Of a stretch of DNA of 64,000 nt, positions 1 through 64,000 are shown piece by piece; the first letter of the stretch is position 1, and each line of letters starts with the position of its first letter. Position numbers and translations under genes: made by a program. The notes beneath the pieces are model-generated. The model was not told where the DNA came from and searched no databases. It saw nothing but the letters and a program-made list of their open reading frames with translations. The DNA is from Parietaria judaica (taxonomy: Eukaryota; Streptophyta; Magnoliopsida; Rosales; Urticaceae): contig OX940861.1 of NCBI GenBank assembly GCA_954871525.1, positions 11,392,842 through 11,456,841 on the forward strand, given 5' to 3'.

Positions 1-29
<29 letters not shown>
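1..29. repeat. (TA)n microsatellite
   Basis: Pure TA dinucleotide run at the window edge; its true length is unknown because it continues out of the window. Confidence 0.9.
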
Positions 30-31
<2 letters not shown>

Positions 32-2397
32 TTACAATATCTTCTCTTCTGCAGAAACCTAGACTTGAAAGTCAAAGAAAAAGTAGTCCTTTCATGGTAA
101 AGAAACAGTGAAACAGTAATAATTGAGGCCGTAGCATAAGGTTTATATAGATGTAGCTTGATCGACCGTACAATGTAGCTGCTTCTCGTCAGTCTTCTCC
201 GATATTCTCGTTATATTTTCTGTCACATCATACCAAACCTTTTGTTTTACATTTTATACTGAGTTCTTCGTTTCTATCCTCTCAGTCCGTATGTAGACAG
301 TAGAACATCTTCACTGAAATAGCTCAGCCAACGTAATCAACTAAATATATTTTACCCTTTATAATATAATTTCCTGTGAAGATATTATAAACTAAATAAA
401 TTCTTAGGTAGACCCGATTTTTTTGAACCTTTCGAATCTTGAATGGACTCGGGCCTAAAACGATTTATTAATAGAATAAACAATGGCTATTCCTTGGAAA
501 ATGAGACAACTATAAGTTTATGTTACTAATAAACTAATGTTACTTGGCCAAAAGAAGAAGTTTCATGAATAAAGGTTGACATAATGGTTATTATACTAAT
601 AGCAAGATGACTATTAATTTGTTGTCTTCTAGCTAGTTTAGTGTGGAAACTTCAAGCAATTTTTTTTGGTTGCATTTATTATTATTATTATTATAGTAAT
701 GATATCATTTCATTCATATTATAAGTTGTTTAGTTGGAAGGGTAATGTTATAAAAAAGATATATATATATATATATATTATAATTAGGAGATTGCATTCG
801 GCGGGATAGCCAATCCTGCCGAGTTGCAATCCACCGGTGGGCTAGCGAGCCCTTCTTGGTGTTTCTTTATTTGTGCTCGGTCTTTTAATGGGAACGGGCT
901 ATCGGTGCGGAATTTGCCTAAATCTTTAAATAAGAAAACGATAAAAGCAAATGAAATTGAAAACTTGACACTGGAATTATAGTGATTCACTTTTAGTGTA
1001 TGAGGTACGTCCACTTGCCACTTGTAAATCTCAATTCACTATCGATCTCTCCATCGGAGTTCTTGCACCCTTAATCTCTCTCTCTCTCTCTCTCTCTGCG
1101 CTACAATTCGCACTCAATGACGGTTGCAAGTCTTATATGTAAAAATAACCCTAGGGTAAATAATCCGTGTGAAAAGTTTAAGATACCCTCGCTACATAGC
1201 TGTGTAATCAGTTTTAACTTTTAACTACTTTGCGTAGGGTCCGGTAGCATTTCCGTGTAGATTAGGCTTCACACTAACACTTGCGGGTTGGAAGGAAGTG
1301 TTTAATTCAAACAAAGTACTAAAGATTCACATATGATTCTTGGCATAGACAATAAGTCCCAAGTATCCTTGTCTATAGAAGCTAGATGTAATATTATTCT
1401 AGTCGGCCTAACGAAACCCGTTATGGCAACAAAATAAAACCCTTATAAACGAAATCCGCGTGCACTTTTAGAATGGATTACATACCCAATACTTGCCGCA
1501 ACTCATTCGGATTTTGACCACATGCAAATTTGCTTATCTATGCATTTAAATATTTTTTTTTCAAAAACTTTCAAATGGATTTACAAACTTTTAATATTTT
1601 TTCCATGAAATAATTATTTAAAAGAGGGAATTGGGTATGTAGTCCATTCTAAAAGTGCACGCGGATTTCGGGGCTTTTTGCAAGAATGACCTTAAGTGAG
1701 ATTTCATTAAAAAACATACCCTCCTTTGGCACTATTCATGTTTCTTAGCAGAGGGTATTTAAGGGTATGAATTTGATTCGAAACCCAAATGAGGTCTTTT
1801 AGCAATTTATTTCTGGCCAGTTGAGCATATCTAAGTATAACGGTATAAGTACAACTTTTCTTATATTTTCCTTGAAAACTATTAACACAATATAAAGAAT
1901 AAAGATGAGAATACCAAATATGGGTTTGACTATAGTTTGATTATTAGGCAGATATAGTCATATAGATATACACTTTTGAAGATAAAATCCCCCCCAAAAG
2001 GGAAATAGCATTTATGTTGTGCGAGCTTGATTTTTTTTCAAAGCAAAGCAAACGTGTGGCTGTGCTTAGTTGCTTGCAGAGTACGGCTTCATCTTCACAA
2101 AACGACAAGCGTTTTGGTGTTAGAGATATCTTCAAAAACTACTAGGGTTAGGGTACGACTTTGGAAGTGGATTTTGCGTTCAATGACTGCGTTGCGTGTG
2201 GCTTTCCGCGATCTAACTAGTAAAGATAACCGCTAATTAATATGTAACAACTGCCTTCTAACTGTAAACTATCAATCAATGTAGTGGCCAAACTCGCTTG
2301 ATAATTGACCTAGCTATTGGTTTCCGAGGGATAAGAATGAAACGACAACAATGAATGTTTCGTTAGAAAGTGACGGTTGTATATATGGGTGTTTCAG
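30..2397. other. AT-rich intergenic DNA
   Basis: No gene recognised. Contains a (CT)n run near 1075-1097, a TA run near 760-778, and the foldback at 1450-1670 listed separately. Short open frames here (about 784-1014 and 1944-2236) have no recognisable motif and look like chance ORFs. The last 80 bases may be residual intron of the CHY/RING gene, because they end in a good acceptor (TTTCAG) at 2397. Confidence 0.6.
1450..1670. repeat. Foldback: 41-bp inverted arms, 139-bp loop
   Basis: Bases 1450-1490 and 1630-1670 are reverse complements over 41 positions with one mismatch (arm core CGTGCACTTTTAGAATGGA). The loop is AT-rich. This could be a MITE-like foldback or a hairpin-RNA locus. No target-site duplication is obvious. 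Confidence 0.75.
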
Positions 2398-3261
2398 GTT
2401 GCTAAAGTTTGTACCAATTGTGGCGTCAACATGGGGGAGTATTTCTGTGAAAAATGCAAATTCTTCTACGACAATGTAACGTTCCTTAATTAGATCTAAA
2501 ACTAGTTTTCGTCGAATATTGATTTATTATTCGATTGATTCGCTAATCAGCAAATTGAAGTTCATTTGATTGTTCTTTTGTGCTAATAAGCTCTATTTTA
2601 ATCCGTTATGCAGACCGATAATGGTCAATTTCACTGTGATGATTGTGGAATCTGCAGGTTACAATCTCTCGGCTCTTCTATGTTTCTGAATGATTTATCT
2701 TTGTTTAAATTTGGTGAGTTTAACGAGTGTTTTCTTGTTTAATTAATTCCCGGAACAAAGTTGGCAGCCGCGAGAATTTCTTCCACTGCAAGAAATGTGG
2801 TAAGCATTTCATCTACTTAACTAGAACGAAACTCGAAAAGTTGCATTGAGATTATGCAGGGTGTTCACTTAAACACGTCCATATCCTTAATCTATGTTGT
2901 GTAATTTACCATGCATTGTAATGAAGAAATATTGTCATTTCACTACGAGCAAATTTCACACAAAATTGCTCGGAAATTTGACAGGCTCGTGCTATTCAAT
3001 TAGTCTGCGGGATAATCACTTGTGTGTCGAGAACTCCATGAGGCACCATTGCCCCATATGTTATGAGGTTTGAATTGATTACATTCCTTCTCTCGGAACA
3101 GATTCCTATTACTTTCTTTCTCCCAACACGAATATTTTTTATATTAAATTATTTTGTTTAATTTTGCAGTACCTTTTTGACTCTTTGAAAGACACCACCG
3201 TTATGAAATGTGGGCACACGATGCACTGTGAGTGTTACTCCGAAATGATAAAGCGTGAAAA
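2398..3261 (+). pseudogene. CHY/CTCHY/RING-finger E3 ligase fragment (RCHY1/MIEL1-like)
   Basis: Five exon-like blocks (2398-2475, 2614-2657, 2759-2799, 2985-3067, 3170-3261) translate to the CTCHY zinc-finger and first half of the RING domain of plant RCHY1/MIEL1-type ubiquitin ligases. Visible motifs include [53 protein letters not shown] and [12 protein letters not shown]. In intact family members a CHY finger precedes this region, and the last CPIC pair plus a zinc-ribbon follow it. Both are missing here. The exon at 2759 keeps the frame only if it starts AGTTGGC, but the preceding dinucleotide is AA rather than AG, so the acceptor looks mutated. After a GTAAG donor at 3262 the sequence passes straight into retroelement DNA. 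A functional E3 is very unlikely. Confidence 0.85.
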
Positions 3262-3263
3262 GT

Positions 3264-5217
3264 AAGAAAGGGAAGAAAGTGAGGTCGATGCCTCTTGGTG
3301 TTGAGTGGGAGGCTAAGAACGAGGTTCTGTTCCCCGGGGGAGGTATCGAGTGAAAGAGCTCACCGAAGAGAGGTTCTTTGCCACCGGGGTCTGGTATCGC
3401 GGCCCTAACTACTCCTTCGTCGTGTACGATCACAACGAGGGTGAAGAGGATAACGTCGAGGACGAAGGTATGTTTTTCGAGCTGAATTTGGTTTTTGGTT
3501 TGGGTAAGAGTATTTTGTTTGTTCGGGCTTTTCTGACAATGGCTCTCTTTTGGCAGATATGACTTCCGAGCTGAATTATCGGGAGTTGAGGGCTCAGCGC
3601 GCAGCCGCCAAGGGAAAGGAGGCTGAGCCTCAAGGAGTCGGGAAAGCCTCTGGTCGGGGCAAGGAAGTACCCAAGGACGGGGAAGTTCGAAGGTCGGCTC
3701 CAGCTCAGCTCGCTGAGGGACGTGAGGTGGTTTCCAAATTGGAGGTTGCGCCGAAGCGAGTATCGGAAGGGACTATTCTTTCTGCAGCCGAGCAGGAAGC
3801 TGCTCGAGCCGTCGCCGAGCGGGAGTTCGTCGTTGTGTCCGACGAGGAGCCCGTCCTGCTACTGACTGGGAATCCTGAGCCCCTAGTCTCTTCTGCCTTC
3901 GCGCCAATCGAAACCACGAGCTCTCCCGGTCAGGGGAAGCGAGCTCGCTCCGCTGGGGATGAGGCTGCTCGCAAGAAGCCCAAGGGAGACAAGCCTGCTC
4001 AGAAGGCGGCCACGCCTTCTTTCGAGCTGACTCGTCCCAGCAGTACCAAGTCCTCTAGCAAGGGCTATGGTTCTAGGAAACCGGGGGTTTCCCATAAGAA
4101 GACAACGGGTCAAAATCGTGATTCGACCTGAGGTCCCTACTCGCGAGGTTGCTTCTGCCAAGGCAGGAGGTTCGGGTTCTCAGGCCGAAGTCAGGAGGAC
4201 TGCTAAGGTGGCCTGGTTCGGGGACAAAGGCCTTCATGAAGCTCCCAAGGTACCTGGGAACTTGATGATGCAGCTGACAAAAAAAGGGCTGTCCAACTTG
4301 AAGGATGACGCTGTCTCCCATCCTCGGGAGTACAACACACTTGCTTCCATACAGGCTAAGGTAAACCAGGTGCCATACTTTGCTCTTCTTTTTTTTACTT
4401 CCTTTTCCGGAAGTTACTAAGTCTTGTTCTTTTTGGTTTGGGCAGCTGGGGGCGTGCGCCAATGATTTGGTCATCAAGTACGAGGGGGTGAAGGCCGAGC
4501 TGGCTGAGAAGAAAGAGCAGCTTGACCGGGTGAACGCCGAGCTCGGGAAGAAATCCAGGTAGCTGACCATGAAGAAAAAAATAGATCGTGGAGCTGAAGC
4601 GCCATATCGGCATAAAGGACAACAAGATCAAGCCGTTGGAGATCACCAAGATGGATCTTAGGGAGAAGCTTGTCAATGCCTCTGCCTTGGTGTCTGAGGC
4701 TCATGCGAATGAGAACAAGGCAATTGGGATGCTCACTTCTTCTGATGCCGCACTGGGCCGGACTGAGAACAGACTGAGGGAGCTCCGCGAGGAGTTGATT
4801 GCGCTGAATGTGGAGCATAATTAAACCATCGAAGCGCTGACCCAGGCCAGGGAGGAGGCCTCTGCCGAGAAGGAGGTGACCAAGGCTGTTCGGCGCAAGT
4901 ACCGAAAGCGAGTGCAACAGAGGGATGCCGTGATTGCTCATCATAAGAAGGTCGCCTATGACACCAAGATCCTAAACCAGGTCCAAGGTAACATGGCCAT
5001 TATCGGTGAGATCCTCGAGGGCAAGCTCACCGACTCCCCATACGAGTTGGATATCCTTACGGAGGACAAGTCCAGTTACGAGGACATCCTGGCCGGGCAG
5101 CCGGCACCCGTGGTGGATTCTCCATCTCTCTCCCCCGAGCAAGACTTGACGGAGGGTGCTGATGTTGCGGATCAGGAAGTCCTTCAGGTGGACCAGCCGA
5201 CCAGTGCTCTTCCTTTG
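3264..5217 (+). pseudogene. Tat-element antisense coiled-coil gene, copy 1 (broken)
   Basis: Intron-containing ORF typical of the gene that Tat-lineage gypsy elements carry antisense to gag-pol, here separated from any gag-pol. Exon-like blocks end at 3467 (GTATGT donor), run 3557-4360, and restart at 4446; splice phases agree. The N-terminal half is basic and low complexity. The last exon encodes a Lys/Glu-rich coiled coil (KAELAEKKEQLDRVNAEL) matching the copy at 10939-11821. Lesions: a frameshift near 4100-4131, a TAG at 4560-4562, a TAA at 4822-4824, and loss of about 17 codons near 4486 relative to copy 2. Its right end fuses into a truncated LTR at about 5217. Confidence 0.7.
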
Positions 5218-6115
5218 GGTGGATTTTGACCTTCGCATCGTCAATACTTTCGACGTCGTCAAAAAAAAAAAACACCAGATGTTTTTTAGAGAGGTTCGTC
5301 CCAATGCGGTAGTTTACTACGTCCTCTGTAAGTTTATTGATGATTGAAAAAGATCAACCAGAACCACAAGCCGATTACGAGATGATCAAAAGAAAAGATG
5401 AAAACACTCTGAAAAAAATACAAATTTCACACTCTTTTCTCTCAGGGCGAATGCTTGCGTGTGCATGATAGAGCTGTCTTCTTGATTTTATAGGCCTTCA
5501 GTTTCTGCCCGTTGGTAGTGGCTTTGAGTTCGGAGCCTGACTTGCTGTTGAGCTGACACGTGGGCCACTTTCTACGAGAATTGCTCATTAATGGACTTTG
5601 ACTTGACATCGTAGGAGTTTGAATCTTGGTTGTGACAATTTTCCTGGTCGGGCTCTGGAGGTTTGAATTCAGGCTGTTGACTTGGTCTGCCCGGGCTTTT
5701 ATTACTTAGTGTGCTTCTGCTCAGATCCCTTTACGGCAGTTTCTGCTCGGGACAAAATTCTGAGCTTTGGGCCAACAGGCCTAGCCGAGCCTGGGCTTTA
5801 GCCAAGTGTATTGGGCTTTTGCTTCTGGCTGATGTGGTCCCTATGCTTTGTTCGGGTCCTTCATCTTCTGGGCTCTCTACTCGTGTCCCTTTGGAGCCTT
5901 TTCTGCTCGAGACGAGCCTTTGCATATTGGGCTTTTGATCTTTGATCGGGCCCTAGCGTTGTTAGGTGCTTATTGGGCTTTAGGGCGATGTATCTTACAA
6001 GCCCATTTGTGTGAATACTCAATTATATTCACAACTTTGGTCTTAAATTACATAAATCGTAAATTTAATTAATGGCCTTATTGTTCCGATTACGGAACGA
6101 ATTTGCACATCAACA
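5218..6115 (-). mobile_element. Tat-type LTR, truncated (LTR1)
   Basis: Matches the LTRs at 6130, 9707 and 18369, from the 'tggatcttgacctccgc' block to the terminal GCACATCAACA. Read on the minus strand it begins TGTTGATGTGC. The first about 85 plus-strand bases of a full LTR are missing, and the remainder is joined directly to the antisense coiled-coil gene. Confidence 0.8.
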
Positions 6116-6129
6116 GACGGCGCCAAACC
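6116..6129 (-). other. 14-bp primer-binding-site scrap between two LTRs
   Basis: The 14 bases between LTR1 and LTR2 read GGTTTGGCGCCGTC on the minus strand. The TTTGGCGCCG core is the PBS start also seen next to the LTR at 18369. Everything else internal to this element is gone. Confidence 0.7.
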
Positions 6130-7161
6130 TGTTGAAGTGGTTTCGCACACTAACAGTCACGTGATTTTTGAATGGAATTTCGATTTGGGATTGCTAAAGA
6201 CTTTGTGGATCTTGACCTCCGCGTCGTCAATATTCTTGACGTTGACAGGAATGAAAAATAAAGCAAATGAAAACACCAAAAGTTTTTTAGAGAGGTTCGT
6301 CCCAATGCGGTAGTTGAATACGTCCTCTGTAAGTTTATTGATAATGAGAAAAGATCAATAGGAATCACAAGCCTATTCCGAGATGATCAAAAGAAAAGAT
6401 GAAAAGCACTATGAAAAATACAAATCTCTACATACTCTTTTCTCTAAGGGTGAATGCTTGCATGTGTGTGATAGAGCTATCTTCTTGCTTTTATACGCCT
6501 TCAGTTTCTGCCCGTTGGTAGTGGCTCTGAGTTCGGGGCTTGACTGGCTATCGAGCTGACACGTGGGCCACTTTCTGAGAGAATTGCGCAGTGGTGGACT
6601 TTGACTCAACGTCGTGGGAGTTTGAGTTTTGGTCGTGGCGATTTTCCTGGTTTGGCTTTGGAGGTTTGAATTGAGGTTATTGACTTGGTCTGCCCGGGCT
6701 CCGATACTTAGTGTGCTTCTGCTCGGATCCCTTTATGGCAATTTCTGCCCGGGACGAGTTTCTGAACTTTCTAGGCCAATAAGCCTAGTCGGGCTTGGGC
6801 TTTTGGATCCGTGGGCCGGGAGGCCTGGTCGGGCCTAGGCTTTAGCCAAGTGTATTGGGCTTTTGCCTCGGGCTGGTGTGACGTTTACGTTCTGCTCGGG
6901 TCCTTCATCCTCTGGTGACTCTTTGCTCGTGTCCCTTTCGAACATTTTCTGCTCGGGACGAGCCTTTGTATTTTGAGCTTTTCTGATTGATCGGGCCCTA
7001 GCACTGTTAGGTGCTTATTGGGCTTTTGGGCCATGTATCTCTTAAGCCCATTTGTGTGAATACTCAATTATATTCACAACTTTGGACTTTAAATTACATG
7101 AACCGTAAATTTAATTATTGACTTTATCATTCCAATTATGAAACGAATTTAGACATCAACA
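6130..7161 (-). mobile_element. Tat-type LTR (LTR2)
   Basis: Full-length LTR copy with termini TGTTGA...CATCAACA as written on the plus strand. It is longer than LTR3 (961 bp), partly because of extra sequence around 6790-6850 where the 'ggcctggtcgggc' block is repeated. No matching 5-bp flanks are visible, as expected for a rearranged copy. Confidence 0.8.
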
Positions 7162-8514
7162 ATACTCAAACAAATGTAAATAAAATCATGTCACGTTCAC
7201 ATACAAGAAAATAAAAATAAGATCAAAAGATACTACATAATTTAATAATACACATAATTAACAATTTGGCTTTGTAGAGAAATCTCACATGGACCAAATA
7301 TAAATGAATAAAAAATACACATTTGTTTGGATTCGGAAAGTCCTACATGGAACAAATACAAAGAAAACAATAACAATGCTAGTATATAAATAGCAATATC
7401 CATTTCTAAATCCAAGCTACTGAACCTATCTATCTTGATACTTAGTAGGCCATGCAAAGTTGAATTTTTTCTTGAAAAATACTTTTTTTGTTTTTTGCAT
7501 TTAAGGTAATTTTGTCAAAATTTTTTGAAAAGTGCAAAAAAATTTACAAAGTACCCAATTTTTTTTTTTTTCTTCTTTTTACACAGTTTACATGGATAAT
7601 TTATTGGTATGGAATATTTGCCGATGACTACCCGCAAGACGGTTTATTGACGATTATCGAGGATAATTGAGGAAAATTCAAACATTGGTTGTATACATTG
7701 AAGTTGTTTATAATCATTGGAATCACGAACCAACTTCATTTTAAAATATGTAAATTTTGAGAAGATAAAGCACGAGTCGTTTATAATTGAAGGACAAAGT
7801 CCATCAGCTATTTCCAGTTATGTTTGTCATTTCAAGCAATCTTATCGTTTATATAGTATAATAATATTAATTCAAGTTACGTAATCTTTTTTATGATATA
7901 ATGTCATTTCTAACGTTGTTTATATTTCATTTTCTGATTTTGTTGTTGTTATTTATATTTCATTTTTCCAGTTATGTTGGCACGTATATATGTATATTAT
8001 ATAGTATATATATATATATATAAATATAATGTCATTTCAAGTTATATTGCCATTTACATTATAAAGTGTCATTTCAAGTTATATTGTCGTTTCATATGTC
8101 GTTTCCAGTTATGTTGTCGTTTATATGTTTTCGTAGCTACCATATTCAGCTATAACCATCTCACATTCACCAGCCAATCCAAATTATCTGATGAACAAAT
8201 TTAAATAATAATTAAAATAAAAACCCCACAAAAAATATTCCAAAATTCAGATTCTTTATTCATCTCACAAGAAAATATGCCAAGCTAAAAAAATGACTTG
8301 TACAATCATGATAAAATCCTACTAAGTCTCTTACCAAAGCATGAAGCTAATTAAACCAACAAAAGAAGAAAACCATGTGATTTCATGGCTCGGGAAATCG
8401 TCGAAAACTAGCGAATGCAGATCGAAGAATCTCTATTGGGATCGGAAAACTGTAACAGAAGAATACAAATGCAAATCCACGAAAGTATATGAGAGAACGA
8501 ACTAACTATGAATG
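7162..8514. other. AT-rich intergenic DNA
   Basis: No gene recognised. The stretch 7900-8150 repeats short 'gttatgttgtcgttt / gtcatttcaagttatattg' motifs. Its right part is probably the 3' UTR of the minus-strand gene that ends at 8515. Confidence 0.5.
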
Positions 8515-9074
8515 TCAAGATCGTTGCTTTGCTTCTGCATCATGTTTTCTCCAAGGATTCAACGCTTCCCTCATCGCCAGCGCCTCCGGGGAGCCCTCCT
8601 GTGCGCGTTTTTCTGACTCCAAAACCGTAACTTTCTCGTCTACAAACACGAAAGCGGAAAAAGGGAATTCACAACTCAATCAAACTAACAAAAGAGCACA
8701 ATACAAACATCACTACAAGTAATATGAAAAGTCCTGAGAGTAAAATGTGATCGAATGAGAAACATTCAAATTCTCAAACCTCTTTCACCAAAATCACACA
8801 AAACTACAGAATTCAAGATTGAACTCAAGAAAGTCAAACTAGTCATCGATGGACATTTCTGCAAGTTTTATATTTTTATGGGGGAGAATTGAACAATTTG
8901 AGAGAAAAAAGAAGAAGCCATTTTCCCAAAAATTCACAAGAGAATAACGATAGTCGAAACTGGAGGAATGAAGGGTCACTCACAAAAATCAGTCTTGATC
9001 ATGAATAACTCCATGGAAGCTCCGATTAGAGCTGCTCCGACAGAAATCTTCAGATACCAGTTTAAATGCTTCAT
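8515..9074 (-). CDS. 71-aa conserved small membrane-anchored protein, two exons
   Basis: Spliced minus-strand gene: exon 1 9074-8984, GTGAGT donor, acceptor TTTGTAG, exon 2 8639-8515. The joined frame is 216 nt (71 codons plus TGA) and the splice falls inside a codon (T|AC). The product starts MKHLNWYLKISVGAALIGAS, giving one probable membrane-spanning segment at about residues 6-25, followed by a charged helical tail with SEKRAQEGSPEA and REALNPWRKHDAE. I recognise the pattern as a small protein conserved across plants, but I do not know an assigned function. Size and topology fit an organelle inner-membrane microprotein; that is inference. A TTTTTGCAG acceptor lies one base before the ATG, so the 5' UTR is in an upstream exon. 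Both exons are free of lesions. Confidence 0.8.
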
Positions 9075-9075
9075 C

Positions 9076-9706
9076 CTGCAAAAAAAAAAAAAGTTGTGTT
9101 TAGTAAGAGAAGAAGAAATTGAGCTTGGGTTTGATTGAATATCTGTTCATGATTTGATATAAACATACATAAAAGTGAGTAGCTTTCAAAGTTCGAGCTT
9201 CGAAGACGCATCGATTTCTTGAACAGTTACAGAAATGAGGAGAAGAGAATCAAGGAGGCTTTTCCAAGCAAATTACATGTCGTTTTTGCTTGCCACTACT
9301 TATTTTTAATTGTCGTTATTTATTTTGTTTAGTGATTTCAAAACGTGTCGTTTCTTATCATTTAATTGATTTTGTGTTAAATTATCTTGTTTTTGTTACT
9401 TTGAGGCGGCAGACGAAGCCAGAAAATGTAACGAGAAGTGGGGAAAAATAATTTTTTCGGGCCACTATTAACAAATAAGAACTCATTTGAATACATCCGT
9501 TGAACTTGATCAACTATATTAACGAGATTAATATAGCTTCATAATTTTATTTTTATAATTTTTAGTGTTTAAGAAGCAATATGCTAGTTGTCGTGGATTT
9601 ACTTTTACTCTTTCATTGTTGTCGTTTGTAAAATATTTGTCGTTTATACACGTCTTTTATTACTTTTATTTTGTCATCATTTTATTTAATTATTAATAAT
9701 AAATAT
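9076..9706. other. 5' UTR/promoter of the 71-aa gene, then AT-rich DNA
   Basis: The first part (to about 9290) probably holds the non-coding first exon, intron and promoter of the minus-strand small gene. The remainder is AT-rich with no recognised feature. Confidence 0.4.
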
Positions 9707-10667
9707 TGTTGACGTGGTTTCACACACCAACAATCACGTGATTTGTGAATGAGATTTCGATTTGAGATTGCTAAGAACTTTGTGGATCTTGACCTCCGCG
9801 TCATCAATGCTCTCGACGTTGACAGAAATGAAAAATGAAACGAACAAAAACACTAGAGGTTTTTTAGAGAGGTTCGTCCCAATGCGGTAGTTGACTACGT
9901 CCTCTGTAAATTTATTGATTGAAAAAGATCAACCAGAACCACAAGCCGATTCCGAGATGATCAAAAGAAAAAATGAAGACATTATGAAAAATACAAATCT
10001 CACATATTCTTTTCTCTCAGGGTGGATGCTTGCGTACGTGTGATAGGGCTGTTGTCTTACTTTTATAGACCTTCAGTTTCTGCCCGTTGGTAGTGGCTTC
10101 GAGTTCGGAGCTTGACTTGATGTCGAGCTGACACGTGGGCCATTTTCTGAGAGAATTGCGCAGAAGTGGGCTTTGACTCGACGTCGTGGGAGTTTGAATC
10201 TTGGTCGTGGTGATTTTCCTGGTCGGGCTTTGGAGATTTGAATTGAGGTTGTTGACTTGGTCTGCCCGGGCTCTAATACTTCATGTACTTCTGCTCGGAT
10301 CTCTTGATGGCAGTTTCTGCTCGGGATGAGCTTTCGGGCTCTATAAGCCAATAGGCCTGATCGGGCTAGGGTTTCAGCTAAGTATATTGGGCCTTTGCCT
10401 TTAGCTGATGTGACATCTACGTTCTGCTCGGGTTCTTCGTCTTCTAGTGACTCTATGCTCGGGATGAGTTTTTGCCTTCTGGGCTTTTTTATTCTGATCG
10501 GGCCCTAGCACTGTTAGGTGCTTATTGGGCTTTTGGGCCGTGTATCTCACAAGCCTATTTGTGTGGATATTCAATTATATTCACAACTTTGGTCTTAAAT
10601 TACATGAACAGTAAATTTAATTAATGACTTTATTATTCCGATTACGGAACGAATTTGCACATCAACA
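9707..10667 (-). mobile_element. Tat-type LTR (LTR3), 961 bp
   Basis: Complete LTR with TGTTGACG...CACATCAACA termini (TG...CA on either strand). It lies at the 3' side of the minus-strand Tat element. Flanking pentamers (AATAT / GATAG) do not match, and no clear polypurine tract lies at 10668-10690. It may therefore not be the original partner of the LTR at 18369. Confidence 0.85.
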
Positions 10668-10786
10668 GATAGCCCATACCATTAAAAATACGAAGTATTG
10701 TTTATAGTATTTAAAGTTGATATAATCATATAAAAATTTGTGATGAAAATTAATTAAATTTGCAATATTAGAAACTTTCGTAACTT

Positions 10787-11821
10787 TTGGATGATGCTAT
10801 CTCCCACCCTCGGGAGTACAACACACTGACTTCCTTGCAGGCTAAGGTAAACCAGGTGCCATAATTTGCTTTTCCTTTCCTTTTTTTTTTACTTCCTTTT
10901 TTGGAAGTTACTAAGTTTGTTTATTTTGGTTTGGGCAGCTGGGGGCGTGCGCCAATGATTTGGTTCTCAAGTATGAGGACACGATCAAAGGCCTTGAGGA
11001 GAGGTTGGCTGCTACCGAGGGCGAGGGGGTGAAGGCCGAGCTGGCCGAGAAGAAAGAGCAGTTGGATCGAGTTAACGCCGAGCTCAAGAAGAACTCCGGA
11101 AAGCTGGCCATGAAGAAGAAAGAGATCATCGAGCTAAAGCGCCATATCGGCATAAGGAACAACAAGATCAAGGCGCTTGAGATCACCGAGCTGGATTTTA
11201 GGGAGAAGCTCGTTAATATCTCTGCCTTGGTGTCTGAGGATCAGGCGAATGAGTACAAAGCGATCGGGATGCTCACTGCTTCCGATGCCGCGCTAGGCCG
11301 GGCTGAGAACAGTCTGAGGGAGCTCCGCGAGGAGTTGGTTGCGCTGAAGGTGGATCATAACTACGCCATTGACGCGCTAACTCAGGCCTGGGAGGAGGCC
11401 TTTGCCGAGAAGAAGGTGACCACGGCTGTTCAGCACAAGTACCGAAAGCAAGTGCAACAGAGGGATGCCGTGATCGCCCATCACAAAAAGATCGCCTATG
11501 ACACCAAGATCCTGAACCAGGTTCAAGGTAACATGGCCATTATCCGGTGAGATCCTCGAGGGCAAGCTCACCGACTTCCCAGGCGAGCTGGATATCCTCA
11601 CGGATGACAAGTCCACTTACGAGGACATCCTGGCCGGGCACCCGGCACCCGTGGTGGATTCTCCAGCTCTCTCCCCCGAGCAAGACTTGACGGAGGGTGC
11701 TGATGTTACAGATCAGGAAGTCCTTCCGGTGGATCATCTGACCAGTGCCCTTCCTTTGGGACACAGTGGACCCGAAGTGAGCTCTTTCGTGCCAACCCCT
11801 GCCGAGCCGAGCGAGATGTGA
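10787..11821 (+). pseudogene. Tat-element antisense coiled-coil gene, copy 2
   Basis: End of one exon to 10846 (GTAAAC donor), an intron, then a long exon from 10939 after TTTGGGCAG. The 10960-11550 frame is an uninterrupted coiled coil (for example VKAELAEKKEQLDRVNAEL and NQVQGNMAII). At about 11545 one extra C relative to copy 1 shifts the frame into a TGA. Beyond it the other frame continues with LTDDKSTYEDILAGHPAPVV to a natural stop at about 11820. It is antisense to the neighbouring gag-pol, the arrangement known for the extra ORF of Tat elements. Its 5' exons are missing and replaced by about 115 bp of AT-rich DNA before LTR3. Confidence 0.75.
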
Positions 11822-12710
11822 CGATCCTGACCGAGGATATTGCTCTTTTCTTCGCAAACTTTTTCTTAGTAATAGCAACATAGTCCTAGTTGTTTTTATA
11901 AAGCGGTTGATCGGTATATTCGACCAAAATGTTCAATTTCAAGCCGAATATCCCAATTCTATTCCCAAGTTAAATGTTTTCACTATGGGGCTTGGGATTC
12001 CCATCATAAGCGAAAATGAAGGGGAAATAAATACATAGTAAAATTTTAGTACCTTAGGGAACTTAGGCCTGGTTGCCAAGCGCGCACTTGCTGCATCTCA
12101 GGTTGTCTTGCGACGGAGTTTGTGGCCGAGTAGAGCATGTAGGTCCCTAGGGGCAGGGTTTGATGCCTGAATGGAGTAGGGCTTGATACCCAGGCAGAGT
12201 ATGCAACCCGCACAAAAGGGGTATGGTACCCGGGCAGAGTATGTCACTCGCAAAGAAAGGGTATGTTACCCGGGCAGAGTATGTAACTCGAAAAGAAAGG
12301 GTATGGTACTTGGGCAGATGCTAAGACTGTTGTTCTGGACTTAGTCAAATTTTGTTACTCGTGGATTGTCACTATGATGACCAATAGATTTACCGTGCTC
12401 GAATTATTACGTGGTGATTTGACCGACTGTGTAGAACCAATCATAATTTGCTTAATAATGTAAATAATTTTCTCGATGTAATTGAAATTACTTACTTGTT
12501 TTCAGATGCTCCTCGGATTGCGTTTTCGTGATCCGTCGTAGTTGGAATTCATTCCGGGGGTTTGACTTCTCTTCCTATTTGCGCGTGTGGCATGCGAGCC
12601 TGTTGGGTTTGTTGGGGTTGCGCCCGACCTTTTTGGTCGGACTGCCTACGTACCCCGTACTTCGGGGATCAAGCCGTTACGTAGTTCATGGGATATCAGT
12701 TTCTGACCTT
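11822..12710. other. Tat-element noncoding spacer
   Basis: Region between the antisense ORF and the integrase end of pol. It holds 40-bp tandem repeats (separate entry) and a hairpin-rich block at about 12620-12690 (for example CCGTACTTCGGGG) typical of sequence downstream of Tat integrase genes. No ORF with recognisable content. Confidence 0.55.
12179..12318. repeat. 40-bp tandem repeat, about 3.5 units
   Basis: Units starting at 12219, 12259 and 12299 share GGGTATGKTACCCGGGCAGA followed by a variable AACTCG-rich half; spacing is exactly 40 bp. A weaker unit precedes them at about 12179. Lies in the spacer downstream of pol. Confidence 0.8.
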
Positions 12711-13961
12711 TTAAGTGTAGTACTTTCTCACGTGCATAGCATTCCAGCTTCGAAGGATCCTCGATCCGTCCGGGGTAGCTAGTTTGTATACGCAAGGCTT
12801 TACTACTTCGGTAACGATATAAGGCCTTTCCCAGTTAGCCCCCAATTTACCGGCATTGGGTTCCACGGTGTTTTGGAAGACCCGTCTGAGGACCAGTTCC
12901 CCAGTGATGAACTTGCGATGCCTAACTTTAGAATTGTAGTACCTAGCTATCGAATTTTGATAGTTCGCAATTCGAATTAGGGCTTGTTCGCGTCGTTCGT
13001 CTGCGTGGTCAAGCTGGTCTTGTCTCATTTTGTCGTTGACTTCTGCATTGACGGGAGCGTATTCTCTTCTGAGAATGGGGGCCTCGATCTCGGCTTGTAT
13101 GACTGCTTCGGTGCCGTATACCATCGAGAAAGGGGTTTCCCTCGTCGCTCTTCGCAGCGTGGTCCTATATGACCATAGGACGCCGATGAGTTCATCGGCC
13201 CATCGGCCTTTCTTGGTATCGAGTCTTTTCTTGATACCATCCACAATGGTCCGGTTAGAGACTTCCGCCTGGCCGTTTCCTTGTGGATATCTTGGGGTGA
13301 ACGTGTTCAGGGAAATCTTCCAGTTTTAGCAGAAATTCTAGAATTTGTTTTACACTAATTGGGGTCCGTTGTCAGCGATGATTTCCTTAGGTAATCCGAA
13401 ATGACTTATGATGTTTTGCCAAACGTAGTGTTCTACATCTGAGTCTTTGGTGTTGGCACACGATTCAGCCTCTACCCATTTCGAGAAATAGTCTGTTATG
13501 ACTAGTAAGAATCTTTTTCCGACCGGTGTCAGGGGGAAAGGTCCTACTATATCTATAAACCATTTCATGAACGGGTAGGGTACCGAGTCTGATGACAACT
13601 TCTCTACCAGGAAATGTATGGTCGGCGATTGACGGTGACATTTGTCGCATCGATTGGCGTGGGCTTCTACGTCGGCCAACATGGTTGACCAGAAGAAGCC
13701 CTGCCTTTTTGCCTTGTTATAGAGTGATCTCCCGCCGGAATGATTTCCGCATTCTTCGTCATGGATTTCTTGTAGCACGATTTTAGCTTCGGTCATTCCT
13801 AAACATCTTAGGTAGGGACCGGAGTAGCTTCGCTTGTACAATTTTCCATCTATTAGGCAAAATCTGGCGCTCTGAATACGGAGTTTCCAGGCCTTTTGCT
13901 TATCCTGGGGTTTTTTTCCTGTCTGAATATAATTCAGGATGGGGGTTCTCCAATCCTCCAA
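12711..13961 (-). pseudogene. Tat gag-pol: integrase (frameshifted)
   Basis: Two minus-strand frames make one integrase. 13961-13350 holds the HHCC zinc finger (HDEECGNHSGGRSLYN ... CDKCHR) and the start of the DDE core (FIDIVGPFPLTPVGKRFLLV, ITDYFSKWVEAE, DNGPQ). 13244-12711 holds the core end (RWADELIGVLWSYRTTLRRA, ETPFSMVYGTEAV) and the C-terminal DNA-binding region ending HVRKYY. A frame break lies between 13350 and 13244, where the catalytic Glu segment should be, so the enzyme is dead in this copy. Integrase lies downstream of RT/RNase H, as in gypsy elements. Confidence 0.88.
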
Positions 13962-14029
13962 GCCTGTCTAGATATTGTGGATTCAGGATGGGGGTTCTCC
14001 AATCCTCCAAGCTTGTCTGGATATTGTGG
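13932..14029 (-). repeat. 49-bp tandem duplication in pol
   Basis: Bases 13932-13980 are repeated at 13981-14029 with two or so differences (shared ATTCAGGATGGGGGTTCTCC). Because 49 is not a multiple of three, the duplication by itself shifts the pol frame between the second RNase H and integrase. Confidence 0.85.
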
Positions 14030-14045
14030 ACGCGTTGACTTACGC

Positions 14046-14640
14046 TGGGTTCGTCTATTACTTCCACTGGTATTATCCTTTTCGCCTCGGGGTCCGAAGT
14101 GGATGCCAGTCCATCTAGAGCATCGGCTGAAGAGTTCTCGCTTCGTGGTATCTGAACTACCTCAACGTTGTTGAATTGGGAGATCAGATCCTTGACCACC
14201 GCCAGATATTTTTCCATGCGATCGTTCCTGGTGGTATACTCGCCACTGATTTGGCTGGTGACAAGCTTGGAGTCCGAATGGGCTCAAACTTTTCTGGCTC
14301 TTACTACCAGTTTTAACCCTGCTATTAGCGCCTCGTATTCCATCTCGTTATTCGTGGCATGGAATCTTAGCCTGAAAGATTGTTCCATGACCTCTCCGGT
14401 CGGAGATATCAAGCGTATTCCTATTCCGGATCCGCCCATATTCGGTGCCCCGTCCACTTCGAGATGCCATTCTTCACTCCCTCTTTCCCCGTTGGATCTT
14501 CCGCCGGGAGCTCGATTAGGAAATCCACTAGCACTTGGGATTTAGCGCATGTTCGAATTTGTATTTGATGTCGAACTCGTTTAGTTCAACTGCCCACTTG
14601 GTCAATCGTCCCGACTGATTTGGGCTATGGAGGATAACCC
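14046..14640 (-). pseudogene. Tat gag-pol: second (archaeal-type) RNase H
   Basis: Directly after the RT/RNase H ORF, minus-strand translation gives the second RNase H that defines the Tat lineage: EVDGAPNMGGSGIGI, RFHATNNEMEYEALIAGLKL, HSDSKLVTSQISGEY, and IPRSENSSADALDGLAS. The conserved D, E (in EYEAL) and D (in HSDS) are present, but the frame is broken. A TGA sits at about 14284-14286 just before AHSDS, probably CGA to TGA, and there are shifts around 14545-14580. It degraded the RNA strand of the cDNA hybrid in the ancestral element. Confidence 0.82.
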
Positions 14641-16017
14641 TTAGGGGTTGATTCGCATCACCAAAATGGTGTGAGACTGGAAATAGGGTCGAAGTTTCCG
14701 CACCGAGGTTATCATAGCCAAAGCTAGTTTTTCCATGGCGGGATACCTAGTTTCTGCGTCTTCCAGCGATTTGCTGACGTAGAAAATCGGTTTCCGTTCT
14801 CCTCTATCTTCCCTGACGATCACGCCGCTAACGGCGAAGAGGGACACTGCCAGCAGTAGCGGTTCCCCCGTGATCGGCCAGGATAGTACCGGTGGCGTTG
14901 AGAGGTACCTTTTGAGGTCTTGGAATTCCTTCTCGCATTCTTCGGTCCATTCAAATTTTTTGTTGCCCCTTAGGATTTTGTAGAAGGGCATACACTTATC
15001 TGTAGATCGGGAGATGAACCGATTAAGGGCCGCTATTCTCCCGGTTAATCTTTGCGTTTCCCGAACGGTCCTTGGGGAGGGCATGTTCAGAAGAGCTTTG
15101 ATTTGATCCGGGTTGGCCTCTATTCCTCGTTGGGTTACCAAGTAACCGAGGAACTTTCCAGATGTTACCCCGAATGTCCATTTGGCGTGGTTAAGCTTCA
15201 TTTGATACTTCCTGAGTATTGCGAAACATTCTTCCAAGTGAGACACATGGTATGTAGCCTTGGTAGATTTTACGAGCATATCGTCGATGTAAACTTCCAT
15301 TGTTTTGCCAAGCTGCTCGGCGAACATTTGGTTGACTAACCGTTGGTATGTCGCTCCTCCGTTCTTAAGTCCAAAGGGCATTACTTTATAGCAATAGATT
15401 CCCCATTCCGTTACGAATGCAGTTTTCTCTTGGTCTTCGGGGTGCATCAGTATTTGATTATAACTTGAGAATGCGTCCATAAAGGACAGTAGTTCATGTC
15501 CATAGGTTGCCTCCACTAAGCGATCGATGTGAGGAATAGGGAAGTTGTCTTTCGGACATGCTTTGTTCAGGTCGGTGAAGTCGATACAGACTCTTGTCTT
15601 ACCGTTCTTCTTTTTAACCACCACTGTATTGGCTAGCCAATCCGGGTATTTCACTTCCCGGATGGAGCCAGTTTTGATCAGTTTTTCGACCTCGTCGTTT
15701 ACAGCCTGGGCCCGGTCAGGTCCCAACTTTCTCCTCTTTTGTTTTACCGGTTTGTGACTCGGGTCTACGTTGAGGCAATAAGCGGTTATGCTAAGGTCGA
15801 TTCCCGGCATATCTTCGTGGGACCACGCGAAGCAGTCGTGGTTCCTAGTGAGGAATTTGATCAGCTTCTTCCTGACGTCATTGTCTAGGTTGACCCCGAT
15901 TCTCACCTTGTGTTCAGGATTCTTTGGGTCAATCTGGACCTGGTGCGTCATTTCTAAGTCGGGGACTTTGTTATCGTCGTCCCTTTCTTGAGCTGAGTCT
16001 TTTTCCTCTACCGACAT
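14641..16017 (-). CDS. Tat gag-pol: reverse transcriptase plus first RNase H (open)
   Basis: A 458-aa open frame starting ATG at 16017. RT motifs appear in order: KLGPDRAQAVNDEVEKLIKT, WLANTVVVKKKNGKTRVCID, FTDLNKACPKDNFPIPHID, FSSYNQILMHPEDQEKTAF, and the catalytic YIDD (EVYIDDMLVKS). The connection follows, then the start of the gypsy RNase H (KPIFYVSKSLEDAETRYPA). Tat RTs normally carry VYVDD or VYIDD here, so the active site looks intact. It lies in frame with the protease ORF upstream, separated by one UAG (see 16018-16029), and runs out at 14641 within RNase H. The domain is recent enough to be open over 1.37 kb although the whole polyprotein is not. Confidence 0.9.
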   Translation of the reverse strand: MSVEEKDSAQERDDDNKVPDLEMTHQVQIDPKNPEHKVRIGVNLDNDVRKKLIKFLTRNHDCFAWSHEDMPGIDLSITAYCLNVDPSHKPVKQKRRKLGPDRAQAVNDEVEKLIKTGSIREVKYPDWLANTVVVKKKNGKTRVCIDFTDLNKACPKDNFPIPHIDRLVEATYGHELLSFMDAFSSYNQILMHPEDQEKTAFVTEWGIYCYKVMPFGLKNGGATYQRLVNQMFAEQLGKTMEVYIDDMLVKSTKATYHVSHLEECFAILRKYQMKLNHAKWTFGVTSGKFLGYLVTQRGIEANPDQIKALLNMPSPRTVRETQRLTGRIAALNRFISRSTDKCMPFYKILRGNKKFEWTEECEKEFQDLKRYLSTPPVLSWPITGEPLLLAVSLFAVSGVIVREDRGERKPIFYVSKSLEDAETRYPAMEKLALAMITSVRKLRPYFQSHTILVMRINP

Positions 16018-16029
16018 TAATTGCTATTG
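16018..16029 (-). promoter_or_regulatory. Possible stop-codon readthrough motif CAA-UAG-CAA-UUA
   Basis: On the minus strand the protease frame ends GAC CAA TAG CAA TTA ATG and continues in the same frame into RT. The hexanucleotide after the stop (CAA UUA) fits the CAR-YYA consensus of TMV-type leaky stops, and CAA UAG CAA UUA is the exact TMV context. Whether it is functional or a decayed CAG is unknown. Confidence 0.5.
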
Positions 16030-16635
16030 GTCGGTTTTTGGCACTTTTGCCCGCGTCTGAGGCATGCGCGACATCCGAAAGGATGTCATGTAGCAAATTG
16101 GGGCCTGTTTTTTGTTTCCCTTAACTTCTGCGATGGATCCATCCGCCCTTGGGAAGCGAATGGTTTGGTGGTAGGTGGACGGTACGGCCTTCATTAAATG
16201 AATCCAGGGTCTTCCGAGGATCATATTGTAGGCCGTGAGGCAATCCGGTACTAGGAAATTTTTTATCTTGCCTATTCCGTAGGAGACAATAGGCAGTTTG
16301 ACTATCCCTAGGATGTCGACCGTTTCTCCATTGAAACCGGTCAGAGGGATATTCCCTCTATTGATTTCCGTTTCCTCCACCCCCATCTTGCGTAGACACG
16401 ACAAGAAAATCATGTTTGCCGAACTACCATTGTCGACCAAGATTCTATCGGTCGTGTAGCCGGAGACTAAGAGGGAGATGACCATGGCGTCAGTCACCGG
16501 TTCCTCCAGGTTTTCCAACTCTTGGTCGGCTTGTTCTTCCAACATGAAGACTTTTCCTCGCTTATTGGGGGGAGGCTTATTGCCTTTGGTTCGGTTGCTT
16601 CTGCTCGGGCCTCGCGCCATTGCCTTGGTTAACAT
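16024..16635 (-). CDS. Tat gag-pol: aspartic protease
   Basis: Open 203-aa frame. Retropepsin active-site motif DRILVDNGSSANMIF (DNGS in place of DTGS, common in plant Tat elements), then FNGETVDILGIVKLP and the lineage-typical NMILGRPWIHLMKAVPSTYH. It would process the Gag-Pol polyprotein. It starts in a different frame from the upstream zinc-knuckle ORF and ends at a UAG that leads in frame into RT. Confidence 0.87.
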   Translation of the reverse strand: MLTKAMARGPSRSNRTKGNKPPPNKRGKVFMLEEQADQELENLEEPVTDAMVISLLVSGYTTDRILVDNGSSANMIFLSCLRKMGVEETEINRGNIPLTGFNGETVDILGIVKLPIVSYGIGKIKNFLVPDCLTAYNMILGRPWIHLMKAVPSTYHQTIRFPRADGSIAEVKGNKKQAPICYMTSFRMSRMPQTRAKVPKTDQ

Positions 16636-16639
16636 TTGG

Positions 16640-18310
16640 TTATTGGGCCTGCTCGGCGCGCTCTCGTTCCGACCTAAAGAAGTCCAACAGCAGATCCCCG
16701 AGCTCGCCCTTCAGATATTTGTCGGCGAGACGAGCCCGCAGGACCATGCAATTTCTGGTATGGTGTCCATAACTCTGGTGGAATTTGCACCAGGCACTGA
16801 GGACCCTGTTGTTGGATGTCATATCACCGGCGCTCATGTACAATTCCCCTTGCTCGTTGGCTTCAGTTTCTTCCTCAGCTTCTGAGTTAAGATTGTACAC
16901 TTGGTTTTGGGGGTGCGCTCTTCCCCCCCGGGTTGGGATACTCCGTGATGGAAGTTCCCGTGCTAGGGATTAGATCCCCTGATAGGAACGTCGTTCCTGG
17001 GGCCCTTGAATGAAGTGACTGGCCATTCCTTGACTGGGATGGATGTGCCCCGGGCCTTAGTACATTCGGGGATGACCCGAACTTCCTCTTTAGAGCTTCG
17101 TGTTCCTCATCATGTTTGATCCAATTTGAGGCACGGTGGATCACGTCCTCTATCGAGGTGTACCGGTTGACCAGAATGTCGGTCTTGAATCTGGAGTCAT
17201 ACCATAATCCACTGGTTAGAGCGGCGATAGCCGTTTCGTCCGCTAGTCCGTTAATCCAGACCATTTTAGCCTTGAACCTCATCATGAAGTCTCTAAGAGG
17301 CTCATTTGCCCTTTGCTGCAGGGCGTACAAGTTTGTCACGGTGGTCTCAGTTTCCATGAACATGGAAAAGTGCTTGAGAAACACCATGGTCAGTTGTTCG
17401 AAATCATCGATCGATCTCGGTTCCAACTTAAAGAACCATTCCATTGCTGCCCCCGTGAGGTTTTCAGCAATGTACTGGCAACGCCCGGCGTCCAGCTCGT
17501 GGACATCCAGGTTTGCCCGTCCCATTGCGATTCTGAATGCTCTCAGGTGCACCTTTAGGTCGGTGGTACCGTCGTACTTGGGCAGGTTAATCTGCCCGCC
17601 GTGCCTCAAGCGCGTATCCGTGATAGCAGACGAGAAAGGGGTTCTCATCGATTTTTCGACTAGACGCTCGATTTCGGGGGCGGCAGATACTGCACTACTT
17701 CATGGTGCGTTTGAGGTCGTCCAGCTCGGAGCTGTTTTGGGACGAAGGCTCAGCCTGAGTATGTTGAGGGTATGAGCCTGTTTGCCTACCCTCTAGTTGC
17801 AGAGGGTACTTGCCCGGCCCATAAGAAGTAGAGTAGCTCGGATTTTCCGCCCGAGAAGGGATCGAGATCCGAGCTTCATTCGGGTGGTTGCAAGATTGTT
17901 GATAGGGCGTATTCTGCCCTAAATCGGGCTGATTAGCTCCGAACATGGGAGCTCGGAACTGGGTGGTGCCGACGCTTGGTGGCAACGGCAGTGCGCCCGG
18001 GGGCGTGCCTCTCGGAAGAGGCGATTGAATGGTTCTCCGATCTCAGGGATCGTTGGGGTCCAAAAAGTCAGTGGACCGCATTGACCCGCTCGTGATTCCT
18101 TTGCCCAGAAGTCTGCCCAGGCTCGTTCACAGAGTAGGGCCTCTGCTCGAACCGGGTCTGGCTGCTCACGAGGACCTCAATTTGCCTTTTGAGTTCTTTA
18201 TTCTCGGCTACCTTTTCCTGTAGTTGGGTTCTCAGAGCCTGCCCTTCCGCATCGTGGTCGAGAGTGACCTCCATCGGAGCGTCAACGACAAGATTCTCTT
18301 CCAAACTCAT
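16640..18310 (-). pseudogene. Tat gag (capsid/nucleocapsid), broken into several frames
   Basis: The start ATG at 18310 gives an N-terminal coiled-coil segment (EENLVVDAPMEV ... LQEKVAENKELKRQIE) that stops at 18068. A linker frame follows (17985-17695), then the capsid-like Retrotrans_gag domain (17648-16887; LPKYDGTTDLKVHLRAF, AAMEWFFKLEPRSI, YALQQRANEPLRDFMMRF). An overlapping frame (16900-16640) carries the zinc-knuckle-like CKFHQSYGHHTRNC. At least three stops or shifts separate the pieces. All pieces together match the order of Tat Gag. Confidence 0.85.
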
Positions 18311-18349
18311 TGTGTGTCGAGTATGACAGAGTTAGCGAGATCAAAGTTT

Positions 18350-18367
18350 CCCACAAACGGCGCCAAA
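18350..18367 (-). other. Primer binding site of Tat element
   Basis: Read on the minus strand, immediately inside the LTR: TTTGGCGCCGTTTGTGGG. The TGGCGCC start complements a tRNA 3' end (...GGCGCCA), as in many plant gypsy elements. It fixes the transcription direction of the element as minus. Confidence 0.75.
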
Positions 18368-18368
18368 C

Positions 18369-19233
18369 TGTTGACGTGGTTTCGCACACCAACAGTCACG
18401 TGATTTGTGAATGAGATTTTGATTTGAGATTGCTAAGAACTTTGTGGATCTTGACCTCCGCGTCGTCAATGCTCTCGACGTTGACAGATATGAAAAATGA
18501 TACGAAAAAAACACCAGAGGTTTTTTAGAGAGGTTCATCCCAATGCGGTAGTTGACTACGTCCTCTGTAAATTTATTGATTGAAAAAGATCAACCAGAAC
18601 CACGAACAGATTGCGAGATGATCAAAAGAAAAGATGAAAACACTCTGAAAAATACAAATCTCACGGATTCTTTTCTCTTAGGGTGGATGCTTGCGTACGT
18701 GTGATAGGGTTGTTGTCTTGCTTTTATAGACCTCCAGTTTCTGCCCGTTGGTAGTGGACGTTGGTAGTGGCTTCGAGTTCGGAGCTTGACTTGCTGTCGA
18801 GCTGACACGTGGGCCATTTTCTGAGAGAATTGCGCAGTAGTGGACTTTGACTCGACGTCGTGGGAGTTTGAATTTTGGTCATGGCAATTTTCTTGGTCGG
18901 GCTTTGGAGGTTTGAATTGAGGCTGTTGACTTAGTCTGCCCGGGCTCTGATACTTCATGTACTTCTGCTCGGATCCCTTGATGGCAGTTTCTGCCTAGGA
19001 TGAGCTTTCGGGCTCTATAAGCCAATAGGCCTGATCGGGCTTGGGTTTCAGCTAAGTATATTGGGTCTTCGCCTTGGGCTGATGTGACATTTGCGTTCTG
19101 CTCGGGTTCTTCGTCTTCTACTGACTCTCTGCTCGGGATGAGTTTTTGCCTTTGGGGCTTTTTGATTCTGACTGGACCCTAGCACTGTTAGGTGTTTATT
19201 AGGCTTTTGGGCCGTGTATCTCACAAGTCCATT
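18369..19233 (-). mobile_element. Tat-type 5' LTR, truncated (LTR4)
   Basis: Starts TGTTGACGTGG next to the PBS and follows LTR3 until about 19233 ('aagtccatttgt'). After that it diverges into unrelated AT-rich DNA, so the outer about 100 bp of the LTR (promoter-distal U3 start) are gone and no TSD can be found. Confidence 0.8.
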
Positions 19234-20512
19234 TGTACTTATTTAAAATAATTTGAGTACATAAAAATTAAAAATAGAAAATCAAAGTATGTAATAATTG
19301 ATTTGTGAGGTACCAAAATATAAATCTATTACATTTCCTTTACAAAGTCTAAACAGTTATCAATGTCTCTCCATCCAAACACTATCTATCGTCCGCAAGT
19401 ATTTCATGGAAATTTGACACAGTCGACGCATAACTTCCTAAAACCATTACAATTCCTCTGCTAAACAATCGCCGACATAGTCAAAGCAAAGACTAGGGTT
19501 TTGGCTCGCAAAGAAGATATAAAGAATCGAGCACAGAGAAACGATGACCGAATCCAGAGAGAGAGAGAGAGAGTAGCAGAGTGAGTTTGGGTTTCGATGG
19601 CGAGTTGAGAGAAATACAGAGAGTGGTAGTGTTTATCTCAAAGAATTCGCTAAGCTCGTTATAAGAAATATTAATATAATTTTAATTATTGAACAAGGAA
19701 CTTTAAACGCCACTTGTAGGGGTGAAACTGGTCCAGTACCCGGCTTCCACTTCCGGGCTTTCAAAAACTGAAACCTGGATCCGGGCTATGTGTAGGGAAA
19801 ACCTGGATTTCTGGTTCCGGTTTAAACCTGGTATTTTAACCTCGAAACCCAGAACCCGGATCCGGTTTCGACGCGGTTTTAAACCTGCATTTGCGGGTTT
19901 TTGTTAAGATATTAGTCACTTTACCGAACAGTTGGTGGGCAAGAAACTCCATTACTGGAAACCCACACTCAACGAAAAAAGAAAAACTCTCATCAAAAAC
20001 AGATTGAAAAAAGAGAATCGAAACCAAACAAGGAACAAAGCAACCATAATTCAAAGAAGAAAAAAGATTGCTTACTTGATTTGGAGACAATTCGTAATCG
20101 TCGGTGTTTTAGGAATTCTTCAGCGTGGAAGCTTGAATTGTCGTAATCCCAATCATTGCAAACAAATCAAACGTGTATTTTCTCGAATTGAAATTATCAA
20201 GATTTCTCACTCATTCAACGACATGTTTGTAACATTTCTTTTAGTTTATGTTTTAACTGAAAAAAACAAAAACAAAAAAAACTACTAGAATGTCGTATTT
20301 ACTGAAGATATTGAAGAATGTCGTATTTACTGAAGATATTTAAGAATGTCGTTTTAGGAAATTCGGCTCTTAACCGGGTATTGAAGAATGTCGTTTTCTT
20401 TTACTTGCGTGATTGAGGTGTGCTTGTGTTGATTTATTTGGGAGTTGACTTGATAGTGTTTACCTGAAGAGAAAACAATGAATAAAACGAGTTAAAAGAG
20501 TTCTGGCGGATC
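19234..20512. other. AT-rich DNA with a repeat fragment at 19716-19911
   Basis: Contains a (GA)n run at about 19555-19573. The stretch 19716-19911 begins TAGGGGTGAAACTGG and is built from 'cccgg / aaacctgg / ggtttcg' words. Its start matches the reverse complement of the end of the block at 39373-39942 (TAGGGCTGAAAC), so it is probably one end of a hAT-like non-autonomous family. No gene seen. Confidence 0.4.
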
Positions 20513-21192
20513 CAGGATTTGTAGATAGGGGGGGAGGGGGGAAAAAAAAATTCAATGACCTGTATATATAAATTTATGGTTTTTTTTTTATGTTACGTTT
20601 TTATCCCGAATCTTTTTTATTAATTTTTATTTACTTTTATATCATCCAATATTTAAAGAATTTGAAAATCGAAAAGCATTCGTAAATTTATGTTATGGAT
20701 TTATTGAAGAGTTTACAAATTTTTTTAATCTAATGTTACTTACAACGTAGACATTATATTAGATATACTTTGTAATAATATACAAAAATTATTAAGACAT
20801 TATCTTGAATTATACATGATAGCAAGTTTTATGGACCCTTATGTAATTACCCTAAATTACAAGGGTAATATTGTAAGTTAAAAGAAAAAGCTATCATGTC
20901 TTTTTTGTAATAATCTTTAAGTTCTAAGGGCAAAATAGTAATATCATGTATACCATCTTCCTTCTTCTCTTTCATCTTGCTGAAGCTGAGAGAACGACGT
21001 TCGTCATCGGAAAACCTCGACGGAGATAGAAAAAGAGAGATAATAAGCTTATGGCGAATGCATAAAAAAATAGGGGGGGCCGGAAGGTTAGATTGATCAT
21101 AATATCGAATCGTTGGAAGGTCATTCACCACTATCGTCGGAAAACCGGGGGGGCCACGGCCACCCTACCGTTAGCCGTGGATCCGCCCCTAG
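20513..21192. repeat. Probable non-autonomous DNA transposon with GGCGGATCCA ends
   Basis: The left end CTGGCGGATCCAGG and the reverse complement of the right end CTAGGGGCGGATCCACGG share the GGCGGATCCA core in inverted orientation, and both are followed by G-rich tracts. This terminal motif is common in plant hAT-type elements. No clean TSD is visible. The interior is AT-rich with no transposase. Confidence 0.4.
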
Positions 21193-24100
21193 GAAATATT
21201 TTTGGGATTATTGCGGAACAAGTATCTAAACTTTGACCAACTGAGGCCAGGGATCCGAAGCGAGTCAAAATATTTTTTTGACGAAGTCAAATGAGAGAAC
21301 ATGATAGCTAGTTTGATGAGCACATAAACGTGGATATTAGGTATGATTTAATAAAACTATGCTAAAAAATTGATCATCGTCCATGAAAAAAAAATAGGTG
21401 GAAAAATGCATCCGTAGAAATCGTAATATTTTTTGTTACGTGAAATAATCACCCCATGGCAAGGATGGAGTGGGAACAAGCAAAAAGTATAGCGACGATA
21501 ATATTGTAGAAATCGTAATATTTTTGTAAATATATTACAAAAAAAAAAATTGAAAATCCGACGTGAATAATTAGCTACAGTGACGATAATCATGTCGCCT
21601 CAATTTCTTGTTGTGTGTCCCGTTCCAAGTACTTGTTATATTAATCATTTTGTGTTTTAAAAATTTTATAAACAAAATACACGCTAAATTTAGATTTGTG
21701 AATTTCTTAGCTTTTTTTTTTTTTTTTGTTAAAGTTTATATTAAAATAATGACTTTATTTAGTTATATTTATGAAGTAACGCGACCCAAGAATGGCTCGT
21801 TACATATGCAAACCCAAACTTTTTTGGTCCGTCTTTTGTCGAATCTGGACCAATCCAGATCCTTTTTATCGTCGGATAAAAGAATTAAGGCGTCGGAGAT
21901 TGACCTCCTACATTTCCAGGACTAACCGTTAGTCTTTTTCTCGGACAATTTGCTATCTTAATTTAATGCAAGCTAAAAAACACGTTAACGATTATTGGTC
22001 GGCAGATTCGCTATCTTACCTTATTGGTTGTGCAGTTATAGGCTTAATTTGTTATTAATTTGCTGTAGAAATATAAGTAAAAAGTAAATAATAATGACTC
22101 GAATCTTGTAAATATATGAAACAATATGTATAATAATTTGTTATTGATTTCTACTTCTCTTTATGATACCACTAGTGGATAGTACCACGCTCCGCGCGGT
22201 GGCGAGAAAATATTTTGTTAAAATTTAAATAAATTTTTTGATAAATTTAGTCTAACGAAGTATAAAGGGGCCCCACTTCGTTTAATGAAAGGTATGAATC
22301 AAACATGTGAACAGTACCGAGGGTACAAACAAATACCAGATCCTAAATAAGGCCATTCTTGCGATTAGCCCAATTTTTTTTATAAAAATAAATAGCAGCA
22401 TAAGTTCTCATATTTTAATAACTAGTACAAATAAATTTTAAGTTTTGTTTTTGACGGTATAAGTTCTCACGTTTTAGTAATTAATGTTGATAAGTCCTCA
22501 GATTTTGTTTTTGATGACTTAAGTCTTCTTGTTTTAGTAACTAATATAGATAAGCCCTCATGTAAGATTTCTCTTAGCACCTCAAGTACCTAGATATTAT
22601 ACATATCGGGATAAAAAAAAAAAACCAAGTGGTGGACGTCGCATAGCACCTCAAGTACCTAGATATTCCTTAATTGGTTCTTAGAAAAATAAAAACAACA
22701 ACATTGTATGCTATTTTTTTTTTTAGCTTCTTGACTAATCTCGGAGAAAATAAAAACTGAGAAATATTCATGGTTTCGGTTTCATGCTAATTAAATTGGA
22801 CACACAAACCAAACGAAGCCATGCTAGTTAAATTTTTCGATGGGGAAGGACCAAGAGGCACTTGCATTGAGTAATTGGCAGCAACACTCCTTCAACTTTA
22901 GGCGCCATGCCGCCTTAGCTTTATCTTGTAGCGTTTTCGGCTCTAATCTTTTATTTTTTTGCACAATGCCCCCTCTAACTTTTAGAAAGGAATGAAAATG
23001 TCTATTATTTTGGTAGGGAGAGCTACACTAGGACGCTCTTCTGAAGGCCAATTTCGATGAGTACACCAATAATAATAGTACTTTCATTTGTCTACCAGGT
23101 AAGTAACACCTAAATACTATTATTTTATGTGTTGGTTTTTGTTAGAAAATTGATAGACGGATTTTCTGCTATCTGTTGTTTTTAAATTGTTTATAATTTT
23201 CTTAGTTTTTCTGTTTTTATTTTTATTTTTCTAAACGGACAAACTCAAACTGCTAGATCTGTCTATACAGTTAATTTCGGTTTCTAAAAAAATCTCCACT
23301 GGAAAAAACCTTGCTTCTTTGTTGATGGTTTCAGTTCCGGTTTGTTTGGGATTCTTCCGGCAGCCATGAATTGGTCGGACAGATACTCGGCCTCATCTTC
23401 ATCAGCATTGTCGATACAGGGAGGCAAAGCGACGCTCACGCTCTTGATCGGAATCGCTAGATCTCTAATCATTTCCGAGCTCGTTGAGAAGCTTGGACAC
23501 GCCTAATTTGAAACAAAAAAATTTATTTTTTAATTAATTTATTTAGCTATTTAAAATTTTGTGAATGGTAGGCTATTTGAATCGAAATCCATTGCCTGAG
23601 AATTAGAATGAAAGTTCATTTGACCTTTGCTCTCAAATGCTTTGTAACTTTTCGCAATTACAAACATGAGTTTACACGACAGACTTTTCACGAAGATAGG
23701 TTGTAAAGCCCGTTAAAGAAACGACCTATAAATGCTTAAAATTAGAACTCGTTGATCGACCGATCTGAACCGCCGGATGATGAGTTGATTGTACGGTTGT
23801 GACTTGTGGTCTTAAAATCCTTTGTTATTTCTCTCTCTAAGGTTCTTTTACCTGTCTTGTCTAGTGAAACATATATGTATAGGAGAGGATTATGATGGTA
23901 CAATCGACGAACATCCGATATATTGTGCAATGCTTTCAGGGTTTTACATCGGAACAAGAGCAGACAACGTCGGAGATCAATCTTTGATCTCTGCTCGAAC
24001 CACTCTCTAAATACAGTTGCGTTTGATTTTACTTGTTTTATGCTTTCGCTTGATTCGCTCATAATCCCGTGTTCCATGCAAAAATCAATGGAAGAAATTC

Positions 24101-24593
24101 CTTTGAGAGAAGATAATAAGGAAATTGTTCAAATGAGGCTAACAACTGAAAAACATTCCATTATATACAGAAGAAAAAGATTGTGCTTGCTCAAAACAAT
24201 TAGACATCGAGTTATTTCCTTCGGAGTTTTCTTAACTTGAATGTGATTCCGGTGCTGAAGTTTAGGGCTGAACTTACTTGCAAAAAATTTCGGCGATCAT
24301 TCAAAATTTTCACGATAAAATAAAAATTTATTTACAAAATTCCAATAAAAGCAAAGCACCATATTATACGATGCTTAACTTAAATTTTGTTCACCCCAAG
24401 CATTAAAAATTATTGGGCCGAGCTAGATGTTATATACGATGCTACCGATCGGCGTCGCTATTTATGTTTATGCACTCGAGTTGTTACTTGCTTTTCTACT
24501 GAATTGAAAGCGATTGAAATTTCAGAAAACTAGAAACTACTTTTCTAAAATGGCAACTCCTTAAGCCAAAGATATATTATTTTATACAATCTT
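21193..24593. other. Intergenic DNA, no recognised gene
   Basis: Mostly AT-rich. A short direct repeat (TAGCACCTCAAGTACCTAGA) occurs at about 22575 and 22644. A GC-rich palindromic scrap ('ccgcgcggtggcg') lies near 22193. Minus-strand 23509-23284, after a possible acceptor TTAG, reads 74 codons to a stop (including PPCIDNADEDEAEYLSDQFM). It could be a last exon, but I do not recognise it. Confidence 0.35.
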
Positions 24594-24914
24594 GAACTGG
24601 CAATATACACTATAAAACGGGATAATTAGAATAATCACATTTGTAAACAATCGATGAGATAGAACATTACAAATAAAACTACACTTTACAATTTACTTGT
24701 AAAAAAAAAAAAAAAAAAAGCATAGCATAATTTTATATTCCAACAGTCTAAATTGAACTGGCATGGACATATACAGTATAAAAATGGATAATTACCATGA
24801 TCCCACTTGTAAACACATTTGTAAACTCTCAATGAGATAAAACATTACAAATAAAACTACACTTTACAATTTACTTGTAAAAAAAAAACATAACAAAATT
24901 TTATATTCTGACAA
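24594..24914. repeat. About 150-bp imperfect tandem duplication
   Basis: 24594-24743 and 24755-24914 share the same order of blocks: GAACTGGCA, ACATTACAAATAAAACTACA, CTTTACAATTTACTTGTA, a poly-A run, then ATTTTATATTC. The second copy carries a small insertion. Confidence 0.75.
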
Positions 24915-25072
24915 AATTTCTTATATGAGTTTATTTTGTCTTAAGCTACTAAATAAGCAAAAAACTCAAAGAATTGTCGGTTTTAATCTTCACTAGGCGA
25001 CCCAACGAGCTTTCACATAGACATAGACGACTCGAAGGCCATGTGGCTCATTGACATCATGATGATTATCTC

Positions 25073-25688
25073 TAGGGGTGAACAAGCGGGTATTCGGTGC
25101 GGTATTTGATAAATAATAGACCCAATACCGCATTTCGATATTTTTATAATGAAAACCGAATGTCCTATTTTTTTAGAAGAAAACCGCATCTACCGTATAA
25201 TCGGTATTCGGTTTCGGTTTCGGTTGCGGTAATATCGGTATTTTATGCTGCATTTACCGCTTCTAAGATCCACTACACATAACTATATTATACAAAAAAT
25301 AATGAAGTCCCCTACAACATTAAAGCAAGAAGTGATAACCAAAAAATACTATTAAAAGTAAGTTTAAGCTCTTATCATCCACAACTACACAATAAATCAA
25401 GTATTGCTAGATTATAAACTTGGAGAAAGGAATGACATAAATATTATTTTTGACATTGTGATAAGCATGACTATTACAGGTAAAAACTAATATAAGATAT
25501 AGGGATAAAGCGGTATAAACGGGTATGCGGTTGCGGTTTTCATATAAAAAAACGAAAACCCTATTTTATTCTAATACGGGTATTCGATTTTCTTTCGGTA
25601 TATTCGGTTTTAACTGCTTTAATTCGGTTTGCGGTCTAATCGGTATACGGTAAAAAATTCGATTAACGGTTTCTTATGTTCACCTCTA
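25073..25688. repeat. MITE-like element, TIR TAGGGGTGAACA
   Basis: The left end TAGGGGTGAACA and the inverted right end TAGAGGTGAACA match 11 of 12. The interior is rich in 'cggtattcggtttcgg' words on both sides. The ends resemble hAT-type non-autonomous elements. The flanking 8-mers do not match, so the call is tentative. Confidence 0.45.
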
Positions 25689-27924
25689 GATGGTTGATAG
25701 GATTTAGCCGTTATTTTCCTTTCTTTTAGTTTTAACAACTTTATTATTAATTATAAGTGAAAATTTTTGTCTCGAAGCTCGAATCGGGACCAATAACAGT
25801 CCAAGTTCTAACTAAAAAAGGGTTTTATTGACTAAAATAATTTAAGTGCTACTGTCCGTCCGATTCTCGATTTCCAGTTTGATTCCGGCTCCCGATTCCA
25901 GTTTTGATTTTAATATTTTTTTTAATTATTATAGTATTAATTTTTACTGTTTGATTTTAAAAAAAATAGGCATTTTGAAAGGCCCAAAAAATAATAAAAT
26001 GGAATAATAATAAAAAAGACGATCAAAACCCGTATCCAGTTCCAGTTCAACCCGGTTAATATTTTATTTATAAGCATTTTTTTTTTTAATTTTTCCTATA
26101 AGTTATAAAAGGGAGTAGAGTTTGAAATAGTGAGAGAAGACCAATTATTTTTGTGGTGGAAGCTTTTTCCAAAATCGGTCTTGAAACGTGGCAAAAGATG
26201 TGCTCGCCTTTAAAACCAACACGTAGTATTTTATTTACTTTGATGTCTCCACGCCAGAATCTTAGAGAGCGATGTCTCTTTGAATCGAGATGGATTTCCA
26301 GTCCTATTCTAATGACCCAACAACTTTCTGACATTTGTTTCACAATGTGATGAACAAATGGCATCTCCATTGCACAAATGTTACGTCAAAAATGTTACTT
26401 ACTATGTGCTTGATTAGTGAAGTGAGTACACACTCGGGTAATTCTCTACGTATGTTGTCTCTGGTTTTTTATAAACCTTTATGTCTTCGATATATCCACG
26501 ACGTGCTAAAAAAATGAGAAGTGCGATACGATAATCGTAGAAAATCGATATATCCATTTATTCTAATGTATTCGTCGGCAAGCGTCGATATATCCGTAAA
26601 ATAGAAAGTGCGAAACGACATCGATATCGGCATTTAAAATCGTGCTTCATATTTATGTTTGTACTCTATGCCTTTATTATAATGCCTAGCTTATTTTATG
26701 TTATGTCGACATTATGTTACGATGTATGACTTTTATGATATATATTTGTGTTATATTATGATTTATGCGTGTTTTCCAGGCTATAACTATGTGTCATATT
26801 TATTAAATTGGTAATTTAGAAATTATATAAAAATATGATTGAACTACTAAAAATATTTTCGGAAATATCCGTCGATATTTTTATCGGCATGCGATATATC
26901 CGCGAAATTATGCGATATTCTCGGCAAGTGATATATCTTTTTCTTCGTATTTATCCATCGGCAAGCGATATATCCGTAAATTGAAGAGTGCGAAACGATA
27001 TCGATATTTAGAACCTTGTTCTATACAATCACAAGTGTGTATTTTTTTAAAGAAACAAAAAAAGTTTGTATTTATATCATTATATTTGAGGGGCTATAGA
27101 TCGATTTATTTAAAAGTAAGATGTCAACAATTAAAACTAATCAGAAGTTATGGTATCTTGGAGTCGGATTCCTTTTTCTTAAACTAAGAAACCAGAATTT
27201 CACTTATGAAAAGAAAACGAAAAAACCGATTTTCTGTTCCATCTTGAACCAGAACTTCAAATTAAAAAATATATAGATTTTACTTTTTTATTATTATTAT
27301 ATTAATTGCTTACTTGGACTTGTGGATCCGGCAGACTGAGATCTAGCAGCCGATCAATTAGTCAGTTACAAGAGGATTTATCGGTTTCGGATTTTGTTTA
27401 AAAAATATAAACAACAAGCTCCGCCAAGAGGCAGTTGTAAAACAACCAAAGAACAAAGTAGTCCTTGAGAGTTTTGTTTAGTCAGCTATGTCCGTGGTCC
27501 GCCCCCAGTTCTTCCTTTATTTATAGGAGTCGAGAGTCCGGTTCCGGTTTTTATTTTATTTTTAAAAGGACTAATAAATGATGGATTCCTCTTGTATCTA
27601 CAAGACTCGAGTCCGGTTACGTATTGAAAATGATTAATGTCGTTTTTCACAAATTTGACATGATTTGGACCCCATCTGTTAGAAGAATGATGAACAATCA
27701 CTGAAGATCATACTACAAATAGTATTTGGCAATGAAAGAGATTAAATGTGGACCCCAGATATACCAAATTATACTTTATAATGATTCTGGTGAAAAAGAT
27801 TTTAACTATCAACCTTCCCAGCAAACTACTTTGGCACTTTAAGACATGTTACAATAAGAAAATATGGATAATTCAACTCTGTTTGCGCAAGGCATGGTAT
27901 AGTTTGCGAAGAATGATTCTCACA
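25689..27924. other. Intergenic DNA with a hAT-family fragment at about 26515-27018
   Basis: No gene recognised. The 26515-27018 part is full of 'cgatatatccg' words. Its right end, reverse-complemented, reads CAAGGTTCTAAATATCG, close to the terminus of the hAT-type element at 56823-58354 (CAAGGTTCGACTTATCG). The left end is not recognisable, so this looks like a truncated relative. Confidence 0.4.
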
Positions 27925-29055
27925 TTATAAATTACGGTTACGCCGCTGCCGGAAATGTCTGAGGATGAAGGTATCGGCGTACAGAGGGTAGTTCCTCCTG
28001 ATCATGCCCTTGATGCATTTCCAATACGAAAAGTCAACCATATTCCCGTCCTTTTGAACTATGAACATACACCGCGATCTTTCGAAATCCGGGTGATACC
28101 CGACCTGCCAGTCCAAAGAAGAAAATCACGCTGTTGTTTAACATAATAATCATTCAGAACAAACTTGTTTACTTGTTTCATCGGTTAAGAAAAGTTTGCC
28201 AAAACGTAATAGAGAAGAGCGAGAATTACAGTGATGTGATCGATTCCATCTCCAATCTTCTTCTCAAACTCCGGATGAAAAGGCAGGAGCTTTTCGAGAA
28301 TGGTCTTCTCGTGCTCGGGGCTTAACCGTTCTCCACTTTCGTATCTGTAAACATCACAATTTCAAGTCACCGTCATTTGCTGCTTAGTATAACAAGCACC
28401 ATTGCAGTACACAGCAGTCATAGATTATTGACCTATTTGACTGTATCAAAGCAGCTTAAGCAAGCATTTCCATGGAAACCAACTCCAAAACATGAACAAA
28501 AACGGCACCAATACGAACTGATTATCGCCTATTATTAACAAGTTCTAGCAAAATTCACACGGTTGATACAAACTATTTCACAGACACCATTGATTCTAAG
28601 CCTATATGCAATACAAATTCGAACATATGGATAACGGAACAGGCAAAACATCAAAGGAAAGGAACGAAAAATTACGTGTCAGAGTGAAGAATCATCCGAA
28701 CGAAGCCGACGAGAGGCACAGTATCCTCCAAAATCTTGTCCTCCCAATCCACCCACTTCTCATCGTCATCCTCCTCTTCCTCTTCCTCTTCCTCCTCGTC
28801 GTCGTAATTTCTACTCCGGTCAGCTCCGTCCGAGTCCTTCCACGGCGAGACAATCGGCTTCCTCAGCAACTCCGGCCCGAGCACGTCGCGGCTTCCGACT
28901 CCGCTGCTCCCACTGTCGGCGCCGGTCTTCAGAGCTCTGAGCCGCGACGCCGCCGTACGGAGGGGCAAGGGGAGAGTGAAGGCGCAGTGGTTGGGAGCGA
29001 GCGCAGAGGATCTCCGAGGCGTGAGGATATTGGGCGGTTTGGATATGGCAGCCAT
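27925..29055 (-). CDS. DCL: DCL-family (DUF3223) protein, probably plastid-targeted
   Basis: Minus-strand gene with three exons: 29055-28676, 28344-28230 and 28104-27925. Donors and acceptors are GT/AG, phases agree, and the joined frame is 675 nt (224 aa plus stop). The N-terminus (MAAISKPPNILTPRRSSALA) is Ser/Arg/Ala-rich like a chloroplast transit peptide. A Glu/Asp run follows at about residues 85-97. Then comes the DCL domain: KWVDWEDKILED, MILHSDTYESGERLSPEHEK, KLLPFHPEFEKKIGDGIDHI, ERSRCMFIVQKDG and VDFSYWKCIK. Tomato DCL (defective chloroplasts and leaves) acts in plastid rRNA maturation and palisade development; applying that here is inference. No lesions. The closest neighbour is tRNA-Ser, about 300 bp from the start codon. 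Confidence 0.88.
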
Positions 29056-29351
29056 GGCAGGAGATTTGCCCTAGCTTGTGTTGTTGGTGTGGTTTGAATC
29101 TCAGGCTTGTGGCTTCATCGTCTTCGCGGAGAAGAAATCGTTTGGTTTAGGGGAGTGAGTAGTGACTCGTTCATGGTTGACTCAGTGAGTCGTGTGTCTG
29201 GTGCGACTGTGTCCACCTCTGTACCTCTTTTCTGTGGTTGCCGCTTCTTATCGGGTCTTACGCTCCAAAATTATTGTCGTTTCTTGCAAAACGACAATAA
29301 GGTCCAATTAAGTCGTCAATAAATAATTTAAGATGGAATGATGTAGCATCC

Positions 29352-29433
29352 GTCGATATGTCCGAGTGGTTAAGGAGATAGACTCGAAATCTATTGGGCT
29401 TTGCCTGCGCAGGTTCGAATCCTGCTGTCGACG
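29352..29433 (+). tRNA. tRNA-Ser (anticodon CGA)
   Basis: 82-nt class-II tRNA. The acceptor stem GTCGATA pairs with TGTCGAC, discriminator G. The D-arm contains GAGTGGTTAAGG (A box), the anticodon loop is CTCGAAA, there is a long variable arm, and the T-arm GGTTCGAATCC serves as B box. A T-run (GCTTTTTG) right after it serves as the Pol III terminator. The gene-encoded sequence lacks CCA, as in eukaryotes. Confidence 0.95.
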
Positions 29434-29600
29434 CTTTTTGTGTTAATATTTGTTTCTCTGCAAAGAGAGCTCTTACTTTTATGGCTTATCTACTGCGCTT
29501 TTTTTTTTTAATTATAAAATCACAAAATTATAAAGTTCTTAGTTCTTACTTTTAATTATATAGTTTAATGATTATTTTTTTAACCGATAATTATCCTTAC

Positions 29601-30404
29601 TGTTAAGGTCGGATTTGGTCAAATCCATCATCAACACAACTCGTGTCGTTTTGTCCATAAACGACATGAGGGAGGCGAGGAAGTTCACCGGCGAAGAGGG
29701 AGTTATCCCCGAGGAAGGACATCCCCGAGGAGGAATACCCTGAGGAAGTTCATCAGCGAGGGGACGTAGCCACGCGAGCAAGCGGGTCGCGATGAAGCGT
29801 CCCATCACGACTCGACGAGGAACTTAGTCATGATGATTATGCAGAGCCCGATGACAGCCGAAGAGACGCGCATTTAATGAAGCCGACCTACTCACTCGAT
29901 GAGAGCGTCAGCGACGAAGGCCTGCAGGGCCGAATGACGGTTGACGAGATGGGCATTTAATGCGGCGCACCTACCCATGACGGCAGCGTGCTCGAAGGTG
30001 ACATAAAGTGAGGATAAACCTTGCTGCCCTCAAATCACGTCAGAGAATGATGATTAAATAAGGAAAAGGCGGGAAAAATAGAGGAGGAAGGCATTGTAAA
30101 CTCTATAAAAGGCAAGATAAGCATCATTTGTAGAGGTTGTTGGTTGGTTGGTTGTTCGAACAAAAGGGAGAGAAAAAAGACTCGAGAAAGGAAAGAAAAA
30201 GAGATCTGGCAATAGAAAAGGTCGAAGAAAAAGATATATCCGAGGTTCATGATCCTTCATCTGTCCAGCTATTTAACGGAAGAAAACCGAGCTCATTTCG
30301 GAAATTATAATAAAACAGAGATATTCATCATTTGTTGTCATTTTATTTATTATTTGATGATTGTCTTTGTGACTGGAAAAGGGTGGTGAAAAACCCCCTC
30401 TACA
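29601..30404 (+). repeat. 5' LTR of the F-box element
   Basis: TG...CA termini. A TATA box (TATAAAA) at 30104-30110 lies in a suitable position to start transcription of the element, and an AATAAA signal lies at about 30309. Long purine-rich 'gagaaaaaagactcgag' leader sequence follows the TATA box. Confidence 0.92.
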
Positions 30405-30405
30405 G

Positions 30406-30425
30406 TTTGGCGCCCACCGAGGGGC
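30406..30425 (+). other. Primer binding site
   Basis: TTTGGCGCCCACCGAGGGGC begins one base after the LTR end. The TGGCGCC start complements a tRNA ending GGCGCCA, the same class of primer as the Tat element at 18350. Confidence 0.8.
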
Positions 30426-30922
30426 TTTGTTTTCTTTCTAACTCACAGCCAGGAATTTGGAGGGACATGACGTTATCAAACGACGCCATCGTCAGCGACG
30501 CGCTCGACGGTTGAGTGCGCGAAAATCGCAAGCAGAGTATAAAGAGGCAACTCAAGGGACATCAGTGACGTAAGAAGGGGAGACGTACGGACTCCTTGCA
30601 TTTAAGAGAAGCCGATTGATAGACGGTTGGTCAGAAAAAGGAGTGCACGCGTATCAACAAATGGGAGCAACTTCCGAAGCGTTGTGAAGCGACAGCGAAA
30701 GAGAGGATGCGAAGAGTCGCTTGCGAAACAATCAATGTTTATAAAATGGGAAGTTTGGAGAAGATAAAAAACAACGAGTCTGCGGAAATAGAAACCAACT
30801 CGGTTAACTCCCAGATAAGTATCGTTCTCTCAACCCAGAAAACAAAAGATCCTTTCTCACTCCGAAACCAGTGCTTGCTAGTGTTTTTTGAAATACAGGC
30901 CGGGAAAGCACACGAGGAGAAG

Positions 30923-31924
30923 ATGGCGCCCAGAGAAGGAGATGCTGGCCAGAGTCACACAGACGAGTCAGAGATGATCGTGGATGAAGACTGGGGATGG
31001 ACCAAGGAGGGCGCAACCGAGGCACGAGGAGGAGATGATTACGAGATGACGGACTTCTGGAAGCACGAGGAATGGCCGGAAAGCAGCAAGCCATGTCCAA
31101 TGGATGAGGACATCGCGGAGGGCCAGCGGGATCAAGAGCAGTCAAGGATCCCGGGTGAACCACACCCCGCGTTGGAACTGGTTCTGCCATATCTTATACC
31201 CGAGGAGCTCCTCGCGGTGAAGATGGTATGCACGTCGTTGCGCGACGAGGTTCGGGGAAACAGCCTTCTGTGGCGCAACATCAGCATCTACAACCCGTTG
31301 AGCGAGCGGATGGAAGACGACAATCTCCTGAGGCTGGCAAGGAGATCTCAAGGGAAGATGGAGACTTTGACGTTGGATGGGTGCTTCGAGATCACCAACA
31401 CCGCGGTGGAGACAATCATGCGGGGCAACCCGACGCTCGTAAAGCTATGCCTGCCACGCTGCCACCAAATTACCTTGGATGACGTGGTCAGCAACTTGTC
31501 CACCATCGAGCACAGGATAAAATTCCTGAGGGTCAACGGTTTATTTCCCAGGTTCGTGGAGGGAACCAAGGTCAAACTTGAGGACCTTCCCCCTCTGCTC
31601 GCGGCATGGAATCCAGCCGACCATTCCGAGGAGCAGGCGCATGCCTCACGCGGTCGTCTGCTCGACATGGAATTCTGCAGACGGTGCGACAGAAATGTCC
31701 TGGTCTACGAGAAGCCAACGAGGATTCAAGCAGGAGACTCCGTCCGCCCGCCGTGTTTTGGGCAATGGCGGGATGGGCGTGTTTGCGGTTTTTGCAGGTC
31801 GTGCTACATCCTCGGTACCACGTGGTACACTGACCTCTGCCCGGAATGTAACTTCGGTCGCCCCAGCAGGAGCTCTGTGGAGAAAATCGCGTCGTCAGCC
31901 TGCTCGATCGTCGAAGAGGAGTGA
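30923..31924 (+). CDS. F-box/LRR/Cys-rich protein (SKIP14-like) captured in LTR element
   Basis: Single uninterrupted ORF. The likely start is 30923 (333 aa); an in-frame upstream ATG at 30707 would give 405 aa. An acidic N-terminus (1-78) is followed by an F-box at about 82-122 (PALELVLPYLIPEELLAVK, MVCTSLRDEV, SLLWRNISI) and LRR-like segments at 130-215 (LTLDGCFEITNTAVETIM, LVKLCLPRCHQITLDDVVSN). A Cys-rich C-terminal module has pairs at 252/255, 288/291/294 and 306/309 (CRRC, CGFCRSC, CPEC). The order matches plant SKIP14-type F-box proteins, which bind SKP1 in SCF ubiquitin ligases. The host family has this module order with LVYDCP where this ORF has VLVYEKP. Lack of introns and position just after the retroelement leader suggest capture of a spliced transcript. 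The open frame fits recent capture or retained selection; its function is unknown. Confidence 0.75.
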   Translation: MAPREGDAGQSHTDESEMIVDEDWGWTKEGATEARGGDDYEMTDFWKHEEWPESSKPCPMDEDIAEGQRDQEQSRIPGEPHPALELVLPYLIPEELLAVKMVCTSLRDEVRGNSLLWRNISIYNPLSERMEDDNLLRLARRSQGKMETLTLDGCFEITNTAVETIMRGNPTLVKLCLPRCHQITLDDVVSNLSTIEHRIKFLRVNGLFPRFVEGTKVKLEDLPPLLAAWNPADHSEEQAHASRGRLLDMEFCRRCDRNVLVYEKPTRIQAGDSVRPPCFGQWRDGRVCGFCRSCYILGTTWYTDLCPECNFGRPSRSSVEKIASSACSIVEEE

Positions 31925-32187
31925 GCCCGGAGTAAGGCTCATAAGCTGCTCGGAGCGAGGAGAGGATTGGGGCGGCTACCCCTTTTAACCATTAGTAGAT
32001 TATCATAGGTGATAGAAGTTTGTTTGGGTTCGTTGTGTCGGATTTCTAATGTCTACGTATGTGTGTTTTTTTTTTTTTTTTTTTTTTTATTAAGGAGCGA
32101 GCAAATTATAAAGTTGGCAAAGTGTGTATGCAACTCTGCTCGGTGGTAACACCAATTAGGAGGGAAAGTGTATTGAAAAAAAAAAAC

Positions 32188-32935
32188 CGGCTAAGGGTGC
32201 CGAGCAAGCCCGATCCGGCGAGAGCGCCGAGAAAATTTCAAAATATATATACATATATATACGGCTAAGGGTGCCGAGCAAGCCCGATCCGGCGAGAGCG
32301 CCGAGAAAATTTCAAAATATATATACATATATATACGGCTAAGGGTGCCGAGCAAACCCGGTCCGGCAAAACATGTCGAGATCATATTTACGGCTAAGGG
32401 TGCCGAGCAAGCCCGGTCCGGCAAAACATGTCGAGATCCTATTTACGGCTAAGGGTGCCGAGCAAGCCCGGTCCGGCAAAACATGTCGAGATCATATATA
32501 CGGCTAAGGGTGCCGAGCAAACCCGGTCCGGCAATACAGGCCGAGATCCTATTTACGGCTAAGGGTGCCGAGCATACCCGGTCCGGCAATACAGGCCGAG
32601 ATCCTATTTACGGCTAAGGGCGCCGAGCAAGCCCGGGCTACCGAGAACGCCGAAGAAATATACAAGGCGAGAGTGCCTATGGGATCATGGGAACTAGTCG
32701 GCTCGTACCCGACGAAACCTAGCGATACCCGCAGAAGACAACTACGGCGAGAGTACCAAGAAAATATATACGGCTAAGGGTGCCGAGCAAACCCGGTCCG
32801 GCAATACAGGCCGAGATCCTATTTACGGCTAAGGGTGCCGAGCAAACCCGGTCCGGCAAAACATGTCGAGATCCTATATACGGCTAAGGGTGCCGAGCAA
32901 GCCCGGTCCGGCAAAACAGACCGAGATCCTATATA
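32188..32935 (+). repeat. 55-bp tandem array
   Basis: Units begin CGGCTAAGGGTGCCGAGCAA. The first two are 74 bp (starts 32188, 32262, to 32336); the rest are 55 bp (starts 32336, 32391, 32446, 32501, 32556, 32611, 32771, 32826, 32881). A diverged gap lies at 32640-32770. It follows a 24-base T-run at about 32073-32098. Confidence 0.9.
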
Positions 32936-32936
32936 C

Positions 32937-33560
32937 GGCGAGAGTGCCGAGCAAAAACTAAAAGAGGCGAGAGTGCCCACGGCGAGAGTGCCGAGCAGAA
33001 ACTAAAAGAGGCGAGAGTGCCCATGGCGAGAGTGCCGAGCAAAAACTAAAAGAGGCGAGAGTGCCCACGGCGAGAGTGCCGAGCAGAAACTAAAAGAGGC
33101 GAGAGTGCCCACGGCGAGAGTGCCGAGCAAAAACTAAAAGAGGCGAGAGTGCCCACGGCGAGAATACCGAGCAAAAACTAAAAGAGGCGAGAGTGCCCAC
33201 GGCGAGAGTGCCGAGTAGAAACTAAAAGAGGCGAGAGTGCCCACGGCGAGAGTGCCGAGCAAAAACTAAAAGAGGCGAGAGTGCCCACGGCGAGAGTGCC
33301 GAGCAGAAACTAAAAGAGGCGAGAGTGCCCACGGCGAGAGTGCCGAGCAAAAACTAAAAGAGGCGAGAGTTCCCACGGCGAGAATACCGAGCAAAAACTA
33401 AAAGAGGCGAGAGTGCCCACGGCGAGAGTGCCGAGTAGAAACTAAAAGAGGCGAGAGTGCCCACGGCGAGAGTGCCGAGCAAAAACTAAAAGAGGCGAGA
33501 GCGCCCTCGGCGAGAGTGCCGAGCAAAAATTAAAAGAGGCGGAAGTGCCCACGACGAAAG
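32937..33560 (+). repeat. 44-bp tandem array with 220-bp higher-order period
   Basis: About 14 units of 44 bp starting GGCGAGAGTGCCGAGC. GGCGAGAGTGCC occurs twice per unit. Variant units (GGCGAGAATACC at 33157 and 33377; GAGTAGAAAC at about 33213 and 33433) recur at exactly 220 bp, or five units, showing a recent segmental duplication inside the array. The core GTGCCGAGC is shared with the 55-bp array. Confidence 0.9.
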
Positions 33561-33829
33561 TACCGAGCAAAGAAAAATCACATTCACGACTAAGGGCACC
33601 AAGCAAACCCTCACAGAGATTCGAAGATCGCAAGCAAACTCATATAAAAGAAAATCATCGTCATCACATGTCCATTGGATTCCAAAAAAAGACAAAACGC
33701 AATATCATTATTTACAACTCATAGTTACACCCCGAATACATATGCATACTATAACTCTCGCAGGGACCGATTCCCCCGCACAACGCCATCATCAGAGGAA
33801 TCTTGACCTAGAACCGCATCGGCACATTC
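33561..33829. other. Spacer after arrays
   Basis: Decayed repeat units to about 33625, then unique sequence forming the 3' UTR side of the antisense gene. Nothing else seen. Confidence 0.5.
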
Positions 33830-36800
33830 TTATATAAGGATGTCGCAGCATCGACGAATGATGTCGTCCGCAATTAGGCAAGCAGGATCGTCAGCAGGAA
33901 GTCCTTGAGGCTTACCCGAAGAAACTCTTGCTAAATCCGCATCAGCCCTGCTATCGGCCTGCAAAGAAGGAACCGAAAGTAAAGGATCGACCCCAGAAGG
34001 AAGAGGTAAGAACTACGAATTATTTATGCTGATCCATCTCATACCGTACTCGACGAGGAGGGAAGAACGTCGAAACCCGGCGAGCGCACCCTAGCAACGC
34101 CTTGGGGAAGACAGGGAGAAAGCGGAGGAGAGTTTGGGTCACCGGAGGTTGTCATCTCCAGCTTGGCCAAATCAGCCAGGTACTCCTGTTCCAACTTGCG
34201 CCACCTTGGCAGTTTGGCTCGGAGCTCACCAACAGTCGAGCGGGAAGGTAACCCCTCGACGAGTTTGATATTCGAGAGCACGCCGCCCAGCAGGCGCTGA
34301 GTACGAGCAATCCCCTCAAGCACACCAAACCTCTCGGAGGCACGCTTCAGCTTGTCAACCGCTTGGTGGTAGAGGCGTAGGCGGGAGAATTCTTCCTCTA
34401 TAGCCCAACTCCTGGCTGCGTCGCGATCCTTGACGAGCTTCCTCAGCGTGGCCTTGACATGGAAGGAGATTTGCTCCTCCCGACCAGGCGACAGGTTTAT
34501 GGCATCGGCGATACGATTGAAACACTCATTCTTCTGCCAAAGCTGTGCCGAAAGAGTGTCCTCGCACCGCCGATAACGCTGCCGCTCCTCGAGAAGGGAT
34601 TCTTCGGCAATAGCGAGGAGGCGTCTATATTCATCGCGCTCGGCCTTACTTTCTGCGATCTTAGCCTCTACAGCCTCGGGGGGAATGCCTTCGTTCCCTG
34701 ATAAAGCCCTCACCGGCGCAAGGGCAGGTGCGAACTCCCCAGCCCCCTCGTGACCTCCTCCGTGGCGGGGGGAAGAAGCGTCGGGGCAAAGTACAACGAC
34801 GCCACCTCTAGCCTGAGGAGAAAAAGAGAGAGTGGGAATACGGAAGAAACAATAAAGAAGCCCGATAAGAAAAAGGATAAGGAAAGGGCAAGCATACAAG
34901 GGCGATAGCAGAAAAAGATTCGACGATGAAAGAAAAAGGTAACCCAAGAAAGATTTCTTTTATTCATATGGTAATTATGCTTGGATTACAGTGAAATACA
35001 GCACAAGCCACGAAATGCAAAATTTACAAAAGCGGGAAATAGAAAGGGAGGCTCTAAGGAAACATCCTATACCGTGGCCTCTGGGAGCGCCAGGGTCTCG
35101 GTGCTCGGGCCGGATCCATCGCGCGATGCCGATCCAAGGGCTACCACCTCCAAGGCAAGGCTTTCAAGTCTCCGACAGTCCAAGGTTGGCGGGTTACAGG
35201 GAGAGAGCGGCGGAGATCTGGGATCCCGGGCAGACTTCTGGTCCAGCTCTTTAACCACGGCCCGGTGCTTATCGCGGCTTTCGCGCCACGAGGATAAGCG
35301 TGTATCGAGGCCCCCGGCTTGTGCCAACAGGGGGTTCTTCTCGACCAAGGCGATATTGGCCTGGTACGCAGCGGCCAAGCGATGGGCGTTGATTGATTGA
35401 TCAAGAAAACCATACTTCACCGACAGACGCTCCAACTTGGCTTGAGCCTCCTCGAACAAGCGCTCCCGGCCAAGACGCTCCTCAACTGCCTCGGCTCGCG
35501 CAGCCTCAAGGTCATCAGCGAGCTTCTTCAACGCGGCATTGACCCCGGACACCAGCTGGTCTTCCCGTTCGGGCGATACGCCAACGGCCTCGCCTATCTG
35601 AGCAAGGCATTCCGCTTGAAGCCGGAGTTTGTCGGAGAGGCTCGCCTCCATAACAGCGCAAGAGTTTTGCTGATCCGCGAGTTTGGCTTCAGCGGCCCGG
35701 CGCAGCGAAACTTCCGATTCCAAGATGGACTTGGCCTCATTGAGCTCGGCCTCGGCGGCCCGGCGCAATGAGCTTTCCGACTCCAAGGCAGATCTAGCTT
35801 CGTTGAGCTCAGCCTCAGCGGCCAGGCGCAATGAGCTTTCCGACTCCAAGGTAGATTTGGCTTCGTCGAGCTCCGAGGAAAGCTTCTCGATCTGCCCCTG
35901 GAACTTCTGCCCGTCGTGGGTGGAAGCCTCAAACCGTTCCCGGACTAACGAGAGTTCTGCCGACAACTCATTGCTCTCTCTCTCAACCCTAGCGGTGGAT
36001 AGCCACACGGATGCGATAACGTCCGACAATAGAGCTACCCTCCGGGCAACGCGGTCGACCAATGCTAAGTTCCCCATGGGATCGCTGGAGGGCTCGGCAA
36101 GTTCGTGAGAAGCTTCGGCCGCGGGAAATGCTCTCGGAGGCGGCAAGGCTGGGAAGCTGGATTGGGCCCGCGGCGACCCGGTAGGAACCTCCTCGGGGAT
36201 TCCCTCGAGGTCAAGGGACGGCTCGGAAGGCTGCGTCAAGCCATCCGCTAATTGGGGCAATGCGCCGGGAGGAGCGACAAGAGGTACTTGCGAGCTGGAG
36301 ACGCCGGTAAGACAAGGGGAAGGCCAGGCCATTGAGCCCTCGAGGGCCTCGACGCCGGGAACGTCGGGAAGAAGCTTCGGATTAGCGGGGTTCACGTCGG
36401 GGAGCGCCCTTGAGTGTTCTTCCGTGGGCCCGGGGAGGATCTGTTCTGGAGCGTCTTCCTCGCCAATGGGCCCCGTATCTCCGTCGTTGGGAGCATTGGT
36501 CCCTTTGACCAAAGGTTGAGTCGGAGGCGTTAAGGCCACAACCGAGTTTCGCATCGCTTCATCGGGGATTCCCCGAGGCGGTGACAGGGAAGACCGGATC
36601 GCGGCCCCCGAAGCAGAAAGAGGAATGGGGTCTTCAGCCCCCGACGGAGGCGGAGGAGGAGCATCCGGCGCGACGACTAGGTGCTCGATGTCTTCCATCT
36701 CCAGTCTCTCCCGCGAGATCTCGGCGGGGTGTACGCACACGTCCGCCGCCGGCCTTGTCCTCCCCGTTGCGCCCTCGACAGGCGCGGTGCCCGAAGTCCC

Positions 36801-37991
36801 TCCCGCAGCTCCTTGAGACGGGTCAGCCGCCTCGAGTTCAGGAGTCGGGTCGGGAACTCTCGCCTTCTTCGCCAGAGAAGCATCACGCTCTTCCTCGGCG
36901 GGGCGCTTGCCCAGGGAGTTTTCTTCCCGAGGAGATCCCCTCGAGGAGCGGGAGGTATCTTGCGAGGAGCGGGCCGCGGACTCCGTCCTCGCCCTTGTTC
37001 GCCGCTCGTCACCAGTATCCTCGACGGGGCGTTTGTTTGAGAAACCGCCCTCTCGGGGGGTGAGCCCCATGAAGCGAGGAGCGTCAGACCCTGCCCGGGA
37101 CCTCGACGATCTGTGCGCCTCCCGATCCCGACCAACGGGAGCGCTATTCCTAGTAGCCACGACTATATCCTCGGCGTTCTTCTTCGGCCTTGGAGCGGGT
37201 TTCTTCCGCTCCACGGGAGACCCTTCCGGGGCCGGTTCGCGAAGGAAACCTTTCGGGAGAAGAGTGTTAGGGGGCGCCCCGTGTATTCGGGCCAATTGAT
37301 AAACCCCAGATTTCTCAAGCCGCTGGCCCCCGAAGTCTTTACTCCAATCACGCCTGGGATTGGCAAGGAGAGCAGCGTGGATGCTCTTGAACCGCGCCTC
37401 GGCCTCCTCATTCTCCTCAAGCTTGAATCGAGGGAGGTCCGCTCCCTCGAGCACCAAATCCGTCGGTAGGAAAGCATGGTGGGGACCGAAGTTGGAATTG
37501 TCCACACGAACAAAAAAATATTTATTCTCCCAGCCGGATTCGTTCGAGGGCGTGTTCAGGAGGATGTGCGGTCGGACGCGATGAGAGATGGCAAAACGAC
37601 CCAGATTCTTTGGATTACGGGAGACTTTGAAGAGACGCATCAGGTCCTCGAGCGTGAGCTCCACTTTCTGTTCACATGCAATGGCCAGTGTACAAAGGAG
37701 GAGGCGAAGAGTGTTGGGGCTCACCTGAGCAATCGGAACCCCGAAGGCGTAGAGAAACGCCACGACCAGGAGCGGCGTAGGGAAGCGAAGGCCGACGATG
37801 CGGAAGAACGATTCATAGACGCAAACGAAGTCGCTCTGAGGTTCATCGGCGAACTCGCCCTCGAGAGGGAGACGGGCAAAGCAGGTCCCTGAGTCAGTGT
37901 GGTTATCGACGATATACTTCAAGCCTTCTTCCGTCATGACGGAAGGGGGACTCCGAGTCTTAAATATTGGGCCGGAGCGGGATGGACCCAT
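33830..37991 (-). CDS. Antisense gene with gypsy-type transposon domain and coiled coils, three exons
   Basis: Exon 1 37991-35073, exon 2 34812-34045, exon 3 33958-33830. Donors ACG|GTATAG and ACG|GTATGA, acceptors TTTCTCCTCAG and CTTTGCAG, all phase 0, give about 1271 aa. An open extension upstream of the chosen ATG begins with TTG only. Exon 1 residues about 20-200 hold the 'putative gypsy type transposon' (Transposase_28) domain: ESFFRIVGLRFPTPLLVVAF, LEDLMRLFKVSR, WENKYFFVRVDNSNF. A Pro/Ser/Glu-rich linker follows, then a coiled coil with three about 24-aa repeats (ELNEAKSILESEVSLRRAAE). Exon 2 repeats the exon-1 end in divergent form (DPRSPPLSPC versus DPNSPPLSPC before the splice), suggesting exon duplication. 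It is antisense to the element, like the extra ORF of Tat retrotransposons. The molecular role of these proteins is not established. Confidence 0.72.
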
Positions 37992-38546
37992 CGAGGCGTC
38001 TGAGGGAGAAGGAGGAAGAATTTCGGAGACGAGGAGATGAGGATAAACAACAGCAAAAAGAAACCTGGAGAGAATTCTTGAAAAAAATACGAAAATGCCT
38101 GGAAAAATGGTTTTGAATTTCGAATTTATAGAAAGGGAAGAATGATGAGTAGACACGTCTTTAATCTGACGGCCCAAAATCGAAGCTTGCTAACTCATCA
38201 ACGGTTCGTTTCAAAGGCCCGTTATAAATCTCTACAGGCCCTCAAAGGCAAAAAAGGATGGTCATTCAATGCTGAAGGGACGTGCGTAAGATTCGAGGCT
38301 GACAGATTTTTGGGAAAGAAAAATCGAGGTGGGTCCCGGACCCGAGCAACGTTGAGAAATCTTCGTCGCTGAGAGTTTCGTTGGGGCTTAGGGAAGCAAA
38401 GGAAGCCTAGCGAGGGAAGGGAGCGACTTCATAATATGACCACGCGAGGAGCCGAAGAAGGAGTCACCGACCACGAGCCAATCGACGCCGGCTAGTGCCA
38501 ACCCCCAAGGCAGTTATACTTTATTTTACCAAGTGTATACACTTGA

Positions 38547-38563
38547 TAAAATGGGGGACTAAC
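38547..38563 (+). other. Polypurine tract
   Basis: AAAATGGGGGACTAA immediately before the 3' LTR, the position and composition expected for plus-strand cDNA priming. Confidence 0.8.
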
Positions 38564-39367
38564 TGTTAAGGTCGGATTTGGTCAAATCCATCCTCAACAT
38601 AACTCGTGTCGTTTTGTCCATAAACGACATGAGGGAGGCGAGGAAGTTCACCGGCGAAGAGGGAGTTATCCCCGAGGAAGGACATCCCCGAGGAGGAATA
38701 CCCCGAGGAAGTTCATCAGCGAGGGGACGCAGCCACGCGAGCAAGCGGGTCGCGATGAAGCGTCCCATCACGACTCGACGAGGAACTTAGTCATGATGAT
38801 TATGCAGAGCCCGATGACAGCCGAAGAGACGCTCATTTAATGAAGCCGACCTACTCACTCGATGAGAGCGTCAGCGACGAAGGCCTGCAGGGCCGAATGA
38901 CGGTTGACGAGATGGGCATTTAATGCGGCGCACCTACCCATGACGGCAGCGTGCTCGGAGGTGACATAAAGTGAGGATAAACCTTGCTGCCCTCAAATCA
39001 CGTCAGAGAATGATGATTAAAGAAGGAAAAGGCGGGAAAAATAGAGGAGGAAGGCATTGTAAACTCTATAAAAGGCAAGATAAGCCTCATTTGTAGAGGT
39101 TGTTGGTTGGTTGGTTGTTCGAACAAAAGGGAGAGAAAAAAGACTCGAGAAAGGAAAGAAAAAGAGATCTGGCAATAGAAAAGGTCGAAGAAAAAGATAT
39201 ATCTGAGGTTCATGATCCTTCATCTGTCCAGCTATTTAACAGAAGAAAACCGAGCTCATTTCGGAAATTATAATAAAACAGAGATATTCATCATTTGTTG
39301 TCATTTTATTTATTATTTGATGATTGTCTTTTTGACTGGAAAAGGGTGGTGAAAAACCCCCTCTACA
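38564..39367 (+). repeat. 3' LTR of the F-box element
   Basis: 804 bp, same termini as the 5' LTR, with TATAAAA at 39067-39073. Followed at once by the TSD CTTAC. About 11 substitutions from the 5' LTR and no indels noticed. Confidence 0.92.
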
Positions 39368-39372
39368 CTTAC

Positions 39373-40022
39373 CTTGTCCAATATTACGAAAATTGAGTTG
39401 ATCAAAATTTACATTCAGTTATTATATAACCTGAAAATGCGGGTTTTTAACCGAAACCAGACCGAATCCTGTTTTCAAAAACCGAAACCGAATTAAAACC
39501 GGGTTAAACCGAAACCAAAATTTAAAAAACCCGCAACCGGTTAGTAAGTTACTAGAACCCGGATTTTTAATTAAATATTTATAAATATACAATTTATTTT
39601 TATAATGTTTATGACATGATTTTTAAAGTTTTTACGGTGATTATGTTTGTTGAATTATGGTTGAACCTGTTCAACAAAATTATAAATTTATATTTTGTAA
39701 TTGTGATTGTTCAATTTTAAATATGAATTTATGTTTTGTAATTAAATTTATTTATTTTTTCAATTAAAATTTGGGTTCGGGTTTAAAATTCGAATTTCAA
39801 ATAGAATCCGGGTAAAAACCTGAACCCGAATTTCCGGGTTTTTCCTTTTAAAATCCGGTTTCGGGTTTGAAAAATCAAAACCCGAAAAATCCGGATTCGG
39901 GTATCGAAAAAAATCGGGTTTTTTTACATGGTTTCAGCCCTAGGGGTGACAGATCTCAATCCCACGTAATTCAAAATTTTATTTTTTTTGCCTCCTGAGC
40001 CAGCTTCTAGGATGTTTATGGA
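39373..40022. repeat. CGGGTTT-word-rich repeat, probable hAT-like remnant
   Basis: 39430-39942 is made of 'aaccgaaacc / cgggttcgggttt' words on both strands and ends GGTTTCAGCCCTA, the reverse complement of TAGGGCTGAAACC. A similar terminus starts the block at 19716. The F-box LTR element inserted at its left edge. No coding sequence. Confidence 0.4.
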
Positions 40023-40389
40023 TAGAGCTGCACATAAAGAATCGCCAGTGGCGATGCGACGCGTCGCGACGCATTTCCTGGGATCGCGATGCATCGCGAT
40101 TTTGCGGCAAAAGTCGCGATTCGTCGCGATTCTGGACACGCGTCGCGACGTGCAAGGGGGTGATCCGAACTTTCCATCCAACGGCCAGGATGGTGCCACG
40201 TCATCGATCCGTGTGATGTGTTTGTTTGTGGCAATAATAACACGTTTTTCACCCGAAATTTATTACCCAACCACAATTTTTACCCACTTTATTCGAATTC
40301 AACCCTAAAATTTTAAATTTTTTTTTTTTACCCACTATTATTCACCCACCACAATAATTATTCACCCACCCCACCCTCTCCTCAAACCC

Positions 40390-40397
40390 TATAAATA
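40390..40397 (+). promoter_or_regulatory. TATA box of the hAT transposase gene
   Basis: TATAAATA about 150 bp before the ATG at 40545. The intervening leader (40440-40540) is a tandem array of 'aagttctcaa'-type 10-11-mers. Confidence 0.6.
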
Positions 40398-40879
40398 CCA
40401 CCTCTTCCTCCCTCATTTCCTCACCAACAATCTTCCATCTCTCTCTCAAATTCTTTCAAGTTCTCAAATTCTCTCAAGTTCTAAAGCTCTAAAGTTCTCA
40501 AGTTCTAAAGTTCTAAACTTCTCAAGTTCAAAAGTTCTCTCATTATGTCTCGAAGAAGCGGCGGTAGTTTCGGGGGTCGAAGGGCGGCCAGGAATTTGCA
40601 ACCCCAATTTCTACTAGGGGGAACATCGCAGCCTTGTCCCAACGAATACATTCCTGTTATGCTACCCGGAGAAATATTTCCCTCCCCTGCCAATCCAAAT
40701 TATCCCGACGATACAGTACGGTCTCTAAGACCTAGTCTAGTCCGGGCGTTGGCCCACCACCAAGCCAATCCCGATCGTGTGTCCCGAGAATTGGTCGACG
40801 CGGTGGCTCAATCTAGGGGGGGAATAACGATCCTTTTTTCAATCTCATGTTACGGGAAGGTGCCGAATACGGAGCTCAA

Positions 40880-41012
40880 GGTCCCGAAGGTGCCGATCCC
40901 GACGAACCTCAAGGTCCCGAAGGTGCCGATCCCGACGAACCTCAAGGTCCCGAAGATGCCGATCCCGACCAAACTCAACGTCCCGACGATGCCGATCCCG
41001 ACGACTTTCAAA
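40880..41012 (+). repeat. 33-bp coding minisatellite
   Basis: About four units of 33 bp encoding the 11-residue acidic repeat GPEGADPDEPQ in one frame and KVPIPTNLKVP-like text in another. Lies in exon 1 of the hAT transposase. Confidence 0.8.
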
Positions 41013-41307
41013 CGCCGCCCTCGATCCGTGGTTCAAATGTCGGGGTGTACAACCGCGGTTCTCCTCAACCTTCCAATCAAAGATAGCGGTGAAGCCTCCG
41101 TTGCCCGTCCTCGACGAGGTCGACGTCCTTCTACCGGGTAATAACCTTTAATCGTTTTTTTATTTCATTAATTATTAATTTTTTATTAATTAATAAGTTA
41201 GTACTTAATAATAAATAATAATTAATAAGTAATAAATAATAATTAAAAAAAATAATTGAAAAAAAATAATTAATTTTTAATAATTAATAATTATTAAATA
41301 ATAATCA

Positions 41308-41568
41308 CTTGAAAGTCTTAGTATGCTCTGTGGTTGCGGTTCCGACTGATCTTCCACATCAGAAACGATTTTCTTGAGATTTAATAATCATTTAATCATA
41401 TTATCTTAATTAATTAATTTCGTTTAATTTTTTTACGATAATATTATAGTTTAATTATTTTAGTTTATTTAATTAATTTGTCACGTATCTTGAAAGTCTT
41501 AGAATGCTCTGTGGTTGCGGTTCCGACTGATCTTCCACATCAGAAACGATTTTCTTGAGATTTAATAA
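41308..41568 (+). repeat. 78-bp direct repeat in the hAT intron
   Basis: CTTGAAAGTCTTAG and the following about 65 bases at 41308-41387 recur at 41489-41568 with about one difference, 181 bp apart. The rest of the intron is almost pure A/T. Confidence 0.85.
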
Positions 41569-44500
41569 GTTACTGGGATTAAAAATGGTAATTTGTATGT
41601 GTGGTGATTATTATAAAGTTCTTAATGGAATACGGTGTCTTAGAAAGATTGGTTTTTAAATAAGGTTTGCTTTGCAATCTCCTCCAAGCTAGCCTGGGAA
41701 CCTCGGGGAGTTCTGTCTAGAAAAGTTTGGGCCTAAAGCGAGATCATAGCATCCTTTCCAGTCGATCTGGCCGTGGAACCTCTGGGAGTTCCGTCAAAAA
41801 GAGCTTGTTAATGATTTCCACACATAGAAAATACCATTTTTAATTTCGTTAACTATTTTAATTAACTATATGAAATTTAATTAATTAATATGACTAATAT
41901 TAATATTTAATCCATGTAAAATTAATACCAGTTTTTATGTTGTTAACCTTTTTTCTCCCTTATATTTTCAATAGGGAAAGTCCTCCTGCCTTGTTGTGGG
42001 GACGACCAAACAAAGCGAAGGTGTGGGATTATTTTTACGAGAAACGACGGGTGGAGAACGGTGTTCGAGTCAAGATTGCCACGTGCAAGAAGTGCCATAC
42101 AACCCTCGATGCGTTGGGGGACAAAGGAACCGGCTACTTGACGCGACATAAAAAAGCGTGCTACGGAGACGGTAACGAGGTAAACACAGCACAGGTAAGT
42201 GCTCTTACTACCGAAAATTTACGGAAATGGACCCTCGAGTGGTTACTGTCTACGGGCGCACCGATGAGTTTGGTGGAAAACCCTGCGCATACACAATACA
42301 TGCAAATGGTTAATCCGTCTTACGAACAGTTTTCCCGTACGACGTATACCAGGGACATGGAAAATGCTTACAAAATGCAAAAAAATTATTTGGTCGATTT
42401 TTTAAAAATGTCCAACATAAACGTTGCTTTCACCACCGACTTGTGGAGCGGTCCGAGTCTTAACGATTATTTGAGTCTGACCGCCCATTACGTCGACGAT
42501 GATTGGGTTCCATGTCAAAAACTTTTAAATATGTCACCATTCGAGTGTCGCCATACCGGCAAAAACATTTCCGATAAATTAATAGAATTATTCAATGATT
42601 GGGGTTTGCAAAATCGTATTATTTCTATTACGTTAGACAATGCCGCAAACAATAACGCCGCTATTACTATCTTAGAAAATAGTTTGCCCGGTTCTCCTTT
42701 TCGTAATATTTTACATCAAAAGTGTGCTTGTCACATCATTAATTTAATTGCTAGAACGGGCGAACGAAATATTTCAGGGCACGTTGAAAAAATACGCGGC
42801 GTTATCGATTGGATTCGGCATTCTCAAACCACCGTTAGGTGGAGACGATTTTGTAAAGAGCACAATCATAAAGCTAATAAGTTTGGTTTAGACAACAATA
42901 CACGATGGAACTCTACATATCTAATGCTTTCAGTTGTTTGTAGACAGAGGTTACCGTTAAGCGCTTTCCTCCTCACCGAACTAGAGGCCTCGAAGCGGAT
43001 CACGGAGGCAGAATGGGAAACGGCCCAGAAATTCACCCAATTCCTCAAACCCTTTTACGCTGTTACTTTAAATTTTTCGAACCAAAGACAACCTTCCTTG
43101 AATCATGGTCTTTCGGGTCTTTATGAAATTACAAACACTTTTTCTGAATTCGCAAATGACCCTGTTATCTCGCCCATGATTGAGGGAATGGTTGCAAAAT
43201 TCAAAAGTTATTGGGATCCACCCCCTTTTTCGTATTGTTTCGGTGCTATCTTAGATCCCCGTATTATTTTTACGTTCGGGCCGTTGATGTCAGCAATCGG
43301 GACAAACATAGGGGTGGATTACACTGATTATATTAAGGTTGTTAATGAAGCTATTTATGAACTTTACAGTGAATACGACCGGCGGTTCCCACAGTTCAAC
43401 GTGGAGGCGGAGCAAAGGGCAGTGATGGAAAGCCCAACCAAGACCGGCCTAGCATTTGTCCGTAGACTGAAGCAAAGACTGGATCGCGGAGAATCATCGG
43501 GATCCGGTACGCCACCGGCACGAGCGGAGGAAACGGACGGTGCACCGCAAGAACTGAAGCGGTAATACGGCCTGCGGATCGACGAGGACTCCGTCGAGTT
43601 CGATGTGATTGGATGGTGGAAGAATCAACGGGAAAGATTCCCGATATTGGCGAGAATGGCGAGGGATATACTGTCCATCCCCATTTCCAGCGTTGCTTCG
43701 GAGAGCGCGTTCAGTTCGGCTCAGCAAATAATCGACGACCGGAGGGCGTCAACAACTCCCACACACCTCGAGCAAGCGGTGGTGTTGAACGATTGGATGT
43801 TCCGCAACCCCACCATCGCCCAACGGTCCGAGCCAACCGAGCTAGAGCTTATGACTCAAAGGTTTAACGACTGGTTCCCCGAGTGACGCAATGTAAACGC
43901 CAATATGATGTGCTCTTTCCTCTCTTGGTTTTATGTCCCTAAGGAGGGTTTTACAAGAGAGGTTTTAGTGAGGCATCTTGTAATATTTACACTGAATATT
44001 TACAACTTCTTCCACCATATTGTAATATTCACAATGAATAATACAACTTTTTTTTAATATCTTGTTTTATCATATTTACTTATTTGTTTTATATTTTTAA
44101 TAATTATTAATATGTTACAAATCAAATAATAATTTTACTTATTAGCATATATTACAACTTAAAAATTAACTTATAAAAATTATTAATATGTTACAAATTA
44201 ATATTTATTAACATATCTTACAAATTAAAAATTAACATATAAAGAGAAATTAATAATATGTTACAAAATAATAAATTATAACATACTAAAATATTAATTT
44301 TGAAATAAATAAAGTTTAAATAATAATTTTAAATAATTTAATACTTAAATTCGGATAAAAACTAATAAAATTAAACATTGGAAACAAAAAATAACTTTTG
44401 TCGCAGCCCTTTTTTTGGTCTAGAATCACCCCTCCTCGCTAAATCGCGACCACGTCGCGACGCATCGCGACCAGGCAAGCCACGACGCATCGCGACCAGC

Positions 44501-44872
44501 CAACTCGCGATTTTGGCGATTTCCGTCGCGATTGGTCGCGACCTGTTCATGTGCAACTCTATTTCTGGACATGGACACGCTCGACATGGAAAGTGGAAAC
44601 TAAGAAGGAAAATTGATAGGAACTAATGAGATAAAATAATAATAAATGTAAAATGCTGTAAACTTGAAAAATAAAGATACAAAGAACTTGATAAAAACGA
44701 CACGATATAACAAACGACAAACGACAGGATAGTCTAACTAACAAAAAACTATGATAGAAGCAAAACAACAACATTGTATATACATCAACATAAAAGAACA
44801 GTATTTATTTTAAAGGGTGTTATTTGTTTTTTTATTCTTTTTCATAATTTATGTGATAGGATTTGAACTTTG

Positions 44873-47800
44873 TGTTGGAAAATATTGCAGTTAAATAAAA
44901 TTGAGATAGCGTCGAGTCGCTCGAAATGTCGAACACTCGAGACGAACGCTCTATCCAATTACCGAGATTTGTTCCGACGTTTGAACGTTACGTAAAACAG
45001 TCATATTGATTATGACAGTTATGAATATTGAATTCAATTTATTACGTTTCGGATTAATTGCAATTTATTATTAACGGTTATAGAATTGATTGGTAATCAA
45101 TTCATTGTCTCCCTTCGGTACCTATATATTGACCGTGATCTCGAACCTATTCGACACACCGTTTGCAAAACTACTTTCCGAAAACCTCTCTAAATACGAA
45201 TTTGCTTCTCAGTTTTTCACTCCGCAAATTCAGCTTTTGATGCTTCCCATGTTTCTTTGTCGTGAGTCTTTCGGTAACGGAGTTCAAGAAGATTCGGTTC
45301 GCCGGCGGGCTTCGAAGTGCTACGGAGTTCCTGGTCGTCCCGTTATATCCTGGGAAGCTAATCACCTAACGAACCTCAAGCACGTAGAGGAGGCGAATCA
45401 AGCTTTAAGGAGAGCGGCCAACGCGTCTCGGGAACCGCTAACCGTTTTTCTATTTTACAGGATATCAAGAACACTCTTTTGGATCAAAGCGTAATTCGAT
45501 GCTCGTCAAAGCCAAGAACACAAAGATATGTATCATCGAATCTATTCGCTATTGTTTTTTTTTTTATCTAATTTGTGTCTCATTGTCGTTATATATAGAA
45601 AATATACCCAACAATCTTAAAGCTTGATTTTTTATGATGATGAGAAACATAAACAGAAACAATTCGGCCAAATAGAGATCTGATAAGCTAACAGAGGTTG
45701 GAAAAGTGGTTATGAAGAAGTTCCGGTGTTAGGATGGAAGTTCCAAGACCTGAACACGTTGACTAAGAATATCCATTACATATGTTCTTCGATAATTTTT
45801 TATTTTTTTTGGTTAACCAGAAATTTGCAGAATTGAAGCAAATAAATAAGAGCGATGGAGGTGGCCAAAGAAACAAACACGAGGAGAAGTTTCCGATCGA
45901 AATTCAAAGATGCATCAAAGTTTCGAATCTAAGTTTTGCACCAAAATTTACAGATTGGAGAAAAGAAGATGACCGTGACTCGAAACTGGTCGACGAACGC
46001 TGCGCCGCTATATGGCGCTGCGGTTGCCATCATCGATGGGCTCGCGGGTGCAGGAAAGCTAGCTTGAGGAGAATTTCAGCAAGCTTCGTCGCTTGGAGCA
46101 GAAGCTCTGACTCGGGTCAGGACAACGCATATGTTTCACGTGGTGAAGACAGCTGATGAAATTGGTCGAGGAGAAAAGAGGGAGTCAGCTGGAATCAAAG
46201 AGTCAGCATCTATCGGCAGGATGTCATTCCGTGGTTCGTGGCTCTTCGCTGGCCGTCGAGCACATGACTGTCGTGGTCCGTGTTTGTGCTGCTGGCGGCG
46301 GTGGCTGAATTGCCCGTTCAGACGTATCGGGACGCACATTGAGTTAAGGACAATTAATTTCAAATTTAATAGCTTTTATTTTTTGACGTTAGTTTTTGTT
46401 TTGTGGCTTAGTGAATATGAAGAGACGGTGAAGAATCCATGGAAACGAGGAACCAACCAAACGGATGAAAGGGCACTAACATAACGCAGTAAATGCACAA
46501 AACTAACTGTGAGTTATTGCTATTTATGTTCTATTTACTCATTTACCGTGCAAATGATCTATTTACTCAGCTATGACATGTGGATACTGGATAGCACATT
46601 AATATATAAATAGTAGTTACTAATGCGTCTGTGAATTGTCTATATCTATTCAAACTCCAGTATATACGACACATATATATTGGTGGACTTTTGATATCAC
46701 TTCTCATTTTTATAATGAATTTATATATTATATGTGTATATAGTGTAGTTATTTTTCTTTCCATTAAAATGTACATTATGTCGTTAGTCTTGTATTAAAT
46801 ATATATATATATATATGCAGATTGCAGAATATATGTATACATATATTTTGATATTTATCAATAGTAATTAGTAATATTCAATGAGATAAATGTGTTGTTT
46901 TCATGAGAAGTTTTTATGCCTTGCAAAATTGTATACCATGAGTATATATCCATGGGGATGTGTCTTTTATTTTTTAAAAAGACATCACTATACGTGAGAA
47001 TTATTTTGTGGAAAAATAATTATGTTCGGTTATAGTACACCTGATTATTGATCGAGGTACTAAGCGTGAGAAGTGGAATTAAAATTATGAATTTAATTCT
47101 AAGTTGGCAATTTTTGAAATGATAGAGAATTGTTTTGAGAGAATTGCTTGAATATTTCATTGAAGAATGTTAATTATTTCTTGAGATAAATTTTGTGGTT
47201 TCCAAAATCGTTGGAAAATATATACGGAAATTTTGTGACAACTTACATTTTGTCGAAGTACACTTGATTATTGACCGAGGTACTCGTACATTTAACTAGA
47301 AATTGCGGTTTCAAGTTTAATTTGTCTTTAGACCAGTCAAAGAGGCTAGAAGCGCTCAAATGACGTACATGCACGTGCATAATATATTTATGGCGACAAT
47401 GTCAAACTATATTTATCACAAGATAAAATAGAGAAGTTCAAAGGTTTGTGAATCTTGAATTTCTATTAATACCTGAAAATGTGGGGGCGTTTAACGAGAC
47501 CATTCAAAGAGGCTAGAAGGCTCAAATGACGTACATGCACGTGCATAATATATTTATGGCGACAATGTCGAACTATATTTATCACAAGATAAAATAGAGA
47601 AGTTCAAAGGTTTGTGAATCTTGAATTTCTATTAATACCTGAAAATGTGGGGGCGTTTAACGAGATTAGTCGCTTCACGTTAAGTTGATGTACATAGGTC
47701 CGAGGACCATAGACTACATCTATGTATGGTATTTTCATAATTAAATTGAGAATTAATTCTTGGAGTGTGATTCAAAGAATGTTGATACTCAATAAAGAAT

Positions 47801-49554
47801 GCATCAGTTCACACTCTTGAAGGATTTAAAATCCATTAAGTGGGTACGCTTTCACCCAAATGCGGAAAGCTTCCAAATATACGTAAGAGATTCACAATAT
47901 AATCTTTATATTGTCTTAGACAAATACGGCAATAAGGCCGAGTGGCTAAGAAAATGTTTGGAAGATAATTTGAAATGGCAAAAACCGCGTTTATAATTTG
48001 CATTGACTATGAAATTCAGTATGCAATTAAAAGAGCATAAAACCATGTTTATAATGGTAAGTCTAGACATGAATGTCGTAGACTTAATGTCGTTAGAAAA
48101 CTACTCTCAAAGAAATTTTATCATAATTGATTATGTAAATCAAATAATAATGTTGTGGATCCACTACCCAAAAGGGTAAAAATGAGAGTTGGTTGTGAAA
48201 TCATCAAAGGGAATGTGACTTAAGCCTATTGAAAAATTAAGTTTTACAGTGGAAACCCAACCTAGATGACTGGAGATCCCAAGAACTAGGTTCAATGGGA
48301 CAACCTAGCTGTAAGACTTTAACGGATCACTGTGGGGGTTACACCCCAGTCCATTCCTATGATGAAAAACAGTGATATATGTACGGTTAAGGATAAGCCA
48401 GAAGCTTTTAATGATTCTTACACTTCAGTATATGATAACCGAGCGGAGCATAGTTTGCTTTTAGTAAGATCACCTATGTTAGAGTGAAGTGGGGTCGCTT
48501 CAACGGAATTGTAAAGGGCGCAAATTCCGTAAACTCTCGCAGAACCAGAGGGTGTTCATGACCATGAACGAACACAATAGTGAGAACTGAATCTGTCTAA
48601 GGAGAATTCTGTGTGAGGTATATTCTCACTTACACAAACGGTCGAACAGTTCAAAGACATCGCGTCTACTGATCACCAGTAAAGAAATATATTTTCACAA
48701 GGGAAGGTTCAAAGGGTTACACCTACCTATCCTATGCAGGATTTGACTGCCGAACTCTGTTACCTGAGACAGGTGTTGTCAAAAGTGATCTGTCAATTTT
48801 ATTTATGTGGGGGATTGTTGGAAAATATTGCAGTTAAATAAAATTGAGATAGCGTCGAGTCGCTCGAAATGTCGAACACTCGAGACGAACGCTCTATCCA
48901 ATTACCGGGATTTGTTCCGACGTTTGAACGTTACGTAAAACGCTCATATTGATTATGACAGTTTTGAATATTGAATTCAATTTATTACGTTTCGGATTAA
49001 TTGCAATTTATTATTAACGGTTATAGATTTGATTGGTAATCAATTCATTGTCTCCCTTCGGTACCTATATTTGACGGTGATCTCGAATCTATTCGACACA
49101 CCGTTTGCAAAACTACTTTCCGAAAACCTCTCTAAATAAGAATTTGCTTCTCAGTTTTTCACTCCGCAAATTCAGCTTTTGATGCTTCCCATGTTTCTTT
49201 GTCGTGAGTCTTTCGATAACGGAGTTCAAGAAGATTCGGTTTGCTGGCGGACTTCGAAGTGCTACGGAGTTCCCAGTTGTCCCGTTATATCCTGGGAAGC
49301 TAATCGCCTAACGAACCTCAAGCACGTAGAGGAGGCGAATCAAGCTTTAAGGAGAGCGTTCAACGCGTCTCGGGAACCGCTAACCGTTTTTCTATTTTAC
49401 AGGATATCAAGAACACTCTTTTGGATCAAAGCATAATTCGATGCTCGTCAAAGCCAAGAACACAAACATATGTATCATCGAATCTATGCGCTATATTTTT
49501 TTTTTATCTAATTTGTTTCTCATTGCATCATATATATAGAAAATATACCCAACA
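44873..49554 (+). mobile_element. Non-coding LTR retrotransposon (LARD-like), 4.7 kb
   Basis: LTRs 44873-45613 and 48816-49554 (TGTTGGAAAA...ATACCCAACA, about 740 bp) with a perfect TSD CTTTG (44868-44872 and 49555-49559). A PPT-like TTATGTGGGGGAT precedes the right LTR, so the orientation is plus. No convincing PBS is seen at 45614. The 3.2-kb interior has no recognisable gag or pol. Small ORFs at 45782-46156, 45969-46067 and 47799-47996 are not recognised. About 25 differences between LTRs (hand count, about 3.4%) make it older than the F-box element. Confidence 0.88.
47331..47664 (+). repeat. 167-bp tandem duplication inside the LTR element
   Basis: 47331-47497 and 47498-47664 are nearly identical (both contain CAAATGACGTACATGCACGT and end GGGGGCGTTTAACGAGA). 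A related 'tgattattgaNcgaggtact' block also occurs twice upstream (about 47043 and 47268). Confidence 0.85.
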
Positions 49555-50460
49555 CTTTGAACCATACATTTCAAACGTTGAAGGTCTAATACTGAAAGCT
49601 TAACAACTAAATATAAATTAGTCCTTGTATGACAATTTTACACTAAGACCACTTATGCCAATTCCCCTAAACTTCCTCATTATTACTTACTTTGCACCTT
49701 CAACTCCTCTTTGTATATATCGTCATACAACATACAAGGACTAGTTTATTGTCATACATTAAAATTAATAATTTTGATTAAATTATACTTTTATTCAACC
49801 ATAATTTAAAATTAACATATTAAATTAGTACTAAATAAAATAAGAATTTCTAGACAGTATAACAAATTTTCGTGGCCCTATACTAAGTTATCTCAAATGA
49901 ATTAAGTTAATTCTCTAACCATTAAACAAACCCATTCAACACTTCCGAAGTCTTTGCTTGCACTATCATTCAAATTTCTGTTATTTGAAAGCGAGATGTT
50001 AATTATATATGTTATGGTATAATTGGAAGCCATAAATTGGACCATTAGCGATCATGATCAAGTCAATTATTCTTTATTCCTATTTATTTAATCCCAATTT
50101 TGATATTTCTGCAGAAAGTCTCAGTCTTGTATATATAGTCGACACTTAATACACTTCCAAAATAGAAAGTTCCTGAATTATTTGCTCGTCAACAATATAT
50201 CATAATCTCGTAACGTACGATCTTAATTATTGGTGTACGAAAATGTTGAACTTGAAAGGAGTTTTGCGTTGTTTTCTTTGATTCCACGAATTTGTGGATA
50301 TGACTCAATTAGCACCAACTACTCAAGAAAATCTACACATGATATGTATATATGTAATATTACAAATGTATATATGTAATATTTATCGCTCTTGATGCAC
50401 ATATTTTTTTCGTATATTTTTTTTCTTTTGGACTAATATATGTAAATTTTGATTTTTTTA

Positions 50461-50914
50461 ATCCAAAAACACAAGTTCAACGTTGTCTATTCCCGTTTTT
50501 ACTAAATCTGAATAATTATTCCCTAGATTATATTTTACATCATTTTGGACAAAAATAGCATTTTCTCTGCCTGAATTGAGAATTGCCATACTCTACTAAT
50601 AAAACTGTTAAACTTTGTGCAAAAAACTGTCAACCTATACTCGAAAAACATCAAAGTTAAGACAATATTCCGCAACTAATTTTTAATATTGTCTAATTAT
50701 TAATACTATTTTATTTTTCTCTTTAATTGTTTTTTTTTTAAATACTAGAAACTATCAGGGAATAACTAAAATGAAGTAAAATACAATTGCTTATTACATA
50801 CTATTGTTTAATTGTATTTTTAGCTAAAATGAAGTAAAAATACAATTCAGGGAATAACTATTTAGATTTAGTAAAAATAGAAATAGAAAACCTTTAACTT
50901 GTATTTTGGAGAAT
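50461..50914. repeat. MITE-like inverted repeat, about 95-bp arms
   Basis: Left arm about 50461-50557 and right arm about 50820-50914 are inverted, imperfect copies (shared TTTTTACTAAATCT and ATTCCCT). A third partial copy lies at about 50760-50795. Flanks are T-rich and no exact TSD can be assigned. Confidence 0.5.
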
Positions 50915-51664
50915 ATTTTTCCAAGTTTTCCTATATATATTATAATGAATATCAGTTTTATCTTTTTATTTATTGAGAATTTTAATTTATTCGACATTCG
51001 AGTTTAGTTTGTGATATATCCGAGGCTCTTTATTTAAAAATTAAATATACATATATCATATATTTATAAGTTTCTCTATGATGATATTGAAATATATATC
51101 AATTTTGTGCCAAGCTATAGATATTTTGATATGGGGATGAATGATGATCAGTGCAAATATATTTGATGGATTGCTTAACGTTGTATCTTTTTATTTATAT
51201 TAATATTCTAATATATTAAGCTCTTTCTAGAGTGTCGAAGCTCGTCCCATTAAGCCAAACTACGTGAAGAAGAAGCAAAATAAGAGGAAGAATTGCTGAA
51301 TTTGACCGTTGGAAATGATGCTCCAATTATATACCAATGGAAGAATAATTGGTAAATAATCGGAATCTTGGTGAACCCTAATATATTTATTTTTATATAT
51401 ATTGTATATGGTTATAGTCGCTTGTCAATTTCTTAAAATATTACCTGTATGATACTTCATGAGTACTTTCCTAGCAAATTCCTTAAAATATGACTTCTAA
51501 ATATAACCCATAATTAATGTCCATTACAAGGAAGCGACTGATCACTCTGTATATGACAATTACAAATTGCTAGAAATACAGATACTAAAATACAATGTGA
51601 CCGTTTCATGCAAATACGACTCGTTCATGGTCACATCACTCATCTTTCCTTGAAATTGGGAGGC

Positions 51665-51679
51665 GCACACACACACACC

Positions 51680-51710
<31 letters not shown>
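51665..51710. repeat. (CA)n(TA)n compound microsatellite
   Basis: CA repeat with one CCC interruption running into a TA repeat, about 240 bp upstream of the GLR start codon. Confidence 0.9.
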
Positions 51711-51951
51711 CATGATAATATCACCGCCCAATCAAACTAGTTGAATATAAATATATAACCAACAACCTTCTGCGAAAACACAAAAGCTTGACTATACTTA
51801 TTATAAGTTAAATTGGATACACTATATAATACATCTAGTTATAGGAACAATAAACAAACTTAGTAGTACTTTGCTATTAAAAATATTAATTAATTTCGAT
51901 ACTGTATATACATAGTTACATTCCAAGTTTGAGAACTAAACACCGACAGAG

Positions 51952-54900
51952 ATGGTGAGGATGTTGGTCCGAATAATTACGTGTTCGTTAATGCTGGTTT
52001 TGTTCGATTTGATGGGATTCGCAGCAAGCAATAATGGCAAAGTTATAAGATGTTTAAACACCGATGAGGAAGAAGAAGCGAAGATTGTAAAAATAGGAGT
52101 AGTTATTGATCAAAGGAGTCGAATGGGCAAAGAACAAAAAATCGCCATGGAAATGGCAGTCCAAGCTTTTTCTCAGTCCTCTCATCTCAAGCTTGATTTG
52201 CTTCACAGAGATTCCCAGGGCATTTCGGTCAAAGCCACTGCTTCTGGTAATCATCATTCATCAACAGTACTTCTTATTGTTTATTATGGTAATCAATGGA
52301 GTCGCTTACTCATTTATTTGATTCAGCGGTTGATCTTATTAAGACCCAACGAGTTACGGCACTCATCGGAACCCTTACCGAGGAGGAGGTAGCACTCGTC
52401 TTTGAAATAAGCGGCGCGCCGGAGAATTTCCCGATCATATCGCTCAACTCTCCGACCATGAGTCGCCTGAAGACGACACCGTCCCTGTCAACAAATTTCT
52501 TCCAGCTATCTGACGACGTTGTTTACCGGACGCAGTGCGTCGCGGCCCTGATCGGCCATTTCAAGTGGGGGAAGGTGTCGGTTATTTACGAGGAGAGAGA
52601 CGGATTCTCTAATGGATCCGGGGCGGAGATATCTCTTCTCTCCGACTCACTCCGGTTGGTTAACTCGGAGATTGAGCAGCACCGCGCTTTTCCTGCGCTC
52701 TCTCTGCACTCCGACCGCGAGATAGCCGCCGAGGAAGCGCTTCAGAAGCTTGAAGGTTGCACCACTAGGGTTTTCGTGGTCCTCCACTTCTCCTTGGAGA
52801 CTGCGTCGACGCTCTTCGAAAAGGCGAAGCAGATGGGAATGATGGGGAAAGGCTATGTATGGATTGTTGCTGACGAGATCATCGACCTCATTGATGCCGT
52901 TGGCTCCAAGCTCAGCGACATGCAAGGCGTCATCGGAGTCAAAACCAAATTTCCCGACACAGAAAGTTCATTTAGGGTTTTCAAGAAGAACTTTGGACAA
53001 GCTTACGAGGCCGAATACCCCGAAGAAGACGACCGAAGCTCAAACCCTAGCGCCTTCGCTCTGCGAGCTTACGATGCGATCAGCATGATCTCCCATGCGC
53101 TAATTGGAGAAAAACTGTCGGATAATCTCAAGTCCGTCGAGTTTAGAGGTAAAAGCGGCTTGGTCAAGTTCAAGGGTAACGGGATGCTCGACCGGAAAAC
53201 GGCGTTTAAGATCATAAACGTGGTTGGCCAAAGGTACAGCGAGATAGCTCAATGGTCAACGCTGACCAGAGATAGGGTTAGTGATGGTTTTGTTGGGTTG
53301 ACTGTTTCAGCTCCGGTGTATTGGCCGGGAGGGCTTCAAAAAGTGCCTACGGGTTGGTCTTGGTCCGACATGGAGAAGCCAATCAGGATTGGGGTTCCGG
53401 CAAAAGGCGCTTTCAATCAGTTCGTACGGGTGAGCAACGACTCGGGTGGGAACAAGACGTCGATCACCGGATTTTCCATTGACGTTTTCAAGCAAGTGGT
53501 GGAGCTTCTTCCTTACAAGTTGCATTACGAGTTTGTCCCTATCTATGCCACGTATGATGAGATGGTGAAGCAAGTGTACTATAAGGTACTACATTTATAC
53601 TCTTTTTTTCTCTCTCTCTATTGTAACAAGTTTTTTTCGTGGTTGAGAGATTTCAGTTTTTTTTTTTTAAATTTAAATTCTGGATAATAATATAATGTAA
53701 TGTTACGTTTAGTCAACTCTAACTGGTGGTCCCAATTTGAATTTTTTATTATGTTCTTTCCAAAGTCACTTGTTACATTAACATATTTTTATTGGTATTT
53801 ATATTTTATGGTCCTAATCTTTGTAACAATTCTCAATTCAGATTACACACATAGCTACACTAGTCTAAACTCGCACCCAACTGAGTTAGTCTTACTGACC
53901 GAAATTTGTACTTGGTGTCTACGACAAAACTAGAATTTGGACATGGCCGCAGGAGACACCGACATTTACGCGGAACGGTATGAATTCGTGGAATTCTCGC
54001 AGCCGTACATTAGCTCCGGGCTCGAGATGTTGGTGACTGCAGAGGCAAGCACCGACGAGCCATGGATCTTCATGCGAGCCTTCACCCCTCAGATGTGGCT
54101 CCTTCTGGCGTTTATGCACTTCGCCATTTGTTCCGTCGTCTGGCTCATTGAAAACCAGCACGGCGGGAACCCCGAGCTCAATAGTTTCGGCGACATGCTA
54201 TGGTTTTCTGTCACCATCTTCTTCTTTGCCTATAGTAAGTACCGTTCAAACCATTTATAACTAATGAACGTTGAATTAGATATATATTGTATAGTTTCGT
54301 ATCATCACGAATATGATAAGCTAAAAAAAATTCAATACAAATTCAAATGATAATCGCCTGAGCTAGTCTTATTGTCAAGATATCTATATAATTAATTAAA
54401 TCTAAGATGTACATTTACTTATTTGTAGGGGAGCCAATCAGGAACGGTATGGCACGACTCGTGGTTGCTCCGTGGTTTGTCGTGATCCTTGTCGTGACAT
54501 CGTGTTTCACGGCGAGCCTCACCTCGATGTTCACCGTTTCACGGTTCAAACCTTCGGTGCTAGACATAGAAACGGTGAGGAGGACAAATGGCAGTGTTGG
54601 GTGCAACGCAAACTCATTCATTGTCAATTATTTGCACAATGTTTTGAAGTTTGAAAAAGATAAGATAAAACCCATGTCCTCAATTGATGACTACCCTAAG
54701 GCCTTTGAGCAGGGAGATATAAGAGCAGCTGTTTTTATTAGTCCACATGCCAAGGTATTCCTTGCCAAGTACTGCAACGGCTTCATCAAATCTGGACCCT
54801 TGTACACACAAGGCGGTTTGGGTTTTGTGAGTCTTTTCGCTTCTCTTCTCTTTATCTTTCTCGCCTTTCTCGTTCACATCCGTAAATTCAGTTTATATTC

Positions 54901-55708
54901 AAATTCCCGTTCAAATCAATTCGAAGAAATCACATAAAATTTCGCATATACATCCAATTTAAGATGTAACATTTTCATTTTTAAATATAAATATATATAC
55001 ACCAAAACTAGTCCGGTCACATATTTTTTCGTCCGAATACGTAGTAATTCGATGGAAAAATGTAATGGAGGGTCTGTTTTCCAAAGTTTCCGTTTCTACT
55101 ACAATATATCTTTTTTAATTCAAAGTTGAATATTCTCGACCCAACCGATCGGGATATGACGGTCGTGATTGGTTGATTTTTAAATTAAATGAATAAAATA
55201 ACGGAACCATATTGCCGATTTTCTATATATTAACCGCACTAACAAAATTACAAACCCTAGCTATTTCCCGACACCATAATTAATCATCGGGACTCTCCAT
55301 CGCACGTAGGTTTTCCGAAAAAACGCGCCTCTGGCCACAGACATCTCGGAGGCGGTAGTGAAACTGACTAGGGGCGGCCAAATAGATCACCTAGAGAAGG
55401 CCATGCTCTCCTCGCTGTCGTGTTCGTCCACACTGAAACTGAGGGACGGCGGGCCGATAGGCACCAGGCCATTCTCGGGGATGTTCGAGATTTCGGGTGG
55501 TGTCGCCGCGCTCGCCCTTGCACTCACCCTCGGCCACATGGCGCTTAGACGGTTCGGGATTATTCGCAGGAGGCGGTATATGCTTCTAGTTGACCGAGTG
55601 TTTTGGACATGGATTTTTGTGTGTTTGAACCGAAACGGAAGAAGATTTAGACCCCATAACCAAGCTTATCAGTATATAGAGATGAGGCAGGTTGTAATGG
55701 CAGCATAA
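51952..55708 (+). CDS. Glutamate receptor-like cation channel, clade II-like
   Basis: Five exons: 51952-52246, 52327-53585, 53934-54234, 54429-54826 and 55310-55708. All introns are GT/AG, phases agree, and the sum is 2652 nt (883 aa plus stop). A signal peptide ([20 protein letters not shown]) is followed by an amino-terminal periplasmic-binding-like domain, residues about 47-440 ([38 protein letters not shown]). The ligand-binding lobe S1 starts at about 447 ([25 protein letters not shown]). M1 is at about 571-590, the pore helix at 602-618 ([16 protein letters not shown]), M3 at about 633-655 with [10 protein letters not shown] in place of the usual SYTASLTS, and S2 follows ([13 protein letters not shown]). 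M4 is at about 807-830. A plasma-membrane or vacuolar amino-acid-gated Ca2+ channel role is family knowledge. Intact. The C-terminal tail is short and basic. Confidence 0.9.
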
Positions 55709-56079
55709 GGATTGTATAGTATAACTGGTACCTAATTATGTAATACCCGGAATTTTCAAGTGGGTCATTTCATGTGCATTCACACACTTAATAAAAAGAC
55801 TTGTGTATAAATTTACTTAGCGAGTCAAGACGCTTCATTATTAAAAAAAAATTCATTCTTTATTAGCTATTGAATAACTGAATATATCAATACTCGAATA
55901 GTACATTGACTTTTAGTGTTATGTTAATGAAAATGAATATTTAATGAGTAATGACTTGTGTTTAATTATTTATGGCTAGTTAGGTTTCTGCCCTTAAAAA
56001 AAAAAAAATCTATAGTTCCATTTCTATAAAATAAAAAATTGGCTTATTAATATTTGTGACAAAATACCGACGTGTTATC
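55709..56079. other. 3' UTR side of GLR and AT-rich spacer
   Basis: AATAAAA at about 55789 could serve as the GLR poly(A) signal. Nothing else recognised. Confidence 0.4.
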
Positions 56080-58610
56080 CAGGGCCGGCCCTGACTCAAC
56101 GAGGGCCCTAGGCGAGAAAATAATGTGAGGCCCCTATAAATATAATTAAGTACATTTTATTGAAGAAAAAAAAAATACATTTTGATTGTATTTAAATAGT
56201 AATAGCGACATGCTCCCTTGTAATATGGAAAATTTCATAAATTGTGTAATTTTAAATTTTAAGAAAAATATCTTTCTAGTAAAAATGATAAAAATAAGTG
56301 CAAAAAATAACATCGTTCTTACTTCATAAATCATCCCTTGTAATATGTAAAGTTTCATATTTATTCTAAATTGTGAAGTTTAAAATTTTAAGAATAGTAT
56401 TTGAATATTTTTTAGTAAAATTGTAAAAGTAATAAAATAATTGACAAGAAAAATTGTTAATTATATCTTTTTATATATATTTACTAGCAGTATTATACTA
56501 TTATGAACACTTCAAAATTCTAAATAGTGCTCATATCATATCAGACTAAAATAATTATTCTACCAGATAAAATATAATTTTTAATATCTAGAATTTTTAA
56601 CAAAATACAATTTGTCACATTAGTAGATTAGAGATGTACCGATGTGAAAGAATCAATGTAACGATAAAAAGAAATACATATATAAGTATCAGTTTGAGTG
56701 AATGGCTCACGTAACAATTAAATATCATTTTGGTAAAATAAAAAAAAAATAGTAAGAAGTAAGAACATAGAAAAGTGGGCCATTCACTTTTAGTCATGTG
56801 ATGATAATTTTAAACGTAAAACCAAGGTTCGACTTATCGTGGATAATCGTGGATAATCGACGATTATCGGTCTTACCGATGTTTACCGATAAATAATCCA
56901 CTACACTAGTTGTCGTTTTGGTAACTTATCGCCGATAATCGAGATAATCGATAAATCCATTTCCAATGGATTATCGTTTTTTGCAGTGTAAAATTGAGGG
57001 ACTTTTCGGTGCAATTAAAAAAATATTTGGCAAAAGTTTGCAAAGTTTTGATTTAAGCGTTTTTCTCCAAATTTTTTCAAATTTGTGCGAACTTTTTGGT
57101 AAATTTAGGAGTTATAATCATAGATATGTATGAATCATGCATTTTTTTCTTTGATATTTACTCATTTTTACGATTCTTAGAAGATTTACATGAGTTCAAA
57201 ACTAAAGAGTTAGTTGTTCACATATGAGTTATATTCTTCAATGGGTAAAGATTAGTACTTTTGTGATTTTGAGTTGTTTTTTTTTTTGCATTCTTATGAA
57301 TATATATTGATGAAAAATTGTTTTGATGACTTAGTTTGTAATTATTTTGTTAGATTTAGAGGAAATTCGGATTTGTATGCTTGTTAGGCAAAAGTATACA
57401 AAGTTTTGAATTTTTAAATTTGCTCAAAATATAGATATTTTTTTATGATTTATTGTTTGTATATGCTTTAAAAGATTGTAGTTAGTATTTAGTAAGAAAT
57501 ATGTGTTTGTTGGTGAATTTTTTAGGCAGATTTGATGATAATTCGGATTTCCTCATAATTGCGGCAAAAGTATTTGAAGTTGATCTTTTTGTGATTTGTG
57601 AAGTATTCTACTCATTTTTTTGGGTGTTTTAATTCATTAAATATTTTTTGAAACATTAATCTGAGTTTTTGGTGTAATTTATTTCAGATTTGATGATAAT
57701 TCGGCTATTCACATAATTGCGGCAAAAGTCTTCCAAGTTTATCTTCTTGTGATTTCTCCGGTAATCTACTGACTTTTCTTGCTGTTAGCTTTCATTAAAT
57801 ATTTATTGCTACAATAATGTGAAATTTTGGTTGAATTTAATTTGTATTTTGAGGTAAAATGGTTTTTTCCGGCAAAAGTACCTAAAGTTTGCATTCTGTA
57901 TATTTTTTGGAACACATATCTGAACATGCATATGGAAGCAAGTGGTGCCACCGGTGTTATGGAAGCCCACAGGAGATCGTCGTTTTTCTGAGGTCCGATA
58001 AGTCGGTTTGAGTTTGAGTATTATCTATCATTCTACCTATTACTTATCTATTATGTGTATGAGTTGTTGGACTATGTGTTTGATACATTTGTGAGACTAT
58101 GTTTTATTGGTGTTATAGGACTATGTGTGTATGACTTTATCTTCATATGTTTGTATGATATTATAAAAATATTTTGCAAGTTTTCCGTCGATAAGTATCG
58201 AAAAGTGTCGATAATCCGTCGATAATCCTCGATAAGTATCGGTAATCGGTAAGCTACAGTATTATTAGTTTTCCGTCGATAATCCGGTAATCCGTCGATT
58301 AATCCGTCGATAACGGCAAACGATTTATCGGTTATCTCGATAAGTTGAACCTTGCGTAAAACAAATAATATAAAAATATAAGAGGAAAAATAAAATAAAT
58401 AAGCATGGGAAAGAGATAAAATGGGCCCCACCAAACTCTTCATCTTCTCTCTTTCATCTAAAAAGAGTTGCAGACGACGATTTCTCTCTTTTCACAGAGA
58501 AAGAAAGGAACCATTGACGATCGATGTCCATAACAGTGAGCTTCCGGGGCCCTTTGAAATCGGGGCCCCTAGGCCGGCGCCTCGTCCGCCTACCCCAAGG
58601 GCCGGCACTG
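56080..58610. mobile_element. hAT-type non-autonomous element (outer), interrupted
   Basis: The left end CAGGGCCGGCCCT and inverted right end CAGTGCCGGCCCT match 12 of 13. The 8-bp TSD GTGTTATC is perfect (56072-56079 and 58611-58618). Without the inner insertion it would be about 991 bp. GC-rich termini surround an AT-rich, non-coding interior. Confidence 0.88.
56823..58354. mobile_element. hAT-type non-autonomous element (inner), 1,532 bp
   Basis: Inverted termini CAAGGTTCGACTTATCG and CAAGGTTCAACTTATCG (16 of 17). The 8-bp TSD CGTAAAAC is perfect (56815-56822 and 58355-58362). Both subterminal regions are rich in GATAATC and 'gtcgataa' repeats. No transposase. It inserted into the outer element, so it is the younger of the two. 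Confidence 0.9.
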
Positions 58611-58618
58611 GTGTTATC

Positions 58619-58882
58619 AAAGTATGACTTATATAACCAAATATTTATTTTTGGTGACACAAAACCCCAATGATTTAAAAAAAAAACATTGGCAAAAGTA
58701 ATTAAGTTTTTCTTATAAATCCATACCTGAAGTTCTACGTGGCAAAAACTTGTATCTATTATTTTTCCACATTTTTGCCTCTTTTGATCGCATATGAGCT
58801 AAAAGAAAGTAAACGAGATGATAACAAACAATAAGCTCTCGCATTGCACCCAAAACATGTTCAACATTACAAAAACTAAGAT
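58619..58882. other. Short AT-rich spacer
   Basis: Nothing recognised between the outer hAT-type element and the CACTA terminus. Confidence 0.5.
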
Positions 58883-59314
58883 ACACTACTACAAATACTT
58901 AAATACACAACGAATTTTATACAACACTTATATGTATCCATTGTGCAAAAAAGTAAGATTGCACAACAATTTTTGAAAACTGTTGTGCAAGGGGGTACAT
59001 TCTTACACAACAATTTTAGAAAACTGTTGTGTAAAATCCCGTTGGCCGCAGCCATCTTTTGTTGGCTGCAGCGAGAACAAGTTTGGACGACAAATTAAAT
59101 AAACGGTTGTTTAATCATTGACTCTTATATCCTTAGCCTAGGCGAACTTTTTCCTAATTTCTACTCCCCTCTTTCCCTTTCTCTTCCTTTCCCCACTTGG
59201 CCCTACGCATCTCTTCCTCGCTCTTCTCTCTGCCTCGCATAACTTCCCTCTCTATTTTCTCTATTCACTTCCTTCGTTCACTGTTTCTGAGCTCTCCGAA
59301 TCCTAATCCCTATT

Positions 59315-59903
59315 CGTTACTCGCCTTCGAGCGCGCGGAGTCCCACGCCGTCTAGCCGGAAGGAGGCGGTTACTCGCCTTCGAGCATGGCGGAGTCCCAC
59401 GCCGTCTCACCGGAAGGAGGCGGTTACTCGCCTTCGAGCGCGCGGAGTCCCACGCCGTCTAGCCGGAAGGAGGCGGTTACTCGCCTTCGAGCATGGCGGA
59501 GTCCCACGCCGTCTCACCGGAAGGAGGCGGTTACTCGCCTTCGAGCGCGCGGAGTCCCACGCCGTCTAGCCGGAAGGAGGCGGTTACTCGCCTTCGAGCA
59601 TGGCGGAGTCCCACGCCGTCTCACCGGAAGGAGGCGGTTACTCGCCTTCGAGCGCGCGGAGTCCCACGCCGTCTAGCCGGAAGGAGGCGGTTACTCGCCT
59701 TCGAGCATGGCGGAGTCCCACGCCGTCTCACCGGAAGGAGGCGGTTACTCGCCTTCGAGCGCGCGGAGTCCCACGCCGTCTAGCCGGAAGGAGGCGGTTA
59801 CTCGCCTTCGAGCATGGCGGAGTCCCACGCCGTCTCACCGGAAGGAGGCGGTTACTCGCCTTCGAGCGCGCGGAGTCCCACGCTGTCTCGCCGGAAAGAG
59901 GCG
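59315..59903 (+). repeat. 107-bp GC-rich tandem array (two 53/54-bp subunits)
   Basis: The unit is made of two similar halves, each starting GGTTACTCGCCTTCGAGC and ending CCGGAAGGAGGC. Five copies of the ATG-bearing half occur at 59386, 59493, 59600, 59707 and 59814, exactly 107 bp apart and almost identical. Because 107 is not divisible by three and no frame holds a stop, all plus-strand frames stay open through the array. It follows a CT-rich leader (59150-59300) and so may lie in a 5' UTR or first exon. Confidence 0.92.
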
Positions 59904-60387
59904 GTCTTGGAGGGTCGGATTTTGTCTCAATCTTCACGCAATCGACTCAATCCTCGACTCCGACTACCAAGCCCTAATCCTCTCGCGCTAACGACTGATT
60001 TTTTTTCTCCGTTTGGGGGAAATGGGAATTCAATCCCTTGGTATGTTTTTTTTATCTCAATCAACTCTCTGGAATTAGGGCTTTCGAAGTCTCGCTTGTA
60101 CTGTCAGTATCTATATGACGATTTCTTGCTCGCAGATCGTCGTTTTATCTGTCAATAATTAGTATTGATTCAAGTTTCTGTCGACGGGTTTTGCAGAAAA
60201 AGTATTAAGCTGGGTGTCAGTTTCTTCTGTGATCTTTGGCTAGATAAGGATTTTAGAAATTAGGGTTCCTTTTTAGAGATTCTTGGTCTAATCAATTGAA
60301 TTTCGCGATTCTTGTTTTTGGTTGTACTATTGCTTCGAATCATCTTTGGGAACTTGATATTATTATGCTTGCTCGTAAACCCATCAA

Positions 60388-61163
60388 ATGATGGCGCCGT
60401 CACCTCGTTACAGCAAGTTTTTGTGCCCGTCAAACGCCAACGATGGCGTTCTCTGGTTCTTCAAGGGAGCCAAAGTAAGCTAACGCCATTTTCAAGCTTG
60501 TTTGGAATGAAAATTCACATGAGCACTCATTTGGATTAGAATAGCTACAGGTTTGGAATTTTTTTTCAAGAAAGTGAATCTATCTTTAGGTCTTTTTTTA
60601 TCTATCCATGCTGTATAATAATCTTCTAATTTTGCTAAGAGAATTCAGTGATTCATTGTTAAAACATGATCAGTTCCTTGAATGTTGATTAAGAGCTCTC
60701 GGTTTTTTTCATTGGAGATGTGGTTAATATGATCAAAGAGAGTTAAAATTATCGCAGTCAAGAGATCTGGACGTTATTTGCTCATTGCAGTTTGATTATT
60801 GCTCTGCAGTTTTTTTGGTTTATATGTATTTTCATGAAGTTAATGTTCTTTCAGGGTTGGAGTTCGTTTTATAATTGCTCTGCAGTTTTGTGATTTTAAA
60901 GCGGACTTACCAAGTTTATTTGGATCCATTAAAAATCTCACCGGACTGTGGTAAATCCAATAATTCATCTGCTTATTAAATCTTTAATTACTTGCCTTAA
61001 ATGCTTTTTTTTTTACTTTATTCATGTTTTTCAGGATAGGGGAAACAAGTTCCTCACACGTACTTCTCCGCTGTGGGATTCAAGTGTTGGCCGTGGGCGA
61101 CACTGTCTTCGACAAAAAACTCTTGGAGAGACTCCTTAAGGTTTCCTCTTACAAAGGTAGTGT
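60388..61163 (+). other. Exon-like segments of an unrecognised gene
   Basis: ATG at 60388 or 60391 opens a frame (PRYSKFLCPSNANDGVLWFF, then KGAK) ending at a GTAAGC donor (about 60475). A second block follows TTTTTCAG at 61034 and reads IQVLAVGDTVFDKKLLERLL in one frame. I do not recognise the product. It could be a gene or gene fragment carried by the CACTA element. Exon phases were not resolved. Confidence 0.3.
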
Positions 61164-61169
61164 CTTCCA

Positions 61170-61563
61170 ACATACATGTGTATATGTATATACTGTAAAA
61201 ATACTTAGTTTGAGACCTTGTTTATGGTAGTACTATACTAGGGTTGTCCACTGCGTCTCCGATTGCCTGGCTTATTTGGATTGTTCTTTGTTGTTTGTTA
61301 ATATCTCCGTTTTGTTTCGGTAGTGACGTGAAGAGTAGCTGATCTGCGGTGGTGGTTTGTTTTTTGTTCTCTTAATTTGATTTAATTCTTTGTTTGATTT
61401 TATTTAACTCTCTGTTTTTCAATATTGTTGTTTGTTTGTCAACATACTTTTACGTTGTTACTTTTACTTAATTAGTAGCTTATGTTTTTGTGTGTATATT
61501 TCAGGTGGAGACAAGTACAAACTCCAGTATCTGATTTTGCTCTATTTATTTTTATGTAAATCT
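61170..61563. other. AT-rich spacer
   Basis: T-rich DNA, possibly intron. A CAG acceptor at about 61504 is followed by a short open block (GTGGAGACAAGTACAAACTC). No other feature. Confidence 0.35.
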
Positions 61564-63519
61564 CTATGATTCTTTACATCTGTATAAAGTTTGTTGTATA
61601 TCTATGGTGCTCTCATTGAATCGATTGTCTAGTTCTCCCATTTGAGAATCTATCACAGTGTAGAAAATATCTATTCTGTAATATTCCTCCACTGTTATAT
61701 CACGATGAGCCATTCCTCTTCTAATATCATGAGGAGCACTAAAATCAGGTGCTACTATATTGACTTTTCCACAAAAAGATATCACCTTTTCCAGTAAGTC
61801 GCTAAATCCTTCATCTCTAAGCTTCTGCAAGAGTGTCTTCGTGGATCTGACAAGAAACATTGCATTCAAAATATCTTGAGATCGGAATTGCAAGGCATTA
61901 CAAAGTGAGCTAGTAATATCCAAAACTTCTTTCATCAGATGCATAACAAAGACAAAATAGAAACTAGTCATTGTCTTATGAACTGATTTAGCTTCACCAC
62001 GTCGACTATCAGTTTGTCCCTCAGATTTGAGCTTCAATAAAACTTCACATGTTGCACTGAACATCTTGATCAAACTGTTAACTGATTTAGAGTGTGAAGT
62101 CCAGCGAGTATCACCTGGTCTTTGCAACGAACTTGACTGATTAAGACCGCTTCCACTTTCAAGCTCCTCGATATCAAGTAAATATGTAATATTTGAAGCA
62201 TGAGCATCTTTCAACTGGTCATTACGCTTACACGATCCACTGACGATATTAACAATGAGTAAAAGCTTATCAAAAAACTTTTTAACATGATAAACCTCCT
62301 TGGATGCAGCAACTAATGATAATTGCAGCCGATGAGCAAAACAATGAATATAATAAGCACTTGGACATTCTTTTGAAACCAAAGCTTGCAAACCTTTCCA
62401 TTCGCCGCGCATGTTGCTAGCTCCATCGTAACCTTGACCTCGAATAGACTGAATATCAAGAGTAAACTGAGAGAGCATCGAGAAAATACCATTTTTCAAG
62501 GTCAATGATGTAGTGTCTTTGACATGAAGCAACCCAAAAAAACGCTCTTGTATGCATCCATCCTTGTCAACGAATCTCAAAACAAGCGACATTTGCTCCC
62601 TTTTAGACTCATCACGGGCTTCATCAACTAGTATAGAGTACCTTGCTTTACCGATTTCATCCCGAATATGCTTCTTCACTTTCATTGCCAAGACATGCAA
62701 TATTTGCTTTTGTATTTTTGGTGAAGTATATAACGCATTCCCCGGAGCATTCTCCAAAACATCTTCTATATCAGCATTTAAGGTGGCAGAGTATTCCAAC
62801 AATTCTAGGAAATTTCCCCGATTTATTGAGGTAGCAGACTCATCATGACCTCGAAAAGCACAAGACTGAAACGCAAGCCATCTAGTTGCTCCAATAGTAG
62901 TTTTTAACCGAAGTCTACTATCACGCTTTTCTTTTACTTCAAAATTCCCAATCTGATTCGCAATATGAGCTGACTGATTCATGAGATCTGACAAAAGACT
63001 CAAAGCTTGACGATGAGGTGAATTGTGATCTTTTCCAATATGTGCCATAAGAGAACACTTTTTTCCGCCTATCTTATTCCAAGTCCTGAACCCTTTTTCA
63101 GTAAAAGCATCGGATCCAGAAGGTCCATCTTGTTTATGAAATAAAAAGCACGGAAGACAAAATATAGCATTTTCTTTGATAGAATACTCCAACCATGATG
63201 AAAACCGTGTTTGTGTGAACCAAGATGGCTGGAAGCTTCGACCATTTGATTTCTCATACTCTTCACATATAGGTTGATTCGGACCAAAATTGATGTAAGC
63301 TCTTCGAACCTCGTCACGCTTATCGATCGGATACTTCCAAATTTGTGGTCGTAAACCCGGGTCACGTTCTATTTTGTTGATATCAAAATCTTCATCAACT
63401 TCAACTCTTTGTTGCTTTGGAGGTGGAGCATGATCATCATCACTAGTTAATCGAGAATCGAGGACTTGCGTAGTACTACTTTTTCTTTTAAAGAACGAAT
63501 CAATAGTTGGCGTTTTCAT
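61564..63519 (-). pseudogene. TTF-type zinc finger / ZMYM1-like hAT transposase homologue, C-terminally truncated
   Basis: Open 651-aa frame. The first ATG is at 63519; the two codons upstream are not a start. It has an N-terminal KTPTIDSFFKRK and a TTF zinc-finger-type region at about residues 95-165 (SWFTQTRFSSWLEYSI, FCLPCFLFHKQD, GFRTWNKI). The DUF4371/RNase H-like core follows, with two catalytic-type Asp (SILVDEARDESKREQMS and GYDGASNMRGEWKGLQ) and HCFAHRLQLSLVAA. Family members continue for about 100-150 residues to a hAT dimerisation domain with SVERSFS-like text. Here the frame ends at LYRCKES, so that part and its Glu are missing. The truncated product may still be expressed, and domesticated ZMYM1-like genes exist. 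It lies inside the presumed CACTA element. Confidence 0.75.
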
Positions 63520-64000
63520 CTGCAATAGTAAACAAACAAAAAATAAATCTTATAATTAGTTACTATTTTCAATATAAAAAAGACACAACACATGTTTCAA
63601 TACGAATTAGAAACAAATAAATTGTGTGTCAGTGGCATATGTTCTTAAAATTACCTTCAAATATAGGAATACGAGTGTGTCGAATCCGTAGATGGAATAC
63701 CAATGTAATTTACCTTCAAAGAGCAACGTGTTGATACGAAAAATTGAATCTGCAAAATTAAAATTTATTTTTAAACATAAAATCAAAGTGAATTGACGAA
63801 CTGACATCAATATAATTATTTACCATAAACTATCAAAACAACAAACTATAAAGATAGAATTAATAATAAATAAAAATCGATAGAGCTAATTACCAGAGAT
63901 TGAACTAGATAATTTCCGGCCGAATTAGACGGCAAACCAAAAAGTTTACAGCGGCAAATCACAGAGTTTTCCGACACAAATAAGAAGTTTTGTGGCGAGA
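63520..64000. other. Upstream region of the ZMYM1-like gene
   Basis: AT-rich, probably 5' UTR introns or promoter of the minus-strand gene. No further motif recognised before the window edge. Confidence 0.4.

What the first reader, a model, noticed from the sequence alone, without database searches (positions are those of the whole stretch)
29601..39367. Young LTR retrotransposon that swapped gag-pol for an F-box gene
Seen: a complete element with perfect TSD (CTTAC), 804-bp LTRs about 1.4% apart, PBS and PPT. Its only sense ORF is an intronless F-box/LRR/Cys-rich protein like the plant SKIP14 family, in the position normally held by gag. No gag-pol motif is visible. Known: plant LTR elements occasionally transduce host exons, but an open ORF of full domain order in a recently mobile element is uncommon. 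Inference: the element spreads an SCF adaptor gene, perhaps under LTR control.
Basis: partly seen in the sequence, partly recalled or inferred. Interest (0 to 1): 0.92.

Follow-up and report, generated by a model that had tools for sequence, protein, structure and literature searches.

The report
Jumping element carrying captured F-box gene
In this plant genome a high-copy jumping element has no copying genes of its own and instead carries a conserved F-box gene, likely captured long ago from a host SKIP14-type gene and predicted to mark proteins for destruction, while sibling elements with almost identical ends likely supply the copying machinery.

Summary
In detail: 29601-39367 is a complete LTR element (804-bp LTRs, 11 differences, TSD CTTAC, PBS, purine tract) with no gag-pol and an intact F-box ORF at 30923-31924.

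It is not a one-off transduction. 121 of 121 scored places in this 539-Mb genome match the F-box protein (83 without internal stop). All 50 copies fetched from that list have the LTR and leader directly upstream. Pairwise dN/dS is about 0.3 at every distance and 0.11 in the F-box itself (58 copies; copies chosen by similarity and partly for open frames).

The genome's SKIP14-like gene has an intron where the element ORF has none; identity is 31-34%, so capture from spliced mRNA, long ago, is likely. Gag-pol elements share the LTR-PBS junction; one, with gag, RT, RNase H, a second RNase H and integrase domains, has an LTR 99.1% identical to an F-box copy's.

Likely mechanism: copying in trans by such partners, plus a predicted SCF adaptor that helps the element. 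The target is unknown; silencing machinery is the bold candidate. New variant of a known kind; six literature searches found no earlier report.

The parts
29596..29600 (.). target-site duplication CTTAC, left
29601..30404 (+). 5' LTR
   Evidence: 804 bp, 11 differences to the 3' LTR
30104..30110 (+). TATA-box-like TATAAAA in the 5' LTR; promoter role inferred
30408..30425 (+). primer-binding site TGGCGCCCACCGAGGGGC; tRNA-Lys type by recall, not tested
   Evidence: LTR-PBS junction found 1854 times in the genome
30426..30922 (+). rest of the leader, with upstream ATGs at 30467, 30661, 30707, 30735 and 30746
30923..31924 (+). intronless F-box / LRR-like / Cys-rich ORF, 333 codons plus stop
31160..31288 (+). 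F-box (residues 80-122); region 79-122 has the lowest dN/dS, 0.11
31676..31849 (+). Cys-rich part (C252, C255, C278, C288, C291, C294, C306, C309), each Cys kept in 54-58 of 57-58 copies; metal binding inferred
32188..33571 (+). tandem arrays of 74-, 55- and 44-bp units; 55-bp unit shared with a gag-pol element
34039..34947 (-). antisense ORF, 302 aa, no Pfam match at E 1
35067..38177 (-). antisense ORF, 1036 aa; PF04195 (Transposase_28) only at E 0.22, below cut-off; 44 of 44 scored genome matches at 93-100%
38548..38563 (+). polypurine tract region AAAATGGGGGACTAAC
38564..39367 (+). 3' LTR
39368..39372 (.). target-site duplication CTTAC, right

Best explanation
This is one copy of a high-copy LTR retrotransposon family that lacks gag-pol and carries a conserved F-box gene, likely captured from the spliced mRNA of a SKIP14-type host gene, predicted to make an SCF ubiquitin-ligase adaptor, and probably copied in trans by gag-pol elements with near-identical LTRs. 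Shown: structure, copy number, absence of gag-pol, absence of the host intron, dN/dS near 0.3 with its minimum in the F-box, and a gag-pol element of Tat-type domain order that shares LTR, PBS, tandem repeat and purine tract. Inferred: transcription of the ORF from the LTR, packaging and reverse transcription by the partner's proteins, SKP1 binding, and ubiquitination of a host or partner protein in a way that raises the element's transmission. Benefit to the element, not to the host, is inferred because the ORF stays selected across many dispersed copies.
For: 121 of 121 scored places match, 83 without internal stop; LTR and leader directly upstream in 50 of 50 fetched; dN/dS 0.27-0.33 in all five dS bins, F-box 0.11; wrong-frame controls 0.79-1.26; host gene with a 244-bp GT-AG intron at a site that the element reads through; no gag/RT/integrase in the element or in the 50 fetched F-box loci; 13 of 20 other junctions lead into gag; partner domains; partner LTR 99.1% identical to that of F-box copy L055; F-box/LRR matches in the PDB.
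Against: Every element copy scanned scores PF12937 below the curated cut-off. One wrong frame also gives 0.39 (its wobble positions coincide with those of the true frame). Copies were picked by protein similarity, and 20 of the 50 for having no stop, so dN/dS may be biased down. The leader is about as conserved as the ORF. The one partner read in detail has RT and integrase in two different frames, so its own activity is not shown. No expression, packaging or SKP1-binding data.
Confidence: 0.6

Rival explanations
1. The F-box protein acts on the partner and not on host defence: it sets the turnover of Gag or Pol, or steers packaging, so that the gag-pol-less element outcompetes its helper.
For: F-box and gag-pol elements share LTR, PBS, repeat and purine tract, so they probably meet in the same particles.
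Against: No data on partner binding; a helper damaged too strongly would also end the parasite.
Confidence: 0.2
2. The protein interferes with the host's own SKIP14-type ligase, as a competitor or mimic, and so changes the level of that ligase's substrates.
For: Same domain order as the host gene with a Cys-rich C-terminus.
Against: Only 31-34% identity makes shared substrates uncertain; the F-box is the most constrained part, which a plain competitor for substrate would not need.
Confidence: 0.12
3. The ORF is a passenger: it rides on the LTRs and shows apparent constraint only because the copies compared were chosen for similarity and open frames.
For: The sampling was biased; 38 of 121 places have stops; the leader is about as conserved.
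Against: dN/dS stays at 0.27 even for the deepest pairs (56 pairs, dS above 0.8) and is lowest in the F-box; Cys positions are kept.
Confidence: 0.08

Closest known systems
Retand lineage of the Tat clade, Ty3/gypsy (PMC11963269: abstract, passages, section 11 part 1; PMC6317226: passages)
   Same: LTR and internal sizes in range; long antisense ORF and tandem arrays before the 3' LTR; the partner has a second RNase H between RNase H and integrase, the Ogre/Retand position
   Different: No gag-pol; an F-box ORF in its place; PF04195 in the antisense ORF not above cut-off; the partner read here has no long antisense ORF
Bs1 of maize and other transduced genes in LTR elements (PMC13317346 passages; PMC7264820 part 1 of 3)
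   Same: Host gene sequence carried inside an LTR element in sense orientation
   Different: Bs1 holds segments of three genes, none full length; transduced ORFs are described as being in one or a few copies, here over a hundred diverged copies carry one ORF
AlkB-carrying Gypsy elements of Phalaenopsis (PMC9289625: abstract, passages, section 12)
   Same: A host-type regulatory domain fixed in a plant Gypsy lineage
   Different: Those were found through their RT and are 25-kb elements; this one has no RT
Polerovirus P0 silencing suppressors (PMC6593998: abstract)
   Same: A plant genetic parasite encoding a protein with an F-box-like motif
   Different: No sequence relation tested or claimed; targets of the element protein are unknown

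Membership tests
LTR retrotransposon, non-autonomous | paired LTRs, TSD, PBS, purine tract | tested here: met
LTR retrotransposon, non-autonomous | no gag-pol of its own | tested here: met
   best match E 0.28 with four peptides of relatives
Retand / Tat clade | RT phylogeny | not testable with these tools
   the element has no RT; no tree was made of the partner's RT
Retand / Tat clade | second RNase H between RNase H and integrase (in the partner) | tested here: met
   RVT_1, RT_RNaseH, RVT_3, Integrase_H2C2, rve in this order; fits Ogre or Retand alike (PMC6317226 passages)
Retand / Tat clade | antisense ORF with TRP28 domain PF04195 before the 3' LTR | tested here: inconclusive
   antisense ORF of 1036 aa present; PF04195 E 0.22, 12.2 bits against a cut-off of 26.2
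SKIP14-type F-box proteins | sequence homology over F-box and following region | tested here: met
   34% over 217 aa to the genome's own SKIP14-like gene; one search finds host gene and element copies with a recalled Arabidopsis SKIP14
SKIP14-type F-box proteins | Pfam F-box above the curated cut-off | tested here: not met
   window 21.9 bits and 5 further copies 18.1-23.2 bits against 24.3; the host exon has 27.3
SCF substrate adaptor | F-box/LRR fold | tested here: inconclusive
   profile matches FBXL2 E 1.4e-13; model fair only for about residues 78-205; best Foldseek chains FBXL2 and D3
SCF substrate adaptor | binds SKP1/ASK and recruits a substrate | not testable with these tools
   needs a bench test

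The most novel reading that the evidence does not exclude
A retrotransposon family has turned a captured host F-box gene into a counter-defence weapon: it builds an SCF ligase that destroys part of the plant's silencing machinery, protecting both itself and the gag-pol partner that copies it, a division of labour between two element forms with shared LTRs.
Probability: 0.25. Interest if true: 0.93.

Novelty: new variant of a known kind. Interest (0 to 1): 0.76.

Why it matters
Captured host genes in LTR elements are described as usually being fragments or in few copies. Here a ubiquitin-ligase adaptor-like gene has been kept as an element gene through long diversification, in elements without gag-pol. 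That makes testable whether a transposon gains by rewiring host protein turnover, and it points to accessory genes that screens starting from RT (as in PMC9289625) would miss.

Tried and rejected
Single-copy transduction: rejected by 121 matches. Host retrogene nested in an ordinary element: rejected, 50 of 50 fetched copies have the same kind of leader and LTR upstream. Unrecognised diverged gag: rejected by homology to an intron-bearing host gene.

Full report
1. The element. The two 804-bp LTRs differ at 11 sites (K2P 0.0138) and are flanked by CTTAC on both sides. With substitution rates of 1.3e-8 to 7e-9 per site and year (recalled) this is about 0.5 to 1 million years. PBS and purine tract are in place. 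The F-box ORF 30923-31924 starts in the context AAGATGGCG. The other strand holds ORFs of 1036 and 302 codons, and 32188-33571 is a set of tandem arrays. tblastn with four gag/RT/RNase H-integrase peptides of relatives finds nothing better than E 0.28 in the element, and nothing at E 1e-5 in the 50 fetched F-box loci of about 4 kb.

2. The family. The window lies in an unnamed 539-Mb genome, G000 contig C3. The F-box protein matches 121 of 121 scored places (689 candidates in the first look) at 83-100% identity over 327-333 of 333 residues; 83 of 121 have no internal stop. I hold 50 of the 121: the top 30, and 20 that I picked among the more divergent rows, all of them listed as stop-free. In 50 of 50 the LTR and a leader lie directly upstream. 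Of the top 30, 24 have no internal stop; with the 20 picked ones that makes 44 of 50. The 1036-aa antisense ORF scores 44 of 44 (4840 candidates) at 93-100%, and 37 of the 44 have an F-box ORF of the 121 list at 1.4-3.5 kb on the opposite strand, a gap too short for gag-pol.

3. Selection. Nei-Gojobori dN/dS among the 48 copies of 1002 bp has median 0.31 (994 pairs with dS above 0.03) and 0.30 (591 pairs with dS above 0.15). The other five frames give 0.79-1.26 except one reverse frame with 0.39, whose wobble positions coincide with those of the true frame. A second set has 58 copies: 44 of the 50 (6 with stops dropped) and 14 of 20 divergent ones fetched through another query (6 with open frames under 300 codons dropped). 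All five dS bins from 0.03 to 3 give medians of 0.27-0.33. By region (about 1199 pairs each): F-box 0.11, N-terminus 0.24, Cys-rich 0.34, LRR-like 0.46. Because copies were picked by protein similarity and partly for open frames, the values may be biased down; the deepest pairs (window to L091, dS 1.0, ratio 0.27) are the least affected. The leader is about as conserved as the ORF, so conservation alone proves nothing; the ratio does the work.

4. Origin. Its 244-bp GT-AG intron splits LVK|L; the element ORF reads on without an intron there, and the 96 other places match across that site in one piece. Host and element proteins align with 105 bits, 34% over 217 aa. In a tree of 40 element sequences, the host protein and the recalled Arabidopsis protein, the element sequences form one clade on a long branch; element and host share 31%, host and recalled protein 48.5%. 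With only two outside sequences the tree cannot exclude another parent gene or more than one capture. So the gene probably came from spliced mRNA of this gene or of a relative, long before the present copies. The deepest dS (1.0) would mean about 39 million years at 1.3e-8 (my arithmetic, recalled rate; element copying may be faster).

5. Protein. PF12937 is found in the window copy and in 5 of 5 further element copies scanned, all below the curated cut-off, and above it in the host exon. A profile that includes the host exons matches FBXL2 (E 1.4e-13) and FBXL17 (1.5e-6) in the PDB. The second AlphaFold2 model is fair only for about residues 78-205; its best Foldseek chains are FBXL2 and the plant F-box protein D3 (E 3e-4 and 9e-4). 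F-box plus LRR is thus well supported; SKP1 binding is inferred.

6. Partner. The LTR-PBS junction (28 bases, up to 3 mismatches) occurs at 939 plus 915 places, the reversed control at none (100 places listed). Of the first 23 exact junctions on C1, 3 are in the F-box list; I fetched 700 bp behind the other 20: 13 hold a gag-like ORF, 2 a divergent F-box ORF, 1 this family's tandem repeat and 4 other repeats. Retrotrans_gag was found in 4 of the 4 that I scanned; the other 9 were assigned by DNA similarity to them or to one another. One such element, C1:19807940-19816285 with TSD GTGAC, has gag, RT, RNase H, RVT_3 and integrase domains, the same 55-bp repeat (95.8% over 212 bp) and a 91% identical stretch of 376 bp around purine tract and 3' LTR start; in the 6.1 of 8.3 kb read there is no F-box, and pol is followed by too little DNA for the long antisense ORF. 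Its LTR plus PBS is 92.5% identical to the window's; its LTR is 99.1% identical to that of F-box copy L055 and lies among F-box LTRs in the tree (support 0.93 for that pair, 0.84 for the group with the window). The other three gag ends, not trimmed to the LTR, match the window's LTR only in parts (76-81%) and sit on long branches. RT and integrase of the near-identical partner lie in different frames, so this copy is not shown to be active. The simplest account is one family with two forms that exchange ends, the F-box form being copied by the other's proteins; this is inferred.

7. Literature. Retand elements commonly have antisense TRP28 ORFs and tandem arrays, and 10 of 63 clusters lack a typical domain; the main text has no 'F-box' (PMC11963269: abstract, passages, section 11 part 1). 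PMC7264820 (part 1 of 3) says transduced genes are present in one or a few copies. PMC13317346 (passages) has no 'F-box'; it reports that most of 235 captured genes of one survey were under negative selection and that many sorghum captures are expressed, so selection on captured genes as such is not new. PMC9289625 (abstract, passages, section 12) screened 121 angiosperm genomes with RT as marker; the section names nine of its 15 extra domains, no F-box; elements without RT would be missed; supplements were not seen. PMC6317226 (passages) gives the second RNase H position. PMC6593998 (abstract) covers P0. Searches for an earlier report of an F-box LTR element found none: (open-licence PMC only; listings and abstract starts seen).

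8. Verdict. What is there is a family-wide, selected, host-derived F-box gene in an element without gag-pol, with a gag-pol form that shares its ends. What the protein does remains to be shown.

Noticed in passing
window 12714-17699 (-): Another Tat-like gag-pol region: gag (PF03732), RT and RNase H domains; gag 40%, RT 69% and integrase part 60% identical to the partner's.
   Followed up: partly
window 44873-49554: Second LTR pair, about 740 bp, 96% identical, TGTTGG..CCCAACA ends, TSD CTTTG, purine tract before the second LTR, no ORF of 200 codons inside: another element without gag-pol.
   Followed up: partly
window 40206-41731 and L110:1483-3000: The window element and the gag-pol partner both sit about 0.8-0.9 kb before copies of the same repeat (90% over 1546 columns) in the same orientation, with unlike TSDs. 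Chance or insertion preference; unexplained.
   Followed up: partly
window 41904-43562 (+) and 61567-63549 (-): hAT-like transposase ORF (PF14372, E 2e-9) and an ORF with DUF4371 (PF14291, E 2.5e-60).
   Followed up: no
window 52293-53684 (+): Open frame with a receptor ligand-binding domain (PF01094, E 5.8e-32), perhaps an exon of a glutamate-receptor-like host gene.
   Followed up: no
L036 and L037 (G000 C5:23863952 and 23872544): Two F-box copies in tandem, 8.6 kb apart, sharing the same 6-bp deletion in the ORF.
   Followed up: no
L054, L055, L058: F-box copies whose leader is only 77% like the window's; L055 has an LTR 94% like the window's all the same, suggesting template switching within the family.
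   Followed up: no
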